Origin: a bacterium
Lineage (GTDB): Bacteria; Bacillota; Clostridia; Lachnospirales; Lachnospiraceae
DNA: 64,000 nt
Assembly: GCA_023663725.1 (NCBI GenBank)
Contig: JAMPGX010000006.1
Location: 88,776-152,775, forward strand
Reading direction: 5' to 3'
The stretch's first letter is position 1. The number at the start of each line of letters is the position of its first letter. This document shows, one piece after another, positions 1-64,000 of the stretch. The notes beneath the pieces are model-generated. The model did no database searches. It had not been told where the DNA came from and saw nothing but the letters and a program-made list of their open reading frames with translations. The position numbers were made by a program, and so were the translations under genes.

Positions 1-165
1 GCTGCGACATCTATCAATTAATAACTTGCGTTCTCTATTATTTTTTAATGGTCCCCCTTTAAAAATTATTATACTATCATTTTTAATTCCGCCATTTAGC
101 ATGTAAATTATTGCAATCATTAAATGATAAGGCGTATTACACCGAAAGATATATTTTTTAGACAA
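1..165 (-). CDS. Partial glycosyltransferase, possibly sialyltransferase-like (GT52 type)
   Basis: An uninterrupted frame of 55 codons runs off the left edge of the window. It begins with TTG at 165, preceded by an AAGGAG ribosome site about 8 bases upstream, and lies 27 bases after the flippase gene on the same strand. The visible N-terminus contains CNTPYHLMIA, a Cys/Thr-Pro-Tyr-His pattern like the start of GT52 lipooligosaccharide and capsule sialyltransferases. The NeuA and NeuB homologues in the same operon make a nonulosonate transferase plausible. Only the first domain edge is visible, so family and start codon are tentative. Confidence 0.5.
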   Translation of the reverse strand, partial: MSKKYIFRCNTPYHLMIAIIYMLNGGIKNDSIIIFKGGPLKNNRERKLLIDRCRS

Positions 166-192
166 ATTTATATACTCCTTTTATTATGTCAT

Positions 193-1710
193 TTAATACT
201 TTTTTCTCTTTTTTATTATTCTTTTCACTACTTTTATCATATTGAAAAAATTATCTCTATAAAATAAAATTGAACTTATTAAAGTCACAGATGTTGCTAC
301 AAAAAATATAACAAGTCCATAAGTGATCCAGGTAAGCCAATCATCTATTGAACTGGGTAAAATAATTTTACCTATTAGAACAATGATCAAAACATTTGTG
401 ATTAGCCAAATGTTTCGCAAAAAAAATGAAGATATTTTTCTAGTCGGCAACATATCTTTAGAGATATACAACGCATATTGAATAGTTCTAAAACAGTTAG
501 CTACAAACGTGCCAATTACAACGCCTATTATGTCAAATTTAAATATCAACACAAAAGAAATAGTTAAATTTAAAACCGCCTCTAAGTATGCACCACCTTT
601 TGTTTCCTTGTATCTTCCCGCTGCCTGAACTGCTGTAATATAAGGAGACCTTAAACAAAATACTGCTTCTGTAGCAGTAGCTGCAAATGCGTACAGCGGA
701 ACTATATAGTTGACATCTGTAACATTCCTTGTATATATAGATATAAATGGAAGAATTAGCAAACCACAGCAGCTGAATAAAATGGAAACAAAAGCATATA
801 TAAAAAATTCGTACCATTCAAGATTTTTTTCAAATTTATTTATTTGATTTGATGCCCAAAGTTCTCCAAATGCCCCTTCAAGGCTAGTAGTAAACACATT
901 CTTCAGCTTTCGGAGAGCAGAAAGAACCAAAGAATATACGGCATATACTGATACAACATTTGTTGTCGTAAATAGCGTCAATAAAATAATATCTACTTTT
1001 TCATGAATTGTATTTGCTACAGCGCTTCCCATTACATCTTTTCTGTTTGCAAGTACCTTGTCATCCGAATTTATATCAGTAATAATTTTATATTTTTTTC
1101 TGACAATTCTATTTAGAATTATTGGACTGGCTACAAAGCACATAGAACAGCCTAACTCAACAGCATAAATACTTTTTCCATTTATGATTAAAGCTATTGC
1201 TAAAGCAGTACTAACTACTTTAGATACGGAACGAAAAAGATTATATAAATATAAATCTTGATTAGCCGTTAAGAACATTTTATATGTAATTCCAAAAAAA
1301 TATTCAGCAAATATGCCAAAGGCTATTATTACTACCAGCAAAGCCGTTTGAATCCGCTCAAACTCTTTTATCACTATATACGGATATACGACCATCATTA
1401 TCAGTGTATATAAGATAAATGCCTTAGCTACATTTCTCATATGCTTTTCTGTGGTTTTTAATACTATGCTAATTTCTCGAATATCCCCGACAGCATTAGC
1501 TTTATATATTGCCACTCTTGTGGCCCCATGTAATCCAAGGGCAAGAATAGAGATATAGTCTAAAAATTTTGTTATTGATACGATCAACCCATTATAGCTT
1601 GACCCATAATAAGCCAGTATATATCGCGGTAATAACAATCCACATGCCATCGCAACGATCTCATAGCAAAATTGAGCTAATGTATTTTGAAATGCCTTTT
1701 TTGTTCTCAT
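193..1710 (-). CDS. wzx: Polysaccharide flippase (Wzx/MOP superfamily)
   Basis: A 505-residue, strongly hydrophobic protein with about 12-14 predicted membrane helices, the size and layout of the MOP-superfamily flippases that move undecaprenyl-linked repeat units to the outer membrane face. The N-terminus has the common pattern of a polar lead-in followed by a long first helix and a conserved loop near residues 35-65. It sits in a capsule operon that also has a Wzy polymerase, a Wzz-type regulator and a priming transferase, completing a Wzx/Wzy-dependent system. Like its neighbours it is AT-rich, as is usual for serotype-specific cassettes. Confidence 0.88.
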   Translation of the reverse strand: MRTKKAFQNTLAQFCYEIVAMACGLLLPRYILAYYGSSYNGLIVSITKFLDYISILALGLHGATRVAIYKANAVGDIREISIVLKTTEKHMRNVAKAFILYTLIMMVVYPYIVIKEFERIQTALLVVIIAFGIFAEYFFGITYKMFLTANQDLYLYNLFRSVSKVVSTALAIALIINGKSIYAVELGCSMCFVASPIILNRIVRKKYKIITDINSDDKVLANRKDVMGSAVANTIHEKVDIILLTLFTTTNVVSVYAVYSLVLSALRKLKNVFTTSLEGAFGELWASNQINKFEKNLEWYEFFIYAFVSILFSCCGLLILPFISIYTRNVTDVNYIVPLYAFAATATEAVFCLRSPYITAVQAAGRYKETKGGAYLEAVLNLTISFVLIFKFDIIGVVIGTFVANCFRTIQYALYISKDMLPTRKISSFFLRNIWLITNVLIIVLIGKIILPSSIDDWLTWITYGLVIFFVATSVTLISSILFYRDNFFNMIKVVKRIIKKRKKY

Positions 1711-1740
1711 ATAATTGTCCAGCTCTATTTACAATATAAA

Positions 1741-2919
1741 CTAATTCATAACTCTATAAATTATTTCTGCGACCTGTTTACACGCATTTCCATTCTCATA
1801 TGACTCAAGTAAATTCAAATGTTCCCCTGCTATTTTGGCAAAATCATAAAATTTCATATTTTTTATTGCATCACACAATGTTTCTATATTTATACATGGA
1901 ATTCCAGGCCACTTACTGACAGGCAATATAGTTCCACCTTGATTATTTTCAAAATCATCAAGATCAGGAACATATAATAAACAAGGTTTTTCCGTTAATG
2001 CATAGTCCCATATAGATGATGAATAATCTGTAATAAGAATATCTGTTGCACACAACAATTCCTGCATATCTGGATAACTTGTTAGGTCTATAATATTTTG
2101 AAAACTATTATTTTTGTTACAGACTGTAACATGAGCTCTATATAAGATGGTATGATCAATCTGATGTTTGTCTAAATATTTATTGACACTACTTATATCT
2201 AACAGGTGTTCAGAATTTCCTCTTTTATTTGATCCTGCACTTCTCCAGGTAGGTGCATATAATATCGTGAGCCCATGTATATTATATTTTTCTCGTACTT
2301 TTGCTCTAATATATGTATATTGCTTATTGTCAAAAAAGATATCATTTCTTGGAGAACCACAATTAACAATGTTTCCGTGATAATTAAAAGCCCTGACTAT
2401 TCCATATTCTGCATTCATTTTTGAACTGGCCAGAAAATAATCAATCTTAGAGCACTCCGCTCTTTCTCGCCATTTTGTCACCCTTATTTTTGATTTATTA
2501 TAGTTATGAGCCTCTCTTCCAACTATTTTATATGCTCCGCCTCCGTGCCATGTCTCAATAAAAATTTGCCCTTTTCGTTTGGGAATATATATATCAGGTC
2601 TACAATTGGAAACAATAACTTTGGCAACACATTGATAATACAACCATTTAAGAGATTTATATTTAATATACTTCACTCCTTTCATTTTTTCTGGGAATTC
2701 TTTTATAGACCAAATATATTCATAATCCATCTTAGCGTCATCTTTTAAGTAATTCATTATATACATAGGATTGTCCGATACAGCTTTTCCATAGAAGCTC
2801 TCAAACAATATACTATTTTTTTTAATTGGAAAAATAAATAATATTCTTACAAGGCATCTTATCAGTTCTCTATACATGATAATAAAATAGCTTCCAGCCA
2901 AGTAACACAACTTTTTCAT
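1741..2919 (-). CDS. CDP-glycerol/ribitol glycerophosphotransferase family protein (TagF-like)
   Basis: The 392-residue product has a short hydrophobic N-terminus and a TagF-type catalytic region: ETWHGGGAYK near residue 125, then APTWR, and the late DILITDYSSSIWDYAL segment typical of the family. These enzymes transfer polyol-phosphate from CDP-activated donors to teichoic acid or capsule acceptors. I chose ATG at 2919 because AAGGAG lies about 10 bases upstream; an in-frame start at 2952 lacks a good site. An IspD-like cytidylyltransferase in the same operon could supply a CDP-polyol donor, but no polyol dehydrogenase (TarJ-like) is visible, so the substrate is open. Confidence 0.8.
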   Translation of the reverse strand: MKKLCYLAGSYFIIMYRELIRCLVRILFIFPIKKNSILFESFYGKAVSDNPMYIMNYLKDDAKMDYEYIWSIKEFPEKMKGVKYIKYKSLKWLYYQCVAKVIVSNCRPDIYIPKRKGQIFIETWHGGGAYKIVGREAHNYNKSKIRVTKWRERAECSKIDYFLASSKMNAEYGIVRAFNYHGNIVNCGSPRNDIFFDNKQYTYIRAKVREKYNIHGLTILYAPTWRSAGSNKRGNSEHLLDISSVNKYLDKHQIDHTILYRAHVTVCNKNNSFQNIIDLTSYPDMQELLCATDILITDYSSSIWDYALTEKPCLLYVPDLDDFENNQGGTILPVSKWPGIPCINIETLCDAIKNMKFYDFAKIAGEHLNLLESYENGNACKQVAEIIYRVMN

Positions 2920-2952
2920 TTGATACGCTTCTCCTTTTTCATGCTGTGCCAT

Positions 2953-4134
2953 TTATATATACAATGATTTATTTATTATTTCTATCACTTCTCTAATGGC
3001 CCCTTCTCCGCCTTTAGCTTCTGTGATATAATCAGCCACAGCTTTTACTTGAGGCATTGCATTGGCCGGACAACATCCATAACCCACAGCCTTAATCGCC
3101 TCCAGATCATTAATATCATCCCCAATATAGCAGACATTCTTTATATTAATGCCATTCCGCTCACAGAGATGTTCTATTGCCTTTACCTTATCTTTACATC
3201 CATGTACAAACTCATTAAGCTGAAGCTTCTCTGCCCTCCGTCTGTTCAGATCAACGCTTTCACTGGTGATAATGCCTGTGATGATTCCCAATTCATGGAG
3301 AAGTTTAAATCCCATTCCATCATAAGTATTAAACCTTTTTAGTTCATCTCCATGCTCCGAATAGTACATACTGCCATCCGTTAAGCATCCATCACAATCT
3401 GTAAGAAACATCTTGATCTCAGGAATCATTTCATGAGAAGCATAAATGCCCTTCTCTCGCATAAGAAACTCAACAATGCTCCAATCACTTGGCTCATCAA
3501 TCTCATAGAAACTACTCTCATCCATCTCTACAGCCTTGATGTTACCAGACACACGATTCTTTGTGAGAAGAAGCCTTTCCTTGGATGTAATGTAAAAAGC
3601 CCCATTTTCAACAAGATAACCTTTAAATTCCTGACGGCGTGGTCTGTGATATACATCGTAGTTTGTCGGTTTCACATTACCATTTTCCTCATAAGTCCAA
3701 TTAAACCTCTTTTGTCTCACAAAGGACATGACCGAATCTGTTGCCGGTTCTGCATAGACCTCGAATCCCTTGTCCAAATCACTGCTCCGTAGCAGCGGCG
3801 ATGTGGCTTGTATTAGCACGAGATTGTCAAACTCATATTTTTCTGCAAATTCGAGCATCGTTGATTCGGTTGAAGCAGTATCCGAAGCGGACTCAGGAGA
3901 GCGTTCAATAACCTGAGCTTTAGCAAAAAGGTCCTTCTCACTACCTGTCCTGAATTCCTCCACCGTAGCCTTGATCTTATCATTATCTGTCGCAATATAT
4001 ACTTTATCGATATACTTACATTCGCACGCTGCTTTAACTGTCCAATAAATTAATGGCTTTCCATTGATTGGCTTTATATTCTTCAGCGGTATAGACTTAC
4101 TCCCACCTCTGGCCGGTAAAAATGCAACATTCAT
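2953..4134 (-). CDS. neuA: Bifunctional CMP-nonulosonate cytidylyltransferase / HAD phosphatase (NeuA-KdsC fusion)
   Basis: Residues 1 to about 225 form an acylneuraminate cytidylyltransferase domain, with the CTP-binding ARGGSKSIPLKN at 8-19 and DEPSDW near 213. Residues about 240-393 form a KdsC-like HAD phosphatase with DCDGCLTDG (nucleophile Asp246, acid Asp248), ITSE near 290 and GDDIND near 338. The two-domain layout matches animal CMP-sialic acid synthetases and some bacterial KDN enzymes, where the second domain is linked to 9-phosphate removal. That suggests a pathway through a phosphorylated nonulosonate. The gene lies directly downstream of the NeuB-like synthase. Confidence 0.85.
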   Translation of the reverse strand: MNVAFLPARGGSKSIPLKNIKPINGKPLIYWTVKAACECKYIDKVYIATDNDKIKATVEEFRTGSEKDLFAKAQVIERSPESASDTASTESTMLEFAEKYEFDNLVLIQATSPLLRSSDLDKGFEVYAEPATDSVMSFVRQKRFNWTYEENGNVKPTNYDVYHRPRRQEFKGYLVENGAFYITSKERLLLTKNRVSGNIKAVEMDESSFYEIDEPSDWSIVEFLMREKGIYASHEMIPEIKMFLTDCDGCLTDGSMYYSEHGDELKRFNTYDGMGFKLLHELGIITGIITSESVDLNRRRAEKLQLNEFVHGCKDKVKAIEHLCERNGINIKNVCYIGDDINDLEAIKAVGYGCCPANAMPQVKAVADYITEAKGGEGAIREVIEIINKSLYI

Positions 4135-4170
4135 CCGTAAACCTGTTCCTTTCCACAGAAGGTTTGCTTT

Positions 4171-5052
4171 TTATTTGCCTCTTAACGATTCTCTCTTTGC
4201 CAGTTCACTTGTAAGAAGAACTTTCTCACTATTCCCCAGCGTCTCAAGACCGGAACATACCCGTTTTTTGAGCATTGCCATTGCCTGAACTTCAAGACTT
4301 GACCTTTGATCAGAACCCCACATATTATGGTCGAGAGTGACATGTCTCTCTATAAGACAAGCTCCAAGAACTGCTGCTATAACAGAAGGCTCAAGATTAG
4401 CTTCATGTCCGCTATAGCCTACAAGACAGTTGTACCGCTCCTTATAAGTGAGAATCAGCCTCAAATTGAGTTCGTTGTTCGGACTTGGATAACAGCTATT
4501 TGTATGGCAAATAATATAATTACCATTGGAATACTTTTCCAACCATCTAACGGCCTGATCTACTTCTTCCAGAGTACTCATACCAGTTGACAAGATAACT
4601 GGTTTGCCGCTTTCACAAGTAGCTTTTATCAAATTCTCATCACAATTCAGCGCAGACGGCAATTTTATAAATGGTACATCATACTGAAGAAGAAACTCAA
4701 GACTTTGAATATCCCACACGGAGGCCGTCCAATCAATTGGTTTTTCCTTGCAATAAGCATCGATAATATCGTATTCAGATTTCTCAAATTCTACATACTT
4801 CTTATATTCCAGATAAGTCATCATTCCCCATGGTGTCTCTCGCAATATTGACTTCTGTGACTCTGGCACAGCAATTTCCGGGGTTCTTTTCTGAAATTTT
4901 GCACAATGCCAATCACACGCAAAACTTGCATCAATAAGCTTTTTTGCAATCGTGATGTCTCCATTGTGGTTGATACCAATTTCTGAGATAAAATACGGTG
5001 CTGAGTTTTCAGATACACTGTAGTTCCCGAGTTTAATTACTTTGTTAGCCAT
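4171..5052 (-). CDS. neuB: N-acetylneuraminate synthase family protein (NeuB-like) without SAF domain
   Basis: NeuB-type TIM-barrel synthases condense phosphoenolpyruvate with a hexosamine or hexose (or its 6-phosphate) to form a nonulosonic acid. Here EIGINHNGD at 24-32, KFQKRTPE near 52 and the HTNSCYPSP and GYSGHE segments are characteristic. The protein is 293 residues, about 50 short of typical NeuB, and ends at the point where the C-terminal antifreeze-like (SAF) domain would begin. The stop is followed by 36 bases and then neuA, with no obvious SAF remnant. An AAGGAG site sits before ATG. It may work with a separate SAF protein or be a natural short form. Confidence 0.85.
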   Translation of the reverse strand: MANKVIKLGNYSVSENSAPYFISEIGINHNGDITIAKKLIDASFACDWHCAKFQKRTPEIAVPESQKSILRETPWGMMTYLEYKKYVEFEKSEYDIIDAYCKEKPIDWTASVWDIQSLEFLLQYDVPFIKLPSALNCDENLIKATCESGKPVILSTGMSTLEEVDQAVRWLEKYSNGNYIICHTNSCYPSPNNELNLRLILTYKERYNCLVGYSGHEANLEPSVIAAVLGACLIERHVTLDHNMWGSDQRSSLEVQAMAMLKKRVCSGLETLGNSEKVLLTSELAKRESLRGK

Positions 5053-5181
5053 TATTAAGTCTCCTTCCTTGCCACTATATACTTAGAGATTCACATAATC
5101 ATCAGTTGATTGCTGCATCTATAAATTAAAAAGTTTCGGCAAATATTAATTCAATTAATTGAATAGCTAACTATATAGGCC

Positions 5182-6297
5182 TTATTTTCTTATCCATAAT
5201 TTATATTGATTACTTTCTATAAATTTGATTCCCAGCGTTATTAATACCATGTTTTTTGCAGAAAGAGATATATTATGGAAAGACCCTGCCGTAAACAGAA
5301 AAAGAAACAACCATTTACAATAATGCTTTTTTAAATAAAAATAAAACACGGCTAATAAACCTGTTAATCCGTACTCACACCAAATCATTAAATAGTCTTG
5401 ATGTAATGGATAATGGTTGCTCCTATTAAAATACGAAGTAACGAGCTGTTCAATATAGCCCCCCTTGTTTCCTATCAAAAATACCTTCATGCTGCCAGTA
5501 ATTTCATTAATTGCCAATTTATATAATGCAATACGTGTTCTATTACTATCCGCAAGCTTTAGCGCTGATCTTCTTATTGTCATTGCATTGTTTATTATTA
5601 TATAAATATTTTTATAATTAATAGCGCAAAACAAAGTGCCCAAAATGGTCAAACCGATAAATAAACTTTTCTTGGAAGAAATTCTCCCAAAACAAATTAA
5701 ATATGAAAGCAAATAAAATCCTACCATTGCACATGCACATAAAAGGATTGTTCTGGTTCCCGAAAAGAAAATAAGAATTAATGAGATGGATATGTAAAAT
5801 AAACTTCTCTTTTCTTTTACATTATTAAAAAAATGAACAGTCATAAAGGAAAGGCAAATCAGCATAGTACATGCGAACTGGGGCCCTGAAATATCAAATC
5901 CAACCGCTCGTATATCTCCTCTTCCTATCTGTACTATTGAATAAATACCCCCACAAATAATTAAACACTTAATAATTTGCATATAGTTTTTAATATAAAA
6001 CTCTTGATAAGAAATAATACATAACAAGACCAGAAAATACCTAATTCCTTCTATATTTATAGAATAAAGTGCCGCTACAATAGCAATGGCAAAACAGATA
6101 ATAGTTGTTTTATCAAAATTTCTAACAAAAAGGCAATATCCCATTATACCTATTAAAGCTAAAATAGTTGTTACTAAAGCATTAGACATATAAAAGGGAA
6201 GTATTTTAGCATTAAACATTAAAAATAAAAAAATTGCTATTAATGCGCCAAAATTACTTTTATTTAATGTTGTTGATTTTTTTAATATTACCCTCAT
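5182..6297 (-). CDS. wzy: O-antigen/capsule polymerase (Wzy-like)
   Basis: A 371-residue integral membrane protein with about 10-11 hydrophobic helices and a larger extracellular loop around residues 240-310 containing RNRTRIALY-type and HPLHQDY segments, as in O-antigen ligase/polymerase (Wzy_C) proteins. Sequence similarity within this group is low, so the call rests on topology, the RxxxW/HxDY-like loop and the gene neighbourhood. It would polymerise repeat units on the outer membrane face after Wzx export. GAGG precedes the ATG. About 130 bases without a gene separate it from neuB, including the palindrome TTCAATTAATTGAA. Confidence 0.75.
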   Translation of the reverse strand: MRVILKKSTTLNKSNFGALIAIFLFLMFNAKILPFYMSNALVTTILALIGIMGYCLFVRNFDKTTIICFAIAIVAALYSINIEGIRYFLVLLCIISYQEFYIKNYMQIIKCLIICGGIYSIVQIGRGDIRAVGFDISGPQFACTMLICLSFMTVHFFNNVKEKRSLFYISISLILIFFSGTRTILLCACAMVGFYLLSYLICFGRISSKKSLFIGLTILGTLFCAINYKNIYIIINNAMTIRRSALKLADSNRTRIALYKLAINEITGSMKVFLIGNKGGYIEQLVTSYFNRSNHYPLHQDYLMIWCEYGLTGLLAVFYFYLKKHYCKWLFLFLFTAGSFHNISLSAKNMVLITLGIKFIESNQYKLWIRK

Positions 6298-6361
6298 TTT
6301 TACCTCTTAATATGCAAGCTGGGCCTCTTTTTTTCCAATTCGCATACTCTGTTTTGCTTAA

Positions 6362-6931
6362 TCAGTATCCTGCGCCACATCTTAATGCCCACATCATCAT
6401 ATGGTCAAGTATCATATGAAGGTCCTCTGAAATCTGCATATCATTGATGTCAATATGGATGCTGTAGTCAGCCAGTTCTTTCATCCTGCCGCCGTTGTAG
6501 CCAACAATGGCAATGACTGTCCCGCCAATAGACTTAGCGTATTCAAATGCATTAACAATATTTTTACTGTTACCAGAGCCGGAAATGCCAATCAGGATAT
6601 CTCCCTTCTCCATCTTATTTTTCAACGGGTAGCAAAATACTTCATCATAGCTGATGTCATTTGCCACAGCCATCAAAGTGGCAATATTGTCGCTTAGACA
6701 CTCAAATTTATACTTTATTTTAAGGTTTTCACTAATTCCTTTGTTAAAATCTCCTGCATAATGACTGGCTGTCGCTGCACTGCCCCCGTTACCGCAGATA
6801 AAAATGTGCCTATTTGCAAGTCTTGCTTCTTCCAAAACATTAATGACTGTGTTTACATCTTCAAGATTTAGATTCTGGTAAACCTCGACTTCACGGTCAC
6901 GATATGCCTGTAATTTTTGTAAATAGTTCAT
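6362..6931 (-). CDS. SIS-domain phosphosugar isomerase (GmhA-like)
   Basis: The 189-residue product is a single SIS domain close in length to sedoheptulose-7-phosphate isomerase GmhA, with the sugar-phosphate loop CGNGGSAATASHYAGDF near residue 47 and GISGSGNSKNI near 112. It overlaps the upstream cytidylyltransferase gene by 4 bases (ATGA), so the two are probably translated together. No GmhB- or HddA-type genes follow, so a standard heptose pathway is incomplete here. It may isomerise another sugar phosphate that the IspD-like enzyme then activates with CTP; this is inference. Confidence 0.85.
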   Translation of the reverse strand: MNYLQKLQAYRDREVEVYQNLNLEDVNTVINVLEEARLANRHIFICGNGGSAATASHYAGDFNKGISENLKIKYKFECLSDNIATLMAVANDISYDEVFCYPLKNKMEKGDILIGISGSGNSKNIVNAFEYAKSIGGTVIAIVGYNGGRMKELADYSIHIDINDMQISEDLHMILDHMMMWALRCGAGY

Positions 6932-7695
6932 CTATCAATTCCTCCATTGTGCTCTTTCAAGAACATCTCTATATCGCCTGCGTATGACTCGGTACTTAAT
7001 TTAGAACTATATTCAACCATTTTTCTATATAGATCCAAATCCTCTTTATATGTAATCTTTAAATTTACAATATGCGATTTTATAGCTTTAACCTGTGCAT
7101 TTTGCTTTTTTGCCAAAGCTATGGCTGATGTCATATTTTCTAGTTCTGTAGTACTTGCAGATACATAACAATTATATATTTTTCCATACAAAAATCCTTC
7201 CGGTGAATATCCAGAGCTAACTTCTTGTCTCGGAATAACAGATATAATGTTGTCGTCACTATCAATTTGATAAATTGTGTGTACTTGTTCTGTTGTTAAT
7301 ACAGCATAACCGAATTGTTTAACTGTCATGATAACATCTCTTATTTGCTTGCTTGCCACTACGGGATTAGTGACATCATGTATCAAGAAAATATCATTAT
7401 CTGTTAAATATTCATGTGCAAAAACAACTCCATTGTATATAGATTTTGACATCGTATTTCCTCCTGGTATCACATCTAGGAGTTTATCTCCAACCACCTC
7501 TTCCGCTACATTCCTTGTAAAATCAATCCAATTGGGATTAGAAACCAAGATATATTTATCAATGACACCTAATTTTTCATATTGTTCAAGAATCCAATAA
7601 AACAATGGATGACCGCATAGTTCAACATACTGTTTTGGTATATTAGAGCCAAACCGATTACCACTCCCACCCATTTTTACAAGTAAACAAATCAT
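6928..7695 (-). CDS. IspD/TarI-like cytidylyltransferase
   Basis: A 255-residue nucleotidyltransferase with the CTP-binding GGSGNRFGSNIPKQY motif at the N-terminus, the metal/substrate segment LIHDVTNPVV near residue 105 and the C-terminal KITYKEDLDLY signature of the IspD/TarI family. IspD acts on methylerythritol phosphate, but homologues in capsule or teichoic loci activate ribitol-5-phosphate or related polyol/sugar phosphates. Its place beside a SIS isomerase and upstream of a TagF-like transferase favours the capsule role. ATG at 7695 has GGAG 8 bases upstream; a TTG one codon earlier is also open. Confidence 0.82.
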   Translation of the reverse strand: MICLLVKMGGSGNRFGSNIPKQYVELCGHPLFYWILEQYEKLGVIDKYILVSNPNWIDFTRNVAEEVVGDKLLDVIPGGNTMSKSIYNGVVFAHEYLTDNDIFLIHDVTNPVVASKQIRDVIMTVKQFGYAVLTTEQVHTIYQIDSDDNIISVIPRQEVSSGYSPEGFLYGKIYNCYVSASTTELENMTSAIALAKKQNAQVKAIKSHIVNLKITYKEDLDLYRKMVEYSSKLSTESYAGDIEMFLKEHNGGIDR

Positions 7696-7765
7696 CAAAT
7701 CATCTCCGTTTATTATGTTAAAATATATATTTACTGCCTAAACTGATCTCGTGAGCATTTCCAGA

Positions 7766-8923
7766 TCAACAATATTTTTTTAAAACCTGTATCATTTTTG
7801 AAGGAAGTAAATTCTTAATCCTTTCTTTTAGCTGAAACCCAATTTTTTGTTCTCTTATAAAATTTTCATTATCAATATGCATATAGAACTCATCTCGACT
7901 TTGAGGTCTCTCACTAGGCTTAACTAAATTCCCCTGCTTCTCTACTCCCTCATCTAATGTCAACTCTATCGTTTCTGCCAATTCAGCTATTTCTCTATAA
8001 AGTTGTTGTCCTTTTTCTGTATTAACAAATACACTGGACACCCCTTGAGAAGAATAAAAATCCGGATGACTATTTAATACTCCCCAAAAATCTCCTACCG
8101 TCATATCTCCTACACGCTTGATATTTGCATATTGACATTGATAGCAGCATTCTCGAAAACAATTTCCAGCCATGAAATTTTTACCATAACGGTCAAGAGA
8201 CAATGTCTTTGTCTTTGTCTTTGTCTTTGTCTTTGTCTTTATTAAATATTGTGTTCCCCAGCCTCGTTTATATTTTGAACGAAAATTGAAATATATTATT
8301 TCCCCTTTTAATTTTTTTTGTTGATATTCAATATATTTCTGGAAAAATTTTGGAGAAGGTACTCCATGGCATATCAGATCAATTGTATATAGATTTTTCT
8401 GATCGCCACCCAAAAATGTATACAATCCCGCAACTTGACAGGGCGTTCCGGTAAACAAAACCTTTTTCCCTTCTGCAAGCTGTTTTTGGATCTTTGAATA
8501 GCAATCTGCCACATCAGACTGCACATATTTAGAGGACTGCATTTTTTTCCGCCCATCCTCATCAGATACTTCTATATGGCGAACCACAAAATTTTTATCA
8601 TAGGCAGCACCATAGACAATCCCTCCCTTCCCAATAATTATTCTTGCCACAAGATCAGAGGCCCCTCCTGAAGCTGATCTCATAATATCCTGATCACTTT
8701 TATTTCTAAGTGCCCATATATGTACTGGCTTATTTCTGTGTGCTTCTACATTATTAACCGGACATTTTTTTACACAAAGCCCACAATTATTGCATGCCTC
8801 TCCAATCTTTGGATATAAAAAACCCTCATTGCTGCTCTGCATGGAAATACAATGGTTAGGGCAAATTTGTTCACAGCTCCGACATCCTACACATCTTTTT
8901 CCAATTATCTGGATGTTGTCCAT
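7766..8923 (-). CDS. FrhB-like iron-sulfur protein of polysaccharide loci
   Basis: The 385-residue product starts with two 4Fe-4S clusters (CVGCRSCEQICP near residue 13 and CNNCGLCVKKCP near 42), followed by FrhB-type N- and C-terminal domains with GTPCQVAGL near 158 and CYQCQYA near 264. Homologues are common beside pyruvyl transferases in capsule clusters, where their electron-transfer role is not established. A perfect hexanucleotide repeat at 8205-8240 encodes six Lys-Thr pairs inside the FrhB region. The gene follows the pyruvyl transferase by 4 bases, and ATG at 8923 is favoured over GTG at 8926. Confidence 0.82.
   Translation of the reverse strand: MDNIQIIGKRCVGCRSCEQICPNHCISMQSSNEGFLYPKIGEACNNCGLCVKKCPVNNVEAHRNKPVHIWALRNKSDQDIMRSASGGASDLVARIIIGKGGIVYGAAYDKNFVVRHIEVSDEDGRKKMQSSKYVQSDVADCYSKIQKQLAEGKKVLFTGTPCQVAGLYTFLGGDQKNLYTIDLICHGVPSPKFFQKYIEYQQKKLKGEIIYFNFRSKYKRGWGTQYLIKTKTKTKTKTKTLSLDRYGKNFMAGNCFRECCYQCQYANIKRVGDMTVGDFWGVLNSHPDFYSSQGVSSVFVNTEKGQQLYREIAELAETIELTLDEGVEKQGNLVKPSERPQSRDEFYMHIDNENFIREQKIGFQLKERIKNLLPSKMIQVLKKYC
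8205..8240 (+). repeat. In-frame hexanucleotide microsatellite, 6 copies
   Basis: Six perfect tandem copies of GTCTTT on the plus strand encode (Lys-Thr)6 in the FrhB-like protein on the minus strand. The unit is a multiple of three, so copy-number slippage would lengthen or shorten a charged stretch without breaking the frame. Confidence 0.95.
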
Positions 8924-8927
8924 CACT

Positions 8928-10043
8928 TTATTCCTCTACGGTATATTTTTTCAGATATTCGTAACTCCTTATACGTTCCCTTTGTAGAATATCATCAACC
9001 ACATCATAAAATATTATTTGTTCTTCAAGTTTTTGGGGTAATTCGCTTAGATCACTAATAATTTGCTGACTCAAACTCAACCTGTCCAAAAGATCTGTCA
9101 ATTTCTCCGAATTACTATAACCAGAATATCTAATTAGGGCTACAAACTGCCTGTGAGTGATTACAGAAAGAATTGTTCCATGGAAGGTATCTGTTATAAC
9201 ACATTCTGCATGTTGGAAATAGGCAATCACCTTGAATGGATCACAATCAATAAAATTGTCGCAAGCGCTTTGTACCCCTCCAATGCAAAAAATCTTGAGT
9301 CCTCTGTCTCTCGCATATTCCCTGATGCTCTTACATTCTTTTTTAGAGAATCTACCGGTATAACCATAAAGAAGCAGATAATTTTCTTCCGGTATTTTTT
9401 CAGGTATTTTATAACATTTCGAGACAAAATCATATGCCAATACCGGGTCCAAATGATATTCCGGCGTTTTTCCCAATAGAACCTCTATAATTTGTACACT
9501 GTTGGCATCTCTAACAGAAATAGCCTGGAACTTTTGCAGCCACTCCTTTATCTGATCAATCACTTTATACTCACGTAATTTGATTTCCGTAGTGTTACCA
9601 AAGGACGCGGCATAAGAGATAAGTCGTTTTGCCTTGTTTTCTTGTCCAAACAGCTCTGGAGAAAAACCTACATTTGTATTGCTCTGTACACAATTGAAAA
9701 CCTCATCACTCCCTATGACAAGCAAATCCAATCGGGGAGAGTAATTCCTTTCCTTAGTGATGCCCAAAAGTGGGAAATAATTAGCTGCATAGTTCTTTTT
9801 ATAATTTATAAACTTTAGCTTCTCCTTCATAGGCGCATTTATTATCAGTACGCCAACAGCTTTACAGATTTTTCTTCGGATTCCTATTCTACTGTCCGGT
9901 GACATCAAGGTTTTTCCTGGATGATAATCAACAAACTCCACATTACATCCCAATTCCTCCAGGATTTTTTTTAAAGCATATGCCTGTAAAAACGAACCAT
10001 AATTGGCAATCCTTTGCATTGACATTATTCCGACTTTAACCAT
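8928..10043 (-). CDS. Polysaccharide pyruvyl transferase family protein
   Basis: A 371-residue CsaB/WcaK-like enzyme that would add a ketal-linked pyruvate from phosphoenolpyruvate to a sugar of the repeat unit. The N-terminal MQRIANYGSFLQAYALKKIL (residues about 9-28), LVIGSDEVFN near 101 and the C-terminal TDTFHGTILSVI segment with its conserved histidine are family hallmarks. The next gene encodes the FrhB-like iron-sulfur protein, a frequent partner. The ribosome site (GGGAAAATAGAAT) is weak, in keeping with translation within a long operon. Confidence 0.88.
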   Translation of the reverse strand: MVKVGIMSMQRIANYGSFLQAYALKKILEELGCNVEFVDYHPGKTLMSPDSRIGIRRKICKAVGVLIINAPMKEKLKFINYKKNYAANYFPLLGITKERNYSPRLDLLVIGSDEVFNCVQSNTNVGFSPELFGQENKAKRLISYAASFGNTTEIKLREYKVIDQIKEWLQKFQAISVRDANSVQIIEVLLGKTPEYHLDPVLAYDFVSKCYKIPEKIPEENYLLLYGYTGRFSKKECKSIREYARDRGLKIFCIGGVQSACDNFIDCDPFKVIAYFQHAECVITDTFHGTILSVITHRQFVALIRYSGYSNSEKLTDLLDRLSLSQQIISDLSELPQKLEEQIIFYDVVDDILQRERIRSYEYLKKYTVEE

Positions 10044-10074
10044 ATTCTATTTTCCCGTTTTATTTTGGTGTTAC

Positions 10075-10569
10075 CTAAAACATATTATCAACTATCTTTG
10101 CCAGTTCTGCATTAAATCTAACATTGTTACTCTCTAATTTATTCTTTTTGCCACATATAATGGAATCATAATTTTGAATTGTATCCAGCATTTCATTCAT
10201 GGCTTCCACAACAACAATTATTCCCATCCGTTTTTCCACTTCTTTAGAAAAGGAAACTTGATGATCATTAATATGCTCATTATATTTTTTTTGCCTCGGC
10301 ACAACAATTGGCGTCTTGCCAATCTGCAACGGCATAATAAAGCTAGAGGGCCCCCCATGGGTGATGACAATTCTGGCTTCGGCCACCAGTTCTGTTATTT
10401 CCTGATAAGAGAAAAAATCATGCCATATACAATACTTGGGTTCATATGTGCTATATCCACTCTGAATGATTACATCCTCCTGAATCACATTGTCTCTTTT
10501 CAAACAATCCATATATTCCACCAGACGATTGAATGGTTGCTCATGTGTTCCCACTGTTACAAAAATCAT
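10075..10569 (-). CDS. Glycosyltransferase catalytic subunit, PssE/Alg13-like
   Basis: A 164-residue protein beginning MIFVTVGTHEQPF, the signature start of the Alg13/PssE/CpsG family (C-terminal half of GT28 enzymes), with the UDP-binding VITHGGPSSFIMPL segment near residue 82 and PIVVPR near 105. These proteins join an Alg14/PssD membrane partner, encoded just upstream, to make the second glycosyl transfer onto the lipid-linked priming sugar. I chose ATG at 10569 because GAGGTGA lies 7-8 bases upstream and homologues begin there; a longer frame to 10605 is unlikely to be used. Confidence 0.88.
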   Translation of the reverse strand: MIFVTVGTHEQPFNRLVEYMDCLKRDNVIQEDVIIQSGYSTYEPKYCIWHDFFSYQEITELVAEARIVITHGGPSSFIMPLQIGKTPIVVPRQKKYNEHINDHQVSFSKEVEKRMGIIVVVEAMNEMLDTIQNYDSIICGKKNKLESNNVRFNAELAKIVDNMF

Positions 10570-10588
10570 TTTTGTATCACCTCGTCTT

Positions 10589-11038
10589 CTAGAATATGCT
10601 GCCAAGATTGATTGCTTTCGGATATATCTGCTTCATCTCTTCCCATTCCACTATAAATTTATCCGTGACGGGATAACACAATCTACCTGAGATTGTAGAA
10701 GCATCAATTCGATCAAACACTTCAATATAAATAGTCTTTATCCCCAGCAACTTACCAATATAGAAAAAAGGAATTGCCGGAGCAGCTCCTGACGAAATCA
10801 GAAGATCTGGGCGCTCTTTAGGAAGGATTTTAATTGCAAGTATTGCATTAATGATAAGCGCCTTTATACTGCGATTACTCGGATAATGACAAGGATACAT
10901 CTTTTCCCCCTGCAGGATGCTCCTTGCATCCTCCTTATCAAATGTCACCCAAAAACGTTCTTTATCCTGCCAGAAAGGTTTTAACATATATAAATGTGTA
11001 AGATGCCCTCCTGACGACCCCACTAAACATACCTTCAT
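10589..11038 (-). CDS. Glycosyltransferase membrane subunit, PssD/Alg14-like
   Basis: The 149-residue product starts MKVCLVGSSGGHLTHLYML, the N-terminal signature of Alg14/PssD/CpsF proteins, which recruit the Alg13/PssE catalytic subunit to the membrane. The predicted hydrophobic segment and the LLISSGAAPAIPFFYIGKLLGIKTIYIE region match the family. It is the first gene of the AT-rich variable part of the operon, 118 bases after loaP, with TAGGAG about 9 bases before ATG. The partner gene begins 20 bases downstream. Confidence 0.88.
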   Translation of the reverse strand: MKVCLVGSSGGHLTHLYMLKPFWQDKERFWVTFDKEDARSILQGEKMYPCHYPSNRSIKALIINAILAIKILPKERPDLLISSGAAPAIPFFYIGKLLGIKTIYIEVFDRIDASTISGRLCYPVTDKFIVEWEEMKQIYPKAINLGSIF

Positions 11039-11084
11039 CCTACGATTCTCCTAAAATACCGGTAATACTTTTTCTTGTAATTAA

Positions 11085-11113
11085 ATACGGCGCACCACTC
11101 TGGCACACCGCAC
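11085..11113 (-). promoter_or_regulatory. RNA hairpin between loaP and the variable cassette (candidate LoaP loading site)
   Basis: As minus-strand RNA, bases 11110-11102 pair with 11096-11088 in nine consecutive pairs, three of them G-U, around the 5-base loop AGAGU; three weaker pairs extend the base. It is not followed by a U-run, so it is not a normal terminator. LoaP proteins are known to bind leader hairpins; the role here is inferred from its position directly after loaP. Confidence 0.4.
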
Positions 11114-11156
11114 GAAATCAATACATTCATTACTGTCTCATATCCCAAATAAACTA

Positions 11157-11663
11157 TCACACTTTCCCCACCACTTCCAGCCCAAACCGCATCTCCACAT
11201 CCCGCCCAAACATCTGAAGGCTGATCACCCCATAGCGGTTATGTCGGTCCACGGCCTTGAGCCGTCCCTGATAGCCCGCAAAGGGACCCTCGGTGATGCG
11301 AATCTCGTCGCCACATTGATATCCCCTGCTCATGGGCAGCACATACTCCCCATCCAGATGCCGCTCCAGGAACCCCTGCTCCGCCTCTGTCAAGGGAATG
11401 ACCTCCTGGCCGATCTTCAGCACCCTGGTCATCTCTGGAATCCTCCGCAGGCATTGCTCCACCGCTCGGATATCCTCCGTCACCAGGAACAGATACCCTG
11501 GGAACAGCCGTCTCTTCACCACCCTGCGAACGCCGCCTTTTTTGAAGGACGCCTCGTAAGTGGGATAAAAGCAATCCTGCAGAAGCTCCCTGTCAAAGCA
11601 ACAGGAAATCAGCTCCCGCAATTCGGCCTCCCTGCCCGACATGACCTGCAACACATACCACAT
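11157..11663 (-). CDS. loaP: LoaP-type NusG paralogue, processive antiterminator
   Basis: A 168-residue NusG family protein: NGN domain from about 1 to 110 (start MWYVLQVMSGREAEL, then FYPTYE and RLFPGYLFL) and a KOW domain near 120-165 (GDEIRITEGPFAGYQGRL). Housekeeping NusG lies elsewhere in ribosomal gene clusters; a copy inside a polysaccharide operon is typical of LoaP in Firmicutes, which lets RNA polymerase read through terminators in long biosynthetic operons. It sits between the priming transferase and the sugar-specific genes. The start is supported by GGAAAGG/GGCGGAGT upstream. Confidence 0.88.
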   Translation of the reverse strand: MWYVLQVMSGREAELRELISCCFDRELLQDCFYPTYEASFKKGGVRRVVKRRLFPGYLFLVTEDIRAVEQCLRRIPEMTRVLKIGQEVIPLTEAEQGFLERHLDGEYVLPMSRGYQCGDEIRITEGPFAGYQGRLKAVDRHNRYGVISLQMFGRDVEMRFGLEVVGKV

Positions 11664-11741
11664 ACTCCGCCTATTCCTTTCCGGATTCCCGTATCAGAAC
11701 ATCAGAATATATCCTGTCGCATCTGTCTTTCAGCCTCCACA

Positions 11742-11878
11742 GACATAGCTTCGTCGTCCAAACCACAGAGATTTTCCCTGCCCCCGCCAGACCAATCCAT
11801 GGACATAGCTTCGCCATCCGGACCACAGGCTTCCCCTGCACCCCGCCAGGTCAGTGTATAGACATAGCTTCGCCATCC
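11742..11878 (-). repeat. Three imperfect direct repeats of about 60 bp in the loaP leader
   Basis: The 319 bases between the priming transferase and loaP carry three repeat units starting at 11742, 11802 and 11861 on the plus strand (core GACATAGCTTCG, then CCCCGCCAG-like sequence). The spacings of 60 and 59 bases do not keep a reading frame, so the repeats are unlikely to encode a protein. I see no other gene in this gap; the repeats could form RNA structure in the loaP leader. Confidence 0.65.
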
Positions 11879-11982
11879 GCCCCACAAGTTCATGAGGCAG
11901 CTCGCCCGCATCGATATGACAAGACACTCCTGAAACACGAATCCTCGATGATTTCAGTTCGTTGTCTATTTGTTTCCTCCGA

Positions 11983-13443
11983 TCACATACTGCCCTCTCC
12001 GCGCAGCACGATCTGTACTGTCTTAAACAATATCTTCAGATCCCTGGAAAAGCTCCAGTCCTGAATATACTCCATATCCAGCTTTACCACTTCCTCAAAG
12101 TCAGTGATATTGCTCCGGCCGCTGACCTGCCAGAGTCCGGTGATCCCCGGCTTGGCCGCCAGACGCGCCCTGTGATGCAACTCATAGCGCTCATATTCCT
12201 CCACTGTGGGGGGCCTGGTTCCCACCAGACTCATCTCCCCCTTCAGCACATTGAAGAACTGTGGGAACTCGTCCAGGCTGGATGCCCTGAGCCAGTTGCC
12301 GATTCCCTTATGGTAACGTCCTGTACTATCGAATCGCGACCCAATGATGCGGGGGTCCTCGTCCAGCTTGAACATGAAATCGCTGCCCACCCTGTTTTTT
12401 TCCATCAGCTCCTTCTTGCGCTCTTCAGCATCCAGGTACATCGAGCGAAACTTATACATCTTGAACTGTTTGCCATTCCTGCCCACCCTGATCTGGCTGA
12501 AAAATATGGGGCCGGGAGACTTGATGTATATGGCAGGCGCGATAACTACCATCAGGAGTAATGTGATCAGACTTCCCACCAGGCCGCCCAGAATATCCAG
12601 GCCCCGCTTCATCATCTGCTGCCTGGCCGTCACATAGCTGACGCTGCTGGTCAACACGGCATAGCCGCCAAGCCGCTCGATGATCTGCCCTCGCTCGGAC
12701 ATGTAAGCCGCCTCAGCCAGCTTGGTATGTACCACTACTCCCATAGCCTGGAAATCCCTGATAATCTCCTCAGGATAGGCATTGTCCGCAGGTACGGCGA
12801 AGAAGACCTCGTCCACCCAATGCTTGCAGGCCCAATCCACCACATGCGCGGAGTCAGACACCACTGGAATCCCCTGAATCACCAGCTCCTCCTCCGCTCC
12901 ACCCTCCTGATCGAGCAGGGTGATTCCCACCACACGGAAAGACTTGTAATTATATTTCCTGATGTTGTCAATCAGTGCGGGAGCCATCTCATCCGTCGTC
13001 ACCAGCAGCAGGGAACGCTTCCCTTCATTGGCCTTGTAATGCTTCAGATACTGCTTCCACAGCAGGCGCACGCCCAGGCTGATCGGCAGCTGATAGATGC
13101 CCGTGAGATACAGCACAGTTCGGGAAAAAATATCCGCATCCTTGACTGTAAACAGGTAAAAGCTGATCAACAGCTCGATAATCGCGATCTGCTTCACCAA
13201 CTGAGCCAATTCCTTCAGCACATTCCTCTTCAGTACATTCTTGTAGCTCTCGAAAAATATTGCGGTGATCAATTCAATCAGAATCAATACGATCACCAGA
13301 TTACGGTATGTGATATTCGCATAGGGATTGCGCCACCCATGTCTTGTGATAAAAGCAAGCGCATAGGATATCTGCAGACAGATCACATCCAGCAGGATGA
13401 AGTCCAAGTGCTTGAGCCAGCCCCTTGTACTTTTTTTGTACAT
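11983..13443 (-). CDS. Undecaprenyl-phosphate glycosyl-phosphate transferase (priming enzyme, WbaP/CpsE-like)
   Basis: The 486-residue protein has about four N-terminal membrane helices, a CoA-binding-like middle domain, and a C-terminal bacterial sugar transferase domain (about 295-486) beginning QMMKRGLDILGG, with SPGPIFFSQIRVGRNGKQFKMYKFRSM and GTRPPTVEEYERYE. It would start repeat-unit synthesis by loading a sugar-1-phosphate onto undecaprenyl phosphate. I place the start at ATG 13443 with GAGGAG about 11 bases upstream; the frame remains open to 13572 but that stretch contains strong hairpins and an untypical Cys-rich peptide. Confidence 0.9.
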   Translation of the reverse strand: MYKKSTRGWLKHLDFILLDVICLQISYALAFITRHGWRNPYANITYRNLVIVLILIELITAIFFESYKNVLKRNVLKELAQLVKQIAIIELLISFYLFTVKDADIFSRTVLYLTGIYQLPISLGVRLLWKQYLKHYKANEGKRSLLLVTTDEMAPALIDNIRKYNYKSFRVVGITLLDQEGGAEEELVIQGIPVVSDSAHVVDWACKHWVDEVFFAVPADNAYPEEIIRDFQAMGVVVHTKLAEAAYMSERGQIIERLGGYAVLTSSVSYVTARQQMMKRGLDILGGLVGSLITLLLMVVIAPAIYIKSPGPIFFSQIRVGRNGKQFKMYKFRSMYLDAEERKKELMEKNRVGSDFMFKLDEDPRIIGSRFDSTGRYHKGIGNWLRASSLDEFPQFFNVLKGEMSLVGTRPPTVEEYERYELHHRARLAAKPGITGLWQVSGRSNITDFEEVVKLDMEYIQDWSFSRDLKILFKTVQIVLRGEGSM

Positions 13444-13488
13444 ACCCTTTACGCTCCTCTCTATTTGGTTATCTGTACATCTCCATGC

Positions 13489-13534
13489 GGCGCGGCAAAA
13501 ATGCATGCCGCCGCGCCATACGCATTTCGATGCG
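13489..13534 (-). promoter_or_regulatory. Two GC-rich hairpins in the leader of the priming transferase gene
   Basis: Bases 13489-13496 (GGCGCGGC) pair perfectly with 13510-13517, and next to them CGCAT-TTCG-ATGCG (13521-13534) forms a 5-bp stem with a four-base loop. They lie about 45-90 bases upstream of the chosen start codon and have no following U-run on the minus strand. They could act in attenuation or RNA stability. Confidence 0.45.
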
Positions 13535-13623
13535 CCACATGCCTGGTTACTGCATATCCCCTGCCTGCACAACCGCTAAAGCTGTACAGACAGGCTTATT
13601 CAAGGGGCGGTAGGTATGTAATA

Positions 13624-13632
13624 CCCCCCCCC
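13624..13632 (+). repeat. Run of nine C (nine G in the transcript)
   Basis: A C9 homopolymer lies in the 220-base gap between the surface-protein gene and the priming transferase. Such tracts are prone to slippage, but this one is outside any coding frame I can support. Confidence 0.9.
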
Positions 13633-13666
13633 GAATATTTTTTGACGTTTTACCGTTTATCTGCGC

Positions 13667-14434
13667 TTACGCGCGTTTTTTGGACATAAATACGGCTACT
13701 GCCGCGCCAGCCATAAAGATCACTGCCATGACGGAAACCATCACAACCATATCGCCAGTCTTAGGCGCCACTGCCGTAACAGTCACGGCAGGACTGCTGG
13801 GATTGTTGTTGGACGGCTGACTTGCCGGAGCCGCGGGCGTCGCTGCGACCTTCACCTTGACGATGGCATAGGGAGAGAATTTGTCAGAGGTAAATTTAAC
13901 CTTGCCATTCTCGACCACGCCTACGACTATATGATTCTCCGCAGCGTCAATCGCCCATATCTGCTGATCCGCTTCGGGAGCAGTGATACCCATTGCAGCC
14001 AGATCAAATTCTACAGTGATCGTAGCGCCCTTGACTTCGGGAGTAATCACGACAGGAAATACATTGCCAATCACTTCCGTTGCCGACTTACCGTCCTTCC
14101 CATAAGTCTGGGGATTGTCCAGTACTACGGCCACCATCTTGGCTATGTCAACAACCTGTGTATCATTCGGTACTACAAATGTAGCCTCCTGCGTCGAAGT
14201 TGCGGCGCTGTCTACTGCATCCTGGCTAACCTTGCCAAGATCGATCTGCGCCTTACTTCCGCTGGTGCTTGCTATCTCGACCGTATTGGACTCCTTGTTG
14301 ACGTTGACCACACTGCTTTCTCCGGCCGCCGACGAAATACCTTCAGCAGTCGGGCTGCCTGCCGCACAGACGTTCATGCACATCGCAAGTGAAAGTGTGA
14401 CAGCGCTGACTAATGCAACTATTTTCTTTTTCAT
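13667..14434 (-). CDS. Small secreted surface protein with PKTGD sorting-like tail
   Basis: A 255-residue protein with a clear signal peptide (MKKKIVALVSAVTLSLAMC, predicted cleavage after ACA-type alanines near residue 25), an extracellular domain, an Ala/Ser/Pro/Asn linker near 205-220, then VAPKTGD followed by a hydrophobic helix and the positive tail MSKKRA. This is the layout of a cell-wall sorting signal, with PKTGD in place of LPXTG. A class B sortase gene lies two genes upstream in the operon. ATG 14434 has AGGAGG about 8 bases upstream. I do not recognise the extracellular domain. Confidence 0.8.
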   Translation of the reverse strand: MKKKIVALVSAVTLSLAMCMNVCAAGSPTAEGISSAAGESSVVNVNKESNTVEIASTSGSKAQIDLGKVSQDAVDSAATSTQEATFVVPNDTQVVDIAKMVAVVLDNPQTYGKDGKSATEVIGNVFPVVITPEVKGATITVEFDLAAMGITAPEADQQIWAIDAAENHIVVGVVENGKVKFTSDKFSPYAIVKVKVAATPAAPASQPSNNNPSSPAVTVTAVAPKTGDMVVMVSVMAVIFMAGAAVAVFMSKKRA

Positions 14435-14507
14435 GGGTTTGTTCCTCCTTTCCCAATAGTACATGTGGCATATATTAATCAGGCTTTCACCCGGTTAATA
14501 CCTCTCA

Positions 14508-15695
14508 TCAATTCTCCTGCTGTTCCGGTTCGATCTCCCGGTAGAACAGTTGAATCATCAAATCCCGCAGGGCATCATAGTCGGGATAAAACTCCTCATA
14601 TTTTTCTCCCCGCACCGTAGTGCCCTCCATCATATGTATGGCCTCCTGGTCAAAGCTGTAGCTGGCCAACTCGCTGGCCAGATATGCGAGCTCATCGGTA
14701 GTGACATCCGTCACCATATATTGTTTCAGCTTCCCATACAGATCAATGGGCAAGGTAATATTCTGTCTTGTGGCAGCGATGGCCTTCTCCATGAATTTGG
14801 TCAGATACTGCTTCTGTCTGGCAAGACGTCCTCTGGCGCTCTCAAATATTCCCGTATCCCTGTATTTCACATACCAGAAAGCATTCATGCCCTCCAGATG
14901 CAGTTCCACACCTTCCTTGGCGCCCTTAATCATCCTGCTCATATCCTCCAGACAGGTCACATCCACGCCGCCCACAGCGTCGTTTATTTCCGGTATGGCC
15001 GCCATATTCACCGACACATATCCGCTGATGGGCAGATCGTAAAAGAGCTTGGACACAGCGTCCCTTGTCAGTTCACAGCTCAACTCCCTGCCGTCGCCAA
15101 ATCCATGCTGTACAGCGATCTGCCCTGTGACTGTTGGCGAGGTGCCTCCTGCACCAGCATGATACGCTACGATATCTGTCATGGTATCTCGATTGACTGC
15201 TAAGATACGGATACTCCGATCATCAGGATTGGCAATCACCAGAAACAGTGCGTCTGACTGACCGCCACTGATCTCATCCTCACTCTCGGACACCTCCTCC
15301 ATCTTATCGATTCCCATTACCAGAAAGGTCAGAATATCCTCGTTATATTCATATATCTTGCCCTGATAACGTATCCAGCCTTCCTTCCATACGACCTCTG
15401 ACTGCGGCTCATCGCTTCCATTCCCCGCCCCGATATCACTCTCCGTCTCCAGCTCTGTCAACGCCAGATCAGGTCTGGCTCCGGCAGTCCTCTCACGGAG
15501 CCGCCTGCCGCCGCAGGAAATGTACAGCGACATTGCCCCCACTGCCACAGCCGCGAGCAACACCAGCGCCAGCAGCCAGGCGAGCAATCGCTGTATCACT
15601 CTGCGCCTCTTGCGGCGGGACCGCTCTGCCTGAAGGCTCTGCCTCATATCCTGCTCCATATCACTATGTAAATAAGAGTCTGTTTGTTGATTCAT
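14508..15695 (-). CDS. LytR-CpsA-Psr family ligase
   Basis: The 395-residue product has a basic cytoplasmic lead, one membrane helix near residues 36-58, and an extracellular LCP domain (about 120-340) with the family's VMGID, NRDTM near 170 and RFSYxRG-like KYRDTGIFESARGRLARQKQ segments holding the conserved arginines and aspartates. LCP enzymes attach undecaprenyl-linked capsule or teichoic polymers to peptidoglycan. In this operon it is the expected wall-attachment step for the polysaccharide. It starts 20 bases after the sortase gene. Confidence 0.9.
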   Translation of the reverse strand: MNQQTDSYLHSDMEQDMRQSLQAERSRRKRRRVIQRLLAWLLALVLLAAVAVGAMSLYISCGGRRLRERTAGARPDLALTELETESDIGAGNGSDEPQSEVVWKEGWIRYQGKIYEYNEDILTFLVMGIDKMEEVSESEDEISGGQSDALFLVIANPDDRSIRILAVNRDTMTDIVAYHAGAGGTSPTVTGQIAVQHGFGDGRELSCELTRDAVSKLFYDLPISGYVSVNMAAIPEINDAVGGVDVTCLEDMSRMIKGAKEGVELHLEGMNAFWYVKYRDTGIFESARGRLARQKQYLTKFMEKAIAATRQNITLPIDLYGKLKQYMVTDVTTDELAYLASELASYSFDQEAIHMMEGTTVRGEKYEEFYPDYDALRDLMIQLFYREIEPEQQEN

Positions 15696-15714
15696 ATGAT
15701 CGCCTGCAATCCTC

Positions 15715-16629
15715 TCACTGTTGTTCCTGCGGTACTATGGGCCATTCTCCCTCCGCCTCCAGCACCGCCTGAACAATGTAGCGCTTCTCCGGCTTCCTGT
15801 AAACGCAGGTCTCCAAGGTCAGAACCTTATCCTCCGCGGATACTGAGACCTCCTCCAGAAAATTATCCCGCATGCCCTCAAGACCCAGCACTTCTTCCAG
15901 ATACGCGGCAAATACCTCCGAGTCATCCATATCCCTGGTGAGCAACAGATGACGGTTGTCATACTCATAAGCTCCAAATATGTGATATACCCGCACATAA
16001 TTCTCCGAAAAAATATATATGTACTGGTTCTCCTCCAGAAATTCCAGATCTTCATAAAAGTGCAGACCGGCAAACATGCTTCCGTTCTTCATATTGTGCC
16101 CATACAGCACAGTGTTGGAATCCCCCCATTCCCTGTCGTTTAGATACTGACTGTAGATACAGCCCGGATATCCGCTGCTGCGGTCCACATTGTGATCTAA
16201 GTAGTAATCCAGGTCGGAGGAATGCTGCAGTACCGGATAGTCAATCACAGTTCCCGGCACCGTGATCCAGGCATAGATATCCTCATTCTCTTTTTCCTGC
16301 AGGGCCGCAATATCCACCTGCCTGTCAGGAATCTCATAGGCCAGCAATGGAGATGGCTCCGGTGTAGGCGAGGGGGTCGGCTCCGGTTCCTCCTGCCGCT
16401 CCTGCGGCGCTGTACTATCTGACCGGGCCTCGTCTCCTGCTACCGGCGTCACATATTTCTGGCGCAGACTCTCCACATTTTCCGCCGCTCTGTGGTTGTT
16501 TACGACATAGTAGATCAGCCATACCAGGCAGCACAGGAAACAGACACCGCAAACTCCTGCCACAAGTCTCCATGCTGACTTACCTCGCTGCTCCTCCCCT
16601 TTATCCCATTGTCGTTTATTGCCGTGCAT
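15715..16629 (-). CDS. srtB: Class B sortase
   Basis: A 304-residue membrane-anchored transpeptidase: one N-terminal helix near residues 22-43, a Pro/Glu/Thr-rich linker, then a sortase domain from about 110. The catalytic set is visible: His in LYGHNMKNGSMF near 173, Cys in LTLETCVY near 280, and Arg in the following KRYIV. The family cleaves a sorting motif and joins the protein to cell wall or pilin lysine. The nearby PKTGD-tailed protein is its most likely substrate. A sortase inside a capsule operon is unusual. Confidence 0.88.
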   Translation of the reverse strand: MHGNKRQWDKGEEQRGKSAWRLVAGVCGVCFLCCLVWLIYYVVNNHRAAENVESLRQKYVTPVAGDEARSDSTAPQERQEEPEPTPSPTPEPSPLLAYEIPDRQVDIAALQEKENEDIYAWITVPGTVIDYPVLQHSSDLDYYLDHNVDRSSGYPGCIYSQYLNDREWGDSNTVLYGHNMKNGSMFAGLHFYEDLEFLEENQYIYIFSENYVRVYHIFGAYEYDNRHLLLTRDMDDSEVFAAYLEEVLGLEGMRDNFLEEVSVSAEDKVLTLETCVYRKPEKRYIVQAVLEAEGEWPIVPQEQQ

Positions 16630-16717
16630 ATCTGATTTCCCTGCCTCTCCCTGACCTGTCTGTGCTCTATGCCGCAGTGCCTTACCTGTTTCGGTTCTAC
16701 CCTTGCGCTATGCTGTC

Positions 16718-17452
16718 CTAGTCCTGAATGCCATAATTGCCGTAATACTGCCCATAATATTTGCCGTAGTATTTTCCGTAATACCGACCATAATATTTCC
16801 CGTAGTGACCGTACTGGCCGCCCTTGCTCATATTTACCTTGTTCAACACGCAGCCCAGAATCCGGCACTCCGCCTTATCCAGCTGTTCCTTGACCTTCTG
16901 TGCAAAGCGATAACTGATCTCCCCGTTGGCAATCACCAGCATTACGCCGTCGCACTGCTTCGCCACGATAGCGCTGTCGATCACACTTCCCAGCGGCGGC
17001 GTATCGATAATGATCATGTCATATTTTTTGCGTGCTTCCGCCAACATATCCTGAAAGCGCTTGCTGCCTAACAGCTCACTGGGGTTGGGCGGCACCGGAC
17101 CCGCAAAGATCATATACAGATTTCGATTATCCGTCTCGCAGGTGACCTCGTCCAGACAGTATTTACCCACTAGGCAGTGTACCAGGCCCAAACGCACCTT
17201 CCCCTTGAAATAACGGCGGATTAACAGGGACTTGCGCAGATCCCCGTCAATCATCAGCACCTTCTTCCCGTTCTGGGCAAAGGAAGCCGCCAACTCATAG
17301 GATATGCTGCTCTTGCCCTCGTTTGGGGTACAGCTTGTCACGGCGACCACCTGGATATTGTCCCCTGAGAATTCCACGTTGGTCCTCAGTGTCTTGTATG
17401 CCTCTTTTGAGCGATAGTCCTGCTCCGTCTGTTTTAGCTGTATGGTCTGCAT
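16718..17452 (-). CDS. Bacterial tyrosine kinase (CpsD/YwqD-like)
   Basis: The 244-residue ATPase shows Walker A SCTPNEGKSS at about 40-49, the Walker A' IDGDLRKS near 68 and Walker B IIDTPP near 147, as in BY-kinases that work with a separate Wzz-like activator. The last 30 residues are a Tyr/Gly/Lys-rich tail with 13 tyrosines in short repeats, the expected autophosphorylation cluster. The start at ATG 17452 has GAGGAG 9 bases upstream and lies 4 bases after the chain-length gene. It would set polymer length and export together with that activator and the PHP phosphatase. Confidence 0.92.
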   Translation of the reverse strand: MQTIQLKQTEQDYRSKEAYKTLRTNVEFSGDNIQVVAVTSCTPNEGKSSISYELAASFAQNGKKVLMIDGDLRKSLLIRRYFKGKVRLGLVHCLVGKYCLDEVTCETDNRNLYMIFAGPVPPNPSELLGSKRFQDMLAEARKKYDMIIIDTPPLGSVIDSAIVAKQCDGVMLVIANGEISYRFAQKVKEQLDKAECRILGCVLNKVNMSKGGQYGHYGKYYGRYYGKYYGKYYGQYYGNYGIQD

Positions 17453-17456
17453 CCTG

Positions 17457-18281
17457 CTACTCCTCCTCGCCCAGATCAACAATATCCTCCGCCTCGTCTG
17501 CGTGCGAACGTACATCTGCACTCACAGCCTTATTCGCGTTGGATTTCTGCCTGGATCCGCTTCTACCCTTTTTGTTCTGACCGTTGTATTCTGCCTGTCC
17601 CATCGGGATCAATCCCAGCGTACTCAGGTGTAGGTATTTTTCAATATCCTCCGAGGACTTAATCGTATCGTCCAGCAGGAAACGCACCAGTACTACTGCG
17701 GCCGCCAGAAATCCGCCCAGCAGAAAACCGATCAGCGTCCATTTGATCACGCTGGGATTGGCGGGTCTATCCGGAAGATTGGCATCATCCACCTTGTTCA
17801 CCGCCTGAATGTCTGTCACCTCCACTATGCGCTCCGCCGCTATATCCCGCAGCGCATCCGCAATCTCCTTGGCCAGAGCGGGGTCTGGATCTGTAATCGT
17901 GATATCAATAATGCGGCTGTCTGATTTGGTTGACACCTGGATCTTACTGAGAAATTTCTCATATGTACTCTCCAACCCAAACATGTCAATTACCTTTTCC
18001 ACGACATAGCGCGACTGAATCAGCTCTGGATAATCTTTGGTCAGAGAACTGCCCAACTGCAGATCACTGTAGGTCAGATTACCGCTGCTATTGTCCTGCC
18101 GGTTCAGCACCAGTATGCGGGTGGTGGACTCATAGGTAGGGGTAATGACGAATTTGCTGAACGCAAAAGCCGCCCCTCCCACGATCACAGCCGCCATCGC
18201 TATCATCCAGGCGTAATGCAATAACAGCATCAATATCTCCATCAAATCTATTTCAATTTCTTCATTGTATCTCTGTTCCAT
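17457..18281 (-). CDS. Chain-length determinant / kinase activator (Wzz, CpsC/YwqC-like)
   Basis: A 274-residue Wzz-family protein with a membrane helix near residues 20-42, an extracytoplasmic domain, a second helix near 185-205 preceded by the proline-containing PDRPANPSVIK motif, and a cytoplasmic tail with DDTIKSSEDIEKYL that activates the separate tyrosine kinase. The ATG at 18281 overlaps the end of the upstream phosphatase gene by 20 bases, supporting translational coupling. It would control polymer length with the kinase encoded next. Confidence 0.9.
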   Translation of the reverse strand: MEQRYNEEIEIDLMEILMLLLHYAWMIAMAAVIVGGAAFAFSKFVITPTYESTTRILVLNRQDNSSGNLTYSDLQLGSSLTKDYPELIQSRYVVEKVIDMFGLESTYEKFLSKIQVSTKSDSRIIDITITDPDPALAKEIADALRDIAAERIVEVTDIQAVNKVDDANLPDRPANPSVIKWTLIGFLLGGFLAAAVVLVRFLLDDTIKSSEDIEKYLHLSTLGLIPMGQAEYNGQNKKGRSGSRQKSNANKAVSADVRSHADEAEDIVDLGEEE

Positions 18282-19050
18282 AACTGTCCTTCCTGTCGCC
18301 GGATAAGATTCTCCTGGCATTGCCTCCCAGAATATCCTCCACATATTCTGCCGGATATTTTCTCCGCAGCATCTTGACGCAGTCCTCTATCGCGTGGCTT
18401 CTGCTCCTGTCGCTATGCGCGTCCGTGGCGACAAAGTCAACCCACTGTTTTTTCAACAGATTATGTACGGTCTTTTTGGCCACAGGTCCCATCTTTCCCT
18501 CTATCGAATTAGCGTTGACCTGAATCAGCACTCCCATCTCCCGCAGTTCGCCTATGCGATCACCGTTCTTCCCGCACAAGCTCATATAGCGCTCCACATG
18601 CGCCAGTATTGGCTCATAGCCTGCGGCTTGCAGTTCAGAGAGGGCATTGCGGATATAGCGGGCGTCATCCGCCGGCGAGAACTCCACCAGCACATAGCGA
18701 CTTCCCGCCAGAGGCAGTATCTTTCCTTCCTCCAGAAGCTCAGGCACCTCCTGGTGATAATAGATCTCATTGCCCTCATATATCTCCAGATTATACTGCT
18801 GCAGGCTGGCATACTTTCTGAGCTCCTCTGTCAGCCTGCGCAGCGTCTCCGGCGCAGGGTGTCTCCCCTCCGGCATATAATGGGGCGTGGCTACGATGGC
18901 GCGGATGCCATTTTCCCAGGCTATATCCAACATCCGGCAGGACTGACTCACACTGCGGGAGCCATCGTCCACGCCAGGCAGAATATGGCAGTGAATATCG
19001 ACCACTCCGCTCGGAATATCGCTTTCTTTTTTCCTGCTTAACAATATCAT
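18262..19050 (-). CDS. Capsule tyrosine-protein phosphatase (CpsB/YwqE-like, PHP family)
   Basis: The 262-residue protein carries the PHP metal-binding motifs DIHCHILPGVDDGS near 18, ATPHYMPEG near 55, EGNEIYY near 94, LAHVERY near 158 and TDAHSD near 202. CpsB-type enzymes dephosphorylate the capsule tyrosine kinase. It is the first gene of the capsule operon; its start lies 71 bases from the nearer inverted repeat of the putative invertible promoter, so that switch would control the whole cluster. The ribosome site before ATG (GAAGAGGGC) is rather distant. Confidence 0.9.
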   Translation of the reverse strand: MILLSRKKESDIPSGVVDIHCHILPGVDDGSRSVSQSCRMLDIAWENGIRAIVATPHYMPEGRHPAPETLRRLTEELRKYASLQQYNLEIYEGNEIYYHQEVPELLEEGKILPLAGSRYVLVEFSPADDARYIRNALSELQAAGYEPILAHVERYMSLCGKNGDRIGELREMGVLIQVNANSIEGKMGPVAKKTVHNLLKKQWVDFVATDAHSDRSRSHAIEDCVKMLRRKYPAEYVEDILGGNARRILSGDRKDSYGTEIQ

Positions 19051-19121
19051 GTCGCGCTGATGCCCTCTTCCGTCCTGTACCGTTTCACCCTCACTGCAGT
19101 CTCTTCATTCTGAACATCCTA

Positions 19122-19148
19122 AACAACATAATTTGCATTATGTTGTAT
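19122..19148 (+). repeat. Left inverted repeat of the putative invertible element (27 bp)
   Basis: This 27-bp sequence is the exact reverse complement of 19300-19326. It contains the arms ACAACATAAT and ATTATGTTGT separated by TTGC, an imperfectly symmetric core of the kind tyrosine recombinases use; the asymmetric centre gives the sites opposite orientation. Confidence 0.95.
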
Positions 19149-19299
19149 GCCCTATCCAGAATAAACAGAAATAAGCCAAATATAGAGCCTGACAATGCCC
19201 CACCTACAGGAGAATCCTGTAAATATGTAAAGAAGTTAAAATAAAACGCTTGCATTATCCTGCAAAATATGGTATTTTAATGGTTGTTTAAATCAATAT
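19149..19299. promoter_or_regulatory. 151-bp putative invertible promoter segment of the capsule operon
   Basis: The AT-rich spacer between the two inverted repeats has no gene. Candidate promoters exist on both strands. On the minus strand, toward the capsule genes, TTGTCA (19190-19195) and TATTTC (19168-19173) are 16 bp apart. On the plus strand, toward the recombinase, TTGCAT (19250-19255) and TATTTT (19273-19278) are 17 bp apart. Neither is strong, so I cannot say which orientation is ON. A short hairpin, ACAGGA-GAA-TCCTGT, lies at 19206-19220. Inversion would exchange the promoter facing the capsule operon. Confidence 0.7.
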
Positions 19300-19326
19300 A
19301 TACAACATAATGCAAATTATGTTGTT
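19300..19326 (-). repeat. Right inverted repeat of the putative invertible element (27 bp)
   Basis: Exact reverse complement of 19122-19148. Its last 10 bases overlap the 3' end of the recombinase gene and supply the final Thr-Thr codons and stop; because the other copy carries the same bases, inversion would leave the recombinase protein unchanged. Confidence 0.95.
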
Positions 19327-20177
19327 GCTAAAACCATCTCCATGCCATCCAGTATCCTCCTGTGCTCCTCCCCTGTGGATTTCATATATATCCTTGTGGT
19401 TTCGATATTGCTGTGTCCGAGAATATCCGCCAGCTTCACAATATCTCTATCCGTCTGATAGAAACAGATCGCGAACAAATGCCGAAGATTATGGGGAAAC
19501 ACTTTGTTTTCCTCTATACCCGCCTGACTGCACAGCCGTTTCATCTCCCTCCAGACATTACTCCTGTCTATTGGCTTGCCACCGGCAGTCTGGAAGACCG
19601 GCCCCTCCTCCAGAGCTTGTTCTTTTATATAGGCTTTCAACAATTTCTGCAAACTCTGCGGCAGCAATATACGTCTGAGCTTACCCTTGCAACGGATGTT
19701 AGCCATACCCCTGTACACGCAGGCCACATCAATATATTGCAGTTCGCTGACGCGTATGCCTGTACTCCCTATGGTCTGGATGATCAATGCAAGCCTGCGG
19801 CTTCCCTCTCTTTCCGCCGTCTGCACCAGCCGCTGATATTCCTGACGCGTCAGATGCCGCTCCTCCTCCCGAAAGGCCTCCTTCTGCATACGGATGGTAC
19901 GCACCTTCAGATCATACCAGCCCATCACCCTGCAAAAATAATTTGCCACTGCCAAAAAGCTGTTGATGCTGGCCAATTTGTAGAGTCCGCACTCCTGCAG
20001 ATGACTTTTATATGCAACTAACCTTTCCTGATCCAGTTGCCTCCCGTCCAGATACGACGCCAGCTTCTCCAGATCCCGCATATACTTATCCATTGTCGCA
20101 CGGCTCTTTTCATTTTCGCGCATCGCTCTGCGGAACTGCTCCTTTCTCTCCTGTGTGATTACCCTGTCCTCGTCCAT
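19317..20177 (-). CDS. Tyrosine site-specific recombinase next to the capsule switch
   Basis: A 286-residue integrase-family protein with a SAM-like core-binding domain (about 10-90) and a catalytic domain (about 105-275). The catalytic residues are all visible: Arg142 in GSTGIRVSEL, Lys near 164-166, His229 and Arg232 in PHNLRH, His255 in LGHSNIETT, and Tyr264. It is the size of Xer-like and phase-switch recombinases rather than large phage integrases, and no phage genes are nearby. Its gene ends inside the right inverted repeat, so it is the natural candidate to invert 19122-19326. AAAGGAG precedes the ATG. Confidence 0.93.
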   Translation of the reverse strand: MDEDRVITQERKEQFRRAMRENEKSRATMDKYMRDLEKLASYLDGRQLDQERLVAYKSHLQECGLYKLASINSFLAVANYFCRVMGWYDLKVRTIRMQKEAFREEERHLTRQEYQRLVQTAEREGSRRLALIIQTIGSTGIRVSELQYIDVACVYRGMANIRCKGKLRRILLPQSLQKLLKAYIKEQALEEGPVFQTAGGKPIDRSNVWREMKRLCSQAGIEENKVFPHNLRHLFAICFYQTDRDIVKLADILGHSNIETTRIYMKSTGEEHRRILDGMEMVLATT

Positions 20178-20214
20178 ATCTTACTCCTTTCTGTAAATTG
20201 CCAATTTAGACATT

Positions 20215-20445
20215 TGCAAAATTCAATTACTATGCGAGTGTCATTGTACACATTGTACATTCCAACGCGGGCACGCTCTCGCTTCGTTCTCACTATAGCG
20301 GTACTAAGCTCGTGCCGAATGAATTCGGCAAACCTCGCTAAGTACCGACAGTTCGTGGTGTTACGGTTGAAAACCGTAACACGAAGCCTGCTTATGGAAT
20401 ATACAATATGTACAATTCGGTACTGGCAAAAAATAGATTAGCAAT
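20215..20445. mobile_element. MITE-like repeat element, copy A
   Basis: About 230 bp with imperfect terminal inverted repeats of about 50 bp (starting near TTGCAAAATT and ending near TAGCAAT) and internal hairpins such as GCCGAATGAATTCGGC and GTTACGGTT-GA-AACCGTAAC. It matches copy B (21081-21273) in reverse orientation, with long shared blocks such as GCGAGTGTCATTGT and TTCGGTACTGGCA. It encodes no protein. It occupies most of the 352-base gap between the recombinase gene and dut and may carry the recombinase promoter. Confidence 0.8.
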
Positions 20446-20462
20446 CGCCTAAAATGCAAAAT

Positions 20463-20505
20463 AAAAAACCATTCTCCAAAATAGTGTTACTTTGAAGAAT
20501 GGTTT
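20463..20505 (-). terminator. Rho-independent terminator after dut
   Basis: On the minus strand, AAACCATTCT pairs with AGAATGGTTT (20466-20475 with 20496-20505), followed by a T-rich run. It lies 25 bases beyond the dut stop. Confidence 0.85.
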
Positions 20506-20529
20506 ATATTCGCGTTTATGATATCCTGT

Positions 20530-21045
20530 CTACTGTTTCGTCGTACTTCCAAATCCTCCGTTGCGGATTCCCTGTGCGTCATCGTCAGTGGTTATGCCAT
20601 ACTCCAGAAATATCCCCTGCATAAATGCCATACCCGCACGGATCTCCAGAGTTTTCCCTTCCTTGGAATCATTGGTAAGCTTGGCCATGATATGTCCCTC
20701 ATTGTCAGAATAAAAATAATCGCTGTCGATGATTCCCACTGTATTGTTCATCTGCAAGCGGTATTTGAATCCCAGGCCGCTCCGTGGATAGAGCTGAAGC
20801 ACCCAGTTCTCCTCCATCTGTGCCCGTATGCCTGTAGGCACCTTGATGGACTCTCCGGGCTCCAGCGAGAATGCAAAGGGCGCGTAAAAATCATAACCGG
20901 CGCTTCCCTTTGTCGCGCGCCTGGGCAGTTGTACAGACGCATACATCTCCTGAAGCTCCGCCTCAGAGTACCTGGGGAACTCCTCCCTAACCCCCGCCAA
21001 AAACTGCTCCATACTTACCTTATGAAATGTGGCTATTCTCCGCAT
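20530..21045 (-). CDS. dut: dUTP diphosphatase
   Basis: The 171-residue trimeric-type dUTPase shows KGSAGYDFYAP (motif 1), PRSGLGFK, GIIDSDYFYSDNEGH (motif 3) and the C-terminal RNGGFGSTTK (motif 5, P-loop-like). It converts dUTP to dUMP, lowering uracil in DNA and feeding thymidylate synthesis. ATG 21045 has GGAAGGTG upstream and starts the recognisable domain; the open frame to 21117 runs into the repeat element. The gene is bracketed by two MITE-like copies and lies downstream of nrdDG, another dNTP-supply operon. Confidence 0.9.
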   Translation of the reverse strand: MRRIATFHKVSMEQFLAGVREEFPRYSEAELQEMYASVQLPRRATKGSAGYDFYAPFAFSLEPGESIKVPTGIRAQMEENWVLQLYPRSGLGFKYRLQMNNTVGIIDSDYFYSDNEGHIMAKLTNDSKEGKTLEIRAGMAFMQGIFLEYGITTDDDAQGIRNGGFGSTTKQ

Positions 21046-21080
21046 CGTCGCACCTTCCCTTTTATTAAAGTTCCAAAGAA

Positions 21081-21273
21081 ATTGCAAAACTATTATTGCC
21101 AGTACCGAATTGTGCATATTGTATATTCCATAAGTAGGCTCTTGAAAAACGTCAGTGCTTAGTGAGGTTTTTTCGAGCTTAGCACTGTTACGTTTTTCAC
21201 GAAGCGAGAGCGTGCCTACGTTGGATTATACAATATGCACAATGACACTCGCACAGTAACCAAGTTTCGCAAT
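21081..21273. mobile_element. MITE-like repeat element, copy B (inverted relative to copy A)
   Basis: About 193 bp with terminal inverted repeats (ATTGCAAAACT... and its imperfect partner ending GTTTCGCAAT) and a central palindrome built from AAAAACGT...AGTGCTTAG and its complement. It is homologous to copy A in opposite orientation and fills the gap between nrdG and dut. No protein is encoded. Confidence 0.8.
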
Positions 21274-21285
21274 CACCTATAAATC

Positions 21286-21849
21286 CTATCGCATATCGCA
21301 GGACGGCGCCACACAAGCCTCCACCCTCTTGCCTGCATCCGACGCATAATCCCCACAGTGCAGCACCGGATTGGAGGGGTCGGGCTGTCTCAGGGATGCC
21401 TGCACGTCGATCACCCTCTGATTGGAGCTGCCCTTCCATAAGAGCTTGGCATCCTTCTTGTCCACCTGGAACTCACCGTCCACCAGCACATCCACATACT
21501 GCATCATGGGATAGTACATGATATTTTCCCAGCGATCTCCTGTGTAAAGCCAGATCGTCTTGTTCGGATACCTCTCCTTGATCTGTGCCATCAGTCCCCT
21601 CACCTCCAACCGATTGGCCGGGTGCAACGGATCACCGCCGGAAAAGGTGATTCCAGAGATATACATCTTATCGAGCTGGGCAAATATCTCCTGCCTTGCC
21701 GCCTCATCGAAGGGCAGGCCGCCGTCCGGGTTCCAGGTAATCGGATTGTGACACTCTCTGCAACAATGGTTACAGCCCGCCACCCACAGTACGACGCGCA
21801 GACCATCCCCATTGAGCATATCATCCTTGGTTATATTATGATAACGCAT
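21286..21849 (-). CDS. nrdG: Anaerobic ribonucleotide reductase activating protein
   Basis: A 187-residue radical SAM activase with the CNHCCRECHN cluster motif near residue 26 and GGDP near 71, matching NrdG. It uses S-adenosylmethionine to create the glycyl radical in NrdD. It begins one base after the nrdD stop, so the two are co-transcribed. The product is slightly longer than E. coli NrdG, with a C-terminal Cys-containing tail (HCGDYASD...CVAPSCDMR). Confidence 0.95.
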   Translation of the reverse strand: MRYHNITKDDMLNGDGLRVVLWVAGCNHCCRECHNPITWNPDGGLPFDEAARQEIFAQLDKMYISGITFSGGDPLHPANRLEVRGLMAQIKERYPNKTIWLYTGDRWENIMYYPMMQYVDVLVDGEFQVDKKDAKLLWKGSSNQRVIDVQASLRQPDPSNPVLHCGDYASDAGKRVEACVAPSCDMR

Positions 21850-21850
21850 A

Positions 21851-24040
21851 CTACATGGACTTCCTTTCCGCGATCTCTGCCATCTTCGCTTCGTTCAGTC
21901 TGGTATCCCCGTGTACTCTGGAATACGAAAGATAACCGTTCATGCGGTCAATCTTGGTCAGATTGCGGCTGCCGCATTTGGGGCATACATCCATCTCCAA
22001 CTCCTGGTGTCCACAGTCATCACAGTAGGCCAGAGACAGATTGACTCCCTCGTAAAAGCCCATATCCATCGCACGATATATCAGTGTCTTGATTGCATCA
22101 ATATTGTAATCAATCGGATATTTCACATACTGGATCTTTCCGCCATTGCACAGATTCCAGAAGCGATCCTCCATGTCCTGCTTTTCTATCGGAGTGATCT
22201 CCTCCGACACATGACAGTGGAAGCTGTTGCTCACATATTCCCTGTCCGACACGCCCTCCACAATGCCGTATTTCTTGCGGAACTGCTTGACCTGCACGCC
22301 GCAGAGATTCTCCGCCGGCGTACCGTAGATCGCGTACAGATTGCCGTCCTCCTCCTTGAATTCCGCCACTCTCGCGTTGATATATTCCATTACCTCCAGC
22401 GCAAACGCGCCATCCTCCACCAGACTTTTGCCATTGTACAGCTCCTGCAGCTCATTGAGGGCTGTAATACCAAAGCTGGCGGTTGCCGACTTGAGCAGGG
22501 GCTTAATCTTCTCTGACAGCTTCAGATGACCGCCGAGGAACCCTCCCTCACAGTAGGCCAGCGGATTGGTGGACGCGCGCATCTCGCCCAGATACGCGTA
22601 TGTGCGGATATGGAGCTGCCGGATCAGATTCAGATAATAGTCAAGCACCTCATAGAAATCCCTGCTCTCCTTTCTGGCCTTAGCCAGAATCATAGGCAGA
22701 TGCAGAGAGATCGCCCCTATGTTAAACCGCCCGACAAACACCGGCACATCCTGATCATCCGCCGGATGCATGCCGCCTCTCTCGTACCAGGGGGACAAAA
22801 AGGCCCTGCAGCCCATGGGGGAGATGATCTTCCCATATTGCTTATAGATGCTGGCCACATACCCTTTACCAGTAAGGCTCAGCCAGTCGGGATACATGGT
22901 CTTGGCGGAGCACTGCACACCGGCCTCAAAGACATCCTCAAGGGGCTTGCCAGGGCCGTGCAGATTCTCGTCAAAGAGAAATACGATCTTGGGGAAAAGC
23001 ACCGGCTTCTTACACTCCTTTTTGCCCTGGCCCTTCCTGCGCACATTCAGCATGGAGATAGTCGCCAATTTTGCGAAACGCCCAGTGCCTGTCCCTGCGG
23101 TCACTGTGATGAAGGGATAATCGCCGCGGCTGCTTCCCACGGTATTGAACTTGTACTCCCATCCCTGGAAACCCTGCTCGAACTCTCTCACCACATCCGC
23201 ATAGGCCTCCGCCTCCGCGGTGTCATGATCAATCCCCAGACGGATATACTTGTCCATACACTTTTTATAGGACTTCTCCGCATACGGCTCCAGGATCAGG
23301 TCCACGCTGGGAACGGTAAAACCGCCGTACTGCTGGCTGGCAGCGCTGAGCACGATATCGCCGATCACATCAAAGGCCACATCCAGCGTCTTGGGCTCAT
23401 TGTACCATACATTGCCCATCTCAAAACCGCCTCTGAGTACGTTCTCCACATCAAAAAGACAGCAATTCATGGTATCCCGACGGGCGGACATATCGTGGAC
23501 ATAGATATAGCCGTCCCGACAGGCCTGAATTTCCTCGGTAGTCATAAAAAACTTCTGATATAATTCCTTGTTCAGCTGGTTAAAAATCAGACTTCTCTTG
23601 GTGGACACCAAAGCGGAGTCCGTGTTAGCGTTCTCCTTGTCCCCCACATACATGATAGACTGGCTCTTCTTGTACACATCGTCCAGCATCCGCACGAAAT
23701 CCTGTTTATAATTGCGGTAATCGCGATAGCTCTTGGCTACCACTGGTTTGACCTGCTCCAAGGCGCTCTCAACGATATTGTGCATGATCGGAATCGGAAT
23801 CTCGGCTTGGCCCAGTTCATTTACCTTGTCCACCACATACTGACAGATATGGCGCTTCTCTTCATCTGTAAATTTAGTGAGAGCCCTGTATGCGCTTTTA
23901 CCCACGGCATCGATCACCTTCTGTACATTGAAGGCCTCCTTGCTGCCGTCCTTCTTAATGACATACACCGTCTTCTCCGGCTGATATACAATGCCATAGT
24001 CCTCCGCGCTCTTTAATTCTGTCTCCATACTGTTTCCCAT
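21851..24040 (-). CDS. nrdD: Anaerobic (class III) ribonucleoside-triphosphate reductase
   Basis: A 729-residue enzyme with an N-terminal ATP-cone (VIKKDGSKEAFNVQKVIDAV), the finger-loop and barrel region, a zinc site CDDCGHQELEMDVCPKCG near the C-terminus, and the radical site NGYLSYSR whose glycine is the 28th residue from the end. It makes dNTPs from NTPs without oxygen, with formate as usual reductant. I place the start at ATG 24040 (AAAGGA 9 bases upstream); ATG 24049 is in frame just before. Two NrdR boxes and a strong promoter lie upstream. Confidence 0.95.
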   Translation of the reverse strand: MGNSMETELKSAEDYGIVYQPEKTVYVIKKDGSKEAFNVQKVIDAVGKSAYRALTKFTDEEKRHICQYVVDKVNELGQAEIPIPIMHNIVESALEQVKPVVAKSYRDYRNYKQDFVRMLDDVYKKSQSIMYVGDKENANTDSALVSTKRSLIFNQLNKELYQKFFMTTEEIQACRDGYIYVHDMSARRDTMNCCLFDVENVLRGGFEMGNVWYNEPKTLDVAFDVIGDIVLSAASQQYGGFTVPSVDLILEPYAEKSYKKCMDKYIRLGIDHDTAEAEAYADVVREFEQGFQGWEYKFNTVGSSRGDYPFITVTAGTGTGRFAKLATISMLNVRRKGQGKKECKKPVLFPKIVFLFDENLHGPGKPLEDVFEAGVQCSAKTMYPDWLSLTGKGYVASIYKQYGKIISPMGCRAFLSPWYERGGMHPADDQDVPVFVGRFNIGAISLHLPMILAKARKESRDFYEVLDYYLNLIRQLHIRTYAYLGEMRASTNPLAYCEGGFLGGHLKLSEKIKPLLKSATASFGITALNELQELYNGKSLVEDGAFALEVMEYINARVAEFKEEDGNLYAIYGTPAENLCGVQVKQFRKKYGIVEGVSDREYVSNSFHCHVSEEITPIEKQDMEDRFWNLCNGGKIQYVKYPIDYNIDAIKTLIYRAMDMGFYEGVNLSLAYCDDCGHQELEMDVCPKCGSRNLTKIDRMNGYLSYSRVHGDTRLNEAKMAEIAERKSM

Positions 24041-24085
24041 GCTTCCCATTCCTTTCCACGATATATAGCCAATATCCTTTGCGAC

Positions 24086-24132
24086 ACACCATATATGGTG
24101 TGCATTGATTCTCACACATCCATATTTAGTGC
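24086..24132 (-). promoter_or_regulatory. Tandem NrdR boxes upstream of nrdD
   Basis: ACACCATATATGGTGT at 24086-24101 is a perfect palindrome fitting the NrdR consensus; a weaker copy, CATCCATATTTAGTGC, lies at 24117-24132. The offset is exactly 31 bp, three helical turns, as expected for NrdR pairs. The boxes cover and follow the predicted transcription start, suiting repression when dATP is plentiful. Confidence 0.85.
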
Positions 24133-24141
24133 CTATTTCTT

Positions 24142-24170
24142 AGTATAAGTAAGTACACGCAAAATGTCAA
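24142..24170 (-). promoter_or_regulatory. Sigma-A promoter of nrdDG
   Basis: On the minus strand TTGACA (24170-24165) and TATACT (24147-24142) are separated by 17 bp. Transcription would start near 24135, inside the NrdR operator. Confidence 0.88.
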
Positions 24171-24273
24171 CGAATGATCTGGACAAATATAGCTAAAAAT
24201 AATTACCAAATTTTGTTGTTTTTTGTATTGAGGTTTGTGTTGACTAACTGAAGCCTCCCACAAATATGGGATT

Positions 24274-25272
24274 TCATGCCTCCCCATCATATTGCTTCAG
24301 AATATCACACAGCACTGCGCGATACTGTTCACAAACCCATTGCGGCCCCAGGATACGTATCTGTCCTCCCAGCCCTGCAAGCCAGCCAAAAAATTGTCCG
24401 CTGACCGCTATATTCACTCTGGCCCTCAGATATCCCTCCCGCTCTCTGCGAAGCGCTGTTTCCCTGCCAAAGCGATCCAGCACCACACCGATCATATGCT
24501 CTGGCAGCTCCAGCTGTATCGTCTCATTCCGACCGCCGAACATGCCGAAGGTCCTATCCGCATAGACCGCCAAATCAAGCTCGTCAAACTGTTTTCGCCC
24601 CTGTCTGCCTTCCGCGAGCGCCTCCACATCCGCCATCTTATCCACCCTGTAATGCTTCATCATGCCAGTGCTATCATCCCAGGCGAGCAGATAGTAATTC
24701 TCCTCCCGCCAGATCAACGCCCATGGACTGACTCTGTATGGCCTGCCCTCCCTGCGCGGCACCAGACGCTTATGTTCATCCCATTCCAGATATTGGAATG
24801 TTATCTGACAATCCCCCTGAATAGCCCGATGCAGAGCGTCAATGCAATAATAAATACCTTCATTTTCCGCCTTGATACGGCCTACGACATGCACCTGGCG
24901 GCGCAGCTTACCCGCATCATAACGGCTTGCCAGCTTTTCCAGCTTGCTGATTAGCTCTCTGGATTTTTTCAGCGTGATGAATTTCGATGACTGCACCGCA
25001 TCCACCAAAAGCTTTAACTCCGCCAATTCAAAATCCCTGCTGGCCATGTAGTATCCGCCGCCCTGTCTGCTCTGCCGTTGCAGTATATCATATCCAAACT
25101 CCTGCAGACATCTGATATCGTCATAGATGCTCTTGCGCTCACTGCGAATTCCCTGTTTCTCCAACCGCTCTATCAACTCCTGCGTACTGAGAGCGTGAGC
25201 CTCGTCCGTCTCCTCCATCAATATTTTAATCAAAAACAATATCTTCATTTTTTGTCCCGATGTCCTCGCCAT
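24274..25272 (-). CDS. WYL-domain transcriptional regulator
   Basis: The 332-residue protein has an N-terminal winged helix (QKMKILFLIKILMEETDEAHALSTQELIERLEKQGI), a WYL ligand-sensing domain with SPWALIWREENYYLLAWDD near 165-185, and the WCX C-terminal extension. Such regulators are DNA-binding and often sense nucleic acid or nucleotide ligands. ATG 25272 has GAGGGG upstream and matches family starts. The upstream HAD phosphatase gene ends only about 110 bases away on the same strand. Its targets are unknown. Confidence 0.88.
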   Translation of the reverse strand: MARTSGQKMKILFLIKILMEETDEAHALSTQELIERLEKQGIRSERKSIYDDIRCLQEFGYDILQRQSRQGGGYYMASRDFELAELKLLVDAVQSSKFITLKKSRELISKLEKLASRYDAGKLRRQVHVVGRIKAENEGIYYCIDALHRAIQGDCQITFQYLEWDEHKRLVPRREGRPYRVSPWALIWREENYYLLAWDDSTGMMKHYRVDKMADVEALAEGRQGRKQFDELDLAVYADRTFGMFGGRNETIQLELPEHMIGVVLDRFGRETALRREREGYLRARVNIAVSGQFFGWLAGLGGQIRILGPQWVCEQYRAVLCDILKQYDGEA

Positions 25273-25381
25273 TTTATCCCCCTCATGACGTGAGCCTGCA
25301 TCCTTTAATCGTTTGAACGCCCACCTCCAAACGCTTTTCCCTGCGATAAAATAAACCTGGTCGAACCTCTCTTCGGCCAGG

Positions 25382-26074
25382 CTATCTGTATATCCCCAGC
25401 ACCTCATAGAGCTGCTGCAGAACCGCTATCTCATAATCTGCCTTGTAATCATACAGCTGCGGCTTTTCATCGGGATTATACCAGCAGGTCCTTATCCCTG
25501 CTCGCAGACCTCCCAGAATATCACTGGTCATGGAATCCCCGATAATCAGAATCCGATCCCGATCCTTCTCAGCCAAACGTTCCAGACAATAATTGAAAAA
25601 ATCCAGACTTGGCTTGCCACAGCCAACTTCCTCCGAAATAAAAATCCCATCCATAACCTCGAAAAGCCCCGATAGCTTCAGCTTGCTCATCTGAGTAGCC
25701 GCCACGCCATTTGTCACTACATATTGCCTGTACTGATCCTGCAAGGCTTTCACCACAGTCAGAGAATCGTCCATAAAAGCGTAATAATGTCCCAGCCCCT
25801 TCTGAAACTCATCCAGAAAAGCCTTCTCATCGTCCATCGCCAGCCCATACTCGGCAAAAAAATCCCGAAAACGGCCCACCAGCAACTCTGCCCTGGTAAT
25901 CTCTCCCCGCTCCAAGCGTCTCCAATAACCATCATTGATCTGGCTATAACGCTGAATCATCTCCTCCGTAATCGGCTGTCCGATTGAGCGAAAACACCTT
26001 TGCAGGGAACGTCTCATAGAATAATCGAAATCCAGCAGTGTTCCATCCACATCCCACAGCAGCGTGGTGAACAT
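25382..26074 (-). CDS. HAD phosphatase, YjjG-like noncanonical pyrimidine nucleotidase
   Basis: A 230-residue HAD hydrolase: LLWDVDGTLLDFD (nucleophile and acid Asp) at 5-17, VTNGVA near 107, the Lys of CGKPSLDFFNY near 147 and IGDSMTSDILGG near 173. The length and the helical cap fit the YjjG/YfnB type, which dephosphorylates noncanonical pyrimidine nucleotides. ATG 26074 lies 4 bases after a small membrane-protein gene, so the two form an operon. Confidence 0.85.
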   Translation of the reverse strand: MFTTLLWDVDGTLLDFDYSMRRSLQRCFRSIGQPITEEMIQRYSQINDGYWRRLERGEITRAELLVGRFRDFFAEYGLAMDDEKAFLDEFQKGLGHYYAFMDDSLTVVKALQDQYRQYVVTNGVAATQMSKLKLSGLFEVMDGIFISEEVGCGKPSLDFFNYCLERLAEKDRDRILIIGDSMTSDILGGLRAGIRTCWYNPDEKPQLYDYKADYEIAVLQQLYEVLGIYR

Positions 26075-26078
26075 CTGC

Positions 26079-26228
26079 CTACTTCTCATCGGTCTGCTCT
26101 TCGCCCACAGGCTGTTGATTCTTTTTCTTGCGCAGTGTGATACCAATAAATATTGCTACACCCGCCACCGCTACAATCACCAACATAACCAGCAAATAAG
26201 ATAAAAAAGAATTTAAAAATGCCATCAT
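26079..26228 (-). CDS. Small single-pass membrane protein, function unknown
   Basis: A 49-residue peptide with one hydrophobic helix (about 7-28), a Lys-rich stop-transfer (LRKKKNQ) and an acidic tail. ATG 26228 is preceded by AGGAGG at ideal spacing, so I think it is real although short. It is encoded 4 bases before the HAD phosphatase and about 60 bases after the MutS-like gene. I recognise no family beyond small Lachnospiraceae membrane proteins. Confidence 0.7.
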   Translation of the reverse strand: MMAFLNSFLSYLLVMLVIVAVAGVAIFIGITLRKKKNQQPVGEEQTDEK

Positions 26229-26290
26229 AGTGCATGCCTCCTGAATCTTTTGATCGCAATGAATATTATAGCAAGCTTTGTCTTCTCCCG

Positions 26291-27985
26291 TCAAGACAGT
26301 TTCCATATTCCCCGCTGCAGAAAATCCTCCGCCTGCGTCTGCGCTCTCTGTATAATGGACGCATCGTAGCCCATGATCTCCAGCAGGCGTATGGCATTAC
26401 GACTGCTCGCTCTGCCCTTGCGAAGCGTGTAGTTAAAGAGGATGTCCCCATCCCTGATCTCCTCCTCAAAGTGATAATTATCATACTGGCCACCTAAAAG
26501 CTCTGTCAGCTCAATGTCATGGGTAGCCGCAAAACACAGAAGCTTGTCACCTGTCAGGCTGAGCAAAATCTGGGTGGCAGCCGCGATCCGTTCTACGGTG
26601 TTGGTTCCCCGCAGCACCTCGTCCACAAAGCACAACACCGGACGCTCCTCATCCTTCACCGCGGCGTCCAAAATACGCTTCAGGGCCTTGATCTCCACAA
26701 TATAATAGCTCTCCCCACCCTCCAGATCGTCCCGCAGGGACATGGAGGAATAAATGCGATACATGGGAGCGCTGTAACGCTCCGCGGGCACTGTATACAA
26801 CGTCTGTGCCATCAGAGCGACCAGAGCAGCCGTCTTTAAAAAGGTTGATTTGCCGGAGGCATTGGAGCCTGTCAGCAATACGCCCCGTCCTGCGGTGATG
26901 CTGTTCGTTACCGGATTATCAATCAACGGATGCCAGGCCTGCTCCACGTCGAAGACGGAGCCCTGCAGGTCTGGACGACACCAGAGCGCTCCCTCAGCCT
27001 CCAGGCTGGCCCTGTACATGGCAATGCTCACCGCAGACTCCAGATACCCCAGCACAGTGACAATCCTGTCCACCTCGCTCTCGTGCATACAGATCTCCCG
27101 AAGCATTCGGTTAAAGCAGATCAAATCCACATGAAAGGCCATCCGCACATAGTCCAGTACGATGTCCAGAGGACTTCCTCCCGTGGTATTACCCGCCTTG
27201 GAAAATACCCAAAAGGATCCTCTCTGAGATTTGTTCAGTACTTTTTTATCCCGCCTGAGCGCCTCATTCTCCCGCTCACACACTGAGAACTTCAGCTCTG
27301 CCGTCTTCTGTGCTGCCACCATCAGCCTGGCAATATAGGCAAGACTGATGATATATGGCTCTATCTCCCGCTTGGTCCCCATATAAGTAATGATATTATA
27401 TATCATCAGGACCGCAATGCCAGCCAGACCCGCCGGCAGGTTAAAGAGCAGCAGGCAACCTGCCGGAAGATATAGCAGATCGACGATCAGCTCCCTGGTA
27501 TTGGAACGCTCACCCAGCGTATGCAGATATTCCAGATAGTCGTACAGGGAATATCTGCCGGTATCTCCCAACTCCTTCATCAACTTCTGGAAATCCACTC
27601 TCTGTTTCGGATGCTCCGCAAAGAACGTGACGATCTTGTCAAAGTACTGCAATTCCTCCTCTGACCTTCCCGTGGTGCGCAGCATATGATACAGTACCTC
27701 CTCGCCGCTGGAGGAAATCGTATAATTAAGGCGCACAAATATCTGATCCATAGACAGATCATTCCAGGTGATATCATCTATCTGCTCCGGCTCCTTATGA
27801 TGCTCATAATAACCCGGAATACGCAGAAAGCGCTCCACCTTATATTCCTTATCAGGACGTTTTCCATAGTCATCATACAACTTTTGCTCAAACTGCTTCT
27901 TCCGCCTGCGCTCTATCAGAATGCCCTGTCCCGCCATAAACAGCAGGAATAGCCCCATGGCCCCCCAGAAGATCAGATATTCCAT
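26291..27985 (-). CDS. Membrane-linked MutS-family ATPase
   Basis: A 564-residue protein with an N-terminal helix (about 4-24), further hydrophobic segments near 180-215, and a C-terminal MutS ATPase: Walker A LLTGSNASGKSTF near 372, LVALMAQ, the ABC signature-like SLRDDLEGGESYY, and Walker B CFVDEVLRGT near 453. It lacks the mismatch-recognition domain of MutS1 and the Smr domain of MutS2, so a classical repair role should not be assumed. GAGGAGC precedes ATG. Confidence 0.85.
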   Translation of the reverse strand: MEYLIFWGAMGLFLLFMAGQGILIERRRKKQFEQKLYDDYGKRPDKEYKVERFLRIPGYYEHHKEPEQIDDITWNDLSMDQIFVRLNYTISSSGEEVLYHMLRTTGRSEEELQYFDKIVTFFAEHPKQRVDFQKLMKELGDTGRYSLYDYLEYLHTLGERSNTRELIVDLLYLPAGCLLLFNLPAGLAGIAVLMIYNIITYMGTKREIEPYIISLAYIARLMVAAQKTAELKFSVCERENEALRRDKKVLNKSQRGSFWVFSKAGNTTGGSPLDIVLDYVRMAFHVDLICFNRMLREICMHESEVDRIVTVLGYLESAVSIAMYRASLEAEGALWCRPDLQGSVFDVEQAWHPLIDNPVTNSITAGRGVLLTGSNASGKSTFLKTAALVALMAQTLYTVPAERYSAPMYRIYSSMSLRDDLEGGESYYIVEIKALKRILDAAVKDEERPVLCFVDEVLRGTNTVERIAAATQILLSLTGDKLLCFAATHDIELTELLGGQYDNYHFEEEIRDGDILFNYTLRKGRASSRNAIRLLEIMGYDASIIQRAQTQAEDFLQRGIWKLS

Positions 27986-28040
27986 GTTATGCTCCTCATC
28001 TACACTGGATTATTTCCAGATAACGGTATTGCTCTTTTTA

Positions 28041-28080
28041 TAAAACAGTCAGCAGGGCAGGCGAAAACCGCCTGCCCCGC
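28041..28080 (-). terminator. Rho-independent terminator after the NCS2 permease gene
   Basis: A 12-bp stem (28052-28063 with 28069-28080, one G-U pair) with a 5-base loop is followed on the minus strand by TGACTGTTTT. It closes the nucleoside-salvage operon. Confidence 0.85.
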
Positions 28081-28096
28081 AGTCTATGTTCCGTCT

Positions 28097-29461
28097 TTAC
28101 AGGAAGATATACTTCAGCACAAAGAGAACTGCCAGAACATACATCAACACACTCACCTTGCCCTTGGCCTTGCCGCTGCACAGGTGCAGAATGGTCCAAG
28201 AGATCACGCCCACGGCGATACCCTCGGAGATGCTGTACATGAGGGGCATGGAGATGATACACAGGAACGCAGGAATTGCCTCCAGCATATTCTCCCAGTT
28301 GATCTTGGCCACGGAGCCGATCATATAGAAGCCCACGATAATCAGGGCAGGCGCGGTGGCAAAAGAAGGGATAGTCAAAAACAGCGGTGAAAATACGATG
28401 GCCAGCAGGAACAACAGGCCGGTCACCACTGCGGTCAGACCAGTTCTGCCGCCCTCGGTCACACCGGACGCGCTCTCCACATAGGTGGTGGTGGTGGAAG
28501 TACCCAGCACAGCGCCCGCGGAGGTTGCGATGGCATCCGCCAGCAGTGCGCCCTTGATGCGGGGCAGCTTGCCATCCTTGTCCAACATATTGGCCTTAGA
28601 GGACACGCCGATCAACGTTCCCAGGGTGTCAAAGATATCCACAAACAGGAAAGCGAACACAATGACGACCATGTCCAGTATCTTAACTGAGCTGAAGTCT
28701 GCCTTGAACAGCTGTCCAAAGGTAAGCCCCAGCGGAGAGAAGTCAAAGGAGATAAAAGCGGAGGGGATCACAGAGTACATGCCCAGATCAGCATTGGGTA
28801 CATACAGCCCGAGCAGTTCGCAGATGATGCCCAGCACCCAGGTAATAAGTATACCGAACAGGATACCGCCCTTGATCTTCTTGATCAGCAGAAAAGCGGT
28901 GATCAGCACACCGATCAGAGCCAGCAGTGCGCCCATGCCGACAGAGCTGAAATCCGTTTTAAAATTCTGATAGGAAACCAGCGTGGAATCGTTGTTCACA
29001 ACAATCTTGGCATTCTGCAGACCGATGAAGGCGATGAACAGTCCGATACCGGCGCTCACGGCAGACTTCAGCGTCATGGGGATGGCATTGAAGATGGCCT
29101 CGCGCACATTGGTGACAGACAACACGATGAAGATCAGGCCCTCGATAAAGACTGCCATCAGAGCGATCTGCCAGGAATATCCATAGTTCAGTACGACAGT
29201 AAAAGCAAAGTAGGCGTTCAGGCCCATGCCAGGCGCCAGCGCAAAAGGATAGTTGGCCAGCAATGCCATCAGCAGGGTTCCGATAAAGGAAGCCAACGCT
29301 GTTGCCAACAGGATCGCGCGCCCATCCATTCCAGTCGCGGAAAGGATGCTGGGATTAACAGCCAAAATGTAAGCCATCGTCATGAAGGTGGTGATACCCG
29401 CCATGATCTCGGTCTTGACATTGGTGTTATTCTCCCGAAGTTTGAAGAACTTTTCTAACAT
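28097..29461 (-). CDS. NCS2-family purine permease (PbuG/AzgA-like)
   Basis: The 454-residue transporter has about 13-14 hydrophobic helices and the AzgA/PbuG-type motifs: MAYILAVNPSIL near residue 30, GMGLNAYFAF near 77 and VFAFLFVDIFDTLGTLIG near 258. These carriers move guanine, hypoxanthine or adenine with protons. It is the last gene of the operon with purine nucleoside phosphorylase, cytidine deaminase and an amidohydrolase, consistent with nucleobase uptake and salvage. Exact substrate cannot be read from sequence. Confidence 0.9.
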   Translation of the reverse strand: MLEKFFKLRENNTNVKTEIMAGITTFMTMAYILAVNPSILSATGMDGRAILLATALASFIGTLLMALLANYPFALAPGMGLNAYFAFTVVLNYGYSWQIALMAVFIEGLIFIVLSVTNVREAIFNAIPMTLKSAVSAGIGLFIAFIGLQNAKIVVNNDSTLVSYQNFKTDFSSVGMGALLALIGVLITAFLLIKKIKGGILFGILITWVLGIICELLGLYVPNADLGMYSVIPSAFISFDFSPLGLTFGQLFKADFSSVKILDMVVIVFAFLFVDIFDTLGTLIGVSSKANMLDKDGKLPRIKGALLADAIATSAGAVLGTSTTTTYVESASGVTEGGRTGLTAVVTGLLFLLAIVFSPLFLTIPSFATAPALIIVGFYMIGSVAKINWENMLEAIPAFLCIISMPLMYSISEGIAVGVISWTILHLCSGKAKGKVSVLMYVLAVLFVLKYIFL

Positions 29462-29537
29462 TTTTCCCTCTCATTTCCGCCGCTATCGCGGCATTTCGTT
29501 AGAATATGGTTGATAGTGTCTATTGATGCCCGAGCTC

Positions 29538-30842
29538 TCACTCGGATAACATCCTCTGTACGATGGCGTTGCAGGCGGAATAGATGTTCTCCGGCCGCTC
29601 GCCCACATTGAATCTGCCGTTCAGATACAGGATCCTGCCGCCGATCATCGTCATCCTCACATTGGCCTTGCTACCGCTGTAGACAAGATTCTTGGGAATA
29701 TTATGTATGGGCTGCATATTGGGCTGATTCAAATCCAATAGGATTATATCCGCCAGCTTACCCTTGGCCAGCACATCCGCCCTGTTAAGACGCATGGCTC
29801 TGGCGCCGTTCACCGTGGCCATCCGCAGCACCTCCGCAGCGTCGATACTGGCAGCGTCCATCTCTCGGAGCTTGGAGAGGCCGGAGACCAGAAACATCTC
29901 TCGGAACATATCCAGGGCATTGTTGCTGGCAGCGCCATCCGTACCGATGGCAACCGGAATCTGTCTTCTGACAAAATCTCGGATAGGAGCTACTCCGCTG
30001 GCCAACTTAGCGTTGGAGGCGGGATTAGTGATCACATACATCCGGTGCCTGCGAAATACGTCCATATCGCTGTCCGTCATATGCACACAGTGATAACCGC
30101 CGCCGCCAAATTCAAACATTCCCAGGGAATCCAAAAAGATAGCCGGCGTCATGCCATATTTCTTCTTACATTCCCGCACTTCATCCGCAGTCTCAGACAT
30201 ATGGGTGAACACAGGCGCCCTGTGTCTGTGGGCCAGGCCGGAGAGCTGTACCATCAGCGCCCTGTCGCAGGTGTATTCGGCGTGAAAGCCCAGCTGGTAG
30301 CTGATCAGGGAGTTTTTACGGTTCCAGTGCACGTACTCCTCTTCCACCTGAGAGATGGAGGAGGTAAAGTTGTTGAGACCGCTGACCAACACACAGCGCA
30401 TGCCCATATCCAGACAAGCCCTGGCCGTCACCTCCGGACGCAGGTACATGTCAAAGATGGAGGTTATTCCGCCGCTTAAATATTCCAGAATGGCCAGACG
30501 GGTCATCTGATAGATATCCTGATCCGTAAGCCTTTTTTCCATCGGAAATACCTTGTTCTGCAGCCAATCCTGCAGGGGTACATCATCTGATGCGGACCGC
30601 AGAAACGTCATGGCTGAATGAGTATGTGCGTTTTTAAACCCAGGCATCAGGAGATTTCCCTCGCAGTCGAGCTCGATGTCCCAGGAGATGCGCGGAACTC
30701 CCTCTCCCCGCCACTCCCGCTCGATCTCCTCCTGATCAGCGATATAGACGATTTTCTCGTTTTTGACCCAGATTTCCCCGAAAAAGATATCGCGGCAGGG
30801 CTCCATGGTTAGTATTCTGGCGTTATATAGTCTCAGATTCAT
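29538..30842 (-). CDS. Amidohydrolase, nucleobase/nucleoside deaminase type (MtaD/SsnA-like)
   Basis: A 434-residue metal-dependent hydrolase: NAHTHSAM near 69 (HxH), FHAEYTC near 201, THMSET near 234 and the metal Asp in IGTDGAASNN near 317. The family includes S-adenosylhomocysteine/methylthioadenosine deaminases and guanine or cytosine deaminases. Its operon partners (purine phosphorylase, cytidine deaminase, purine permease) fit a salvage deaminase; the exact substrate is open. Confidence 0.85.
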   Translation of the reverse strand: MNLRLYNARILTMEPCRDIFFGEIWVKNEKIVYIADQEEIEREWRGEGVPRISWDIELDCEGNLLMPGFKNAHTHSAMTFLRSASDDVPLQDWLQNKVFPMEKRLTDQDIYQMTRLAILEYLSGGITSIFDMYLRPEVTARACLDMGMRCVLVSGLNNFTSSISQVEEEYVHWNRKNSLISYQLGFHAEYTCDRALMVQLSGLAHRHRAPVFTHMSETADEVRECKKKYGMTPAIFLDSLGMFEFGGGGYHCVHMTDSDMDVFRRHRMYVITNPASNAKLASGVAPIRDFVRRQIPVAIGTDGAASNNALDMFREMFLVSGLSKLREMDAASIDAAEVLRMATVNGARAMRLNRADVLAKGKLADIILLDLNQPNMQPIHNIPKNLVYSGSKANVRMTMIGGRILYLNGRFNVGERPENIYSACNAIVQRMLSE

Positions 30843-30937
30843 GGTTTGGGTTTTCCTTTTTTACAATTGGGTCGATAATTGGGGAAAGCAAGACGTTCCA
30901 GGCTCTAACGCCAAGCGCAGTTCCATGCAAGTCTCCA

Positions 30938-31360
30938 CTATGGGCCGAAGCTTTGGGGAAGCAGTTCCTCCAGGGTATACGCCTCATATTCCTCTGGCGA
31001 TCTGGCTATCAGAATGCGGAAGTCAGGAGAACAGAACTCTCGCATCACCTGGCGGCATATACCGCAGGGATAGGCCAGATCGGGAAACGGATCTCCCGGC
31101 CGAGTCGTCCGGCTGCCGCCAGTGATGGCGATGGCGCGGAAATGGCGCACTCCCTCGCTGACCGCTTTGAAAAAAGCGGTGCGCTCAGCGCAGTTGGTCG
31201 CCCCGAAGGAGGCGTTCTCGATGTTGCAGCCCTGATAGATAGTGCCATCCCCAGCAAGCAACGCCGCTCCCACCAGATAGTCCGAGTAGGGGGCATAGGC
31301 CCGCTCTCTGGCAGCCATTGCCACCTGTATCAGTTCCGTGTCGTAATCCTGTCTGTCCAT
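30938..31360 (-). CDS. cdd: Cytidine deaminase
   Basis: The 140-residue tetrameric-type enzyme has CNIENASFGATNCAERTAFFKAVSEG (zinc Cys and catalytic Glu in the CAE motif) and PCGICRQVMREF (the other two zinc cysteines). It deaminates cytidine and deoxycytidine. ATG 31360 has AGGAG upstream; a TTG five codons earlier is weaker. It follows the purine nucleoside phosphorylase gene by about 66 bases in the salvage operon. Confidence 0.94.
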   Translation of the reverse strand: MDRQDYDTELIQVAMAARERAYAPYSDYLVGAALLAGDGTIYQGCNIENASFGATNCAERTAFFKAVSEGVRHFRAIAITGGSRTTRPGDPFPDLAYPCGICRQVMREFCSPDFRILIARSPEEYEAYTLEELLPQSFGP

Positions 31361-31426
31361 CGCTGCTCCTATCAACTCGCCGTAGTGGGATTTTTCCCTG
31401 CAAATGTCCTACTTGTTGCCCATACC

Positions 31427-32263
31427 TTACAGCTTATTGCCAAACCTCTCTACCGACTGCGTCACCAGCTGCTTGAAACGGGGAGCCGCCTCGTCAGCCG
31501 CCGCCTGCACTTCCCCGTGGCTAAGGGGAGTGGGTGCCATGCCCGCCGCCAGATTGCACACGCAGGAGATTCCGCAGATTCTCATCCCCATATGGGCCGC
31601 CGCCACAGCCTCCACCGCCGTGCTCATGCCCACCGCGTCACAGCCCAGAGTGCGCAGCATACGAATCTCCGCCGGCGTCTCGTAGGAGGGGCCGGTGAGT
31701 TGGGCGTACACACCCTGCTGGAGATAAATACCCTGCTCCTTTGCCGTCGTGCGGATGATCTCCTGAAGCTCCAGATCATAGACATGCGTCATATCCGGGA
31801 AGCGGGTTCCCAGCTCTTCCACGTTGGGACCAATCAGGGGATTGGGGGCAAAGCAGGAAATATGGTCGGTAATCAGCATCAGATCTCCCGCGTGAAAGGA
31901 GGTGTTGACGCCGCCGGAGGCATTGGTCAAAAAGAGGATCTCCGCGCCCAGCAGCTTCATCAGGCGTATGGGAAGGACCACATCGCTGATGTCATATCCC
32001 TCGTAGTAGTGGACTCTTCCCTTCATGCACACCACGGGAACATCTCCCACATATCCAAAGATAAATCGGCCGTCATGTCCCGGAACAGTGGACACTGGAA
32101 AATTCTCAATGTCTCCATAAGGTACCTGACTCTCCACGCGGATAGTATCGGCGTAATCTCCCAGGCCGGAGCCGAGAACGATGGCTACCTTGGGAATGAA
32201 GTCGGTGATTTGGCGGATACAGGCTTCACATTTTCTGAGTTTTCCGAAAGTAGTGGATGACAT
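31427..32263 (-). CDS. Purine nucleoside phosphorylase (trimeric PNP family)
   Basis: A 278-residue PNP I enzyme with VLGSGLGDYAD near 31, GRVHYYEGY near 80, FLTNASGGVN near 112 and GMSTAVEAVAA near 216. It splits purine nucleosides to base and ribose-1-phosphate. It is the first gene of the salvage operon and has a good sigma-A promoter about 100 bases upstream. AAGGAG precedes the ATG by about 10 bases. Confidence 0.93.
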   Translation of the reverse strand: MSSTTFGKLRKCEACIRQITDFIPKVAIVLGSGLGDYADTIRVESQVPYGDIENFPVSTVPGHDGRFIFGYVGDVPVVCMKGRVHYYEGYDISDVVLPIRLMKLLGAEILFLTNASGGVNTSFHAGDLMLITDHISCFAPNPLIGPNVEELGTRFPDMTHVYDLELQEIIRTTAKEQGIYLQQGVYAQLTGPSYETPAEIRMLRTLGCDAVGMSTAVEAVAAAHMGMRICGISCVCNLAAGMAPTPLSHGEVQAAADEAAPRFKQLVTQSVERFGNKL

Positions 32264-32370
32264 GCGTATGGGACTCCTTTTTTGTGTGGGGGAACCGGCA
32301 GAATTGATTGGGGATTCTGACTAGTTCTGGGTGGATGGGTGCTTCGCTCGTCAAATGCATCAATAAGCAT

Positions 32371-32399
32371 ATTATACCCAATTTATTCCTAAAAAGCAA
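32371..32399 (-). promoter_or_regulatory. Sigma-A promoter of the nucleoside-salvage operon
   Basis: Minus-strand TTGCTT (32399-32394) and TATAAT (32376-32371) with a 17-bp spacer. The leader of about 100 bases contains a weak CAGAAT/ATTCTG stem; I do not recognise a purine riboswitch in it. Confidence 0.85.
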
Positions 32400-32410
32400 T
32401 TCTCTTATAT

Positions 32411-32447
32411 AAAAAGTTTGGGACCGCCGCTTTATTGCGGCAGCCCC
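32411..32447 (-). terminator. Rho-independent terminator after the XRE-VOC gene
   Basis: An 11-bp stem (32437-32447 with 32420-32430, two G-U pairs) with loop AATAAA is followed on the minus strand by AAACTTTTT. It separates this gene from the salvage operon promoter. Confidence 0.85.
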
Positions 32448-32546
32448 CTGTTTTTCCATCTCTTCAGTGTCGGGAATAGCTCCATCATCTTTTTTCGGAC
32501 CTCATCCGGTGTTCCTGCTCTCAGTTTTTGTATTTGTCTATCTGTT

Positions 32547-33143
32547 TCAAAGCTCCGTATATCCGCCTGTGATCTCGCAGACATTGTTGTCTGGGTCACG
32601 GATATCAAAGTGATAATACCCCTCATGCACTTTTTGAATCTCCGTCATTTTACCGATATTCAGTCCCTGCAGCCGCTGATACTCTCTCCGCAGATCCTCC
32701 ACCCAGAAATTCAACACAAACTTATGATCCCCGTCCACATAGTGATGGCCCGGCAGATTATCCTCGTTCATTAGAGCCAAACATTTGTTGTCAAAGAAAA
32801 ATTCTGCAAATTTGTTTCCACAGTTTCTGGTGGACACCGCCATGGACAGCAGCTTTTCATAAAACGCGATAGACGCCTCAAAATCCCGTACAATCAGATA
32901 AACAGAGCCAAGATGTACCTCCTGGGTCCGCAGCTTCTTGACGTCCTCCGTCTCCAGCAGAATATCATCCGTACCCACAGAAAACAATCTGCTCATCTGT
33001 ACCACCTTGTCAATCTCCGGCAACGATTGATCCATCTCCCACTTGGATATGGATTGACGGGACACGGTCAGTTTTTCAGCAAGCTGTTCCTGTGTAAGAC
33101 CATTGTCGATACGCAGCTTTTGAATTCTGTTTCCAACGCTCAT
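32547..33143 (-). CDS. XRE-type HTH regulator fused to a glyoxalase/VOC domain
   Basis: The 198-residue protein has an N-terminal helix-turn-helix (residues about 3-60: MSVGNRIQKLRIDNGLTQEQLAEKL-type start, with TVSRQSISKWE as recognition helix) and a C-terminal VOC domain (about 78-198: LIVRDFEASIAFYEKLL, HFDIRDPDNNVCEI). VOC domains bind metals or small toxic compounds, so it may be a one-component sensor. ATG 33143 has GGAGG upstream. A frame just beyond its stop could encode a short conserved-looking tail (TPDEVRKKMMELFP) but has no start of its own. Confidence 0.85.
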   Translation of the reverse strand: MSVGNRIQKLRIDNGLTQEQLAEKLTVSRQSISKWEMDQSLPEIDKVVQMSRLFSVGTDDILLETEDVKKLRTQEVHLGSVYLIVRDFEASIAFYEKLLSMAVSTRNCGNKFAEFFFDNKCLALMNEDNLPGHHYVDGDHKFVLNFWVEDLRREYQRLQGLNIGKMTEIQKVHEGYYHFDIRDPDNNVCEITGGYTEL

Positions 33144-33196
33144 GTTTTTTTCCTCCGTTTTAGTTCCACATATTTCCTCCAACCGTACAATCTGGC

Positions 33197-33236
33197 GATA
33201 TATGACTGGCCATTTTCTGGCATCTCGCCATATATC
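33197..33236. promoter_or_regulatory. Nested inverted repeat upstream of the XRE-VOC gene
   Basis: GATATATG (33197-33204) and CATATATC (33229-33236) form a perfect 8-bp inverted repeat around an inner GCCA-TTTTC-TGGC stem, 54 bases upstream of the XRE-VOC start. It could be the operator for this regulator. No clear promoter is visible beside it. Confidence 0.4.
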
Positions 33237-33589
33237 AGCGCACTTTTCGGAAATATACAGTTTTTAACTCTGCTTTATACTCGTCAGTATATATTCCATG
33301 GACATATTTTTATTGTACCTGTTCACCCGAATATTATCTACCAATTATTCTTGGAATTTCCGCAACCACAAGTTGCTTCAATTTTACCGCTGTTCCCTCC
33401 AACTCAGTAGGCCACGGAAAGACAAAAAAACAATTGACATATCCCTCGATCCATGTCATACCGTCTGTATGAGTTATCTGTGAATCTTGTATTCTTTACA
33501 GTTCGGGCAGTTTCTGCCAGTGACTCAATCGTTACTATATAAATTGGCAGAGGCTGGGATGATTTCAGGTTGATACGGCACCTCTGCTT

Positions 33590-33840
33590 TGTTCTTACCT
33601 TGGACATAATCAGGACCTGATGCGTCAGTGCCCCAGACTGTGGGAGTACGCCAGCCTGGTAGGGCGGATCAAGGAGAATCTGACCGGTGGGATTCCTGTA
33701 AAAGCTGCTGTGGAAGAGGCTGTATCCTACTGTCTGGAACAGGGAATCCTCACAGATTTTCTCAGAGAAAACAGATCGGGGGTATTGGGTATGTAAGAGC
33801 GCTCACAGAATTTGATGAGAAAAACACATCCGGTTGATGA
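33590..33840 (+). pseudogene. Remnant of an Rpn/PD-(D/E)XK transposase-like nuclease gene
   Basis: In one plus-strand frame, bases 33602-33793 read GHNQDLMRQCPRLWEYASLV, then an AAVEEAVSYCLEQGILTDFL segment, ending at a stop at 33794; the next frame continues VRALTEFDEKNTSG. This is the C-terminal pattern of Rpn-family (PDDEXK_2) proteins, split by a frameshift and lacking the nuclease domain. The rest of the 850-base gap (33144-33995) holds only the inverted repeat above and a terminator. Confidence 0.6.
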
Positions 33841-33943
33841 AACAGTACGCCAGAGAAGATGGACCCATATTGCCGCACACTGCGACAGTATAGCTGATTT
33901 TATGAATAAGATCGGCTGGAACGGTTAAAACCTGCACCGAAAG

Positions 33944-33976
33944 ACTGGGAGCCGTCTGAACATACCGGCTCCCAGT
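33944..33976 (-). terminator. Stem-loop downstream of spoIVA
   Basis: An 11-bp perfect stem (33944-33954 with 33966-33976) lies 20 bases beyond the spoIVA stop. The following U-stretch is short on both strands, so it is a probable rather than certain terminator. Confidence 0.6.
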
Positions 33977-33995
33977 TATATCGACTATCCTGTAC

Positions 33996-35483
33996 TCAGA
34001 TTATGATACAGATCATCCCTCCGTTGCTGTCGTTGACAATTTTCTGCATGGTATCCTGCAATTTTACCTGACATTCGTCACCGATCGAGGCAATCTTGGT
34101 GGCAATACCATCATTTACCAGTTGTTCCACCGATTTGCCAAAGATATTGGTCTCCCATATCCCCTCTCCCTCATGGTCGGTGTTATTGATGTACTGAATC
34201 AGATCCTCCGCCTGCTCCTGAGTGCCTACGATGGGGGCGATCTCCGTCTCGATATTGGCCTTGATCATATGGATGGAGGGACTCACCGCCTTGATCTTCA
34301 CCCCATATTTGTTGCCGTGGCGTATGACTTCCGGCTGGTTTAGTACGATCTCGTCCTTCATCGGCATCACCACGCCATACCCTTTCATCCGCACCATATT
34401 GACCGCCTGGAGCACCTTGGAATACTCCGATTTCATCTTGGCAAATTCCTGCAGCTTGGAGAGCAGTTGATATTCGTCCCCGATATCCTCTCCAACCATC
34501 TCCGTAAGCATCTCATAATAATAGGCGTCATCTGCTTCTAACTGTATTCGCACACAGCCATCACTTAAGGATATCTGGTCTACCTTGGTTCGTTTTACAT
34601 ACTGACTGTCAATCGAAATGGGGTGTTCCAGACAGTCCCGCAGACTGGAATAGTCTTTCATGATCCCCTTCACCTGTTCGATCAATTCCTGTTTCATCCG
34701 ATTGTCGGGGGGCAGCATCTCCACCCACTTAGGCATATAGAATTCAATCATGGAAATGGGGAATTCATACAGTACATTCTCCAATATCTTATGGATATCC
34801 TCTTTTTTTAGCTGCTCACAGTTGACCGGCAGGACGGCGATACCGTATTTCTCCTGCATTTGCTCCGCCAGCGCTTTAGTCTCCTCCGAGTAAGGCTTCT
34901 GGCTGTTCAAAAGCACCAGAAACGGTTTATGTAATTTCTTCAGGGCGGCGATCGTCTTCTCCTCCGCCGGCAGAAAGCTTTCCCGGGAGAGCTCCCCGAA
35001 ACTGCCGTCTGTAGTGATCACCAGGCCAATGGTGGAATGGTCATTCATGACCTTATCCGTGCCGATCTCCGCGGCCTTGGTAAAGGGTATCTCATTGTCG
35101 AACCAGGGGGTTTTCACCATCCGCTCCGCATTTTCCTCCATATGTCCCGCCGCGCCGTCCACCATATAGCCCACACAGTCGATCAGGCGCACATTCACCT
35201 CCACATCATCATTCAGCACCACATGAGCGGCTTCCTTGGGGATGAATTTTGGCTCTGTCGTCGTGATGGTACGTCCTCCTGCGCTCTGGGGCAATTCGTC
35301 CATGGCACGGGTCTTGGCGTGTTCGTCCTCCATGTAGGGCAGAACCATCACATCCATAAAGCGCTTGATAAATGTAGATTTCCCCGTGCGCACAGGCCCC
35401 AGCACGCCGATATATATATCCCCACCGGTCCGCTGCTGTATATCATGATAGAGGTCATAAGTATTCATTGTATGATTTTCCAT
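33996..35483 (-). CDS. spoIVA: Stage IV sporulation protein A, spore coat morphogenetic ATPase
   Basis: The 495-residue protein matches SpoIVA in length and layout: GDIYIGVLGPVRTGKSTFIKRFM (Walker A) near residue 20, DELPQSAGGRTITTTEPKF near 63, RLIDCVGYMVDGA near 98, and the C-terminal end. SpoIVA polymerises on the forespore surface and builds the coat basement layer. ATG 35483 has GGAGG 8-9 bases upstream. The upstream gap should carry a sigma-E promoter; CATATACAT near 35510-35525 is a weak candidate. Its presence shows the host is a spore former or recent descendant. Confidence 0.96.
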   Translation of the reverse strand: MENHTMNTYDLYHDIQQRTGGDIYIGVLGPVRTGKSTFIKRFMDVMVLPYMEDEHAKTRAMDELPQSAGGRTITTTEPKFIPKEAAHVVLNDDVEVNVRLIDCVGYMVDGAAGHMEENAERMVKTPWFDNEIPFTKAAEIGTDKVMNDHSTIGLVITTDGSFGELSRESFLPAEEKTIAALKKLHKPFLVLLNSQKPYSEETKALAEQMQEKYGIAVLPVNCEQLKKEDIHKILENVLYEFPISMIEFYMPKWVEMLPPDNRMKQELIEQVKGIMKDYSSLRDCLEHPISIDSQYVKRTKVDQISLSDGCVRIQLEADDAYYYEMLTEMVGEDIGDEYQLLSKLQEFAKMKSEYSKVLQAVNMVRMKGYGVVMPMKDEIVLNQPEVIRHGNKYGVKIKAVSPSIHMIKANIETEIAPIVGTQEQAEDLIQYINNTDHEGEGIWETNIFGKSVEQLVNDGIATKIASIGDECQVKLQDTMQKIVNDSNGGMICIII

Positions 35484-35599
35484 ATAAAGAACCTCCCGCC
35501 TATACTGGTATATGTATATGCGGAAGGTTTCTCATTCATACCTTATCTTCAGCTATCGAGAAGATTCTTTTACGCTGTTTTCAGGCTAACTCCTCAGCG

Positions 35600-36820
35600 T
35601 CAGCAATGCACCCTCTTAAAGCTCTTCTTGCCCCGCTTGACCACTTTGCCCTCACCGGCAAAATCGGCTCTGGTATACATTGTCTTTATATCCGTCACCT
35701 TCTCGCCGTCCACTGTGACGCCGCCCTGCTCCACCGCGCGTCTCGCCTCGGAGCGGGAGGCGGTGAGTCCCGCCGCAGCCACCACGCCCACGATATCGAT
35801 GGCGCCGTCTCTAAAATCAGATTCCTGCAGCTCGTAGGTGGGCATATTCTCAGCGTTGCCTGAGCCAAACAGCGCTCTGGCGCTCTCCTGCGCTTTCTGG
35901 GCCTCCTCCTGCCCGTGTACCAGTTCAGTCAGATGGTAGGCCAGTATCTCCTTCGCCTCGTTGAGCCTGCTGCCCTCCCAGCCATCCATGGCCTCGATCT
36001 CCTCCAGCGGCAGGAAGGTCAGCATCCGCAGACAGTTCATCACGTCCGCGTCCGCTACATTCCGCCAGTACTGGTAGAATTCAAAGGGCGAGGTCTTCTC
36101 CGGATCAAGCCACACGGCTCCCTTCTGCGTCTTGCCCATCTTCTTGCCCTCAGAGTTCAGCAACAGCGTGATGGTCATGGCATATGCGTCCTTGCCCAGC
36201 TTGCGCCTGATCAGCTCCGTGCCGCCCAACATATTACTCCACTGGTCATCGCCGCCAAACTGCATATTGCAGCCGTATTTCTGATACAGGCACAGGAAGT
36301 CGTAGCTCTGCATGATCATGTAGTTGAACTCCAGAAAGCTCAGCCCCTTCTCCATGCGCTGTCTATAGCACTCGGCGGTGAGCATGCGGTTCACGGAAAA
36401 ATGCACGCCGATATCCCGAATGAACTCAATGTAGTTCAGATCCCTGAGCCAGTCCGCATTGTTCACCATCATAGCCTTGCCCTCGCCAAACTCGATAAAA
36501 CGGCTCATCTGCTTTTTAAAACACTCACAGTTGTGATCGATCTGCTCTGTGGTCATCATGGTACGCAGATCGCTTCTGCCCGAGGGGTCCCCAATCATCC
36601 CCGTTCCGCCGCCGATCAATGCGATAGGTCGGTTTCCCGCCATCTGCAGGCGCTTCATCAGGCACAGCGCCATAAAATGTCCCACATGCAAGCTGTCAGC
36701 GGTGGGGTCAAAACCGATATAGAAGGTCGCCTTCCCGTTGTTGATCAGCTCCTTGATCTCCTCCTCGTCCGTCAGTTGTGCCAGCAGTCCCCTGGCCTTC
36801 AGTTCGTCAAATACCGTCAT
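35600..36820 (-). CDS. tyrS: Tyrosyl-tRNA synthetase
   Basis: A 406-residue class I synthetase with the HIGH-type [10 protein letters not shown] near 44, [10 protein letters not shown] near 77, the tyrosine-binding region [10 protein letters not shown] near 192, KMGKTQKG (KMSKS type) near 232 and a C-terminal S4 RNA-binding domain ([20 protein letters not shown]). It charges tRNA-Tyr. The T-box leader with a UAC specifier directly upstream confirms the amino acid. Confidence 0.97.
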
Positions 36821-36939
36821 CTCTCTTCTCTCCTATTCTGAGTTCCGCAGGGACCCTGTCAGTACTGTCTCTGGCTCCCTGCCGTTTTTAAGTTACGCTG
36901 GCTCTTGTCGGAACTAAGTAGCTTCTGCTTGCTTCCTCA

Positions 36940-37242
36940 GACATACAAAAAGCCCCGTCCCACAAAAGGACGGGGCCAGTACCCGTGTTACCACCTTTTT
37001 TCCCACAAAGCTCACACTTTATGGCTCAGAGAGTATCCATCAATACTCACGGCCGGTATCGGGGCCTGCCGTCAAAGCCTACTCTGCCAGCCATATGGCC
37101 GTCACATTTCAGTTTGCTGCTCCGAGATGTATTCCTGTCAGGCTTTATGCGCCTCTCACCATCCGGCGGCTCTCTGTTTAAAGCGGATTGACAGTACTCT
37201 TTCTCTTCTTCGCATTAACTCTGTTAAATTACTTTCAAATCT
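36940..37242 (-). promoter_or_regulatory. Tyrosine T-box riboswitch leader of tyrS
   Basis: The minus-strand leader has stem I with a GGATGGTGAGAGGC-type distal loop, a specifier loop GAAUACAUC with UAC (Tyr) at 37131-37129, the T-box/antiterminator AAGGTGGTAACACGGG near 37003-36983, and a terminator stem. Uncharged tRNA-Tyr would pair with UAC and the UGG bulge and allow read-through into tyrS. Confidence 0.93.
36947..36976 (-). terminator. T-box-controlled terminator
   Basis: A 9-bp GC-rich stem (36952-36960 with 36968-36976) with a 7-base loop is followed by a U-run on the minus strand. It competes with the antiterminator of the tyrosine T-box. Confidence 0.93.
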
Positions 37243-37248
37243 GGGCTC

Positions 37249-37277
37249 ATTGTACCCGAAAACAGAACAAATGTCAA
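37249..37277 (-). promoter_or_regulatory. Sigma-A promoter of tyrS
   Basis: Minus-strand TTGACA (37277-37272) and TACAAT (37254-37249), 17-bp spacer. The promoter begins just after the stop codon of the upstream lipoprotein gene. Confidence 0.88.
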
Positions 37278-37283
37278 CTGTTT

Positions 37284-39638
37284 TTATCTGTTTTCATCCA
37301 GATAAATCTGCACTCTCTTCTGAATGATCTCCGACACCTCCGCAGCGCTTCTATCCCCTGCAAAATAGGCGCCCGCCTCTTCCTGCACAATATTGCGGAT
37401 AATATCCAGTTCACCCTCATACGGAATGCTGTTGTTCATCGTCTCCAGAAACTCCGGCAGATAAGAGCTGCCATCTGGCTTTCCCGCCAGCGGGATCGCC
37501 GACTGATTCCCCTGCCGAAAGACCGGTTCGAGGTTGGAAGAGCCATAGACTTCCACATACTCCTCCACGCTGTCACTGAGCACATCCTTGCGCACCCAGT
37601 TAAGGCCATATTGCTGCTGGGCCTTATAGCTGACCAGAAATCGCAGGAAGTCATCTATGATCTCACGATAGTCTGCAGTAGCACTCACAGCCACACATCC
37701 ATAGTATGATTTCAGGAGATTTCCGCTTCCCTCTCTGGCAGGATAGCCCACCGCATGGAAATCCTCTCCCAACAGAGCCATCGCCCTGCTGAACTGGCTT
37801 AGGTTTCCTTCCAATGTATATACCAGCATTTTCCCTTCACGGCACTGCTCTACCGCTGCCTCCTCCGTCATCTGAGGGCTGTTTTGAGCTGCCTGCTCAT
37901 ATTTCCTGCAAAGTTCCAATACCTGTACAAATTCCTCCGTGTCAAAATAGCATTTTCCTGCCTGCATGTCTATCAAAGAGGAATGACTGATATTGGCCAG
38001 CACCAGATCATACAAAATCATGCCCGACCACCAGCCATCGTGATCTGAAAAATGCTCCACACCGGTTTGTTCTTTCAGGAGCTTGATGACATCCTCCAGG
38101 GTCCAGCTCCTTCCCTCCCATATTTGATCGGATACCATAAGCGTGGCGAGTGTCGTGCTGCAGGTGATGCCGTACAATCCACTTTCAATCCTGCCGTTAT
38201 CCAGTACGCCGGAAAAAATCTGTTCCTGCTCGTCCGCAGGCAGCACCTCTGACAACTCCGCCAATGCGCCTTGCTTTTGCAGCGCCTGGAGCGTCTCTCT
38301 GTTCACCAGCACCAGATCCGGTCCTTCCCCCTGTGACAGTTGGGCCAGTGTGCGGGTCAACTGCTGATCGGTATCTTCCTCCAGCTCTGCAATCTCAATC
38401 TTCACTCCCGGATGTCTTCTGGAATACTCCGCCGCACAGGTCCTAAGATATCCGTCTTCCCAATGAAGCATCTCAAGCTGTATAACCGTCGCATCCGTCT
38501 CCTGCTCGGTAAACCCGTACAAAAAATATCCGTCGTTCTGTTCAAATGCGGCAAACACCTCCCCGTCCGCCCCCTCCAGGATACCATCACAGCTTGCGAA
38601 GCTCAGCTGCTTATCTTCATACAGCTTCTCACATGCGCCTGACAGCACATTCCACCGCAGCATTTTTCCGCCCTTTCCATAGATCAGGCTGCCATCCGGT
38701 CTGATCAGGCAGCTCTGCAGCAGCTCATATTTTCCCCGATAAAGCTCTTTTGCCTTCTGGCCGTCATATCCCAGAATACGCAAGCTCTGCTCCCCCGCAT
38801 CCATGCAGGCATACAGAGGACGGCCATCCGGCAATTTACCCATATAAGTGAGGGCATCCCCTGCGCTTTCCGGCTTCTCTATTACCGTCAGCAGTTGCCC
38901 ATCCCTGTCTATGACGCATATACGACTCATAGTGCTATCGCTCACATAACACCTTCCCGTGCCATCGCATTGACCGCCCGACAACTGCATATTGTCTTCC
39001 GGTACGGCATCGCCCTCCTGGATTGCTGGAAGCAGATCCAGCAATCCGTATATCTTTCCCTCCAGATCGGATTCTGCTCTGTAATAATGGACCACTTTAT
39101 GCCCCTGCTCTTCGCTCTGCTGAATAAACAGATATACTCTGCCCAAAATCACATCCATCCCGGTAATCCACGCCCGATTGTCTTCAAAGGCTTCCAGCAG
39201 AGCCTCTATTGCCCCCTCTTCGTCCTCTCCATGGGCCGCCATGAGCGTCCACTGCGCCATGACAGAGTCACCGTCTGCCACATCTGTATCTGTAAAATAG
39301 AGCGTATGCCGCAAATATCCCTCCTGCTCTGTGAGCAGATCCTGCAACACATAGTAATGTGAACTCTCCACAGCGCTGAAATAATAGGAGTAATCCGCCC
39401 TCTGACTGTCGGGAAGCGCCACCTCTATACAGTCAGCAGCATTCCACAAACTCGCCTCCGCATCATACCGCTCCAGCGCCCACCTCTCCTCCATCAGATC
39501 ATATACGATATCCTGCTTGTTTTCAGGCTCAGAGGAGGACGCATTCTCCTCTGAACCTGCTCCAGCATTGCCGCAACCGGAGAGAAGCGTTGCCAGCAAC
39601 ATCGCCATGCAATATCCCGCACACACCGCTCTGTCCAT
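37284..39638 (-). CDS. Large lipoprotein with C-terminal solute-binding domain
   Basis: The 784-residue product has a lipoprotein signal (hydrophobic core then LLSGC, lipid Cys near residue 22), an N-terminal half of about 370 residues with repeated short strands that looks like a beta-propeller, and a C-terminal extracellular solute-binding family 1 domain (from about 385: EMLHWEDGYLRTCAAEYSRRHPGVKIEI). No ABC permease genes are nearby, so a transport role is unproven; sensing or scaffold roles are possible. A paralogue is encoded at 44504-46699. Promoter and an 11-bp triple repeat lie upstream, and an ECF sigma/anti-sigma pair is encoded next. Confidence 0.78.
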   Translation of the reverse strand: MDRAVCAGYCMAMLLATLLSGCGNAGAGSEENASSSEPENKQDIVYDLMEERWALERYDAEASLWNAADCIEVALPDSQRADYSYYFSAVESSHYYVLQDLLTEQEGYLRHTLYFTDTDVADGDSVMAQWTLMAAHGEDEEGAIEALLEAFEDNRAWITGMDVILGRVYLFIQQSEEQGHKVVHYYRAESDLEGKIYGLLDLLPAIQEGDAVPEDNMQLSGGQCDGTGRCYVSDSTMSRICVIDRDGQLLTVIEKPESAGDALTYMGKLPDGRPLYACMDAGEQSLRILGYDGQKAKELYRGKYELLQSCLIRPDGSLIYGKGGKMLRWNVLSGACEKLYEDKQLSFASCDGILEGADGEVFAAFEQNDGYFLYGFTEQETDATVIQLEMLHWEDGYLRTCAAEYSRRHPGVKIEIAELEEDTDQQLTRTLAQLSQGEGPDLVLVNRETLQALQKQGALAELSEVLPADEQEQIFSGVLDNGRIESGLYGITCSTTLATLMVSDQIWEGRSWTLEDVIKLLKEQTGVEHFSDHDGWWSGMILYDLVLANISHSSLIDMQAGKCYFDTEEFVQVLELCRKYEQAAQNSPQMTEEAAVEQCREGKMLVYTLEGNLSQFSRAMALLGEDFHAVGYPAREGSGNLLKSYYGCVAVSATADYREIIDDFLRFLVSYKAQQQYGLNWVRKDVLSDSVEEYVEVYGSSNLEPVFRQGNQSAIPLAGKPDGSSYLPEFLETMNNSIPYEGELDIIRNIVQEEAGAYFAGDRSAAEVSEIIQKRVQIYLDENR

Positions 39639-39669
39639 TCAAGATTCCTCCTTAAGACTTCCTATCTGT

Positions 39670-39698
39670 ATTATACAAGCCAGCAAAACAGGAGGCAA
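39670..39698 (-). promoter_or_regulatory. Promoter of the large lipoprotein gene
   Basis: Minus-strand TTGCCT (39698-39693) and an extended TTG-TATAAT (-10 at 39675-39670), 17-bp spacer. Transcription would start about 25 bases upstream of the coding start. Confidence 0.8.
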
Positions 39699-39707
39699 CA
39701 AATGGAG

Positions 39708-39740
39708 TTTAAGATTTATTTAAGATTTATTTAAGATTTC
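39708..39740 (-). repeat. Three tandem 11-bp repeats directly upstream of the -35
   Basis: TTTAAGATTTA occurs three times head to tail (39708, 39719, 39730), with one change in the last base of the third. One helical turn per unit and a position just upstream of the -35 suggest an operator for an OmpR-type activator or a phased AT-rich upstream element. Confidence 0.85.
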
Positions 39741-39752
39741 TTTATGATACAT

Positions 39753-40583
39753 TTATATCTGTTCCATTGACCGCTTTTTCATATATCTGGCAGAGATAAA
39801 TCTGCCTATTCCCAATTCCAATACGGCAATGGCCAGCGCTTCCACCAGAATAATCCCCAGCCTTTTCAGCATCGCATTCTGGAAAGTCGCAGGATCCGCC
39901 ATATCATGCAGTCCCACCCGTATCACCATACTTAAAAAAATCCCTGACAGGCTGACAAGATGCAAAATGCCCAATGAGTGCTCTCTCTTGATGCAATCGG
40001 CGACAAACCACATGAATATCAGCAATTCCACAATGATAATCCCTATCAATTGAACATATACAAAATGGCCCCACTGTGGCATATCTATACCAAACGGCAG
40101 CGTCATAGTTCGATTTGACCTGAGGAAAAGCAACAGCAGCACGACACAGTAGAAAATGCCTGTCGCGCTCACCGCTCCCAGACAGACTCTCCACCTGCTC
40201 GTCGCGATTTTTGTCTGATATTCGGCCAGCATCCCATAGAATCCCAGCGCTATCAAGGGAAATGCCACATAATACAGATTGTCGTTACACCACAGAGGAA
40301 AATCAAGGGCATCCCCAAGCAATATAAACAGTGCTGCCAGTCCGCCCACGATCAGCATACTCTTTCTCATCATATGCCACTTGATTTTTTTCAGATGGTT
40401 CAATTCACTCTGATTAAGCCTGGTTTCCTCAATCTCCGTGTTTCTGAGCAGCTCCAGACTGTCCCTGCACTGCGCGCACTCTGCCATATGCTCCTCCACC
40501 GCCTCGCGGGAGCTTGGCGTACAGATGCCGTCCAAGTAAGAGGGGATCAGGTCCTTGATAATCTCACAGTTTAATTTACTCAT
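39753..40583 (-). CDS. Anti-sigma factor with zinc-finger domain and membrane helices
   Basis: A 276-residue protein: residues about 1-45 form a zf-HC2 anti-sigma domain (CEIIKDLIPSYLDGICTPSSREAVEEHMAECAQC, with the HxxxCxxC zinc motif), followed by about six hydrophobic helices. It overlaps the sigma gene by 8 bases, the usual arrangement for a membrane-anchored inhibitor. The signal that releases sigma is not evident. Confidence 0.87.
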   Translation of the reverse strand: MSKLNCEIIKDLIPSYLDGICTPSSREAVEEHMAECAQCRDSLELLRNTEIEETRLNQSELNHLKKIKWHMMRKSMLIVGGLAALFILLGDALDFPLWCNDNLYYVAFPLIALGFYGMLAEYQTKIATSRWRVCLGAVSATGIFYCVVLLLLFLRSNRTMTLPFGIDMPQWGHFVYVQLIGIIIVELLIFMWFVADCIKREHSLGILHLVSLSGIFLSMVIRVGLHDMADPATFQNAMLKRLGIILVEALAIAVLELGIGRFISARYMKKRSMEQI

Positions 40584-41076
40584 GCTTTTCCTCCCATCCT
40601 GCTGCCCTTGCAGCCTTGATTAACATTTCCTTGCCGCGATAGAAATTGACCCTCGCCCAGTTCTCGCTTCTCCCCAGTATCTCCCCGATCTCACGGAAGG
40701 ACAAATCTGCCGCTGCCCTCAGATAGATTACCTCCCGCATCTGACTAGGGAGCTTCTGCATTTCCTTCAGCATATCCATCAGCTCCATCCTGTGCAGGGC
40801 CGTCTCCTCCGGCTGTGGACCGTCCACTGCCGGCTCCTCGTCCGGCGGCGCAACAATCTCATGCTTGTGTTTGGAGAGCTGCTGATAGTAGAGATGTTTG
40901 GCGATCTGGCAGAGCCATGTGGAAATCTTACAGCTGCCGTTATACCGTTCCAGAGATTGATAGGCTCTGAGAAAGGTCTCCTGAGTCAGATCCTGCGCTG
41001 TCGATTCATCATGGCACAGAGACAGGCAAAAGCGATATACGATTTTCACATTTTCCCGATAGAGTTGTTCCTCCAT
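40576..41076 (-). CDS. ECF-type RNA polymerase sigma factor
   Basis: The 166-residue protein has sigma region 2 (VYRFCLSLCHDESTAQDLTQETFLRAYQSL) and region 4 (MREVIYLRAAADLSFREIGEILGRSENWARVNFYRGKEML) with no region 1 or 3, as in ECF sigma factors. GAGGAG precedes ATG. It is co-transcribed with its anti-sigma factor and lies upstream of the large lipoprotein gene, a possible target although that promoter looks sigma-A-like. Confidence 0.92.
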   Translation of the reverse strand: MEEQLYRENVKIVYRFCLSLCHDESTAQDLTQETFLRAYQSLERYNGSCKISTWLCQIAKHLYYQQLSKHKHEIVAPPDEEPAVDGPQPEETALHRMELMDMLKEMQKLPSQMREVIYLRAAADLSFREIGEILGRSENWARVNFYRGKEMLIKAARAAGWEEKHE

Positions 41077-41175
41077 ATCTCTCCTCCTCGCCAGACTGTA
41101 CTCCCATTCTCGCAGCTTGCTCTCTCACCCATATATCCGATTATCACAGGATTTGTTACAGGTAAATCTGAAATA

Positions 41176-41203
41176 TAAAGCTGCCCCTTGCACAAGGGCA
41201 GCC
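41176..41203 (-). terminator. Terminator after the VWA gene
   Basis: GCTGCCCTTG pairs with CAAGGGGCAGC (one bulged base), followed by TTTATATTT on the minus strand. It separates the MoxR-VWA pair from the sigma operon. Confidence 0.75.
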
Positions 41204-41223
41204 ATGTTAAAATCTGTATTTCG

Positions 41224-42426
41224 CTATTTGTTGGCCATCAGCGTGACCATGGCCCGATTCAGGCCGTCCACCGTCAGCTTGTACATGGGAAACATCTCTT
41301 TCACCGCCGTCTCCGCCTCTCTCCAGGGCGCGCGTCCCGGCGCCATCTTGGGATTGAGCCAAACTACCTTTTTGTACTTGCGCTTGACCAGCTGCAGCCA
41401 TTCATAGCCGGACAGTCCGCCGTTAGGCCCCCGGTAATTGCCGCTGGTGGAATAGAGCTCCTCCGGCGCCATGGCCGCGTCTCCCACGATGATTACCTTG
41501 TAGTCGCTGCCGACATTGCGGAACATCCACTCCGTATCCACCCAGTCCCCGTTCTCGCACTCCGGCGTCTTGTAGAGCTTACTGTAGATGCAGTTGTGAA
41601 AATAATAGGTCTTCACATCCTTATAGTGGTTGGACTTGTGCACCGCCTGAAACAGATCGTTGAGCAGGCTGCTGTAGGGGATCATCGTTCCTCCTGAATC
41701 CATAAGGAGCAGCAGCTTGACCGCGTTTTTCCGAGGCTTTTTCATGACGATCTGCAGACAGCCGCCGTTGTTGCAGGTCTTGTCCACCGTGCCGTCTATA
41801 TCCAGCTCCGTCTCAGGGATATCCAGCCTGGTGGAAAATTGGCGAAGCCTGCGAAATGCCAGTTGGAACTGTCGGTTGTCCAAGACCCTGTCATCCCGAA
41901 AATCCCGATACTTGCGGGCGCCCACCACGGCAAAGGCGGACTGATACCCTGTCTTGCCGCCCACCCGGACGCCGCCCACATTGCCGCCCATATTGCCAAA
42001 GGAGGTCTTACCCATGGTGCCGATCCAAAAGCTCCCCCCGTTGTGCTCCTCGTTCTGGTCCTTCAAACGCTGCTTGAAGGTCTCCTCCACCTGCTCCTTG
42101 TCCACCTGGATGTCCTCCACCTGGTTTAAGTGGTTGCGGGCCTCCTCGTGGGCCAGCTCCATCATATCGGACTTGTCCAGCCAGCGCAGCATCTCTGCGC
42201 CCACCTCGGTCTCCTTCTGGGCCGCCTTAAAGCACTCCTCAAAAGCCATATCAAATTTGTCAAAATCCGTCTCGCTCTTGACCAGAATCATTCGGGCCAC
42301 ATAGTAAAACTGTGTCATGGAGCTGCCGCACAGCCCCTTGTCCAGCGCCTCCTGCAGAGTCAACCACTCCCCCAGCGTCACCCGCAGGCCCTTGGCCCGC
42401 AGCACGTCAAAAAATTTGATGAACAA
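41224..42426 (-). CDS. VWA-domain protein partnered with MoxR
   Basis: A 400-residue CoxE-like protein whose C-terminal half holds a von Willebrand A domain (KLLLLMDSGGTMIPY, then later TDYKVIIVGDAAMAP). The MIDAS motif reads D-S-G-G-T in place of the usual D-x-S-x-S. I prefer the TTG start at 42426 (GGAGGGG at ideal spacing, giving MFIKFFDVLRAKGL, like homologues); GTG 42444 overlaps the moxR stop by 4 bases and is possible. MoxR-VWA pairs act as chaperones for metal-dependent or membrane complexes; the client is unknown. Confidence 0.85.
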   Translation of the reverse strand: MFIKFFDVLRAKGLRVTLGEWLTLQEALDKGLCGSSMTQFYYVARMILVKSETDFDKFDMAFEECFKAAQKETEVGAEMLRWLDKSDMMELAHEEARNHLNQVEDIQVDKEQVEETFKQRLKDQNEEHNGGSFWIGTMGKTSFGNMGGNVGGVRVGGKTGYQSAFAVVGARKYRDFRDDRVLDNRQFQLAFRRLRQFSTRLDIPETELDIDGTVDKTCNNGGCLQIVMKKPRKNAVKLLLLMDSGGTMIPYSSLLNDLFQAVHKSNHYKDVKTYYFHNCIYSKLYKTPECENGDWVDTEWMFRNVGSDYKVIIVGDAAMAPEELYSTSGNYRGPNGGLSGYEWLQLVKRKYKKVVWLNPKMAPGRAPWREAETAVKEMFPMYKLTVDGLNRAMVTLMANK

Positions 42427-42440
42427 TGGTATCCCCTCCG

Positions 42441-43265
42441 TCACAGATTGGTCTCATGGCGCACCAACTCCAGGTCTTCATCCTTCTTGACCACCACGCC
42501 GATAAAGGGCAGCGCAGCGCGGATACGGTCGGCGCTGATGCCTCCGATCTGCAGGGCGTTGACCCAGTCGATCAGCTCCGAGGTGCTGGGCTTTTTACGG
42601 ATATCCCGAATACTGCGGATATTGTAGAATACCTCCATGGCATTTTTCAGCAGATGCTCCTCCACATCCGGAAAATGCACCCGCACGATCTCCTCCATCA
42701 GCTCCTGGGAGGGAAAATCAATATAGTGGAAAATACATCGGCGCAAAAAGGCATCTGGCAGCTCCTTCTCCGCGTTGGAGGTGATGATCACGATGGGGCG
42801 ATGCCTGGCTTTCACCGTGCGCTTGGTCTCATTGATATAAAATTCCATCTGGTCCAGCTCCCACAGCAGATCGTTGGGGAACTCCAAATCCGCCTTGTCG
42901 ATCTCGTCGATCAGCAGCACCACCTGCTCCTCGCTGTCAAAGGCCTCTCCCAGCTTGCCCAGCTTGATGTAGCGGGCGATATCGTCCACGCCCTCCACGC
43001 CGAACTGCCCGTCGTAGAGACGCTGTATCGTGTCATACACATACAGGCCGTCCTGAGCCTTGGTGGTGGACTTGATATTCCAGATGATCAGGCGCTTGTC
43101 CAACGCCCTGGCCACCGCCTCCGCCAGCATGGTCTTGCCTGTGCCCGGCTCCCCCTTGATCAACAGCGGCTTTTGCAGCGCCATGGCGATATTCACGCTG
43201 GCCATCAGTTCCTCGCTGGCCACATATTCTCTGGTTCCCTGAAATTGATTCGTATTATCACTCAT
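42441..43265 (-). CDS. MoxR-family AAA+ ATPase
   Basis: The 274-residue ATPase has Walker A GEPGTGKTML near 39, Walker B VVLLIDEIDKAD near 107 and sensor 1 ITSNAEKELPDAFLRR near 152. It is paired with the VWA gene directly downstream. AGGAG precedes ATG. Such pairs remodel or assemble partner complexes using ATP. Confidence 0.92.
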   Translation of the reverse strand: MSDNTNQFQGTREYVASEELMASVNIAMALQKPLLIKGEPGTGKTMLAEAVARALDKRLIIWNIKSTTKAQDGLYVYDTIQRLYDGQFGVEGVDDIARYIKLGKLGEAFDSEEQVVLLIDEIDKADLEFPNDLLWELDQMEFYINETKRTVKARHRPIVIITSNAEKELPDAFLRRCIFHYIDFPSQELMEEIVRVHFPDVEEHLLKNAMEVFYNIRSIRDIRKKPSTSELIDWVNALQIGGISADRIRAALPFIGVVVKKDEDLELVRHETNL

Positions 43266-43455
43266 TGTTTTTGCTCTCCTGTCTATTCAATTAGATTTTT
43301 TAGTGTTGCATAAGTCACTGAGCAATTTCATTTTCACTGAATTTCTTTCATCTATAATACTTTTTCCAATCTTATATGGTGTGTTACCTTCTGTCTCCTC
43401 ACAAGGCCGCTTTTTTGCTCTGAATCTCTCACAAAACAATACTTGACTATATGAC

Positions 43456-43484
43456 TTGAAAAATGTCTACTAACATGTTACGAT
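43456..43484 (+). promoter_or_regulatory. Probable promoter of metF
   Basis: TTGAAA (43456-43461) and TACGAT (43479-43484), 17-bp spacer; an overlapping weaker pair is TTGACT (43443) with TCTACT (43466). I see no SAM riboswitch between it and metF. Confidence 0.6.
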
Positions 43485-43552
43485 ATTCTCTATGGAAAAG
43501 CAAGTATATTACCATAAAATGTGAAATTCTTAATCAGAAAGGTTTGAACAGT

Positions 43553-44410
43553 ATGAATAAAATGACAGAAAAAAAGTCCATCCCCATCTCCTTTGAAGTG
43601 TTCCCTCCCAAGAAAGATGGAGAATTTGAAGCGGCCTTTGCCACATTGGACAGGCTGGGGGCCTTGCGTCCCGCTTTCATCAGCGTGACCTACGGCGCAG
43701 GGGGCAGTAACTCCGGAAAGACCGTGGAGATCGCCTCCTACATACAGAATCAGTTGGGACTTCCCGCGCTGGCCCATCTCACCTGCGTGGGCAGCAAGAG
43801 GGAGGCGCTGCGGGAAGTGCTGGACGCGCTGAAGGCCGCCGGAGTGACTCATATCCTGGCCCTTCGAGGCGACCGTCCCAGAGACATGACGGACGAGCAG
43901 TTTGCCGCCAGGGACTTTGAGCACGCCAGCGATATGATTGCCTATATCAAGGAATTAGAGCCCCAGTTTCATATTGCCGCCGCCTGCTATCCCGAAAAGC
44001 ATTACGAGTGTTTCAGCATGCAGTCCGACCTGAGCTATCTGAAGCTAAAACAGGAGATGGGAGCCGAGGAATTGATCAGCCAGATGTTTTTTGACAATGA
44101 CTATTTTTATGAATTTCTGGAGAAAGCCCGCCGCAAGGGAGTCACTGCGCCCATCCACGCGGGCGTGATGCCTGTGACCAAGGCCAGTCAGCTCGGCACC
44201 AGCATCTCCCTCTCCGGCGCCACGATCCCCAAGGCCTTCGCCGATATGATCGCCCGCTACGGGGATTCCCCTGAGGATATGCGCAAGGCGGGAATCGACT
44301 ACGCCGTCCGCCAGATCATCGATCTGAAACAGAACGGCGTGGACGGCATCCACATCTACACCATGAACAAGCCCAAGATGGCGGCAGAGATTATGGAGGC
44401 TGTAAAATAG
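43553..44410 (+). CDS. metF: Methylenetetrahydrofolate reductase
   Basis: The 285-residue TIM-barrel enzyme shows SFEVFPPKKDGEFE at the start, VTYGAGGSN near 47, HLTCVG near 77, LALRGDRPRD near 108 and GVMPV near 206. It makes 5-methyl-tetrahydrofolate for methionine synthesis or the methyl branch of one-carbon metabolism. ATG 43553 (after AGAAAGG) begins the conserved region; an open extension to 43463 is probably leader. It is a single gene, divergent from moxR. Confidence 0.92.
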   Translation: MNKMTEKKSIPISFEVFPPKKDGEFEAAFATLDRLGALRPAFISVTYGAGGSNSGKTVEIASYIQNQLGLPALAHLTCVGSKREALREVLDALKAAGVTHILALRGDRPRDMTDEQFAARDFEHASDMIAYIKELEPQFHIAAACYPEKHYECFSMQSDLSYLKLKQEMGAEELISQMFFDNDYFYEFLEKARRKGVTAPIHAGVMPVTKASQLGTSISLSGATIPKAFADMIARYGDSPEDMRKAGIDYAVRQIIDLKQNGVDGIHIYTMNKPKMAAEIMEAVK

Positions 44411-44503
44411 AATCTATTTTGTGACGCACATTAAGATGGTCCAATTTCTACGCGGCGCATATTGCACAATCGGACTATATACGCCGTGTAGAACGGAAAA
44501 ATA

Positions 44504-46699
44504 TTATTCGCCAAAATAAAGCTTCAGCCGATTATTTAAGTGATCTGTCAGCATTTCCAAGCTATTGTTCCCGCTAAAATACTCCCCAAATTCTTCGACC
44601 AGAATTGTATGGTAATCATCTTGCAGATTGGGCGACGGAATACTGTTTTCCAGTATCTCGTAAAGCTCCCTTCTCAGTTCATCAACGTCAACTGGCCCCA
44701 AAACATACATCGCATCATCAGAGCCAAAACACAACCCTTCCTTTTCCGCAGTTTTTTCGATCTGCTGCTCCAGGATGTCATTTCTCACACTAAAAGAATA
44801 GCGTGACAGGCCGCCAGAGACCGTCTTCGACTGAACGTCATAGGAGAGTAAGGTTTCAAAGAACTCCGCCGCAATTTTCTTCTCTTCATCCGTTGCATTT
44901 TTCCTGACCGCCAGAACTCCCGCACTGGTCAGATGATGCCTTCCCCCATCCGCATGCGGAAAACCGATGCATTTCGCATTTTCCCCATAACGAAGCTTAA
45001 GCCCGCACAAGTGATACGGTTCGGCAAAAACTTCACGGCCGCAAAGAATCCTGCCTTCCCTGACCGCCTCGGCACTCCTCCCTTCTTCCGAGCTCTGCCC
45101 GTATTGTTCGATCAATTGGATTGCTTCCGTCAGTTTGTCTTTGTCAATCACATGATCGGATTGACCCGCATCCACAAAGTATGTATCATCCTCTCCGCCA
45201 ACGAACAGTGTAAACATTACGCCGATTTTACTCAGGCCGTCGTTTGTCAGGATGGACTGCATATTTTCCCTACCCCGGGCGCACTTGGTTACAGCTTCAT
45301 AATCCCAGTTTCCAATGTCCTCACACGTTACAAGCGTATCAATGAAAAAACTGCTCACCGCTGCATACGGAGTCCCACCTATGTTTCCCAGCTTCAGGGC
45401 AGCCTGATTTAATTCCCCAAGCGTCTGCTCCCCCACCAGGTTTTCAAGGGGTTCCCATATTTTTTCCTGCCGCCAATTGGGTATGGCGTAAACGTCTATG
45501 ATGACGGGACCGTCCCCTGCCATAAGCTTGGTCAAAAGCGCCGTTTTGTCATAATCGTCCCTGATGACGATCCTGCATTCTGGATGCGCTTTGTTAAACT
45601 CCAATACCGCCTCGTAATAGTCACACAGACCTCCGCCTGCTGAAGCCAGTTCTATTTCCACAACGTTCTCCGGCATGGGCTGTAATTCCTGGTAACTCAT
45701 GCCTTCCCTCATCTCAGCCAATATAAAAACATTGCCTGCCGTATCTGTACAGATACCGTAATGTGCCTGCATGGGTGGTATCAGGTACATCCCGTTTTGC
45801 TTCCAGGTAAATATCTGTCTGGCATTCTCCATGGTATCGTCGCACAGATATATGCCATCCTGATTCAAAAACGCCACCTGACCGTCACCAAATAAGCCCA
45901 ATACATAAATATCCTGATCCGAAACGTTTTCCTTCCCGCAACTGAAAATAATTTCTTTCTCGCCATTGTCGGTATTTACGCATTCTATTTTTGTCTCCGA
46001 ATCAGGCGTTGAAATCATGGTCTGGCATACAACGCGTCCATCGTGCAGCGCCATGAGTCCGAGAAATTCGTGCTCAGCATACCGTTCTTCATGAAAAACG
46101 CTTCCATCCGGCGCATAGATACACCAGTTCACCGTATCATGAAAAGTCGGCGCCCAGTCGTCAATGTGCACATATCCGTTGCCGTCAACGATAGCCATTA
46201 CAGGAGCGTCTGCCAGATGGTCGCTGAATTCCGCCAGGATACTTCTCTCAAGGATATCTCCTTCCCAGTTCCTTCTTTCCAGATAACATCTGTCCGCCTC
46301 ATCGCAAAAAGTCACAAATTCATTCGCCCCGATTACGACGCCGGCTCCAATGATCTGCTTCCCTTCCTCCGCCTTCCAGGTATAAGTCTGCTGCTCCCCG
46401 TCCGCCCGGATGACAGAGACCTCGGTATACTGTCCTTGCGTATCATCTGCCGGATAAATGTTGCACCTTACGGCGCTTCCCGGACAGAACGCAACCCTGG
46501 AACTGGTTTGTTGATAAAGCTTAGCATATGTCGTGTAAAAGGAAGAACTCACCGCACATCGATAGGTGTCCGCTACTTGATCTTCCTTTATCCCGCCGCA
46601 TCCAGACAAAACTATCGGGAAAACAAGCAGACAAAAAAGATACATTTTTCTCAGCGCGGCCATCCGATTATATATTTTGTCGTCATTAATAAGCGTCAT
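44504..46699 (-). CDS. Large lipoprotein with solute-binding domain, paralogue of 37284-39638
   Basis: A 731-residue lipoprotein (hydrophobic signal then VLSGC near residue 33) with a strand-rich N-terminal half and a C-terminal solute-binding family 1 domain (from about 355: YEAVLEFNKAHPECRIVIRDDYDKTALLTKLMAGDGP). Layout and the final SGxxxLEM...LYxxE region resemble the protein encoded at 37284-39638, so I treat them as paralogues. The start overlaps the end of the 97-codon gene upstream by 14 bases, implying coupling. No permease gene is near. Confidence 0.75.
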   Translation of the reverse strand: MTLINDDKIYNRMAALRKMYLFCLLVFPIVLSGCGGIKEDQVADTYRCAVSSSFYTTYAKLYQQTSSRVAFCPGSAVRCNIYPADDTQGQYTEVSVIRADGEQQTYTWKAEEGKQIIGAGVVIGANEFVTFCDEADRCYLERRNWEGDILERSILAEFSDHLADAPVMAIVDGNGYVHIDDWAPTFHDTVNWCIYAPDGSVFHEERYAEHEFLGLMALHDGRVVCQTMISTPDSETKIECVNTDNGEKEIIFSCGKENVSDQDIYVLGLFGDGQVAFLNQDGIYLCDDTMENARQIFTWKQNGMYLIPPMQAHYGICTDTAGNVFILAEMREGMSYQELQPMPENVVEIELASAGGGLCDYYEAVLEFNKAHPECRIVIRDDYDKTALLTKLMAGDGPVIIDVYAIPNWRQEKIWEPLENLVGEQTLGELNQAALKLGNIGGTPYAAVSSFFIDTLVTCEDIGNWDYEAVTKCARGRENMQSILTNDGLSKIGVMFTLFVGGEDDTYFVDAGQSDHVIDKDKLTEAIQLIEQYGQSSEEGRSAEAVREGRILCGREVFAEPYHLCGLKLRYGENAKCIGFPHADGGRHHLTSAGVLAVRKNATDEEKKIAAEFFETLLSYDVQSKTVSGGLSRYSFSVRNDILEQQIEKTAEKEGLCFGSDDAMYVLGPVDVDELRRELYEILENSIPSPNLQDDYHTILVEEFGEYFSGNNSLEMLTDHLNNRLKLYFGE

Positions 46700-46979
46700 T
46701 ATGAACTATTTCCCTTTTTTCCTTTTTTGTCTCTATTATAGATCCGCAATTTAAGCAATGTAGCTTGTAGTGATCATACTTTTGATAAACAATACACGGC
46801 CAGTAATCTAATCTACCATTTTTTTCTTTATAATGGGAATGTGTATACAAGCGCTCAAATGTTGTTTCCGTATATGTCCATACATATTGATGTCCTGTGC
46901 ACACCTCCTTTGCATTTGACGATATAAGGCAACTTAAAAAGATCATGATTGTCATTGCCGTAGTCGCTATCAGCATCAT
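46686..46979 (-). CDS. Small exported Cys/His-rich protein, N-terminus possibly frameshifted
   Basis: The 97-codon frame begins MMLIATTAMTIMIFLSC, a hydrophobic export signal without the usual positive start, followed by a domain with HQYVWTYTE, THSHYKEK and CLNCGS. A good site (GAGGAG) lies before an ATG at 47001 that stops after three codons. Removing one G just after that ATG would give a normal signal start (MKIKKKIMM), so a one-base insertion is likely. It overlaps the lipoprotein gene by 14 bases. I recognise no family. Confidence 0.6.
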   Translation of the reverse strand: MMLIATTAMTIMIFLSCLISSNAKEVCTGHQYVWTYTETTFERLYTHSHYKEKNGRLDYWPCIVYQKYDHYKLHCLNCGSIIETKKEKREIVHNDAY

Positions 46980-47026
46980 TATTTTCTTTTTAATTTTCCA
47001 TCTTCTCCTCTCTGTTTAGAATTGAC

Positions 47027-47049
47027 TCAGACGTTTGCGAAACGTCTGA
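47027..47049. promoter_or_regulatory. Perfect inverted repeat in the leader of the small exported gene
   Basis: TCAGACGTTT (47027-47036) and AAACGTCTGA (47040-47049) form a 10-bp stem with a 3-base loop, between the promoter and the ribosome site. It may be an operator or an RNA hairpin. Confidence 0.7.
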
Positions 47050-47085
47050 TCCGCATTATTGCAGATTCTTTATTATTATAATTCG

Positions 47086-47114
47086 ATTATACATAAAAAA
47101 GATATAAATGTCAA
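47086..47114 (-). promoter_or_regulatory. Strong sigma-A promoter of the small exported protein-lipoprotein operon
   Basis: Minus-strand TTGACA (47114-47109) and TATAAT (47091-47086), 17-bp spacer: both boxes match consensus. Confidence 0.9.
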
Positions 47115-47176
47115 TATTCTCGAAAAAAAAAGCCAAGCTGTAAAGTAATAAAATAGCAAAAATATTTTCAAAACGC

Positions 47177-47208
47177 AAAAACAGGGCAGATATTTTCAAT
47201 CTACCCTG
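47177..47208 (-). terminator. Rho-independent terminator after gpsA
   Basis: A 10-bp stem (47182-47191 with 47199-47208, one G-U pair) is followed by a T-run on the minus strand. Apart from this and the promoter and repeat above, I see nothing in the gap 46980-47330. Confidence 0.85.
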
Positions 47209-47330
47209 CCATAATGTAAAAAACTCATTTAATATACACCCTTTGGGAACCTATCCTCCATATATTTCTGCGGCCAATGAGTCAAGTGCCAAGCTTGCAC
47301 AAACATAAAGCCAACAGAGTTGGTGTGGAG

Positions 47331-48344
47331 TTATTCCTCTTCCCACAGAGCGTCAGACACCTCGATCTTCTTATCCCGCAGCATCAGCTCTTTCACAGCC
47401 ACATCCGCAGGCTTTCCCTCAAACAGAATGGCGTTCACCTGCTCGATGATGGGGAGCTGCACATCATATTTCCTCGCCAGCTCCATGGCGGCCTTGGCGC
47501 TGTACACGCCCTCCACCACCATCTGTACCTCGGCCATGGCCTCCTCCATGGTCTTGCCCTGGCCGATCAGAATACCGGCCCGGCGATTGCGGGAGTGCAT
47601 ACTGGCACAGGTCACGATCAGATCCCCGATACCCGTCAATCCGCAGAATGTCTCAAAGCGTCCCCCCATGGCCGTGCCCAGCCGCGCGATCTCGGTGATA
47701 CCGCGGGTGATCAGCGCCGCCTTGGTGTTGTCCCCGTATCCCAGGCCGTCCGCGATACCGGCGGCCAGCGCCACCACATTTTTCAGACTTCCGCCCAGCT
47801 CGATGCCCAGCACATCCGGACTGGTGTAGACTCGAAACACCTCGTTCATGAACAGATTCTGAACATATTCCGCCGTGGAGCGCTTTCTGGCCCCCACCAC
47901 AATGGTGGTGGGAATTCCCCGACCCACCTCCTCCGCATGGGAAGGTCCTGACAACACCGCCACCTGAGCCTGGGGAATCTCCTGCTCTGTGATCTGCGCC
48001 TGGGTCATCAGCGTATGCTCCTCAATCCCCTTGGCCACATTGACGATCACCTGCCCCTGGGCCACATAGGGACAGAGCCTCGCCGCCGTCCTGCGGGTAA
48101 AGCTGCTTGCCACCGCCATCACCAGCAGCTCGGCCCCCTCTGTGGCCTCTCTCTCATCCAGCGTAAAACATATATCCTCCGCCAGCTTTACGCCCGGCAG
48201 CATCTTGTGCTCGTGCCGTGTGCGAAGCATCTCGATCTCCGCCTCCAACGCGGACCAGACTGTAATCTGATGCCCGTTTTTGTGTAACAATACCGCCAGG
48301 GCAATCCCCCAGCTACCTCCGCCAATCACCGTTATTCTTGCCAT
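47331..48344 (-). CDS. gpsA: Glycerol-3-phosphate dehydrogenase (NAD(P)+)
   Basis: The 337-residue enzyme has the dinucleotide site ITVIGGGSWGIALAVLL, then VNVAKGIEE near 97, LSGPSHAEEV near 126 and the catalytic LGGSLKNVVALAAG with Lys near 176. It makes sn-glycerol-3-phosphate for phospholipids, feeding PlsY encoded next to it. ATG 48344 is favoured; GTG 48353 is possible. The C-terminus ends in the acidic WEEE. Confidence 0.95.
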   Translation of the reverse strand: MARITVIGGGSWGIALAVLLHKNGHQITVWSALEAEIEMLRTRHEHKMLPGVKLAEDICFTLDEREATEGAELLVMAVASSFTRRTAARLCPYVAQGQVIVNVAKGIEEHTLMTQAQITEQEIPQAQVAVLSGPSHAEEVGRGIPTTIVVGARKRSTAEYVQNLFMNEVFRVYTSPDVLGIELGGSLKNVVALAAGIADGLGYGDNTKAALITRGITEIARLGTAMGGRFETFCGLTGIGDLIVTCASMHSRNRRAGILIGQGKTMEEAMAEVQMVVEGVYSAKAAMELARKYDVQLPIIEQVNAILFEGKPADVAVKELMLRDKKIEVSDALWEEE

Positions 48345-48393
48345 AACCGACACCCTGTCCTTTCCCTATATAAACATCTGCCATAAGCAGAGC

Positions 48394-49089
48394 TCAGCGC
48401 TCCTCGCCCTGATGCCCTGCCTCATGTCCGCTGCCGTCCTCCACCTTGTTCTTTTTCGTCAGGTAGGTCTTGCGCTCCGTGCCGTGAATCAGCCTCCCGA
48501 TGTTCTCCCGATGCTTCCAGAACGCCAGCGCCGTCATACAGCCAAAGAGAATATACATCTCGATCAACTGTCCCTGCGTCATCCCCGGAAACACTCCCAT
48601 CTGCCCGCTGACCACCAGCTGAATCATCAGCAGCGTGTAGACCAGCAGGGAACCAAGCGACACATAGTGGGTGGTAAAAAAGGTGGCAAAGAACATGATT
48701 ACGCCTGTCACCACGAACCATGGATGAAAGGAAAGCACCATACCCGCTGTCGCAGCAATCCCTTTTCCACCCTTAAAATGCATATAAAAGGGATAGTTAT
48801 GTCCCAGGATGGCGCCCGCCCCTGTATACAGACACAGCAGATAGATGATATCGCGGTGACTGCCGCCGAAGACGAGCCGCACCAGCCACACCGCCGCCAT
48901 GCACTTCAGGCAATCCCCCGCAAAGACGATCAGTCCCGCCTTGGTGCCCAGCACCCGCAATGTATTGGTGGTGCCGGAGTTGCCGCTACCGTGCTCCCGA
49001 ATATCGATACCGTGGGCTTTCCCGTAAAAATAGCCGGTCTGGAACAGGCCGAAGACATAGCCAATGAGTACACAAACAATCCTTATCAT
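48394..49089 (-). CDS. plsY: Glycerol-3-phosphate acyltransferase
   Basis: A 231-residue membrane enzyme with about five helices and the PlsY motifs [15 protein letters not shown] near 36, [19 protein letters not shown]-type sequence near 112, and a later polar loop. It acylates glycerol-3-phosphate using acyl-phosphate. It overlaps der by 4 bases and precedes gpsA. The 25-residue Lys/Glu-rich C-terminal tail is longer than in E. coli. Confidence 0.95.
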
Positions 49090-50426
49090 GCTTCCTTGTC
49101 CTTTCGTTCCCTGATAATAAACTTAAGCGGGGTCCCTCTGAATCCAAAGATCTCCCGAATCTGGTTCTCGATATATCGGGTATATGAAAAATGCATCAGC
49201 TCCTTGTCGTTGACAAAGATCACAAAGGTGGGCGGTTTGACCGACACCTGAGTGATATAGTACAGACGCAGGCGCTTGCCCTTGTCTGTCGGGGGCTGTT
49301 GCAGAGCCACCGCCTCCGCCATGATCTCGTTGAGCACCCCTGTGGCCACCCGCATGGCATGATTCTCGCTGACCATATCGATGGTTTCAAAGAGCTTGGG
49401 CAACCGCTGCCCGGTCTTGGCAGAGATAAAGATCAGCTCCGCATACTGCATAAAGGACAGGGTATTTCGCACCTTCTCCGAAAAGCGGTAGATGGTCTTG
49501 TCATCCTTCTCCAGCGCATCCCATTTGTTGACGGCTATGATCACCGCCTTGCCTCTGTCATGAGCAATTCCGGCGATCTTGGCGTCCTGCTCCGTGACTC
49601 CCTCCAGGGCGTCGATGACCAGCACCACCACGTCAGCCCGCTCCACCGCTCCCACAGTGCGGACGATCATGTAGCGCTCCAGCTCCTCCTTGATCTTGTT
49701 CTTGCGGCGCAGTCCCGCCGTGTCGATAAACACATATTCCCTGTCGCCGTAGGCCACCTCCGTGTCCACTGCATCTCTGGTCGTGCCGGCGATATCTGAC
49801 ACGATCAGCCGGTTCTCTCCGAGCAGCTTGTTGATGATGGAGGACTTGCCCACATTGGGCTTCCCGACGATAGCCACTCTGGTGCGGTCATCCTCCTCTT
49901 CCTCGCCGCTTTCCTCCGGGAAATGGGACACCACCTCCTCCAGCATGTCCCCCAGCCCCAGCTTGTTCGCCGCGGATATCGCATGAGGATCGCCTATGCC
50001 GAGGTTGTAGAACTCATATACATCCGCCATGTACTTCTCAAAGCTGTCCACCTTGTTGACCACCAGCACCACCGGCCTGTGACAGCGGCGCAGCATGTCG
50101 GCGACCTTGGCGTCCGCGTCCTGCAGCCCCTGGCGCACGTCCACCAGGAAAATGATCACATCCGCCATATCCATGGCAATCTGCGCCTGCTCCCGCATCT
50201 GGGACAGGATAATGTCCTTGCTCTCCGGCTCGATGCCGCCGGTGTCAATCAACGTAAAGCTCCGGCCCAGCCATTCCACATCCGCATAGATGCGGTCGCG
50301 GGTAATGCCGGGAGTGTCCTTCACAATGGATATATTTTCACCGGCCAGCGCGTTAAACAGGGTCGATTTGCCCACATTGGGTCTTCCCACCACCGCAACA
50401 ATTGGTTTTCTTTTTCTATCCGCCAC
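49086..50426 (-). CDS. der: Ribosome-assembly GTPase Der (EngA)
   Basis: The 446-residue protein has two GTPase domains (GRPNVGKST near 14 with [13 protein letters not shown] near 187 with DTAG) and a C-terminal KH-like domain, the unique Der layout; it is needed for 50S maturation. I place the start at GTG 50426, about 11 bases from AGGAGG, giving [17 protein letters not shown] 50435 is too near that site. It follows the DUF512 gene and overlaps plsY. Confidence 0.96.
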
Positions 50427-50470
50427 TTCCAGCACTACCTCCTCTTTTCAACCGTAGACCGGCACGATTC

Positions 50471-51811
50471 TTACTTACCCGTCCGCAGCACTGCCTCTAT
50501 AAAATCACATCCGCTTGATTTTACAATATTTATCTTCACTTGTAAAGCCTTTTCCACATCCGCTACAGTCAAATCGTCCAAAAATACCGTTTCCCCGCTG
50601 CGCAGCACATTCTGCGGCAGGAGCAGACGGCTTCCCAGAGGCTTGTCCGTAAGCTGAGCCAGGATGTCCTGTCCGGTCAACAGTCCGGACACCGTGATCA
50701 TCTCTCCAAAGAAATCATTGCGGATGGCATAGACATGTATCCGCAGTCCCGGATAGTCTTCCATCATCTCCTGGGCCATCTGGCAGATACAGGGATATGC
50801 CAGATAGCCGGTGGCTATGGAGAGCTCCTCCTGCACTGTCAGGTTCGGAAGCTGTCCTTCCTGCCCAAGTCTCTCCCTCTCCCTGATAAATTCCTCTCGA
50901 AGCAGTCTGGTCATGCCCACTCCGTTATCCAGCTGCGGATAGCCGTCATAGCGCGCTTCATCCGGCAGCTCCTCCCCCGCCAGAATATACCACTCGTCAC
51001 TGGCATGTACAAAGTGTATGCCATGCCTCTCATATATGGTATCCTGCCAACGGTGTATCGTTTTCAGTACCTCCCTGGCATCCTCATCAGTAAAAGGTTC
51101 CAGGGGATACAGGCCCTCGCGATATCTGGACAACCCCACAGGCACCACAGACACGCTTTTCAGATGAGGCAGATACCTGACCAGCTGGGAAATACTATAC
51201 TCCAGCTCCGCTCCATCGTTGATTCCTTTGCACAGCACGATCTGTCCGTTCATCTCGATGCCCGCCTCATAGAGCCTGTCAACCTTTTTCAGAGCCTCCC
51301 CAGCAAAACGGTTGTTGAGCATCCTGCAGCGAAGCGCAGGGTTCATGGTATGAAAGGAGATATTGATAGGGGACAAATGATAGTGAATAATCCTGTCGAT
51401 ATCATGCTCCGACATATTGGTCAGCGTCACATAATTGCCCTGCAGGAAAGACAGCCGCGAGTCGTCATCCTTAAAATACAGGGTATCTCTCATCCCCGGC
51501 GGCATCTGATCTATAAAGCAGAAAATACATTTGTTATGACAGCTCCGGTACTCATCCATCAGACCGTTCTCAAACTCGATCCCCAGGTCCTCATCATAAT
51601 CCTTATCGACCTCGAGAAGCCACTGCTCCCCATCCGCCTTCTCTATCAACACCTCTATATAAGTATCCTGAATCAGATACTGATAGTCAAAGACATCCTC
51701 GATCCTGATATCTCCTATCGACAACAGCCTGTCCCCCGGCTCAATCTCCAACTCCTGTGCAATGCTCCCCGGTAATACCCTGCTGACAACATGTCCTTCT
51801 TCCTTTTTCAT
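50471..51811 (-). CDS. DUF512 family radical-SAM-like protein with PDZ domain
   Basis: A 446-residue protein: N-terminal PDZ-like domain (about 8-70, VLPGSIAQELEIEPGDRLLSIG), then a radical-SAM-like core with CHNKCIFCFIDQMPPGMRDTLYFKDDDSR near 93 (CxxxCxxC), and the DUF512 domain at the C-terminus. The family is common in Clostridia and usually encoded beside der, as here, but its reaction is not known. Confidence 0.88.
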   Translation of the reverse strand: MKKEEGHVVSRVLPGSIAQELEIEPGDRLLSIGDIRIEDVFDYQYLIQDTYIEVLIEKADGEQWLLEVDKDYDEDLGIEFENGLMDEYRSCHNKCIFCFIDQMPPGMRDTLYFKDDDSRLSFLQGNYVTLTNMSEHDIDRIIHYHLSPINISFHTMNPALRCRMLNNRFAGEALKKVDRLYEAGIEMNGQIVLCKGINDGAELEYSISQLVRYLPHLKSVSVVPVGLSRYREGLYPLEPFTDEDAREVLKTIHRWQDTIYERHGIHFVHASDEWYILAGEELPDEARYDGYPQLDNGVGMTRLLREEFIRERERLGQEGQLPNLTVQEELSIATGYLAYPCICQMAQEMMEDYPGLRIHVYAIRNDFFGEMITVSGLLTGQDILAQLTDKPLGSRLLLPQNVLRSGETVFLDDLTVADVEKALQVKINIVKSSGCDFIEAVLRTGK

Positions 51812-51949
51812 CTATCCACCCCTTCTCGCTCAACCTGATACCACTGTTCACAGCCATGCGTCGCCCATTGACAACTGCCTCCGCTTAAAGCTCACGCTGG
51901 AAACAAATAGTAAGTAGAATAACTTTATCTCCAGTTTACTAGAAAATTC

Positions 51950-51978
51950 TTGACGTGTCACTACCTTAATGTTATAAA
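51950..51978 (+). promoter_or_regulatory. Sigma-A promoter of prs
   Basis: TTGACG (51950-51955) and TATAAA (51973-51978), 17-bp spacer, about 35 bases before the coding start, which has GGAGG upstream. Confidence 0.87.
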
Positions 51979-52018
51979 TTAAGTATCGGAATGAAGTTTA
52001 CCTATCTGGAGGAAGACT

Positions 52019-53215
52019 ATGCCCAATTTACGAGAACTCGAAAATGCAATGCCTGTGGCCCCACTAAAGCTGATCACACTGCCCTCTGCAGAGAAAATGG
52101 GACACAGGATCAATGACTATCTAGTTGAATTCCGCCGCAGCATCAACAATAAGAAGGTAAAGAATGACCCTGCCTTTCACGGCTATATCGAGAATAATTA
52201 CCTCATTTCCGCCGATTGTCCCCGCTTTGGAACGGGGGAGGCCAAGGGCGTATTCCACGAGTCCATCCGTGGCAAAGACCTGTTTCTGCTCGTGGATGTG
52301 TGCAACCACAGCATCACCTACGATATGAACGGGTACCGCAATCATATGTCTCCTGACGACCACTATCAGGATCTCAAGAGAGTCATCGCGGCCTGTGCTG
52401 GCAAAGCCCGCCGCATCAACGTGATCATGCCCTTTTTGTATGAGGGCAGACAGCATAAGAGAAATGGCCGAGAGTCTCTGGACTGTGCCTATGCACTGAA
52501 GGAGCTGCGCGAAATGGGAGTGGCCAATCTTGTCACATTTGATGCCCACGATCCCCGTGTATTGAACTCCACTCCTCTGAGCGGATTTGATAACTTCCAA
52601 CCGCCCTACCAGTTTTTAAAGGCACTGCTACACGCGGAGGAGGATCTACTGGTGGACAAGGAACACCTGTTGGTTATCAGCCCTGATGAGGGCGCTCTGG
52701 ACAGGGCCATCTATTTTGCCACCGTGCTGGGAGTGGATACTGGTATGTTCTATAAGCGCAGGGATTATTCCACCATCGAGAACGGCAAGAATCCCATCGT
52801 GGCACATGAATTTCTGGGGGACAACATTGACGGCAAGGATATTATCATCATTGATGATATGATCTCCTCAGGCGGCAGCATGCTGGATACAGCCAAACAG
52901 CTTAAAAAAATGAATGCCCGACGTGTCTATATCTGTTGCACCTTCGGTCTCTTCACCGAGGGACTGAAATCCTTCGATCACGCCTATGAGCAGGGCTATT
53001 TTGACAAGGTCATCACCACCAATCTGACCTATCTGCCCCCTGAGATTCATAGCCGCCCCTACTTTGTGGAGGCTGATATGAGCAAGTTCATGGCTTCCAT
53101 CATTGATTTCATGAACCATGACATATCCCTGACCAATACGATGGCAACCACAGAAAAAATACACGGCATTGTAGAGGCCTACAACAATCGTCGAAATTTC
53201 TCTCTGGACTATTGA
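52019..53215 (+). CDS. prs: Ribose-phosphate pyrophosphokinase
   Basis: The 398-residue protein is longer than the common 315-residue Prs but has the phosphoribosyl site DIIIIDDMISSGGSMLDTAKQLK near 277-300 and HDPRV-like FDAHDPRVLNS near 173. It makes PRPP from ribose-5-phosphate for nucleotides, histidine and tryptophan. Extended forms like this one, with insertions, are found in Lachnospiraceae. It is a single gene with its own promoter, convergent with the histidine kinase gene. Confidence 0.88.
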   Translation: MPNLRELENAMPVAPLKLITLPSAEKMGHRINDYLVEFRRSINNKKVKNDPAFHGYIENNYLISADCPRFGTGEAKGVFHESIRGKDLFLLVDVCNHSITYDMNGYRNHMSPDDHYQDLKRVIAACAGKARRINVIMPFLYEGRQHKRNGRESLDCAYALKELREMGVANLVTFDAHDPRVLNSTPLSGFDNFQPPYQFLKALLHAEEDLLVDKEHLLVISPDEGALDRAIYFATVLGVDTGMFYKRRDYSTIENGKNPIVAHEFLGDNIDGKDIIIIDDMISSGGSMLDTAKQLKKMNARRVYICCTFGLFTEGLKSFDHAYEQGYFDKVITTNLTYLPPEIHSRPYFVEADMSKFMASIIDFMNHDISLTNTMATTEKIHGIVEAYNNRRNFSLDY

Positions 53216-53252
53216 AACTTCTTTGCCGGGGACAGGAAGCGGTGATTTATAT

Positions 53253-56024
53253 TTATTCCTCCTCCTTCCCTGGCTCTGAAACCACATCCGGCTCCCTGTA
53301 CTCCTGAAAGCTCAGTTGAATCTTGAACAGATCTCCATCCAACACAATCTTAAATTCACCGTTTTGCAGCTCCGTCAGATTTTTGGCTATGGATAATCCC
53401 AAGCCGCTGCCCTCGCTGCTGCGGGACACATCCCCCCTGACAAAGCGCTCCGTCAGCTCCTCCGGGTCAAAATTCAAAGCTGTTTCCGAGATATTCTTTA
53501 TGGATGCCCTGACCATTCCATCATCTTTATCTAAGTCAACATAAACCCTGGTTCCCGACATGGCATATTTACAGATATTGTTAAACAGGTTCTCCACAAC
53601 GCGCCACATGCGGCGGCTGTCCGCATAGATATATGCCGGACTGCTCGGCTCTGTAAACATAACCTGTAACCCGCGGGCTTCCAGCTTCTCCGAAAACTCT
53701 CCCAGGGACTGCCGGAGCAGTTCTGCCAGATCAAGCCTGCCGTTATCCAGCGCAATATTGCCAGAGGATATCCTGGAGGCCTCCAGCAGATCGTCCGTCA
53801 GCTGCTTAAGCCTCTGCGCCTTGGAATCCAATACCGCAATATAGCTGCGAATTGGCTCCTGCGCTATCTTTTCCCGCTTGAGCAGATCGACATAATTGAT
53901 GATGGATGTCAGAGGCGTCTTGATATCATGAGACACATTGGTAATCAGATCCGCCTGCATCCTCTCGTCCTTCATACTTGTAGCCACCGCCTTGCGGATT
54001 CCATCACCGATGTTATTGACAGATGCCGCCAGTTCCTTATTATCACCATGCAGACTCTCGCTGTCCAGCAGATACCCTATATCCCCTCCCCTGATTCGGG
54101 AAATTCCCTCTATAATATCATTGCGCTCTGCGCTTTTGCGAAAGATATAAATTCCCACGCCGCCGTCCAGAACAATGACAAACAGCAGCGGAATCAGCAA
54201 CAATCCCCTGGACGCGTCTCGAAGCTCATACAATACCAGCACGCAGAGCAGATTGGCCAACAGAAAGATATTGTAGGGCATCAGCGTCCGAATCACTGCG
54301 TTATGATTCTCCAGCATCATCTTGACCCCTCTATATATGACGCTGCAGACTCGATGCAGAATACTGTTTCTCCAAAGGGCACTGCACTGCATCCGCCTCA
54401 CCAGGCTATACCAGAATAGTCCCGCATACAGGCTGACCAGCAGTCCATAACCACTGATGATGGCCAATATATACTGTTTGGCCGTGATCAGCTGTTGCAT
54501 AGTCGCTCGACTGTCCCGATAGAAGATCGTATCATATACATTCTCATAGATGACCCCAAAAAGGCGCCCCAGCCCTGCCCCTGTCAACAATAAGAGGAAC
54601 AGAAATATCTCCGTGGGCAGCCGGTCGAACACATAGAGCCTGGATACTGTTTTACCCTCCTCCTCCAGCTTACCCGTGGTATAGCTGATGTAACCGCCAA
54701 TTCCCATCCAGATCAGCAGGAACGCAATACCGAAGATCAGAATCAGCCACATATGGGGTATAATACTGTTATAGGTATCCATCGCCAGGTAAAACTGATC
54801 CTTCTGTATTGGGAAATCCGTATTTACACCGATCCACAGCTTAGTGTTCTTAGGGAACGCATATTCGTAATCGCTGACATTGTTAAACATCTCATCCTCT
54901 GTGATATTGGCATTGGATTCCACCAACATGGAATCTGGAAAATATACCACATACTTGCCAAGACCGCGGAAATACTCCGTCTTCTCACTGTCAGTCAGCT
55001 GGGAAAACTCCATATCCATGTTGGTATAGTACTCCTGCCCTTCCCGGGTGGTGGTACTGATAAAAAATTGCAGATTTGTTTTGCCCTGAGCATACAGGTC
55101 ATTCTGATTCTGATACAGGGCGTAATTATATGTCAGCGTCTCCACGGTTTCTATCACATTGGCCTCGAGCATACAATATTCCGGCCAGTTCGAACAGCTG
55201 GCGGCAATGGATTGATCCGTAATCGTGTTGTATCTGGGTACCAGCATTTCCATGCTGATAACCTCCTGTCCGCCCCGATTCAAAACATAGACTTCCTTGC
55301 CCTGCATCGCCATCTCCACGGTGATCCGATTAAACAGAGCATCGACACCCCAGATATTTTCTATGTACTGCATCGCCGTCTCATAGGCCTCTTCCTGTCC
55401 CATAAAGTCAAAATCAGTCACGGAAAACTCTTCCGCGTCCTCATTGGGTTCTTCCCCTGACCTGTCTATATCATTTTTTATATCCCAGGCCAGAATATTG
55501 GAAATTGCTTCCTCCGAAAAGTCAAATTGTTCCAGCTGCTCTCCATAGCCATAGCTGTCAAAAACACTCTCATAGCCAAAATAGACAATAAAATCAAACT
55601 TGCTCTGAAAAGTCACCGTCTGCAGCTCCAGACCATATTTACCCCAACGGATCAATTCGTCCAGATGATAACTGGCGTTGACCAGACAGTCGCTCTTATG
55701 GGAAATCCGATTCACAAACCTGGTGACGCCGATGACTTTGCTGCCCTCAAAACGTCCGTTGGTCTCCAGCTGTCCCTTGATCACTGCCAGTCGGGTAATG
55801 TCATTGATCGCGTTGCGGAACACATCAGTGAATATTCGGGAATCCTCAAATTCCCCCGCATTGTCCATCAGACCCACCCGGTAACCAATCTGGTCGCCGT
55901 ACATATTGTCCACCACAATATTGGAATTGACAGCGATGATACCCACCATCACCGCCATGCCAATGGCTGCGAGATGCTGCACAATATGCAACGCCAGCCG
56001 CCGTATCACTCTGTTGTTTTTCAT
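53253..56024 (-). CDS. Large sensor histidine kinase
   Basis: A 923-residue kinase: first helix near 13-30, a sensor domain of about 390 residues outside the membrane, about four more helices between 425 and 640, then HisKA and HATPase: VSHDIKTPLTSIINYVDLLKRE (His in the H box), NLFNNICKYA (N box) and GSGLGLSIAKNL (G box). The large extracytoplasmic domain has no motif I recognise. It overlaps the response regulator gene by 4 bases and forms a two-component pair with it. Confidence 0.92.
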   Translation of the reverse strand: MKNNRVIRRLALHIVQHLAAIGMAVMVGIIAVNSNIVVDNMYGDQIGYRVGLMDNAGEFEDSRIFTDVFRNAINDITRLAVIKGQLETNGRFEGSKVIGVTRFVNRISHKSDCLVNASYHLDELIRWGKYGLELQTVTFQSKFDFIVYFGYESVFDSYGYGEQLEQFDFSEEAISNILAWDIKNDIDRSGEEPNEDAEEFSVTDFDFMGQEEAYETAMQYIENIWGVDALFNRITVEMAMQGKEVYVLNRGGQEVISMEMLVPRYNTITDQSIAASCSNWPEYCMLEANVIETVETLTYNYALYQNQNDLYAQGKTNLQFFISTTTREGQEYYTNMDMEFSQLTDSEKTEYFRGLGKYVVYFPDSMLVESNANITEDEMFNNVSDYEYAFPKNTKLWIGVNTDFPIQKDQFYLAMDTYNSIIPHMWLILIFGIAFLLIWMGIGGYISYTTGKLEEEGKTVSRLYVFDRLPTEIFLFLLLLTGAGLGRLFGVIYENVYDTIFYRDSRATMQQLITAKQYILAIISGYGLLVSLYAGLFWYSLVRRMQCSALWRNSILHRVCSVIYRGVKMMLENHNAVIRTLMPYNIFLLANLLCVLVLYELRDASRGLLLIPLLFVIVLDGGVGIYIFRKSAERNDIIEGISRIRGGDIGYLLDSESLHGDNKELAASVNNIGDGIRKAVATSMKDERMQADLITNVSHDIKTPLTSIINYVDLLKREKIAQEPIRSYIAVLDSKAQRLKQLTDDLLEASRISSGNIALDNGRLDLAELLRQSLGEFSEKLEARGLQVMFTEPSSPAYIYADSRRMWRVVENLFNNICKYAMSGTRVYVDLDKDDGMVRASIKNISETALNFDPEELTERFVRGDVSRSSEGSGLGLSIAKNLTELQNGEFKIVLDGDLFKIQLSFQEYREPDVVSEPGKEEE

Positions 56025-56755
56025 TCCGATCCTCTCAAATCACGCGACTCGTTGGCCTGATTATCCTGCTTTTCAATCTTATACCCCACTCCCCACACCA
56101 CCTTCAGATAACGGGGGTCGCGAGGATTGATCTCTATCTTCTCTCTGATATGACGAATATGTACCGCCACCGTGTTATCCGCGCCGATAGCATCCTCATT
56201 CCAGATATTTTCATAGATCTCATTGATTGAAAACACTCTGCCCTGATTCTTGACCAATAATAGCAGGATATTATATTCCATAGGCGTCAACTTAACCAGC
56301 TCCTCATCCACCCGAACCTCTTTTGTCTCATCGTTGATGACAAGGCCACCTGCCCTGTATATCTGAGTGTTCTCCTGACTCAGACTGCCCAGAGAGGTAT
56401 AGCGGCGCAGATTAGATTTCACTCTCGCTATAAGCTCCAACGGATTAAAGGGCTTTGTCACATAATCATCCGCCCCTACATTCAGTCCGAGAATCTTATC
56501 CGCATCCTCAGACTTCGCCGACAGGATAATGATCGGAATGCTGCTGCCTGCCCTGATTTTCAGAGTGGCCTCTATTCCGTCCATATTAGGCATCATCACA
56601 TCCATGATCAGCAGATGAATCTGCTCTCGAGAGAGGAGTTCTATAGCCTGCTGGCCGTCATATGCCTTAAATACCCCGTACCCTTCCTCCCGCAGATAGA
56701 TATCAATCGCGTCCACAATCTCTCTGTCATCATCACACACTAGTATATTTGCCAT
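56021..56755 (-). CDS. OmpR-family response regulator
   Basis: The 244-residue protein has a receiver domain (CDDD near 7-10, phosphorylated Asp in LLIMDVMMPNMDG near 53, Lys in YVTKPF) and a winged-helix DNA-binding domain (about 135-235: LTPMEYNILLLLVKNQGRVF, VHIRHIREKIE). It is encoded with the histidine kinase and directly after pgeF (2-base gap). Target genes are unknown. Confidence 0.95.
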   Translation of the reverse strand: MANILVCDDDREIVDAIDIYLREEGYGVFKAYDGQQAIELLSREQIHLLIMDVMMPNMDGIEATLKIRAGSSIPIIILSAKSEDADKILGLNVGADDYVTKPFNPLELIARVKSNLRRYTSLGSLSQENTQIYRAGGLVINDETKEVRVDEELVKLTPMEYNILLLLVKNQGRVFSINEIYENIWNEDAIGADNTVAVHIRHIREKIEINPRDPRYLKVVWGVGYKIEKQDNQANESRDLRGSE

Positions 56756-56756
56756 A

Positions 56757-57665
56757 CTAAACTCCTTTCAGCATCAGAAATGCCGCCAGGTTCCCCCGCT
56801 TTCCCTTGCTGGCACGATGGGAAAACAGATAGCTACTGTTACAGCAGGTACACACATCTGTAACCTGTATCCGGGAAAGGGGAATTCCTGCTCCCCGCAA
56901 AACCAATAGATTGGCCAGCCACAGGTCCAGCTGATACTTTCCCTCTGTCCGTCCCCGCAGCAAAAGCTGTCCGCGAGGATATAATCCCTGCCCTGTCATC
57001 TCCTCCAGCAGCCTTCCGCTGCATGGAATGGACTTCTCCAGTTGGCAGAACTGCTCCGCCACCTCCTCGCTCACTTCATAACAGTCCTGGCAGATCGATG
57101 GGCCAATAGCCACTGTCAACTGCTCTGGCTCGGTTCCAAACTCCTGCCTCATCCGCTCCGTCATGCATCTGCCCATGCCTGCTGCCGTGCCTCTCCAGCC
57201 CGAATGCGCCAGGCCGATGGCGCCGTTCTCGACATCAACAAAGTATAGCGGCACGCAGTCCGCAGTAAAACATACCAGACATAGATTGCTGTCGTCTGTC
57301 ACTAACCCGTCTACATCTGTATAATCTCTGTCGCGGATAATGCCCTTCCCCCCGTCTGCCCGATACACTCTGCGGATATTGGTGGTATGAGTCTGATAGG
57401 TGCACACCATACGGGATACCTCCGTGTGCAGCGCGTCCGCCATACGGCGATAGTTCTCATGCACCCTGTCCATATCATCCCCTCTGGTAAAGGACAGATT
57501 CATTGTGGCATAGTCGCCTTCGCTGCTCCCGCCGATTCTGGTGGAGAAAGCATGCATGATTCCCGGCAAAGCGGAGAGCAACGGAAAAGTCAAATATTCC
57601 ACCTCCCCCGCTTTTTTCTGACATATCACCTGTTCTCTGCCTTTTGCCCTGATGATTTTCTCCAA
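56757..57665 (-). CDS. pgeF: Polyphenol oxidase family / purine nucleoside-processing enzyme (PgeF, YfiH)
   Basis: A 302-residue YfiH/laccase-domain protein with the zinc-binding pattern: FTADCVPLYFVD, LAHSGWRGTAAG and later VCTCCNSSYLFSHRA. The family acts as a purine nucleoside phosphorylase/adenosine deaminase or in peptidoglycan editing. The start is a TTG at 57665 with AGGTGAG upstream. It lies between yraN and the two-component genes. Confidence 0.88.
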   Translation of the reverse strand: MEKIIRAKGREQVICQKKAGEVEYLTFPLLSALPGIMHAFSTRIGGSSEGDYATMNLSFTRGDDMDRVHENYRRMADALHTEVSRMVCTYQTHTTNIRRVYRADGGKGIIRDRDYTDVDGLVTDDSNLCLVCFTADCVPLYFVDVENGAIGLAHSGWRGTAAGMGRCMTERMRQEFGTEPEQLTVAIGPSICQDCYEVSEEVAEQFCQLEKSIPCSGRLLEEMTGQGLYPRGQLLLRGRTEGKYQLDLWLANLLVLRGAGIPLSRIQVTDVCTCCNSSYLFSHRASKGKRGNLAAFLMLKGV

Positions 57666-57708
57666 CCAGACTCACCTCTTTCCTTCCCGCTGCAAGCTCC
57701 GTTTACTC

Positions 57709-58068
57709 TCACCGACGGTATTCATGAGGAAAAGCATTTTTAATCCATCTGATCTGCTCTCCCTCTATGGCAATCACATCATATCGGATCGCGGTATTCT
57801 GCGGGATACGCTTTACATAGCGGTAATAATCTGCCGTCCTGCATATCCGCCGCCGCTTTGACGGCCCCACCGCCTCCTCCGGATGCCCCATATCCGCGCT
57901 GCTTCGGTATTTTACCTCAATAAATACCAGATATTCCTGATCGCGGCCAATCAGATCAATCTCTCCGCTCTGACAGCGATAATTGCGCTCCCGTATTGCC
58001 ACACCCTGATGCTCCAGATAAGCAGCCGCTATATCCTCCCTATCTTTTCCGATTTTTCTTCTGTTCAT
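57709..58068 (-). CDS. YraN family (UPF0102) endonuclease-like protein
   Basis: The 119-residue protein shows the family start GKDREDIAAAYLEHQG, then QSGEIDLIGRD and VFIEVKYRSS, the Glu-x-Lys core of a PD-(D/E)XK-like nuclease fold. Its natural role is not known. It is in the rnhB-lepB operon, where yraN is often found. Confidence 0.92.
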   Translation of the reverse strand: MNRRKIGKDREDIAAAYLEHQGVAIRERNYRCQSGEIDLIGRDQEYLVFIEVKYRSSADMGHPEEAVGPSKRRRICRTADYYRYVKRIPQNTAIRYDVIAIEGEQIRWIKNAFPHEYRR

Positions 58069-58073
58069 CCGCT

Positions 58074-58358
58074 TTACTTTCTGACCTTCCCCTTCAGCTT
58101 ATCCATGGAGTCAACGAAAATCAGAATCTCGGCAACCACCTCATAGAGCTCCGGCGGTATCATGTCTCCGATCTCCAGTCTGGATAAGGTATCCGCCAGC
58201 TTATCATCCCTGTGTATGGGTACGTCGCTCTCCTGTGCCCTCTCAATGATTCGCTCCGCCAGCTGCCCCCGTCCGGAGGCGATGACCTTGGGAGCGTCTT
58301 CCTCTGGATTATACTCCAGTGCGATAGCCTGCTTTGGCTTATTATTTCTCTCTGTCAT
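58074..58358 (-). CDS. FlhB C-terminal-domain homologue (YlqH-like)
   Basis: A 94-residue protein resembling the cytoplasmic tail of FlhB/YscU: KQAIALEYNPEEDAPKVIASGRGQLAERIIERAQESDVPIHRDDKLADTLSRLEIGDMIPPELYEVVAEI-type sequence, but without the NPTH cleavage motif and without membrane helices. No flagellar genes are in the window. ATG 58358 has GGAG 7 bases upstream and overlaps the region just after the FliK-like gene. A role in export switching is inference. Confidence 0.85.
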   Translation of the reverse strand: MTERNNKPKQAIALEYNPEEDAPKVIASGRGQLAERIIERAQESDVPIHRDDKLADTLSRLEIGDMIPPELYEVVAEILIFVDSMDKLKGKVRK

Positions 58359-58375
58359 CCCTAAATCTCCATTCA

Positions 58376-60094
58376 TCAGGCAAATGCATCAAAAGAGTAG
58401 TCCGAACAGGCCGGACGATTGCTCTGCTCCTCAATCAATTCCCGCATCACCGTGTTGCCATTTTGCATCTCTCTGACCTGAAAAGCACAGTTCATATGAT
58501 ACCCCCGCTTTTCCAGGCGCTGGTTGAGCAGATCTATATGCTCCGCTATGAAGTCCAGCATCTCCTCCTGCGGCAGATAGAATCTTGTGCTGACCTTGTC
58601 CTCCCGCAGCTGCACATACACATCCATCGGCCCCAAATTGGCCATATCCAGATGAAGCAGCGCGCTGACCTCTCCCTCCTGAACCGCCTTCTTCTGCCTG
58701 TTGGCGTACACATACAGTTCGCCATGTGCATCACTGTCCATCATCTTGAGCGGAAGCTGCACATAAGAATAGGCATCGTTGAGCTGATTCAAGAAGTTCA
58801 GATTCTGATTCAGATTTTGTACCGTTTTCCCCAGCATACCGTTCTCCTGCCCCGCGCTTGTGAGCGCCTCCGACAGAGCGCCCAGATGCCTGCCAAGCCT
58901 CCCATATACCTGGTCCAGCTTCTCCTTGCTGGTATCCTGAGGCCGCAGGGACAGCTCCTGCCGAATGTGCTCCTGCAGTTGCCTCTGAAACTCCGGAGAT
59001 TTGACCAGCTCCCTGAGCGGCAATTGCCTGCCCTGCGCCAATGTCTGGGCCACCCGACGCAGCAAATCATTCCCAGTCGATTGACGGATGACATTTTCCT
59101 CCGGATTCTCTCCGCCCTGAGGCTTCAATGCGGCCCTGTCACTCTGCTGCACATTCTCCTTCACATTCTCTCCGGATCTGATAGCATCTCCTCCCTCGTC
59201 GCGGAGCTGAATTCCCTCCTCCGTAATCACTATCGTCTTTCCTGCCGATGGAGCCTGCGGCGGATTCTCTCCTTCCGGCATCATCTGCTCCTGTCGATTT
59301 ACAGAGCTGGCGGTCTCCTCTTCCTGGCTCAAGGAAGCAGTAGACGGCTCCTCCTCTAAGACGGTCTGAGCGTTAACCTCGACGGCAGAAGTCCCATCCT
59401 CATTGAGCAACAATTCTGTCAGCAGTCTCCCTACCTCCTGATCCATTCCCTTTGCAGACATGTCGGAAAGCAATCGTGGCAACTGCCCGCTGAGCTCATT
59501 GATCCCCTCCATCATCTGATGCGTCATATTTTTATAAGAATTAATCTGCTCCAGATTCTCCACATTCACAGGCATTCCCAGCTTATGCAGGTCAATAATA
59601 TCCATGAGCTGCGCATCGGCAAAGGTGGTCACCTCATGGTAAAAATTCTGAAGGGCTTCCCTGTCAATGGGCATTCCCTCCTTCATCAGCAGCCCTGTGA
59701 GCTGCATGGTTGTGTCATTGACAGGCAGGGACGCCATCTGCACAGCTTTCTGGGCATTGGCCTCCGTACCCATATTCTCAAACAGTGGATTCAGAGACAG
59801 GCCAGTACCGTTATTCTTGACCTGAAACAGGATATTTTTGCTCATGGACAGCGCCATATTCTGTTCCAGCCTGGCCTGAAGCTCCATTTCGCTGCCTTGA
59901 AAGTTAATCAAAAGCTTTATGTCTTCTCCGCTTCTTTCCAATATCCTTCCCGAAAGGATCTGACCTGGCGTCAACGCCTGTATCTCCTTCTGCAGCGCGG
60001 CGGGCAGCTGCTCTCTGCCAGTGGCCTGTATATTCTGAGAATTCTGTGCATCCTGCGTCTGTTTACCTGCCTGCAACAAATCCGTAATCCACAT
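58376..60094 (-). CDS. FliK-like hook-length-control domain protein
   Basis: A 572-residue, Gln/Glu-rich protein, largely helical and disordered in its middle (about 255-350), ending in a Flg_hook (FliK C-terminal) domain near 440-530 (YVQLPLKM, GELYVYANRQKK, LLHLDMANLGPMDVYVQLREDKVSTRFYL). It is encoded upstream of the FlhB-tail homologue; FliK and FlhB are known partners in flagellar export. In B. subtilis the equivalent ylqG-ylqH pair is beside rnhB, as here. The gene looks intact. Confidence 0.82.
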   Translation of the reverse strand: MWITDLLQAGKQTQDAQNSQNIQATGREQLPAALQKEIQALTPGQILSGRILERSGEDIKLLINFQGSEMELQARLEQNMALSMSKNILFQVKNNGTGLSLNPLFENMGTEANAQKAVQMASLPVNDTTMQLTGLLMKEGMPIDREALQNFYHEVTTFADAQLMDIIDLHKLGMPVNVENLEQINSYKNMTHQMMEGINELSGQLPRLLSDMSAKGMDQEVGRLLTELLLNEDGTSAVEVNAQTVLEEEPSTASLSQEEETASSVNRQEQMMPEGENPPQAPSAGKTIVITEEGIQLRDEGGDAIRSGENVKENVQQSDRAALKPQGGENPEENVIRQSTGNDLLRRVAQTLAQGRQLPLRELVKSPEFQRQLQEHIRQELSLRPQDTSKEKLDQVYGRLGRHLGALSEALTSAGQENGMLGKTVQNLNQNLNFLNQLNDAYSYVQLPLKMMDSDAHGELYVYANRQKKAVQEGEVSALLHLDMANLGPMDVYVQLREDKVSTRFYLPQEEMLDFIAEHIDLLNQRLEKRGYHMNCAFQVREMQNGNTVMRELIEEQSNRPACSDYSFDAFA

Positions 60095-60149
60095 AAAATT
60101 AGCCGCCTTTCTCCCCTTCCATACTCACCGCGTCATCAGTCAAAGCTCC

Positions 60150-60908
60150 CTATACAAAGCTGTGGATAAAGCTTCTTCTATGGATCGGTGTCGGTCCATA
60201 TTTTTTAAGGGCCTCAATATGAGCAGCGCTTCCATACCCCTTATTTTCCGCAAAATGATACTCTGGATACACCTGATCATACTCTCGCATCAACCTGTCT
60301 CGGGTAACCTTGGCAATAATGCTGGCAGCCCCGATGGATATACTTTTGGCATCCCCTTTAATGATGGGAACCTGCCTGATAGACACCTGAGGGATCGTCA
60401 CAGCGTCATTCAGCAGAAGCTCCGGCTGGGGACTTAACTTGCCTATGGCTTCCCGCATGGCCTCATATGTAGCCTGTAAAATATTGATCTCGTCAATCCG
60501 CTCAGGAGATGCATAGCCGACTGCACATGCTATAGCTTTATCCATGATCAGCCCATAAAGCTCCTCTCTCTTTTTTTCGGATAATTGTTTGGAATCATTA
60601 ATATACAGAATATCACAATTTTTAGGCAGGATGACGGCTCCGGCCACTACCGGCCCCGCCAGTGGTCCCCGTCCCACCTCGTCGATACCGCAGATATGAG
60701 CATAGCAGTCAAACTTTCGCTCATATTCCCACAACTTATCTGTGCGCTCCCGCTCCTTCTGCCAGGCGCCAATTCGTCTGCGGGCCGTCTCCACACACTT
60801 CTGGACACCGCTTCTGGAGTCTCCCTCATACTGCGCGACAAAAGCAGGCAGCTCATTTTCATAAGCTGCCTGCAATCTTGCTTTTATCTCTTCAACGCTG
60901 ATTGCCAT
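60150..60908 (-). CDS. rnhB: Ribonuclease HII
   Basis: The 252-residue enzyme has GIDEVGRGPLAGPVVAGAVILP near 74 (catalytic Asp-Glu), LLNDAV near 165 and the SIGAASIIAKVTRDRLM region. It removes RNA from RNA-DNA hybrids and misincorporated ribonucleotides. The extra N-terminal 70 residues are typical of the Firmicute form. It lies in the rbgA-lepB neighbourhood, a conserved arrangement. Confidence 0.96.
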   Translation of the reverse strand: MAISVEEIKARLQAAYENELPAFVAQYEGDSRSGVQKCVETARRRIGAWQKERERTDKLWEYERKFDCYAHICGIDEVGRGPLAGPVVAGAVILPKNCDILYINDSKQLSEKKREELYGLIMDKAIACAVGYASPERIDEINILQATYEAMREAIGKLSPQPELLLNDAVTIPQVSIRQVPIIKGDAKSISIGAASIIAKVTRDRLMREYDQVYPEYHFAENKGYGSAAHIEALKKYGPTPIHRRSFIHSFV

Positions 60909-60951
60909 ATCTCCAACTCCCTGTTTCCGATTACATCATCCTCGATCCGCC

Positions 60952-61497
60952 TCACTGATGCTGCAATATGCCAAAACTGTCAAAGGGCCATATGCGAAGC
61001 CAGGCTCTTCCGATGATATCATCCCGCTTAATATTACCAACCTCTGCTACACGACTGTCAGTGCTGTTATTTCGATTGTCTCCCATTACAAAATACTCAT
61101 CTTCTCCCAGTGTAATCGGTTCTCTGGCAAGGCCAATCTTCTCTGCCTGAATCACCTCTCTGCCATAGGACTCATAGAGAATCTCGCCATTGATGTAGAT
61201 GTGGCCCTCTTCATCAATCTGTATCGTTTCCCCCGGAAGACCAATTATCCGCTTGATATAGTAAGTCTTTTCCTTATGTTTGAAAGGGAATACTATGATA
61301 TCATATCGCTCCGGTTCCCTGAACCTATATGTAATCTTATCCACGATCAGATTATCGTGATTACTGAGCGTTGGCTCCATACTGGCGCCATTAACTTCCG
61401 TTCTCTGCCCCACAAAGGCAATTACCAAATATGTCAGGCACAGCACGATCAATAGATATAATCCCGTGCTGAATATTTCTTTCATGACCTTTTTCAT
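60952..61497 (-). CDS. lepB: Signal peptidase I (first copy)
   Basis: A 181-residue type I signal peptidase with one N-terminal helix, VNGASMEPTL (catalytic Ser near 40), YYIKRIIGLPGE (catalytic Lys near 81) and GDNRNNSTDSR. It cleaves secretory signal peptides. A second copy is encoded 900 bases away, on the other side of rbgA. Confidence 0.95.
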   Translation of the reverse strand: MKKVMKEIFSTGLYLLIVLCLTYLVIAFVGQRTEVNGASMEPTLSNHDNLIVDKITYRFREPERYDIIVFPFKHKEKTYYIKRIIGLPGETIQIDEEGHIYINGEILYESYGREVIQAEKIGLAREPITLGEDEYFVMGDNRNNSTDSRVAEVGNIKRDDIIGRAWLRIWPFDSFGILQHQ

Positions 61498-61531
61498 ATC
61501 TATACCTCCCGCCTGCTTTTATATCTTCATT

Positions 61532-62374
61532 CTACTGTGGCCTCTCCAATGTCAATCTTCCCAGCCTTCCGCTGCGAAAGTCCTCTATCAAAATGGAGGC
61601 CGCTTTCTCCAGATCCAGAATCTGGCCCTTGCTATAGCATCCTCTGCTTTGAGCCACCTGAGCAAGAACCTGAGAAGACTCCCCCATTCCCTCAATAGCA
61701 TACCGCTGAGGCAATGCCTGAGGATACAACTGCTGCAGACAACTGATCAGATCACAGGCCAATTCATCCAAAATAACCACCTCGTCATTCATGGAGCCTA
61801 TAAATGCCAGTCTCATTCCGATCTGCTGATCCTCAAATTTAGGCCACAAAATCCCCGGAGTATCTAACAGTTCCAGAGCCTTATTGATACGAATCCACTG
61901 TTTCCCTTTGGTCACACCTGGCTTATTTCCCGTTTTGGTACATGCTTTTCCTGCAAATGAATTGATAAATGTAGACTTTCCCACATTGGGAATACCCACC
62001 ACCATGGCCCGAATCGGACGGTTTACAATACCTTTTCTGCGATCCCGCTCAAGCTTCTCGCCACAGGCTTCGTTTGCGAGTCCCTGAATGGATTTTATGC
62101 CGCTGCCCGTCTTGGAATTAACCCCCAGAACATATGCCCTCTGCTCTTCAAAATAGTGAATCCACTGCCTGTTGTAAACAGGATCCGCCAGATCCGATTT
62201 ATTTAACAACACAATCCGAGCTTTTCCCGCCGCCAGTTTGTTCATATCAGGATTACGGCTGCTGAGAGGTATGCGGGCATCGACCAGTTCGATGACCAGA
62301 TCAATCAGCTTCATATTTTCCTGCATCATCCGGACCGCCTTAGTCATATGCCCCGGATACCATTGATAATTCAT
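61532..62374 (-). CDS. rbgA: Ribosome-assembly GTPase RbgA (YlqF)
   Basis: The 280-residue circularly permuted GTPase starts MNYQWYPGHMTKAVRMM and has the order NKSD (G4), then GIPNVGKSTFIN (G1), and DTPG (G3), the YlqF hallmark. It is needed for late 50S assembly. ATG 62374 is chosen because the family begins there. It lies between two signal peptidase genes, near rplS, as in many Firmicutes. Confidence 0.96.
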   Translation of the reverse strand: MNYQWYPGHMTKAVRMMQENMKLIDLVIELVDARIPLSSRNPDMNKLAAGKARIVLLNKSDLADPVYNRQWIHYFEEQRAYVLGVNSKTGSGIKSIQGLANEACGEKLERDRRKGIVNRPIRAMVVGIPNVGKSTFINSFAGKACTKTGNKPGVTKGKQWIRINKALELLDTPGILWPKFEDQQIGMRLAFIGSMNDEVVILDELACDLISCLQQLYPQALPQRYAIEGMGESSQVLAQVAQSRGCYSKGQILDLEKAASILIEDFRSGRLGRLTLERPQ

Positions 62375-62413
62375 AGATTCTCTATGTCCCTCCCGCACCA
62401 ATCAAATACACGG

Positions 62414-62998
62414 TTACTGCACCAGACCCATACCGGCTTCATCACTCCCCAGATGCAGCCAAGCTTCCCCGATAATATCCCGCTCCTTTACCGGTCCTAT
62501 ATCGGCGGAACGGCTATCCTCACTGCTTCCCGGATTATCTCCGATACAGAAGTATTCATCCAGCTCCAGCACAAGCTCTCCCTCGGCTATACCTGGTTCC
62601 ATGATTTTCATGTCAACCCAGGAACTGGCTATACCATTGACATACAGTATGCCATTTTGTATCAGTACAGTATCCCCCGGCACAGCCACCACACGCTTGA
62701 TATAATAGTGAGTATTTGTATTGCCATTGGGTAAAAACACTACTACATCACCCGTCTTCGGAGTTGACAGAAGATAACTGAAGCGGTTAATATATACTCT
62801 CTGCCCATTATACAAGTGAGGCTCCATGGACATACCCACCATGTTGGTATATGTGCCAAAAAAGAAAGTCAACACCACTGCGATAAACACTGCGGCCATC
62901 ATGCCAAACAGTACAACAAGCACTTCTCGAACGGCGGAGGAGCTGATCTTTTTTTTCCGCCTGTAAAAGCTCAGGCCTTTGTTACGCAGCACTGCCAT
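62414..62998 (-). CDS. lepB: Signal peptidase I (second copy)
   Basis: A 194-residue type I signal peptidase, with one helix near 25-47, VGMSMEPHLYNGQ (Ser near 55), YYIKRVVAVPGD (Lys near 98) and GDNPGSSEDSR. It differs clearly from the other copy, for example in the YIDKIT/YINRFS region and the longer lysine-rich N-terminus, so the two are old paralogues rather than a recent duplication. Confidence 0.95.
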   Translation of the reverse strand: MAVLRNKGLSFYRRKKKISSSAVREVLVVLFGMMAAVFIAVVLTFFFGTYTNMVGMSMEPHLYNGQRVYINRFSYLLSTPKTGDVVVFLPNGNTNTHYYIKRVVAVPGDTVLIQNGILYVNGIASSWVDMKIMEPGIAEGELVLELDEYFCIGDNPGSSEDSRSADIGPVKERDIIGEAWLHLGSDEAGMGLVQ

Positions 62999-63103
62999 CC
63001 CTCCTAAAACAATCTAAGCACAATCATATAGCTTCAACGCTTCTGGTTCAAAGCCATAAAATACAGAGCATTTTTCCCATTATAACATATTCTGTAGAAA
63101 TAG

Positions 63104-63133
63104 AAAAGGACAACTACAAAAAAGTAATTGTCC
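63104..63133 (-). terminator. Terminator after rplS
   Basis: A 10-bp stem (63108-63117 with 63124-63133, one G-U pair) and a T-rich tail on the minus strand lie just after the rplS stop. Confidence 0.75.
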
Positions 63134-63145
63134 CATTCAGGCAGA

Positions 63146-63493
63146 TTATCTAACTAACTCTTTTACCTTAGCTTTCTTACCCACGCGATCCCTCAAGTAG
63201 TTCAGCTTAGCACGTCTTACTTTACCTTTTCTGACCACCTCAATCTTTTCCACATTAGGGGAATGTATGGGCCATGTCTTTTCGACGCCAATACCATTAG
63301 AAGTCTTTCTCACGGTAAAAGTCTCCCGATTGCTGCCGCCCTGTCGCTTCAGAACCACACCCTCAAACACCTGAATCCTTTCACGGTTTCCCTCCTTGAT
63401 CTTGCCGTATACTTTAATCGTATCACCCACCGCAAAATCATCCACAGCAGCTTTCATCTGTTGCTGCTCAATCTCTTTGATAATATCGCTCAT
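63146..63493 (-). CDS. rplS: 50S ribosomal protein L19
   Basis: The 115-residue protein matches L19 throughout: [78 protein letters not shown]-type sequence. It sits at the 30S-50S interface. AGGAGG precedes ATG. It has its own promoter and a terminator, at the head of the rbgA region. Confidence 0.98.
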
Positions 63494-63570
63494 AATAAAA
63501 CCTCCTGTATATACTTGATGTTCTTAATACATTTTGTAACAGAGGACCATCTCATTTACGCAACGCTAAA

Positions 63571-63599
63571 ATTTTATCACACTATTCATAATATTGCAA
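63571..63599 (-). promoter_or_regulatory. Sigma-A promoter of rplS
   Basis: Minus-strand TTGCAA (63599-63594) and TAAAAT (63576-63571), 17-bp spacer; the leader is about 70 bases. Confidence 0.8.
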
Positions 63600-63705
63600 G
63601 TCCTTTTTGGCAAATATTATCTATTATATTTCACTGCTCTGGTCAATTTATCATAGACTTTTCAGAGCCCGTATGATATACTCATGACAAAAGGAGGTGA
63701 ATTTT

Positions 63706-64000
63706 ATGCAAGATGAACAACTGCTGCAAGCTCTGTCCAATATGATGGATCAGAAGCTTGAGCCAGTCACCAAACAGCTGGACAACATGGACAGTCGCTT
63801 GGACAACATAGACAGCCGCCTGGACAACATGGATAGTCGCCTGGACAACATGGATAGCCGCTTGGACAACATGGATAGCCGCCTGGACAACATGGATGGC
63901 CGCTTGGACAACATGGACAGCCGTTTGGACAACATGGATGGCCGCTTGGACAACATGGATGGCCGCTTGGACAACATGGATGGCCGCTTGGACAACATGG
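63706..64000 (+). CDS. Coiled-coil protein with heptad tandem repeats (partial at right edge)
   Basis: The plus-strand frame starts at ATG 63706 with AAAGGAGGTGA 6 bases upstream and stays open to the window end (98 codons). After MQDEQLLQALSNMMDQKLEPVTKQ, the sequence is a heptad repeat of LDNMDSR or LDNMDGR from residue 25, ideal for a long coiled coil. A minus-strand open frame over the same bases is a shadow of the repeat. I do not recognise a function; similar small coiled-coil proteins are common in Lachnospiraceae. Confidence 0.85.
   Translation, partial: MQDEQLLQALSNMMDQKLEPVTKQLDNMDSRLDNIDSRLDNMDSRLDNMDSRLDNMDSRLDNMDGRLDNMDSRLDNMDGRLDNMDGRLDNMDGRLDNM
63778..64000 (+). repeat. 21-bp tandem repeat, more than ten copies, continuing beyond the window
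   Basis: Units of 21 bp (CTGGACAACATGGATAGCCGC and near variants) repeat head to tail to the end of the window, each encoding one heptad. Most differences are synonymous or Ser/Gly, so the array looks recently expanded. Confidence 0.95.

Follow-up and report, generated by a model that had tools for sequence, protein, structure and literature searches.

A probable recombinase-driven phase switch with an invertible promoter ahead of capsule genes in a lachnospiraceal genome

The capsule locus of the 64-kb window (the window being the whole stretch of DNA analysed here) is very probably a phase switch, a reading to which we give roughly 86%, in which a recombinase turns around a short promoter-bearing segment in front of capsule genes. 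As we picture it from sequence, the tyrosine recombinase P0001 would bind both arms of an inverted repeat, recombine them at an asymmetric 4-nt centre and so flip the 151-bp segment between them, which would bear a single outward promoter near one of its ends. As assembled, that promoter would face away from the capsule and be directed, antisense, at the 3′ end of the recombinase gene, the OFF state; once the segment had turned around, transcription would pass across the left arm to cpsB and what follows it, the ON state, and flipping would spare the recombinase because its stop codon lies within the site. That the locus has the structure of a capsule phase switch had been proposed from a sequence-only reading, and the proposal now draws support from a paralogue in the same genome, from several dozen relatives that are laid out alike and from relatives found in opposite orientations.

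The two arms, at 19122..19148 on the capsule side and 19300..19326 on the recombinase side, are exact 27-nt inverted repeats spaced by 151 nt of gene-free sequence (19149..19299), none of the three being assigned a strand, so that inverted repeats flank a short segment here as in an inverton. Perfect inverted repeats of at least 14 nt with a gap of 60-700 bp number only four in the window and this pair is the longest, while 50 dinucleotide shuffles of the window gave a mean of 0.12 such repeats and none above 15 nt. Each arm is a recombination site of the form ACAACATAAT-TTGC-ATTATGTTGT, with 10-nt dyad arms about an asymmetric 4-nt centre (TTGC/GCAA). The exact repeats, the mirrored arms with their asymmetric centre and the 71 bp from the left arm to the start of the first capsule gene had all been described beforehand, and all held when the shuffles, a dyad analysis and the gene start were set against them. 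An Rfam search of 18800-20600 returned zero matches, and a leader RNA fold z-score of -4.34 was set aside as long inverted repeats yield such values anyway.

P0001 (19317..20177, minus strand, 286 aa), in all likelihood the invertase of the capsule segment, carries a Phage_integrase domain (Pfam PF00589, E 6e-27), and the solved chains nearest to it are XerC-like, XerA and XerD. The R-K-H-R-H-Y set by which tyrosine recombinases are judged is complete (R141, K165, H228, R231, H254 and Y263), as had been claimed for it, and none of the six residues is conserved in fewer than 74 of 77 aligned recombinases. Its TAA stop and last two codons sit within the right arm, which runs from -9 to +17 relative to the stop; since they lie inside an arm identical to its partner, inversion would leave the protein unchanged, which agrees with the earlier expectation that the 3′ end would be restored by flipping. 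No relative of P0001 turned up in the viral contigs searched, and a scan of genome contigs yielded one weak relative only, at 24% identity, in Butyrivibrio.

How general is this arrangement? Matches to P0001 are present at E 1e-3 in 126 of 138 same-genus genomes, many of them distant, and at E 1e-60 in 72 of 397 genomes sampled from the family, the host genome being counted. The survey covered 77 loci, 37 from the genus (above 39% identity, the window and its paralogue L035 included and shorter or partial matches lower in the list left out) and 40 from the wider family (40 of the best 44 matches outside the host genome, G165:C75, G247:C17, G408:C46 and G184:C81 being left out). Of these, 66 (the window among them) have 210 bp or more of sequence past the recombinase gene. 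An inverted repeat of at least 12 nt adjoins the 3′ end of that gene at 59 of the 66, against a shuffle expectation of 1.5, and one of at least 14 nt at 58, against 0.15 in shuffles; control windows 2 kb further on held a repeat in 1 of 57. The 18 loci of the 77 that show no repeat comprise 11 in which the contig stops within 210 bp (L066, L077, L019, L114, L118, L121, L123, L133, L136, L143 and L151) and seven real misses, repeat-less despite enough sequence (L070, L074, L075, L112, L145, L146 and L150). The layout is thus not universal, L112 being the nearest relative outside the host genome (54% identity). Where repeats occur the site is recognizable: 57 of the 59 loci match the core CATAAT-NNNN-ATTATG, or a close variant, at 8 or more of its 10 fixed positions, the centre is asymmetric by best dyad in all 39 arms considered (31 genus and 8 distant-group), and the CATAAT half-site supplies the TAA stop of the recombinase in 19 of 59 loci, L122 having been excluded by eye.

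Phage_integrase matches number 17 in the host genome, all but one above cut-off, and one might imagine that another of its recombinases inverts the segment with P0001 a mere bystander. Given that site and recombinase are kept together across the 59 loci, and that site type tracks recombinase similarity (54.0% identity within a type vs 49.9% between types, with 0 of 1000 label shuffles giving as large a difference, kinship being ignored), we find this hardly credible.

Relatives show that such segments move. L063 and L064 come from two genomes of the genus and agree fully over 200 bp on each side of the arms, and their 258 bp, arms included, show 1 mismatch when one is flipped vs 153 when it is not; longer flanks, compared ungapped, differ at 12 positions in 1419 and at 107 in 5062. 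L045 and L056 are likewise flipped at 90% identity, and L059 and L062 at 85%. Because the three pairs lie in opposite orientations, segments of this family invert precisely between their arms in nature, and the window copy presumably flips too. In these six loci the recombinases share 42-50% identity with P0001, and among the genes scanned no capsule genes stood alongside the flipped-pair switches. Contig ends fall within 500 bp downstream of the recombinase at 11 of the 77 loci vs 4 upstream, breaks which might echo mixed orientations, a pattern that is suggestive only. The capsule-switch locus itself appears in a single orientation in the one assembly and each of its arms, as a dyad, could bind a dimeric protein; on that account one might see in the repeats a pair of operators, hairpins or the remains of a switch that has lost the ability to flip. 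Such an origin is very unlikely in view of arms that have stayed identical over 27 nt, a recombinase that is intact with all its catalytic residues, and the precise inversion between equivalent arms in L063 and L064.

The paralogous cassette in the same genome, L035, lies on another contig. Its recombinase (6652-7512) is 61% identical to P0001 and likewise has its 3′ end within an exact inverted repeat, here of 25 nt, bounding a 203-bp segment, behind which come NusG-like, DUF4422, flippase and pyruvyltransferase genes. Scanned with the window core pattern at up to 3 mismatches, the genome yielded the window pair, the L035 pair and four single places. The site centres are TTGC in the window vs ATGA at L035, and the two switches would be expected not to recombine with one another.

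L035 also bears on the state of the window switch. The predicted promoter, TTGCAT-17-TATTTT, occupies 19250..19278 on the plus strand, its -10 element ending 21 bp short of the right arm, and is directed toward the recombinase. The sequence-only reading had called the promoter candidates weak and left the ON orientation open. The first of these judgements stands: taken alone the window promoter has a score equalled in 48% of segment shuffles, and a stricter consensus scan of 18950-20400 found no promoter inside or outside the segment. The second can now be taken further, by way of position and of the comparison with L035. Across the family the best sigma-70-like promoter lies 15-60 bp from the arm that it faces at 30 of the 31 loci from the genus, against 4.9 expected, and at 23 of the 28 from the wider family, against 4.8. 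In all, 53 of 59 loci (about 9.7 expected) have their promoter at this spacing within the segment and directed outward, as befits invertons at the family level; a distant group, considered below, was left out of these promoter statistics. It is this family position, together with a 46-bp block over the promoter (19243..19288, plus strand) that is 76% identical to L035 at the same arm distance (BLAST E 1e-4), that leads us to take TTGCAT-17-TATTTT as the window promoter, presumably an active one. Its L035 equivalent, TTGCAA-17-TATTTT, lies 22 bp from its arm, and as both promoters face their recombinases both loci read as OFF. The OFF call for the window thus draws on the L035 comparison and on score differences, 8.5 toward the recombinase vs 6.5 toward the capsule at the expected 15-60 bp from an arm, or 8.5 vs 8 anywhere in the segment, and with fair confidence the assembled capsule switch is most likely OFF. 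Orientation would then set transcription of the capsule genes. Reading state in the same way by promoter position at the 59 loci gives 46 OFF, 12 ON and 1 unclear, counts that include related loci and presuppose that an assembly shows the majority state.

An inversion can control a gene by other means than carrying its promoter. For the C. difficile surface gene cwpV, switched by a site-specific recombinase through an inversion of similar size (195 bp), the promoter lies outside the segment and a terminator mechanism has been proposed, according to PMC2784873. In a switch of that type at the capsule locus, transcription from an outside promoter, for example that of the recombinase itself, would be stopped or let through as inversion made or removed an intrinsic terminator in the leader. 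Read-through is conceivable since recombinase and capsule genes are co-directional; the consensus scan lists one weak terminator-like hairpin within the segment at 19203-19182 (7 pairs, 3 of them G-C), on the strand that transcription toward the capsule would follow, and a stricter hairpin rule of our own gives hits in 13 of 39 segments (31 genus and 8 distant-group) vs 2.3 expected. By that rule, however, the window and L035 segments are free of terminators on both strands, and what the family conserves is a promoter facing outward at a set spacing from an arm; we consider a terminator switch improbable and retain the invertible promoter.

A further, speculative elaboration of the invertible promoter is that the switch regulates itself. 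The P0001 stop codon lies ~30 bp past the expected transcription start point, and in the OFF state the promoter, running antisense into the recombinase gene, might lower the amount of recombinase and so stabilise OFF, with the brake being lifted in ON; the site would be built into the gene, its CATAAT giving the stop. If so, an excess of OFF in assemblies such as that counted above would follow. We hold this idea to be tentative, and would sooner bet against it than on it.

What lies behind the switch is a long run of genes on the minus strand. The CpsB/CapC-type gene (18262..19050), first under the switch, is followed by genes for a Wzz/CpsC-type chain-length protein (17457..18344), a CpsD-type polysaccharide tyrosine autokinase (16718..17521), a class B sortase-like protein (15715..16629), a LytR-CpsA-Psr (LCP) family glycopolymer transferase (14508..15695), a product with a weak LPXTG surface-protein family match (13667..14464; below the curated cut-off and with no Pfam match) and a priming sugar transferase (Bac_transf, 11983..13572). 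That the class B sortase and the weak LPXTG match adjoin the LCP transferase within the capsule cluster (13667-16629) is a curiosity in its own right, such genes being, to our knowledge, unusual neighbours for capsule genes. Beyond a 319-bp gap (11664-11982) comes a NusG-like gene (11157..11663), the product of which we take to be of the LoaP type, and then more genes in the same direction (4171..11038), most with polysaccharide-type domains (Alg14-like, GT28, pyruvyltransferase, F420-H2 dehydrogenase-like, IspD-like, SIS, Wzy-like and NeuB). The sequence-only reading had the invertible promoter, with its recombinase adjacent, controlling the whole capsule operon. Promoter and recombinase are upheld by the comparative data, and control of the whole operon is uncertain on account of the gap: transcription from the switch would presumably enter the cluster and, to reach the whole of it, would need to read through those 319 bp, in which a scan found no terminator and one weak promoter-like site.

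Capsule genes are only one of the cargoes of such cassettes. In a scanned subset of loci CpsB stands behind the switch in the window and at L149, in another genome of the family, and L128 has a polysaccharide-type dehydratase. Elsewhere the genes behind the repeats encode a signal peptidase and SpaA pilins (L043), LPXTG or repeat surface proteins (L045 and L139, and L052 after two opposite-strand genes), BTAD regulators (L050, L061 and L063), Ser/Thr kinases (L044 and L047), helicase-like proteins (L057, L144 and L148) and a TIR protein (L124), and the first genes at L127 and L131 are without obvious surface role. From this variety the cassette is a general switch, often though not always for surface functions. 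A portable, self-contained unit of recombinase, site pair and promoter would accordingly be at the disposal of a family of probably clostridial gut anaerobes, deployed before capsule genes, polysaccharide clusters led by a NusG-like gene, sortase pili and giant surface proteins. Its practical corollary is a search rule, CATAAT-N4-ATTATG or a close variant at a recombinase 3′ end plus an outward promoter 15-60 bp inside an arm, which finds the switches and reads their state from assemblies, and with which metagenomes could be screened for capsules that are ON or OFF.

Among gut bacteria, capsule phase variation is best known from Bacteroides, where, as Krinos in 2001 and Jiang in 2019 are said to have shown, invertible promoters decide the transcription of polysaccharide operons and where one master serine invertase serves many loci. 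The likeness lies in an invertible promoter before a polysaccharide operon; the difference is that each locus here has its own tyrosine recombinase instead of sharing a master serine invertase. A multi-promoter system of the Bacteroides Mpi type was considered for the window and rejected, P0001 being a tyrosine recombinase and the core pattern giving just the two pairs and four single places mentioned above. In E. coli the fimS segment has the tyrosine recombinase genes FimB/FimE beside an invertible promoter, and it resembles the window switch in this respect while differing in its shorter, 9-bp repeats and its two recombinases.

Closer in outline are systems described recently. The phase-variable cps1 capsule of Akkermansia muciniphila has an inverton beside the capsule cluster with ON and OFF orientations, in another phylum and with a different repeat motif (CGGATT..AATCCG), going by PMC13343947, and Eggerthella switches capsule by large inversions, going by PMC13174815. 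PMC11892184 (Microbiome 2025), in which orientation shifts of invertons were measured in reads, already reports invertons of Clostridia that go with tyrosine recombinases: its inverton group 139, 32 of 33 in Clostridia, is linked to tyrosine invertase group 35, and figure-legend coordinates imply for two examples arms of ~26 nt with ~205 bp between them and of ~14 nt with ~227 bp between them, with regulatable recombinases placed near group 145. Inverted-repeat segments, a nearby tyrosine recombinase and clostridial hosts are common to group 139 with invertase group 35 and to the window family, and the window cassettes, likened by description, are probably of the same kind; the words ‘sortase’ and ‘CATAAT’ are absent from the main text of PMC11892184. 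Titles and abstract openings, with few subscription papers among the literature covered, yielded no case in Clostridia or Lachnospiraceae of an invertible capsule promoter accompanied by a tyrosine recombinase of its own. All told, the observation on the window holds and its interpretation is well supported, and it brings a sequence rule, a likely OFF assignment and a testable feedback idea.

Some further features deserve record. The distant group (L027, L029, L032 and L078-L082, at about 32-36% identity) has sites of the form AATACGATATTTTG with centre CGA and segments of 127-153 bp. By eye its members have a -35-like TTGACA near an arm and a possible -10 across the arm and flank (scored only in L082), so placed that a promoter might be completed by inversion, and L078 has a lysozyme/amidase gene behind its switch. 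In the segments of L043, L046, L049, L051, L052 and L054 a block of ~36-40 bp near AGTCAAAAGATACGTC, separate from the promoter, is conserved and may be a site for an accessory protein or regulator. A second tyrosine recombinase match (~24-33% to P0001) comes directly behind the switch at L048, L055, L062, L065, L067, L068 and L069, where by position it would be under switch control, and L074 has one likewise, though it lacks repeats. L055 and L065, both in genome G055, have the same 4-nt site centre, CATC, and on account of it recombination between the two loci might be possible. Lastly, a repeat of ~250 bp at 20200-20480 of the window has 57 matches genome-wide, pieces counted, and looks like a MITE-like interspersed element; copies lie directly upstream of both switch recombinases (in the window and at C22:274397-274611), and imperfect inverted copies flank a dUTPase gene (20530-21117).
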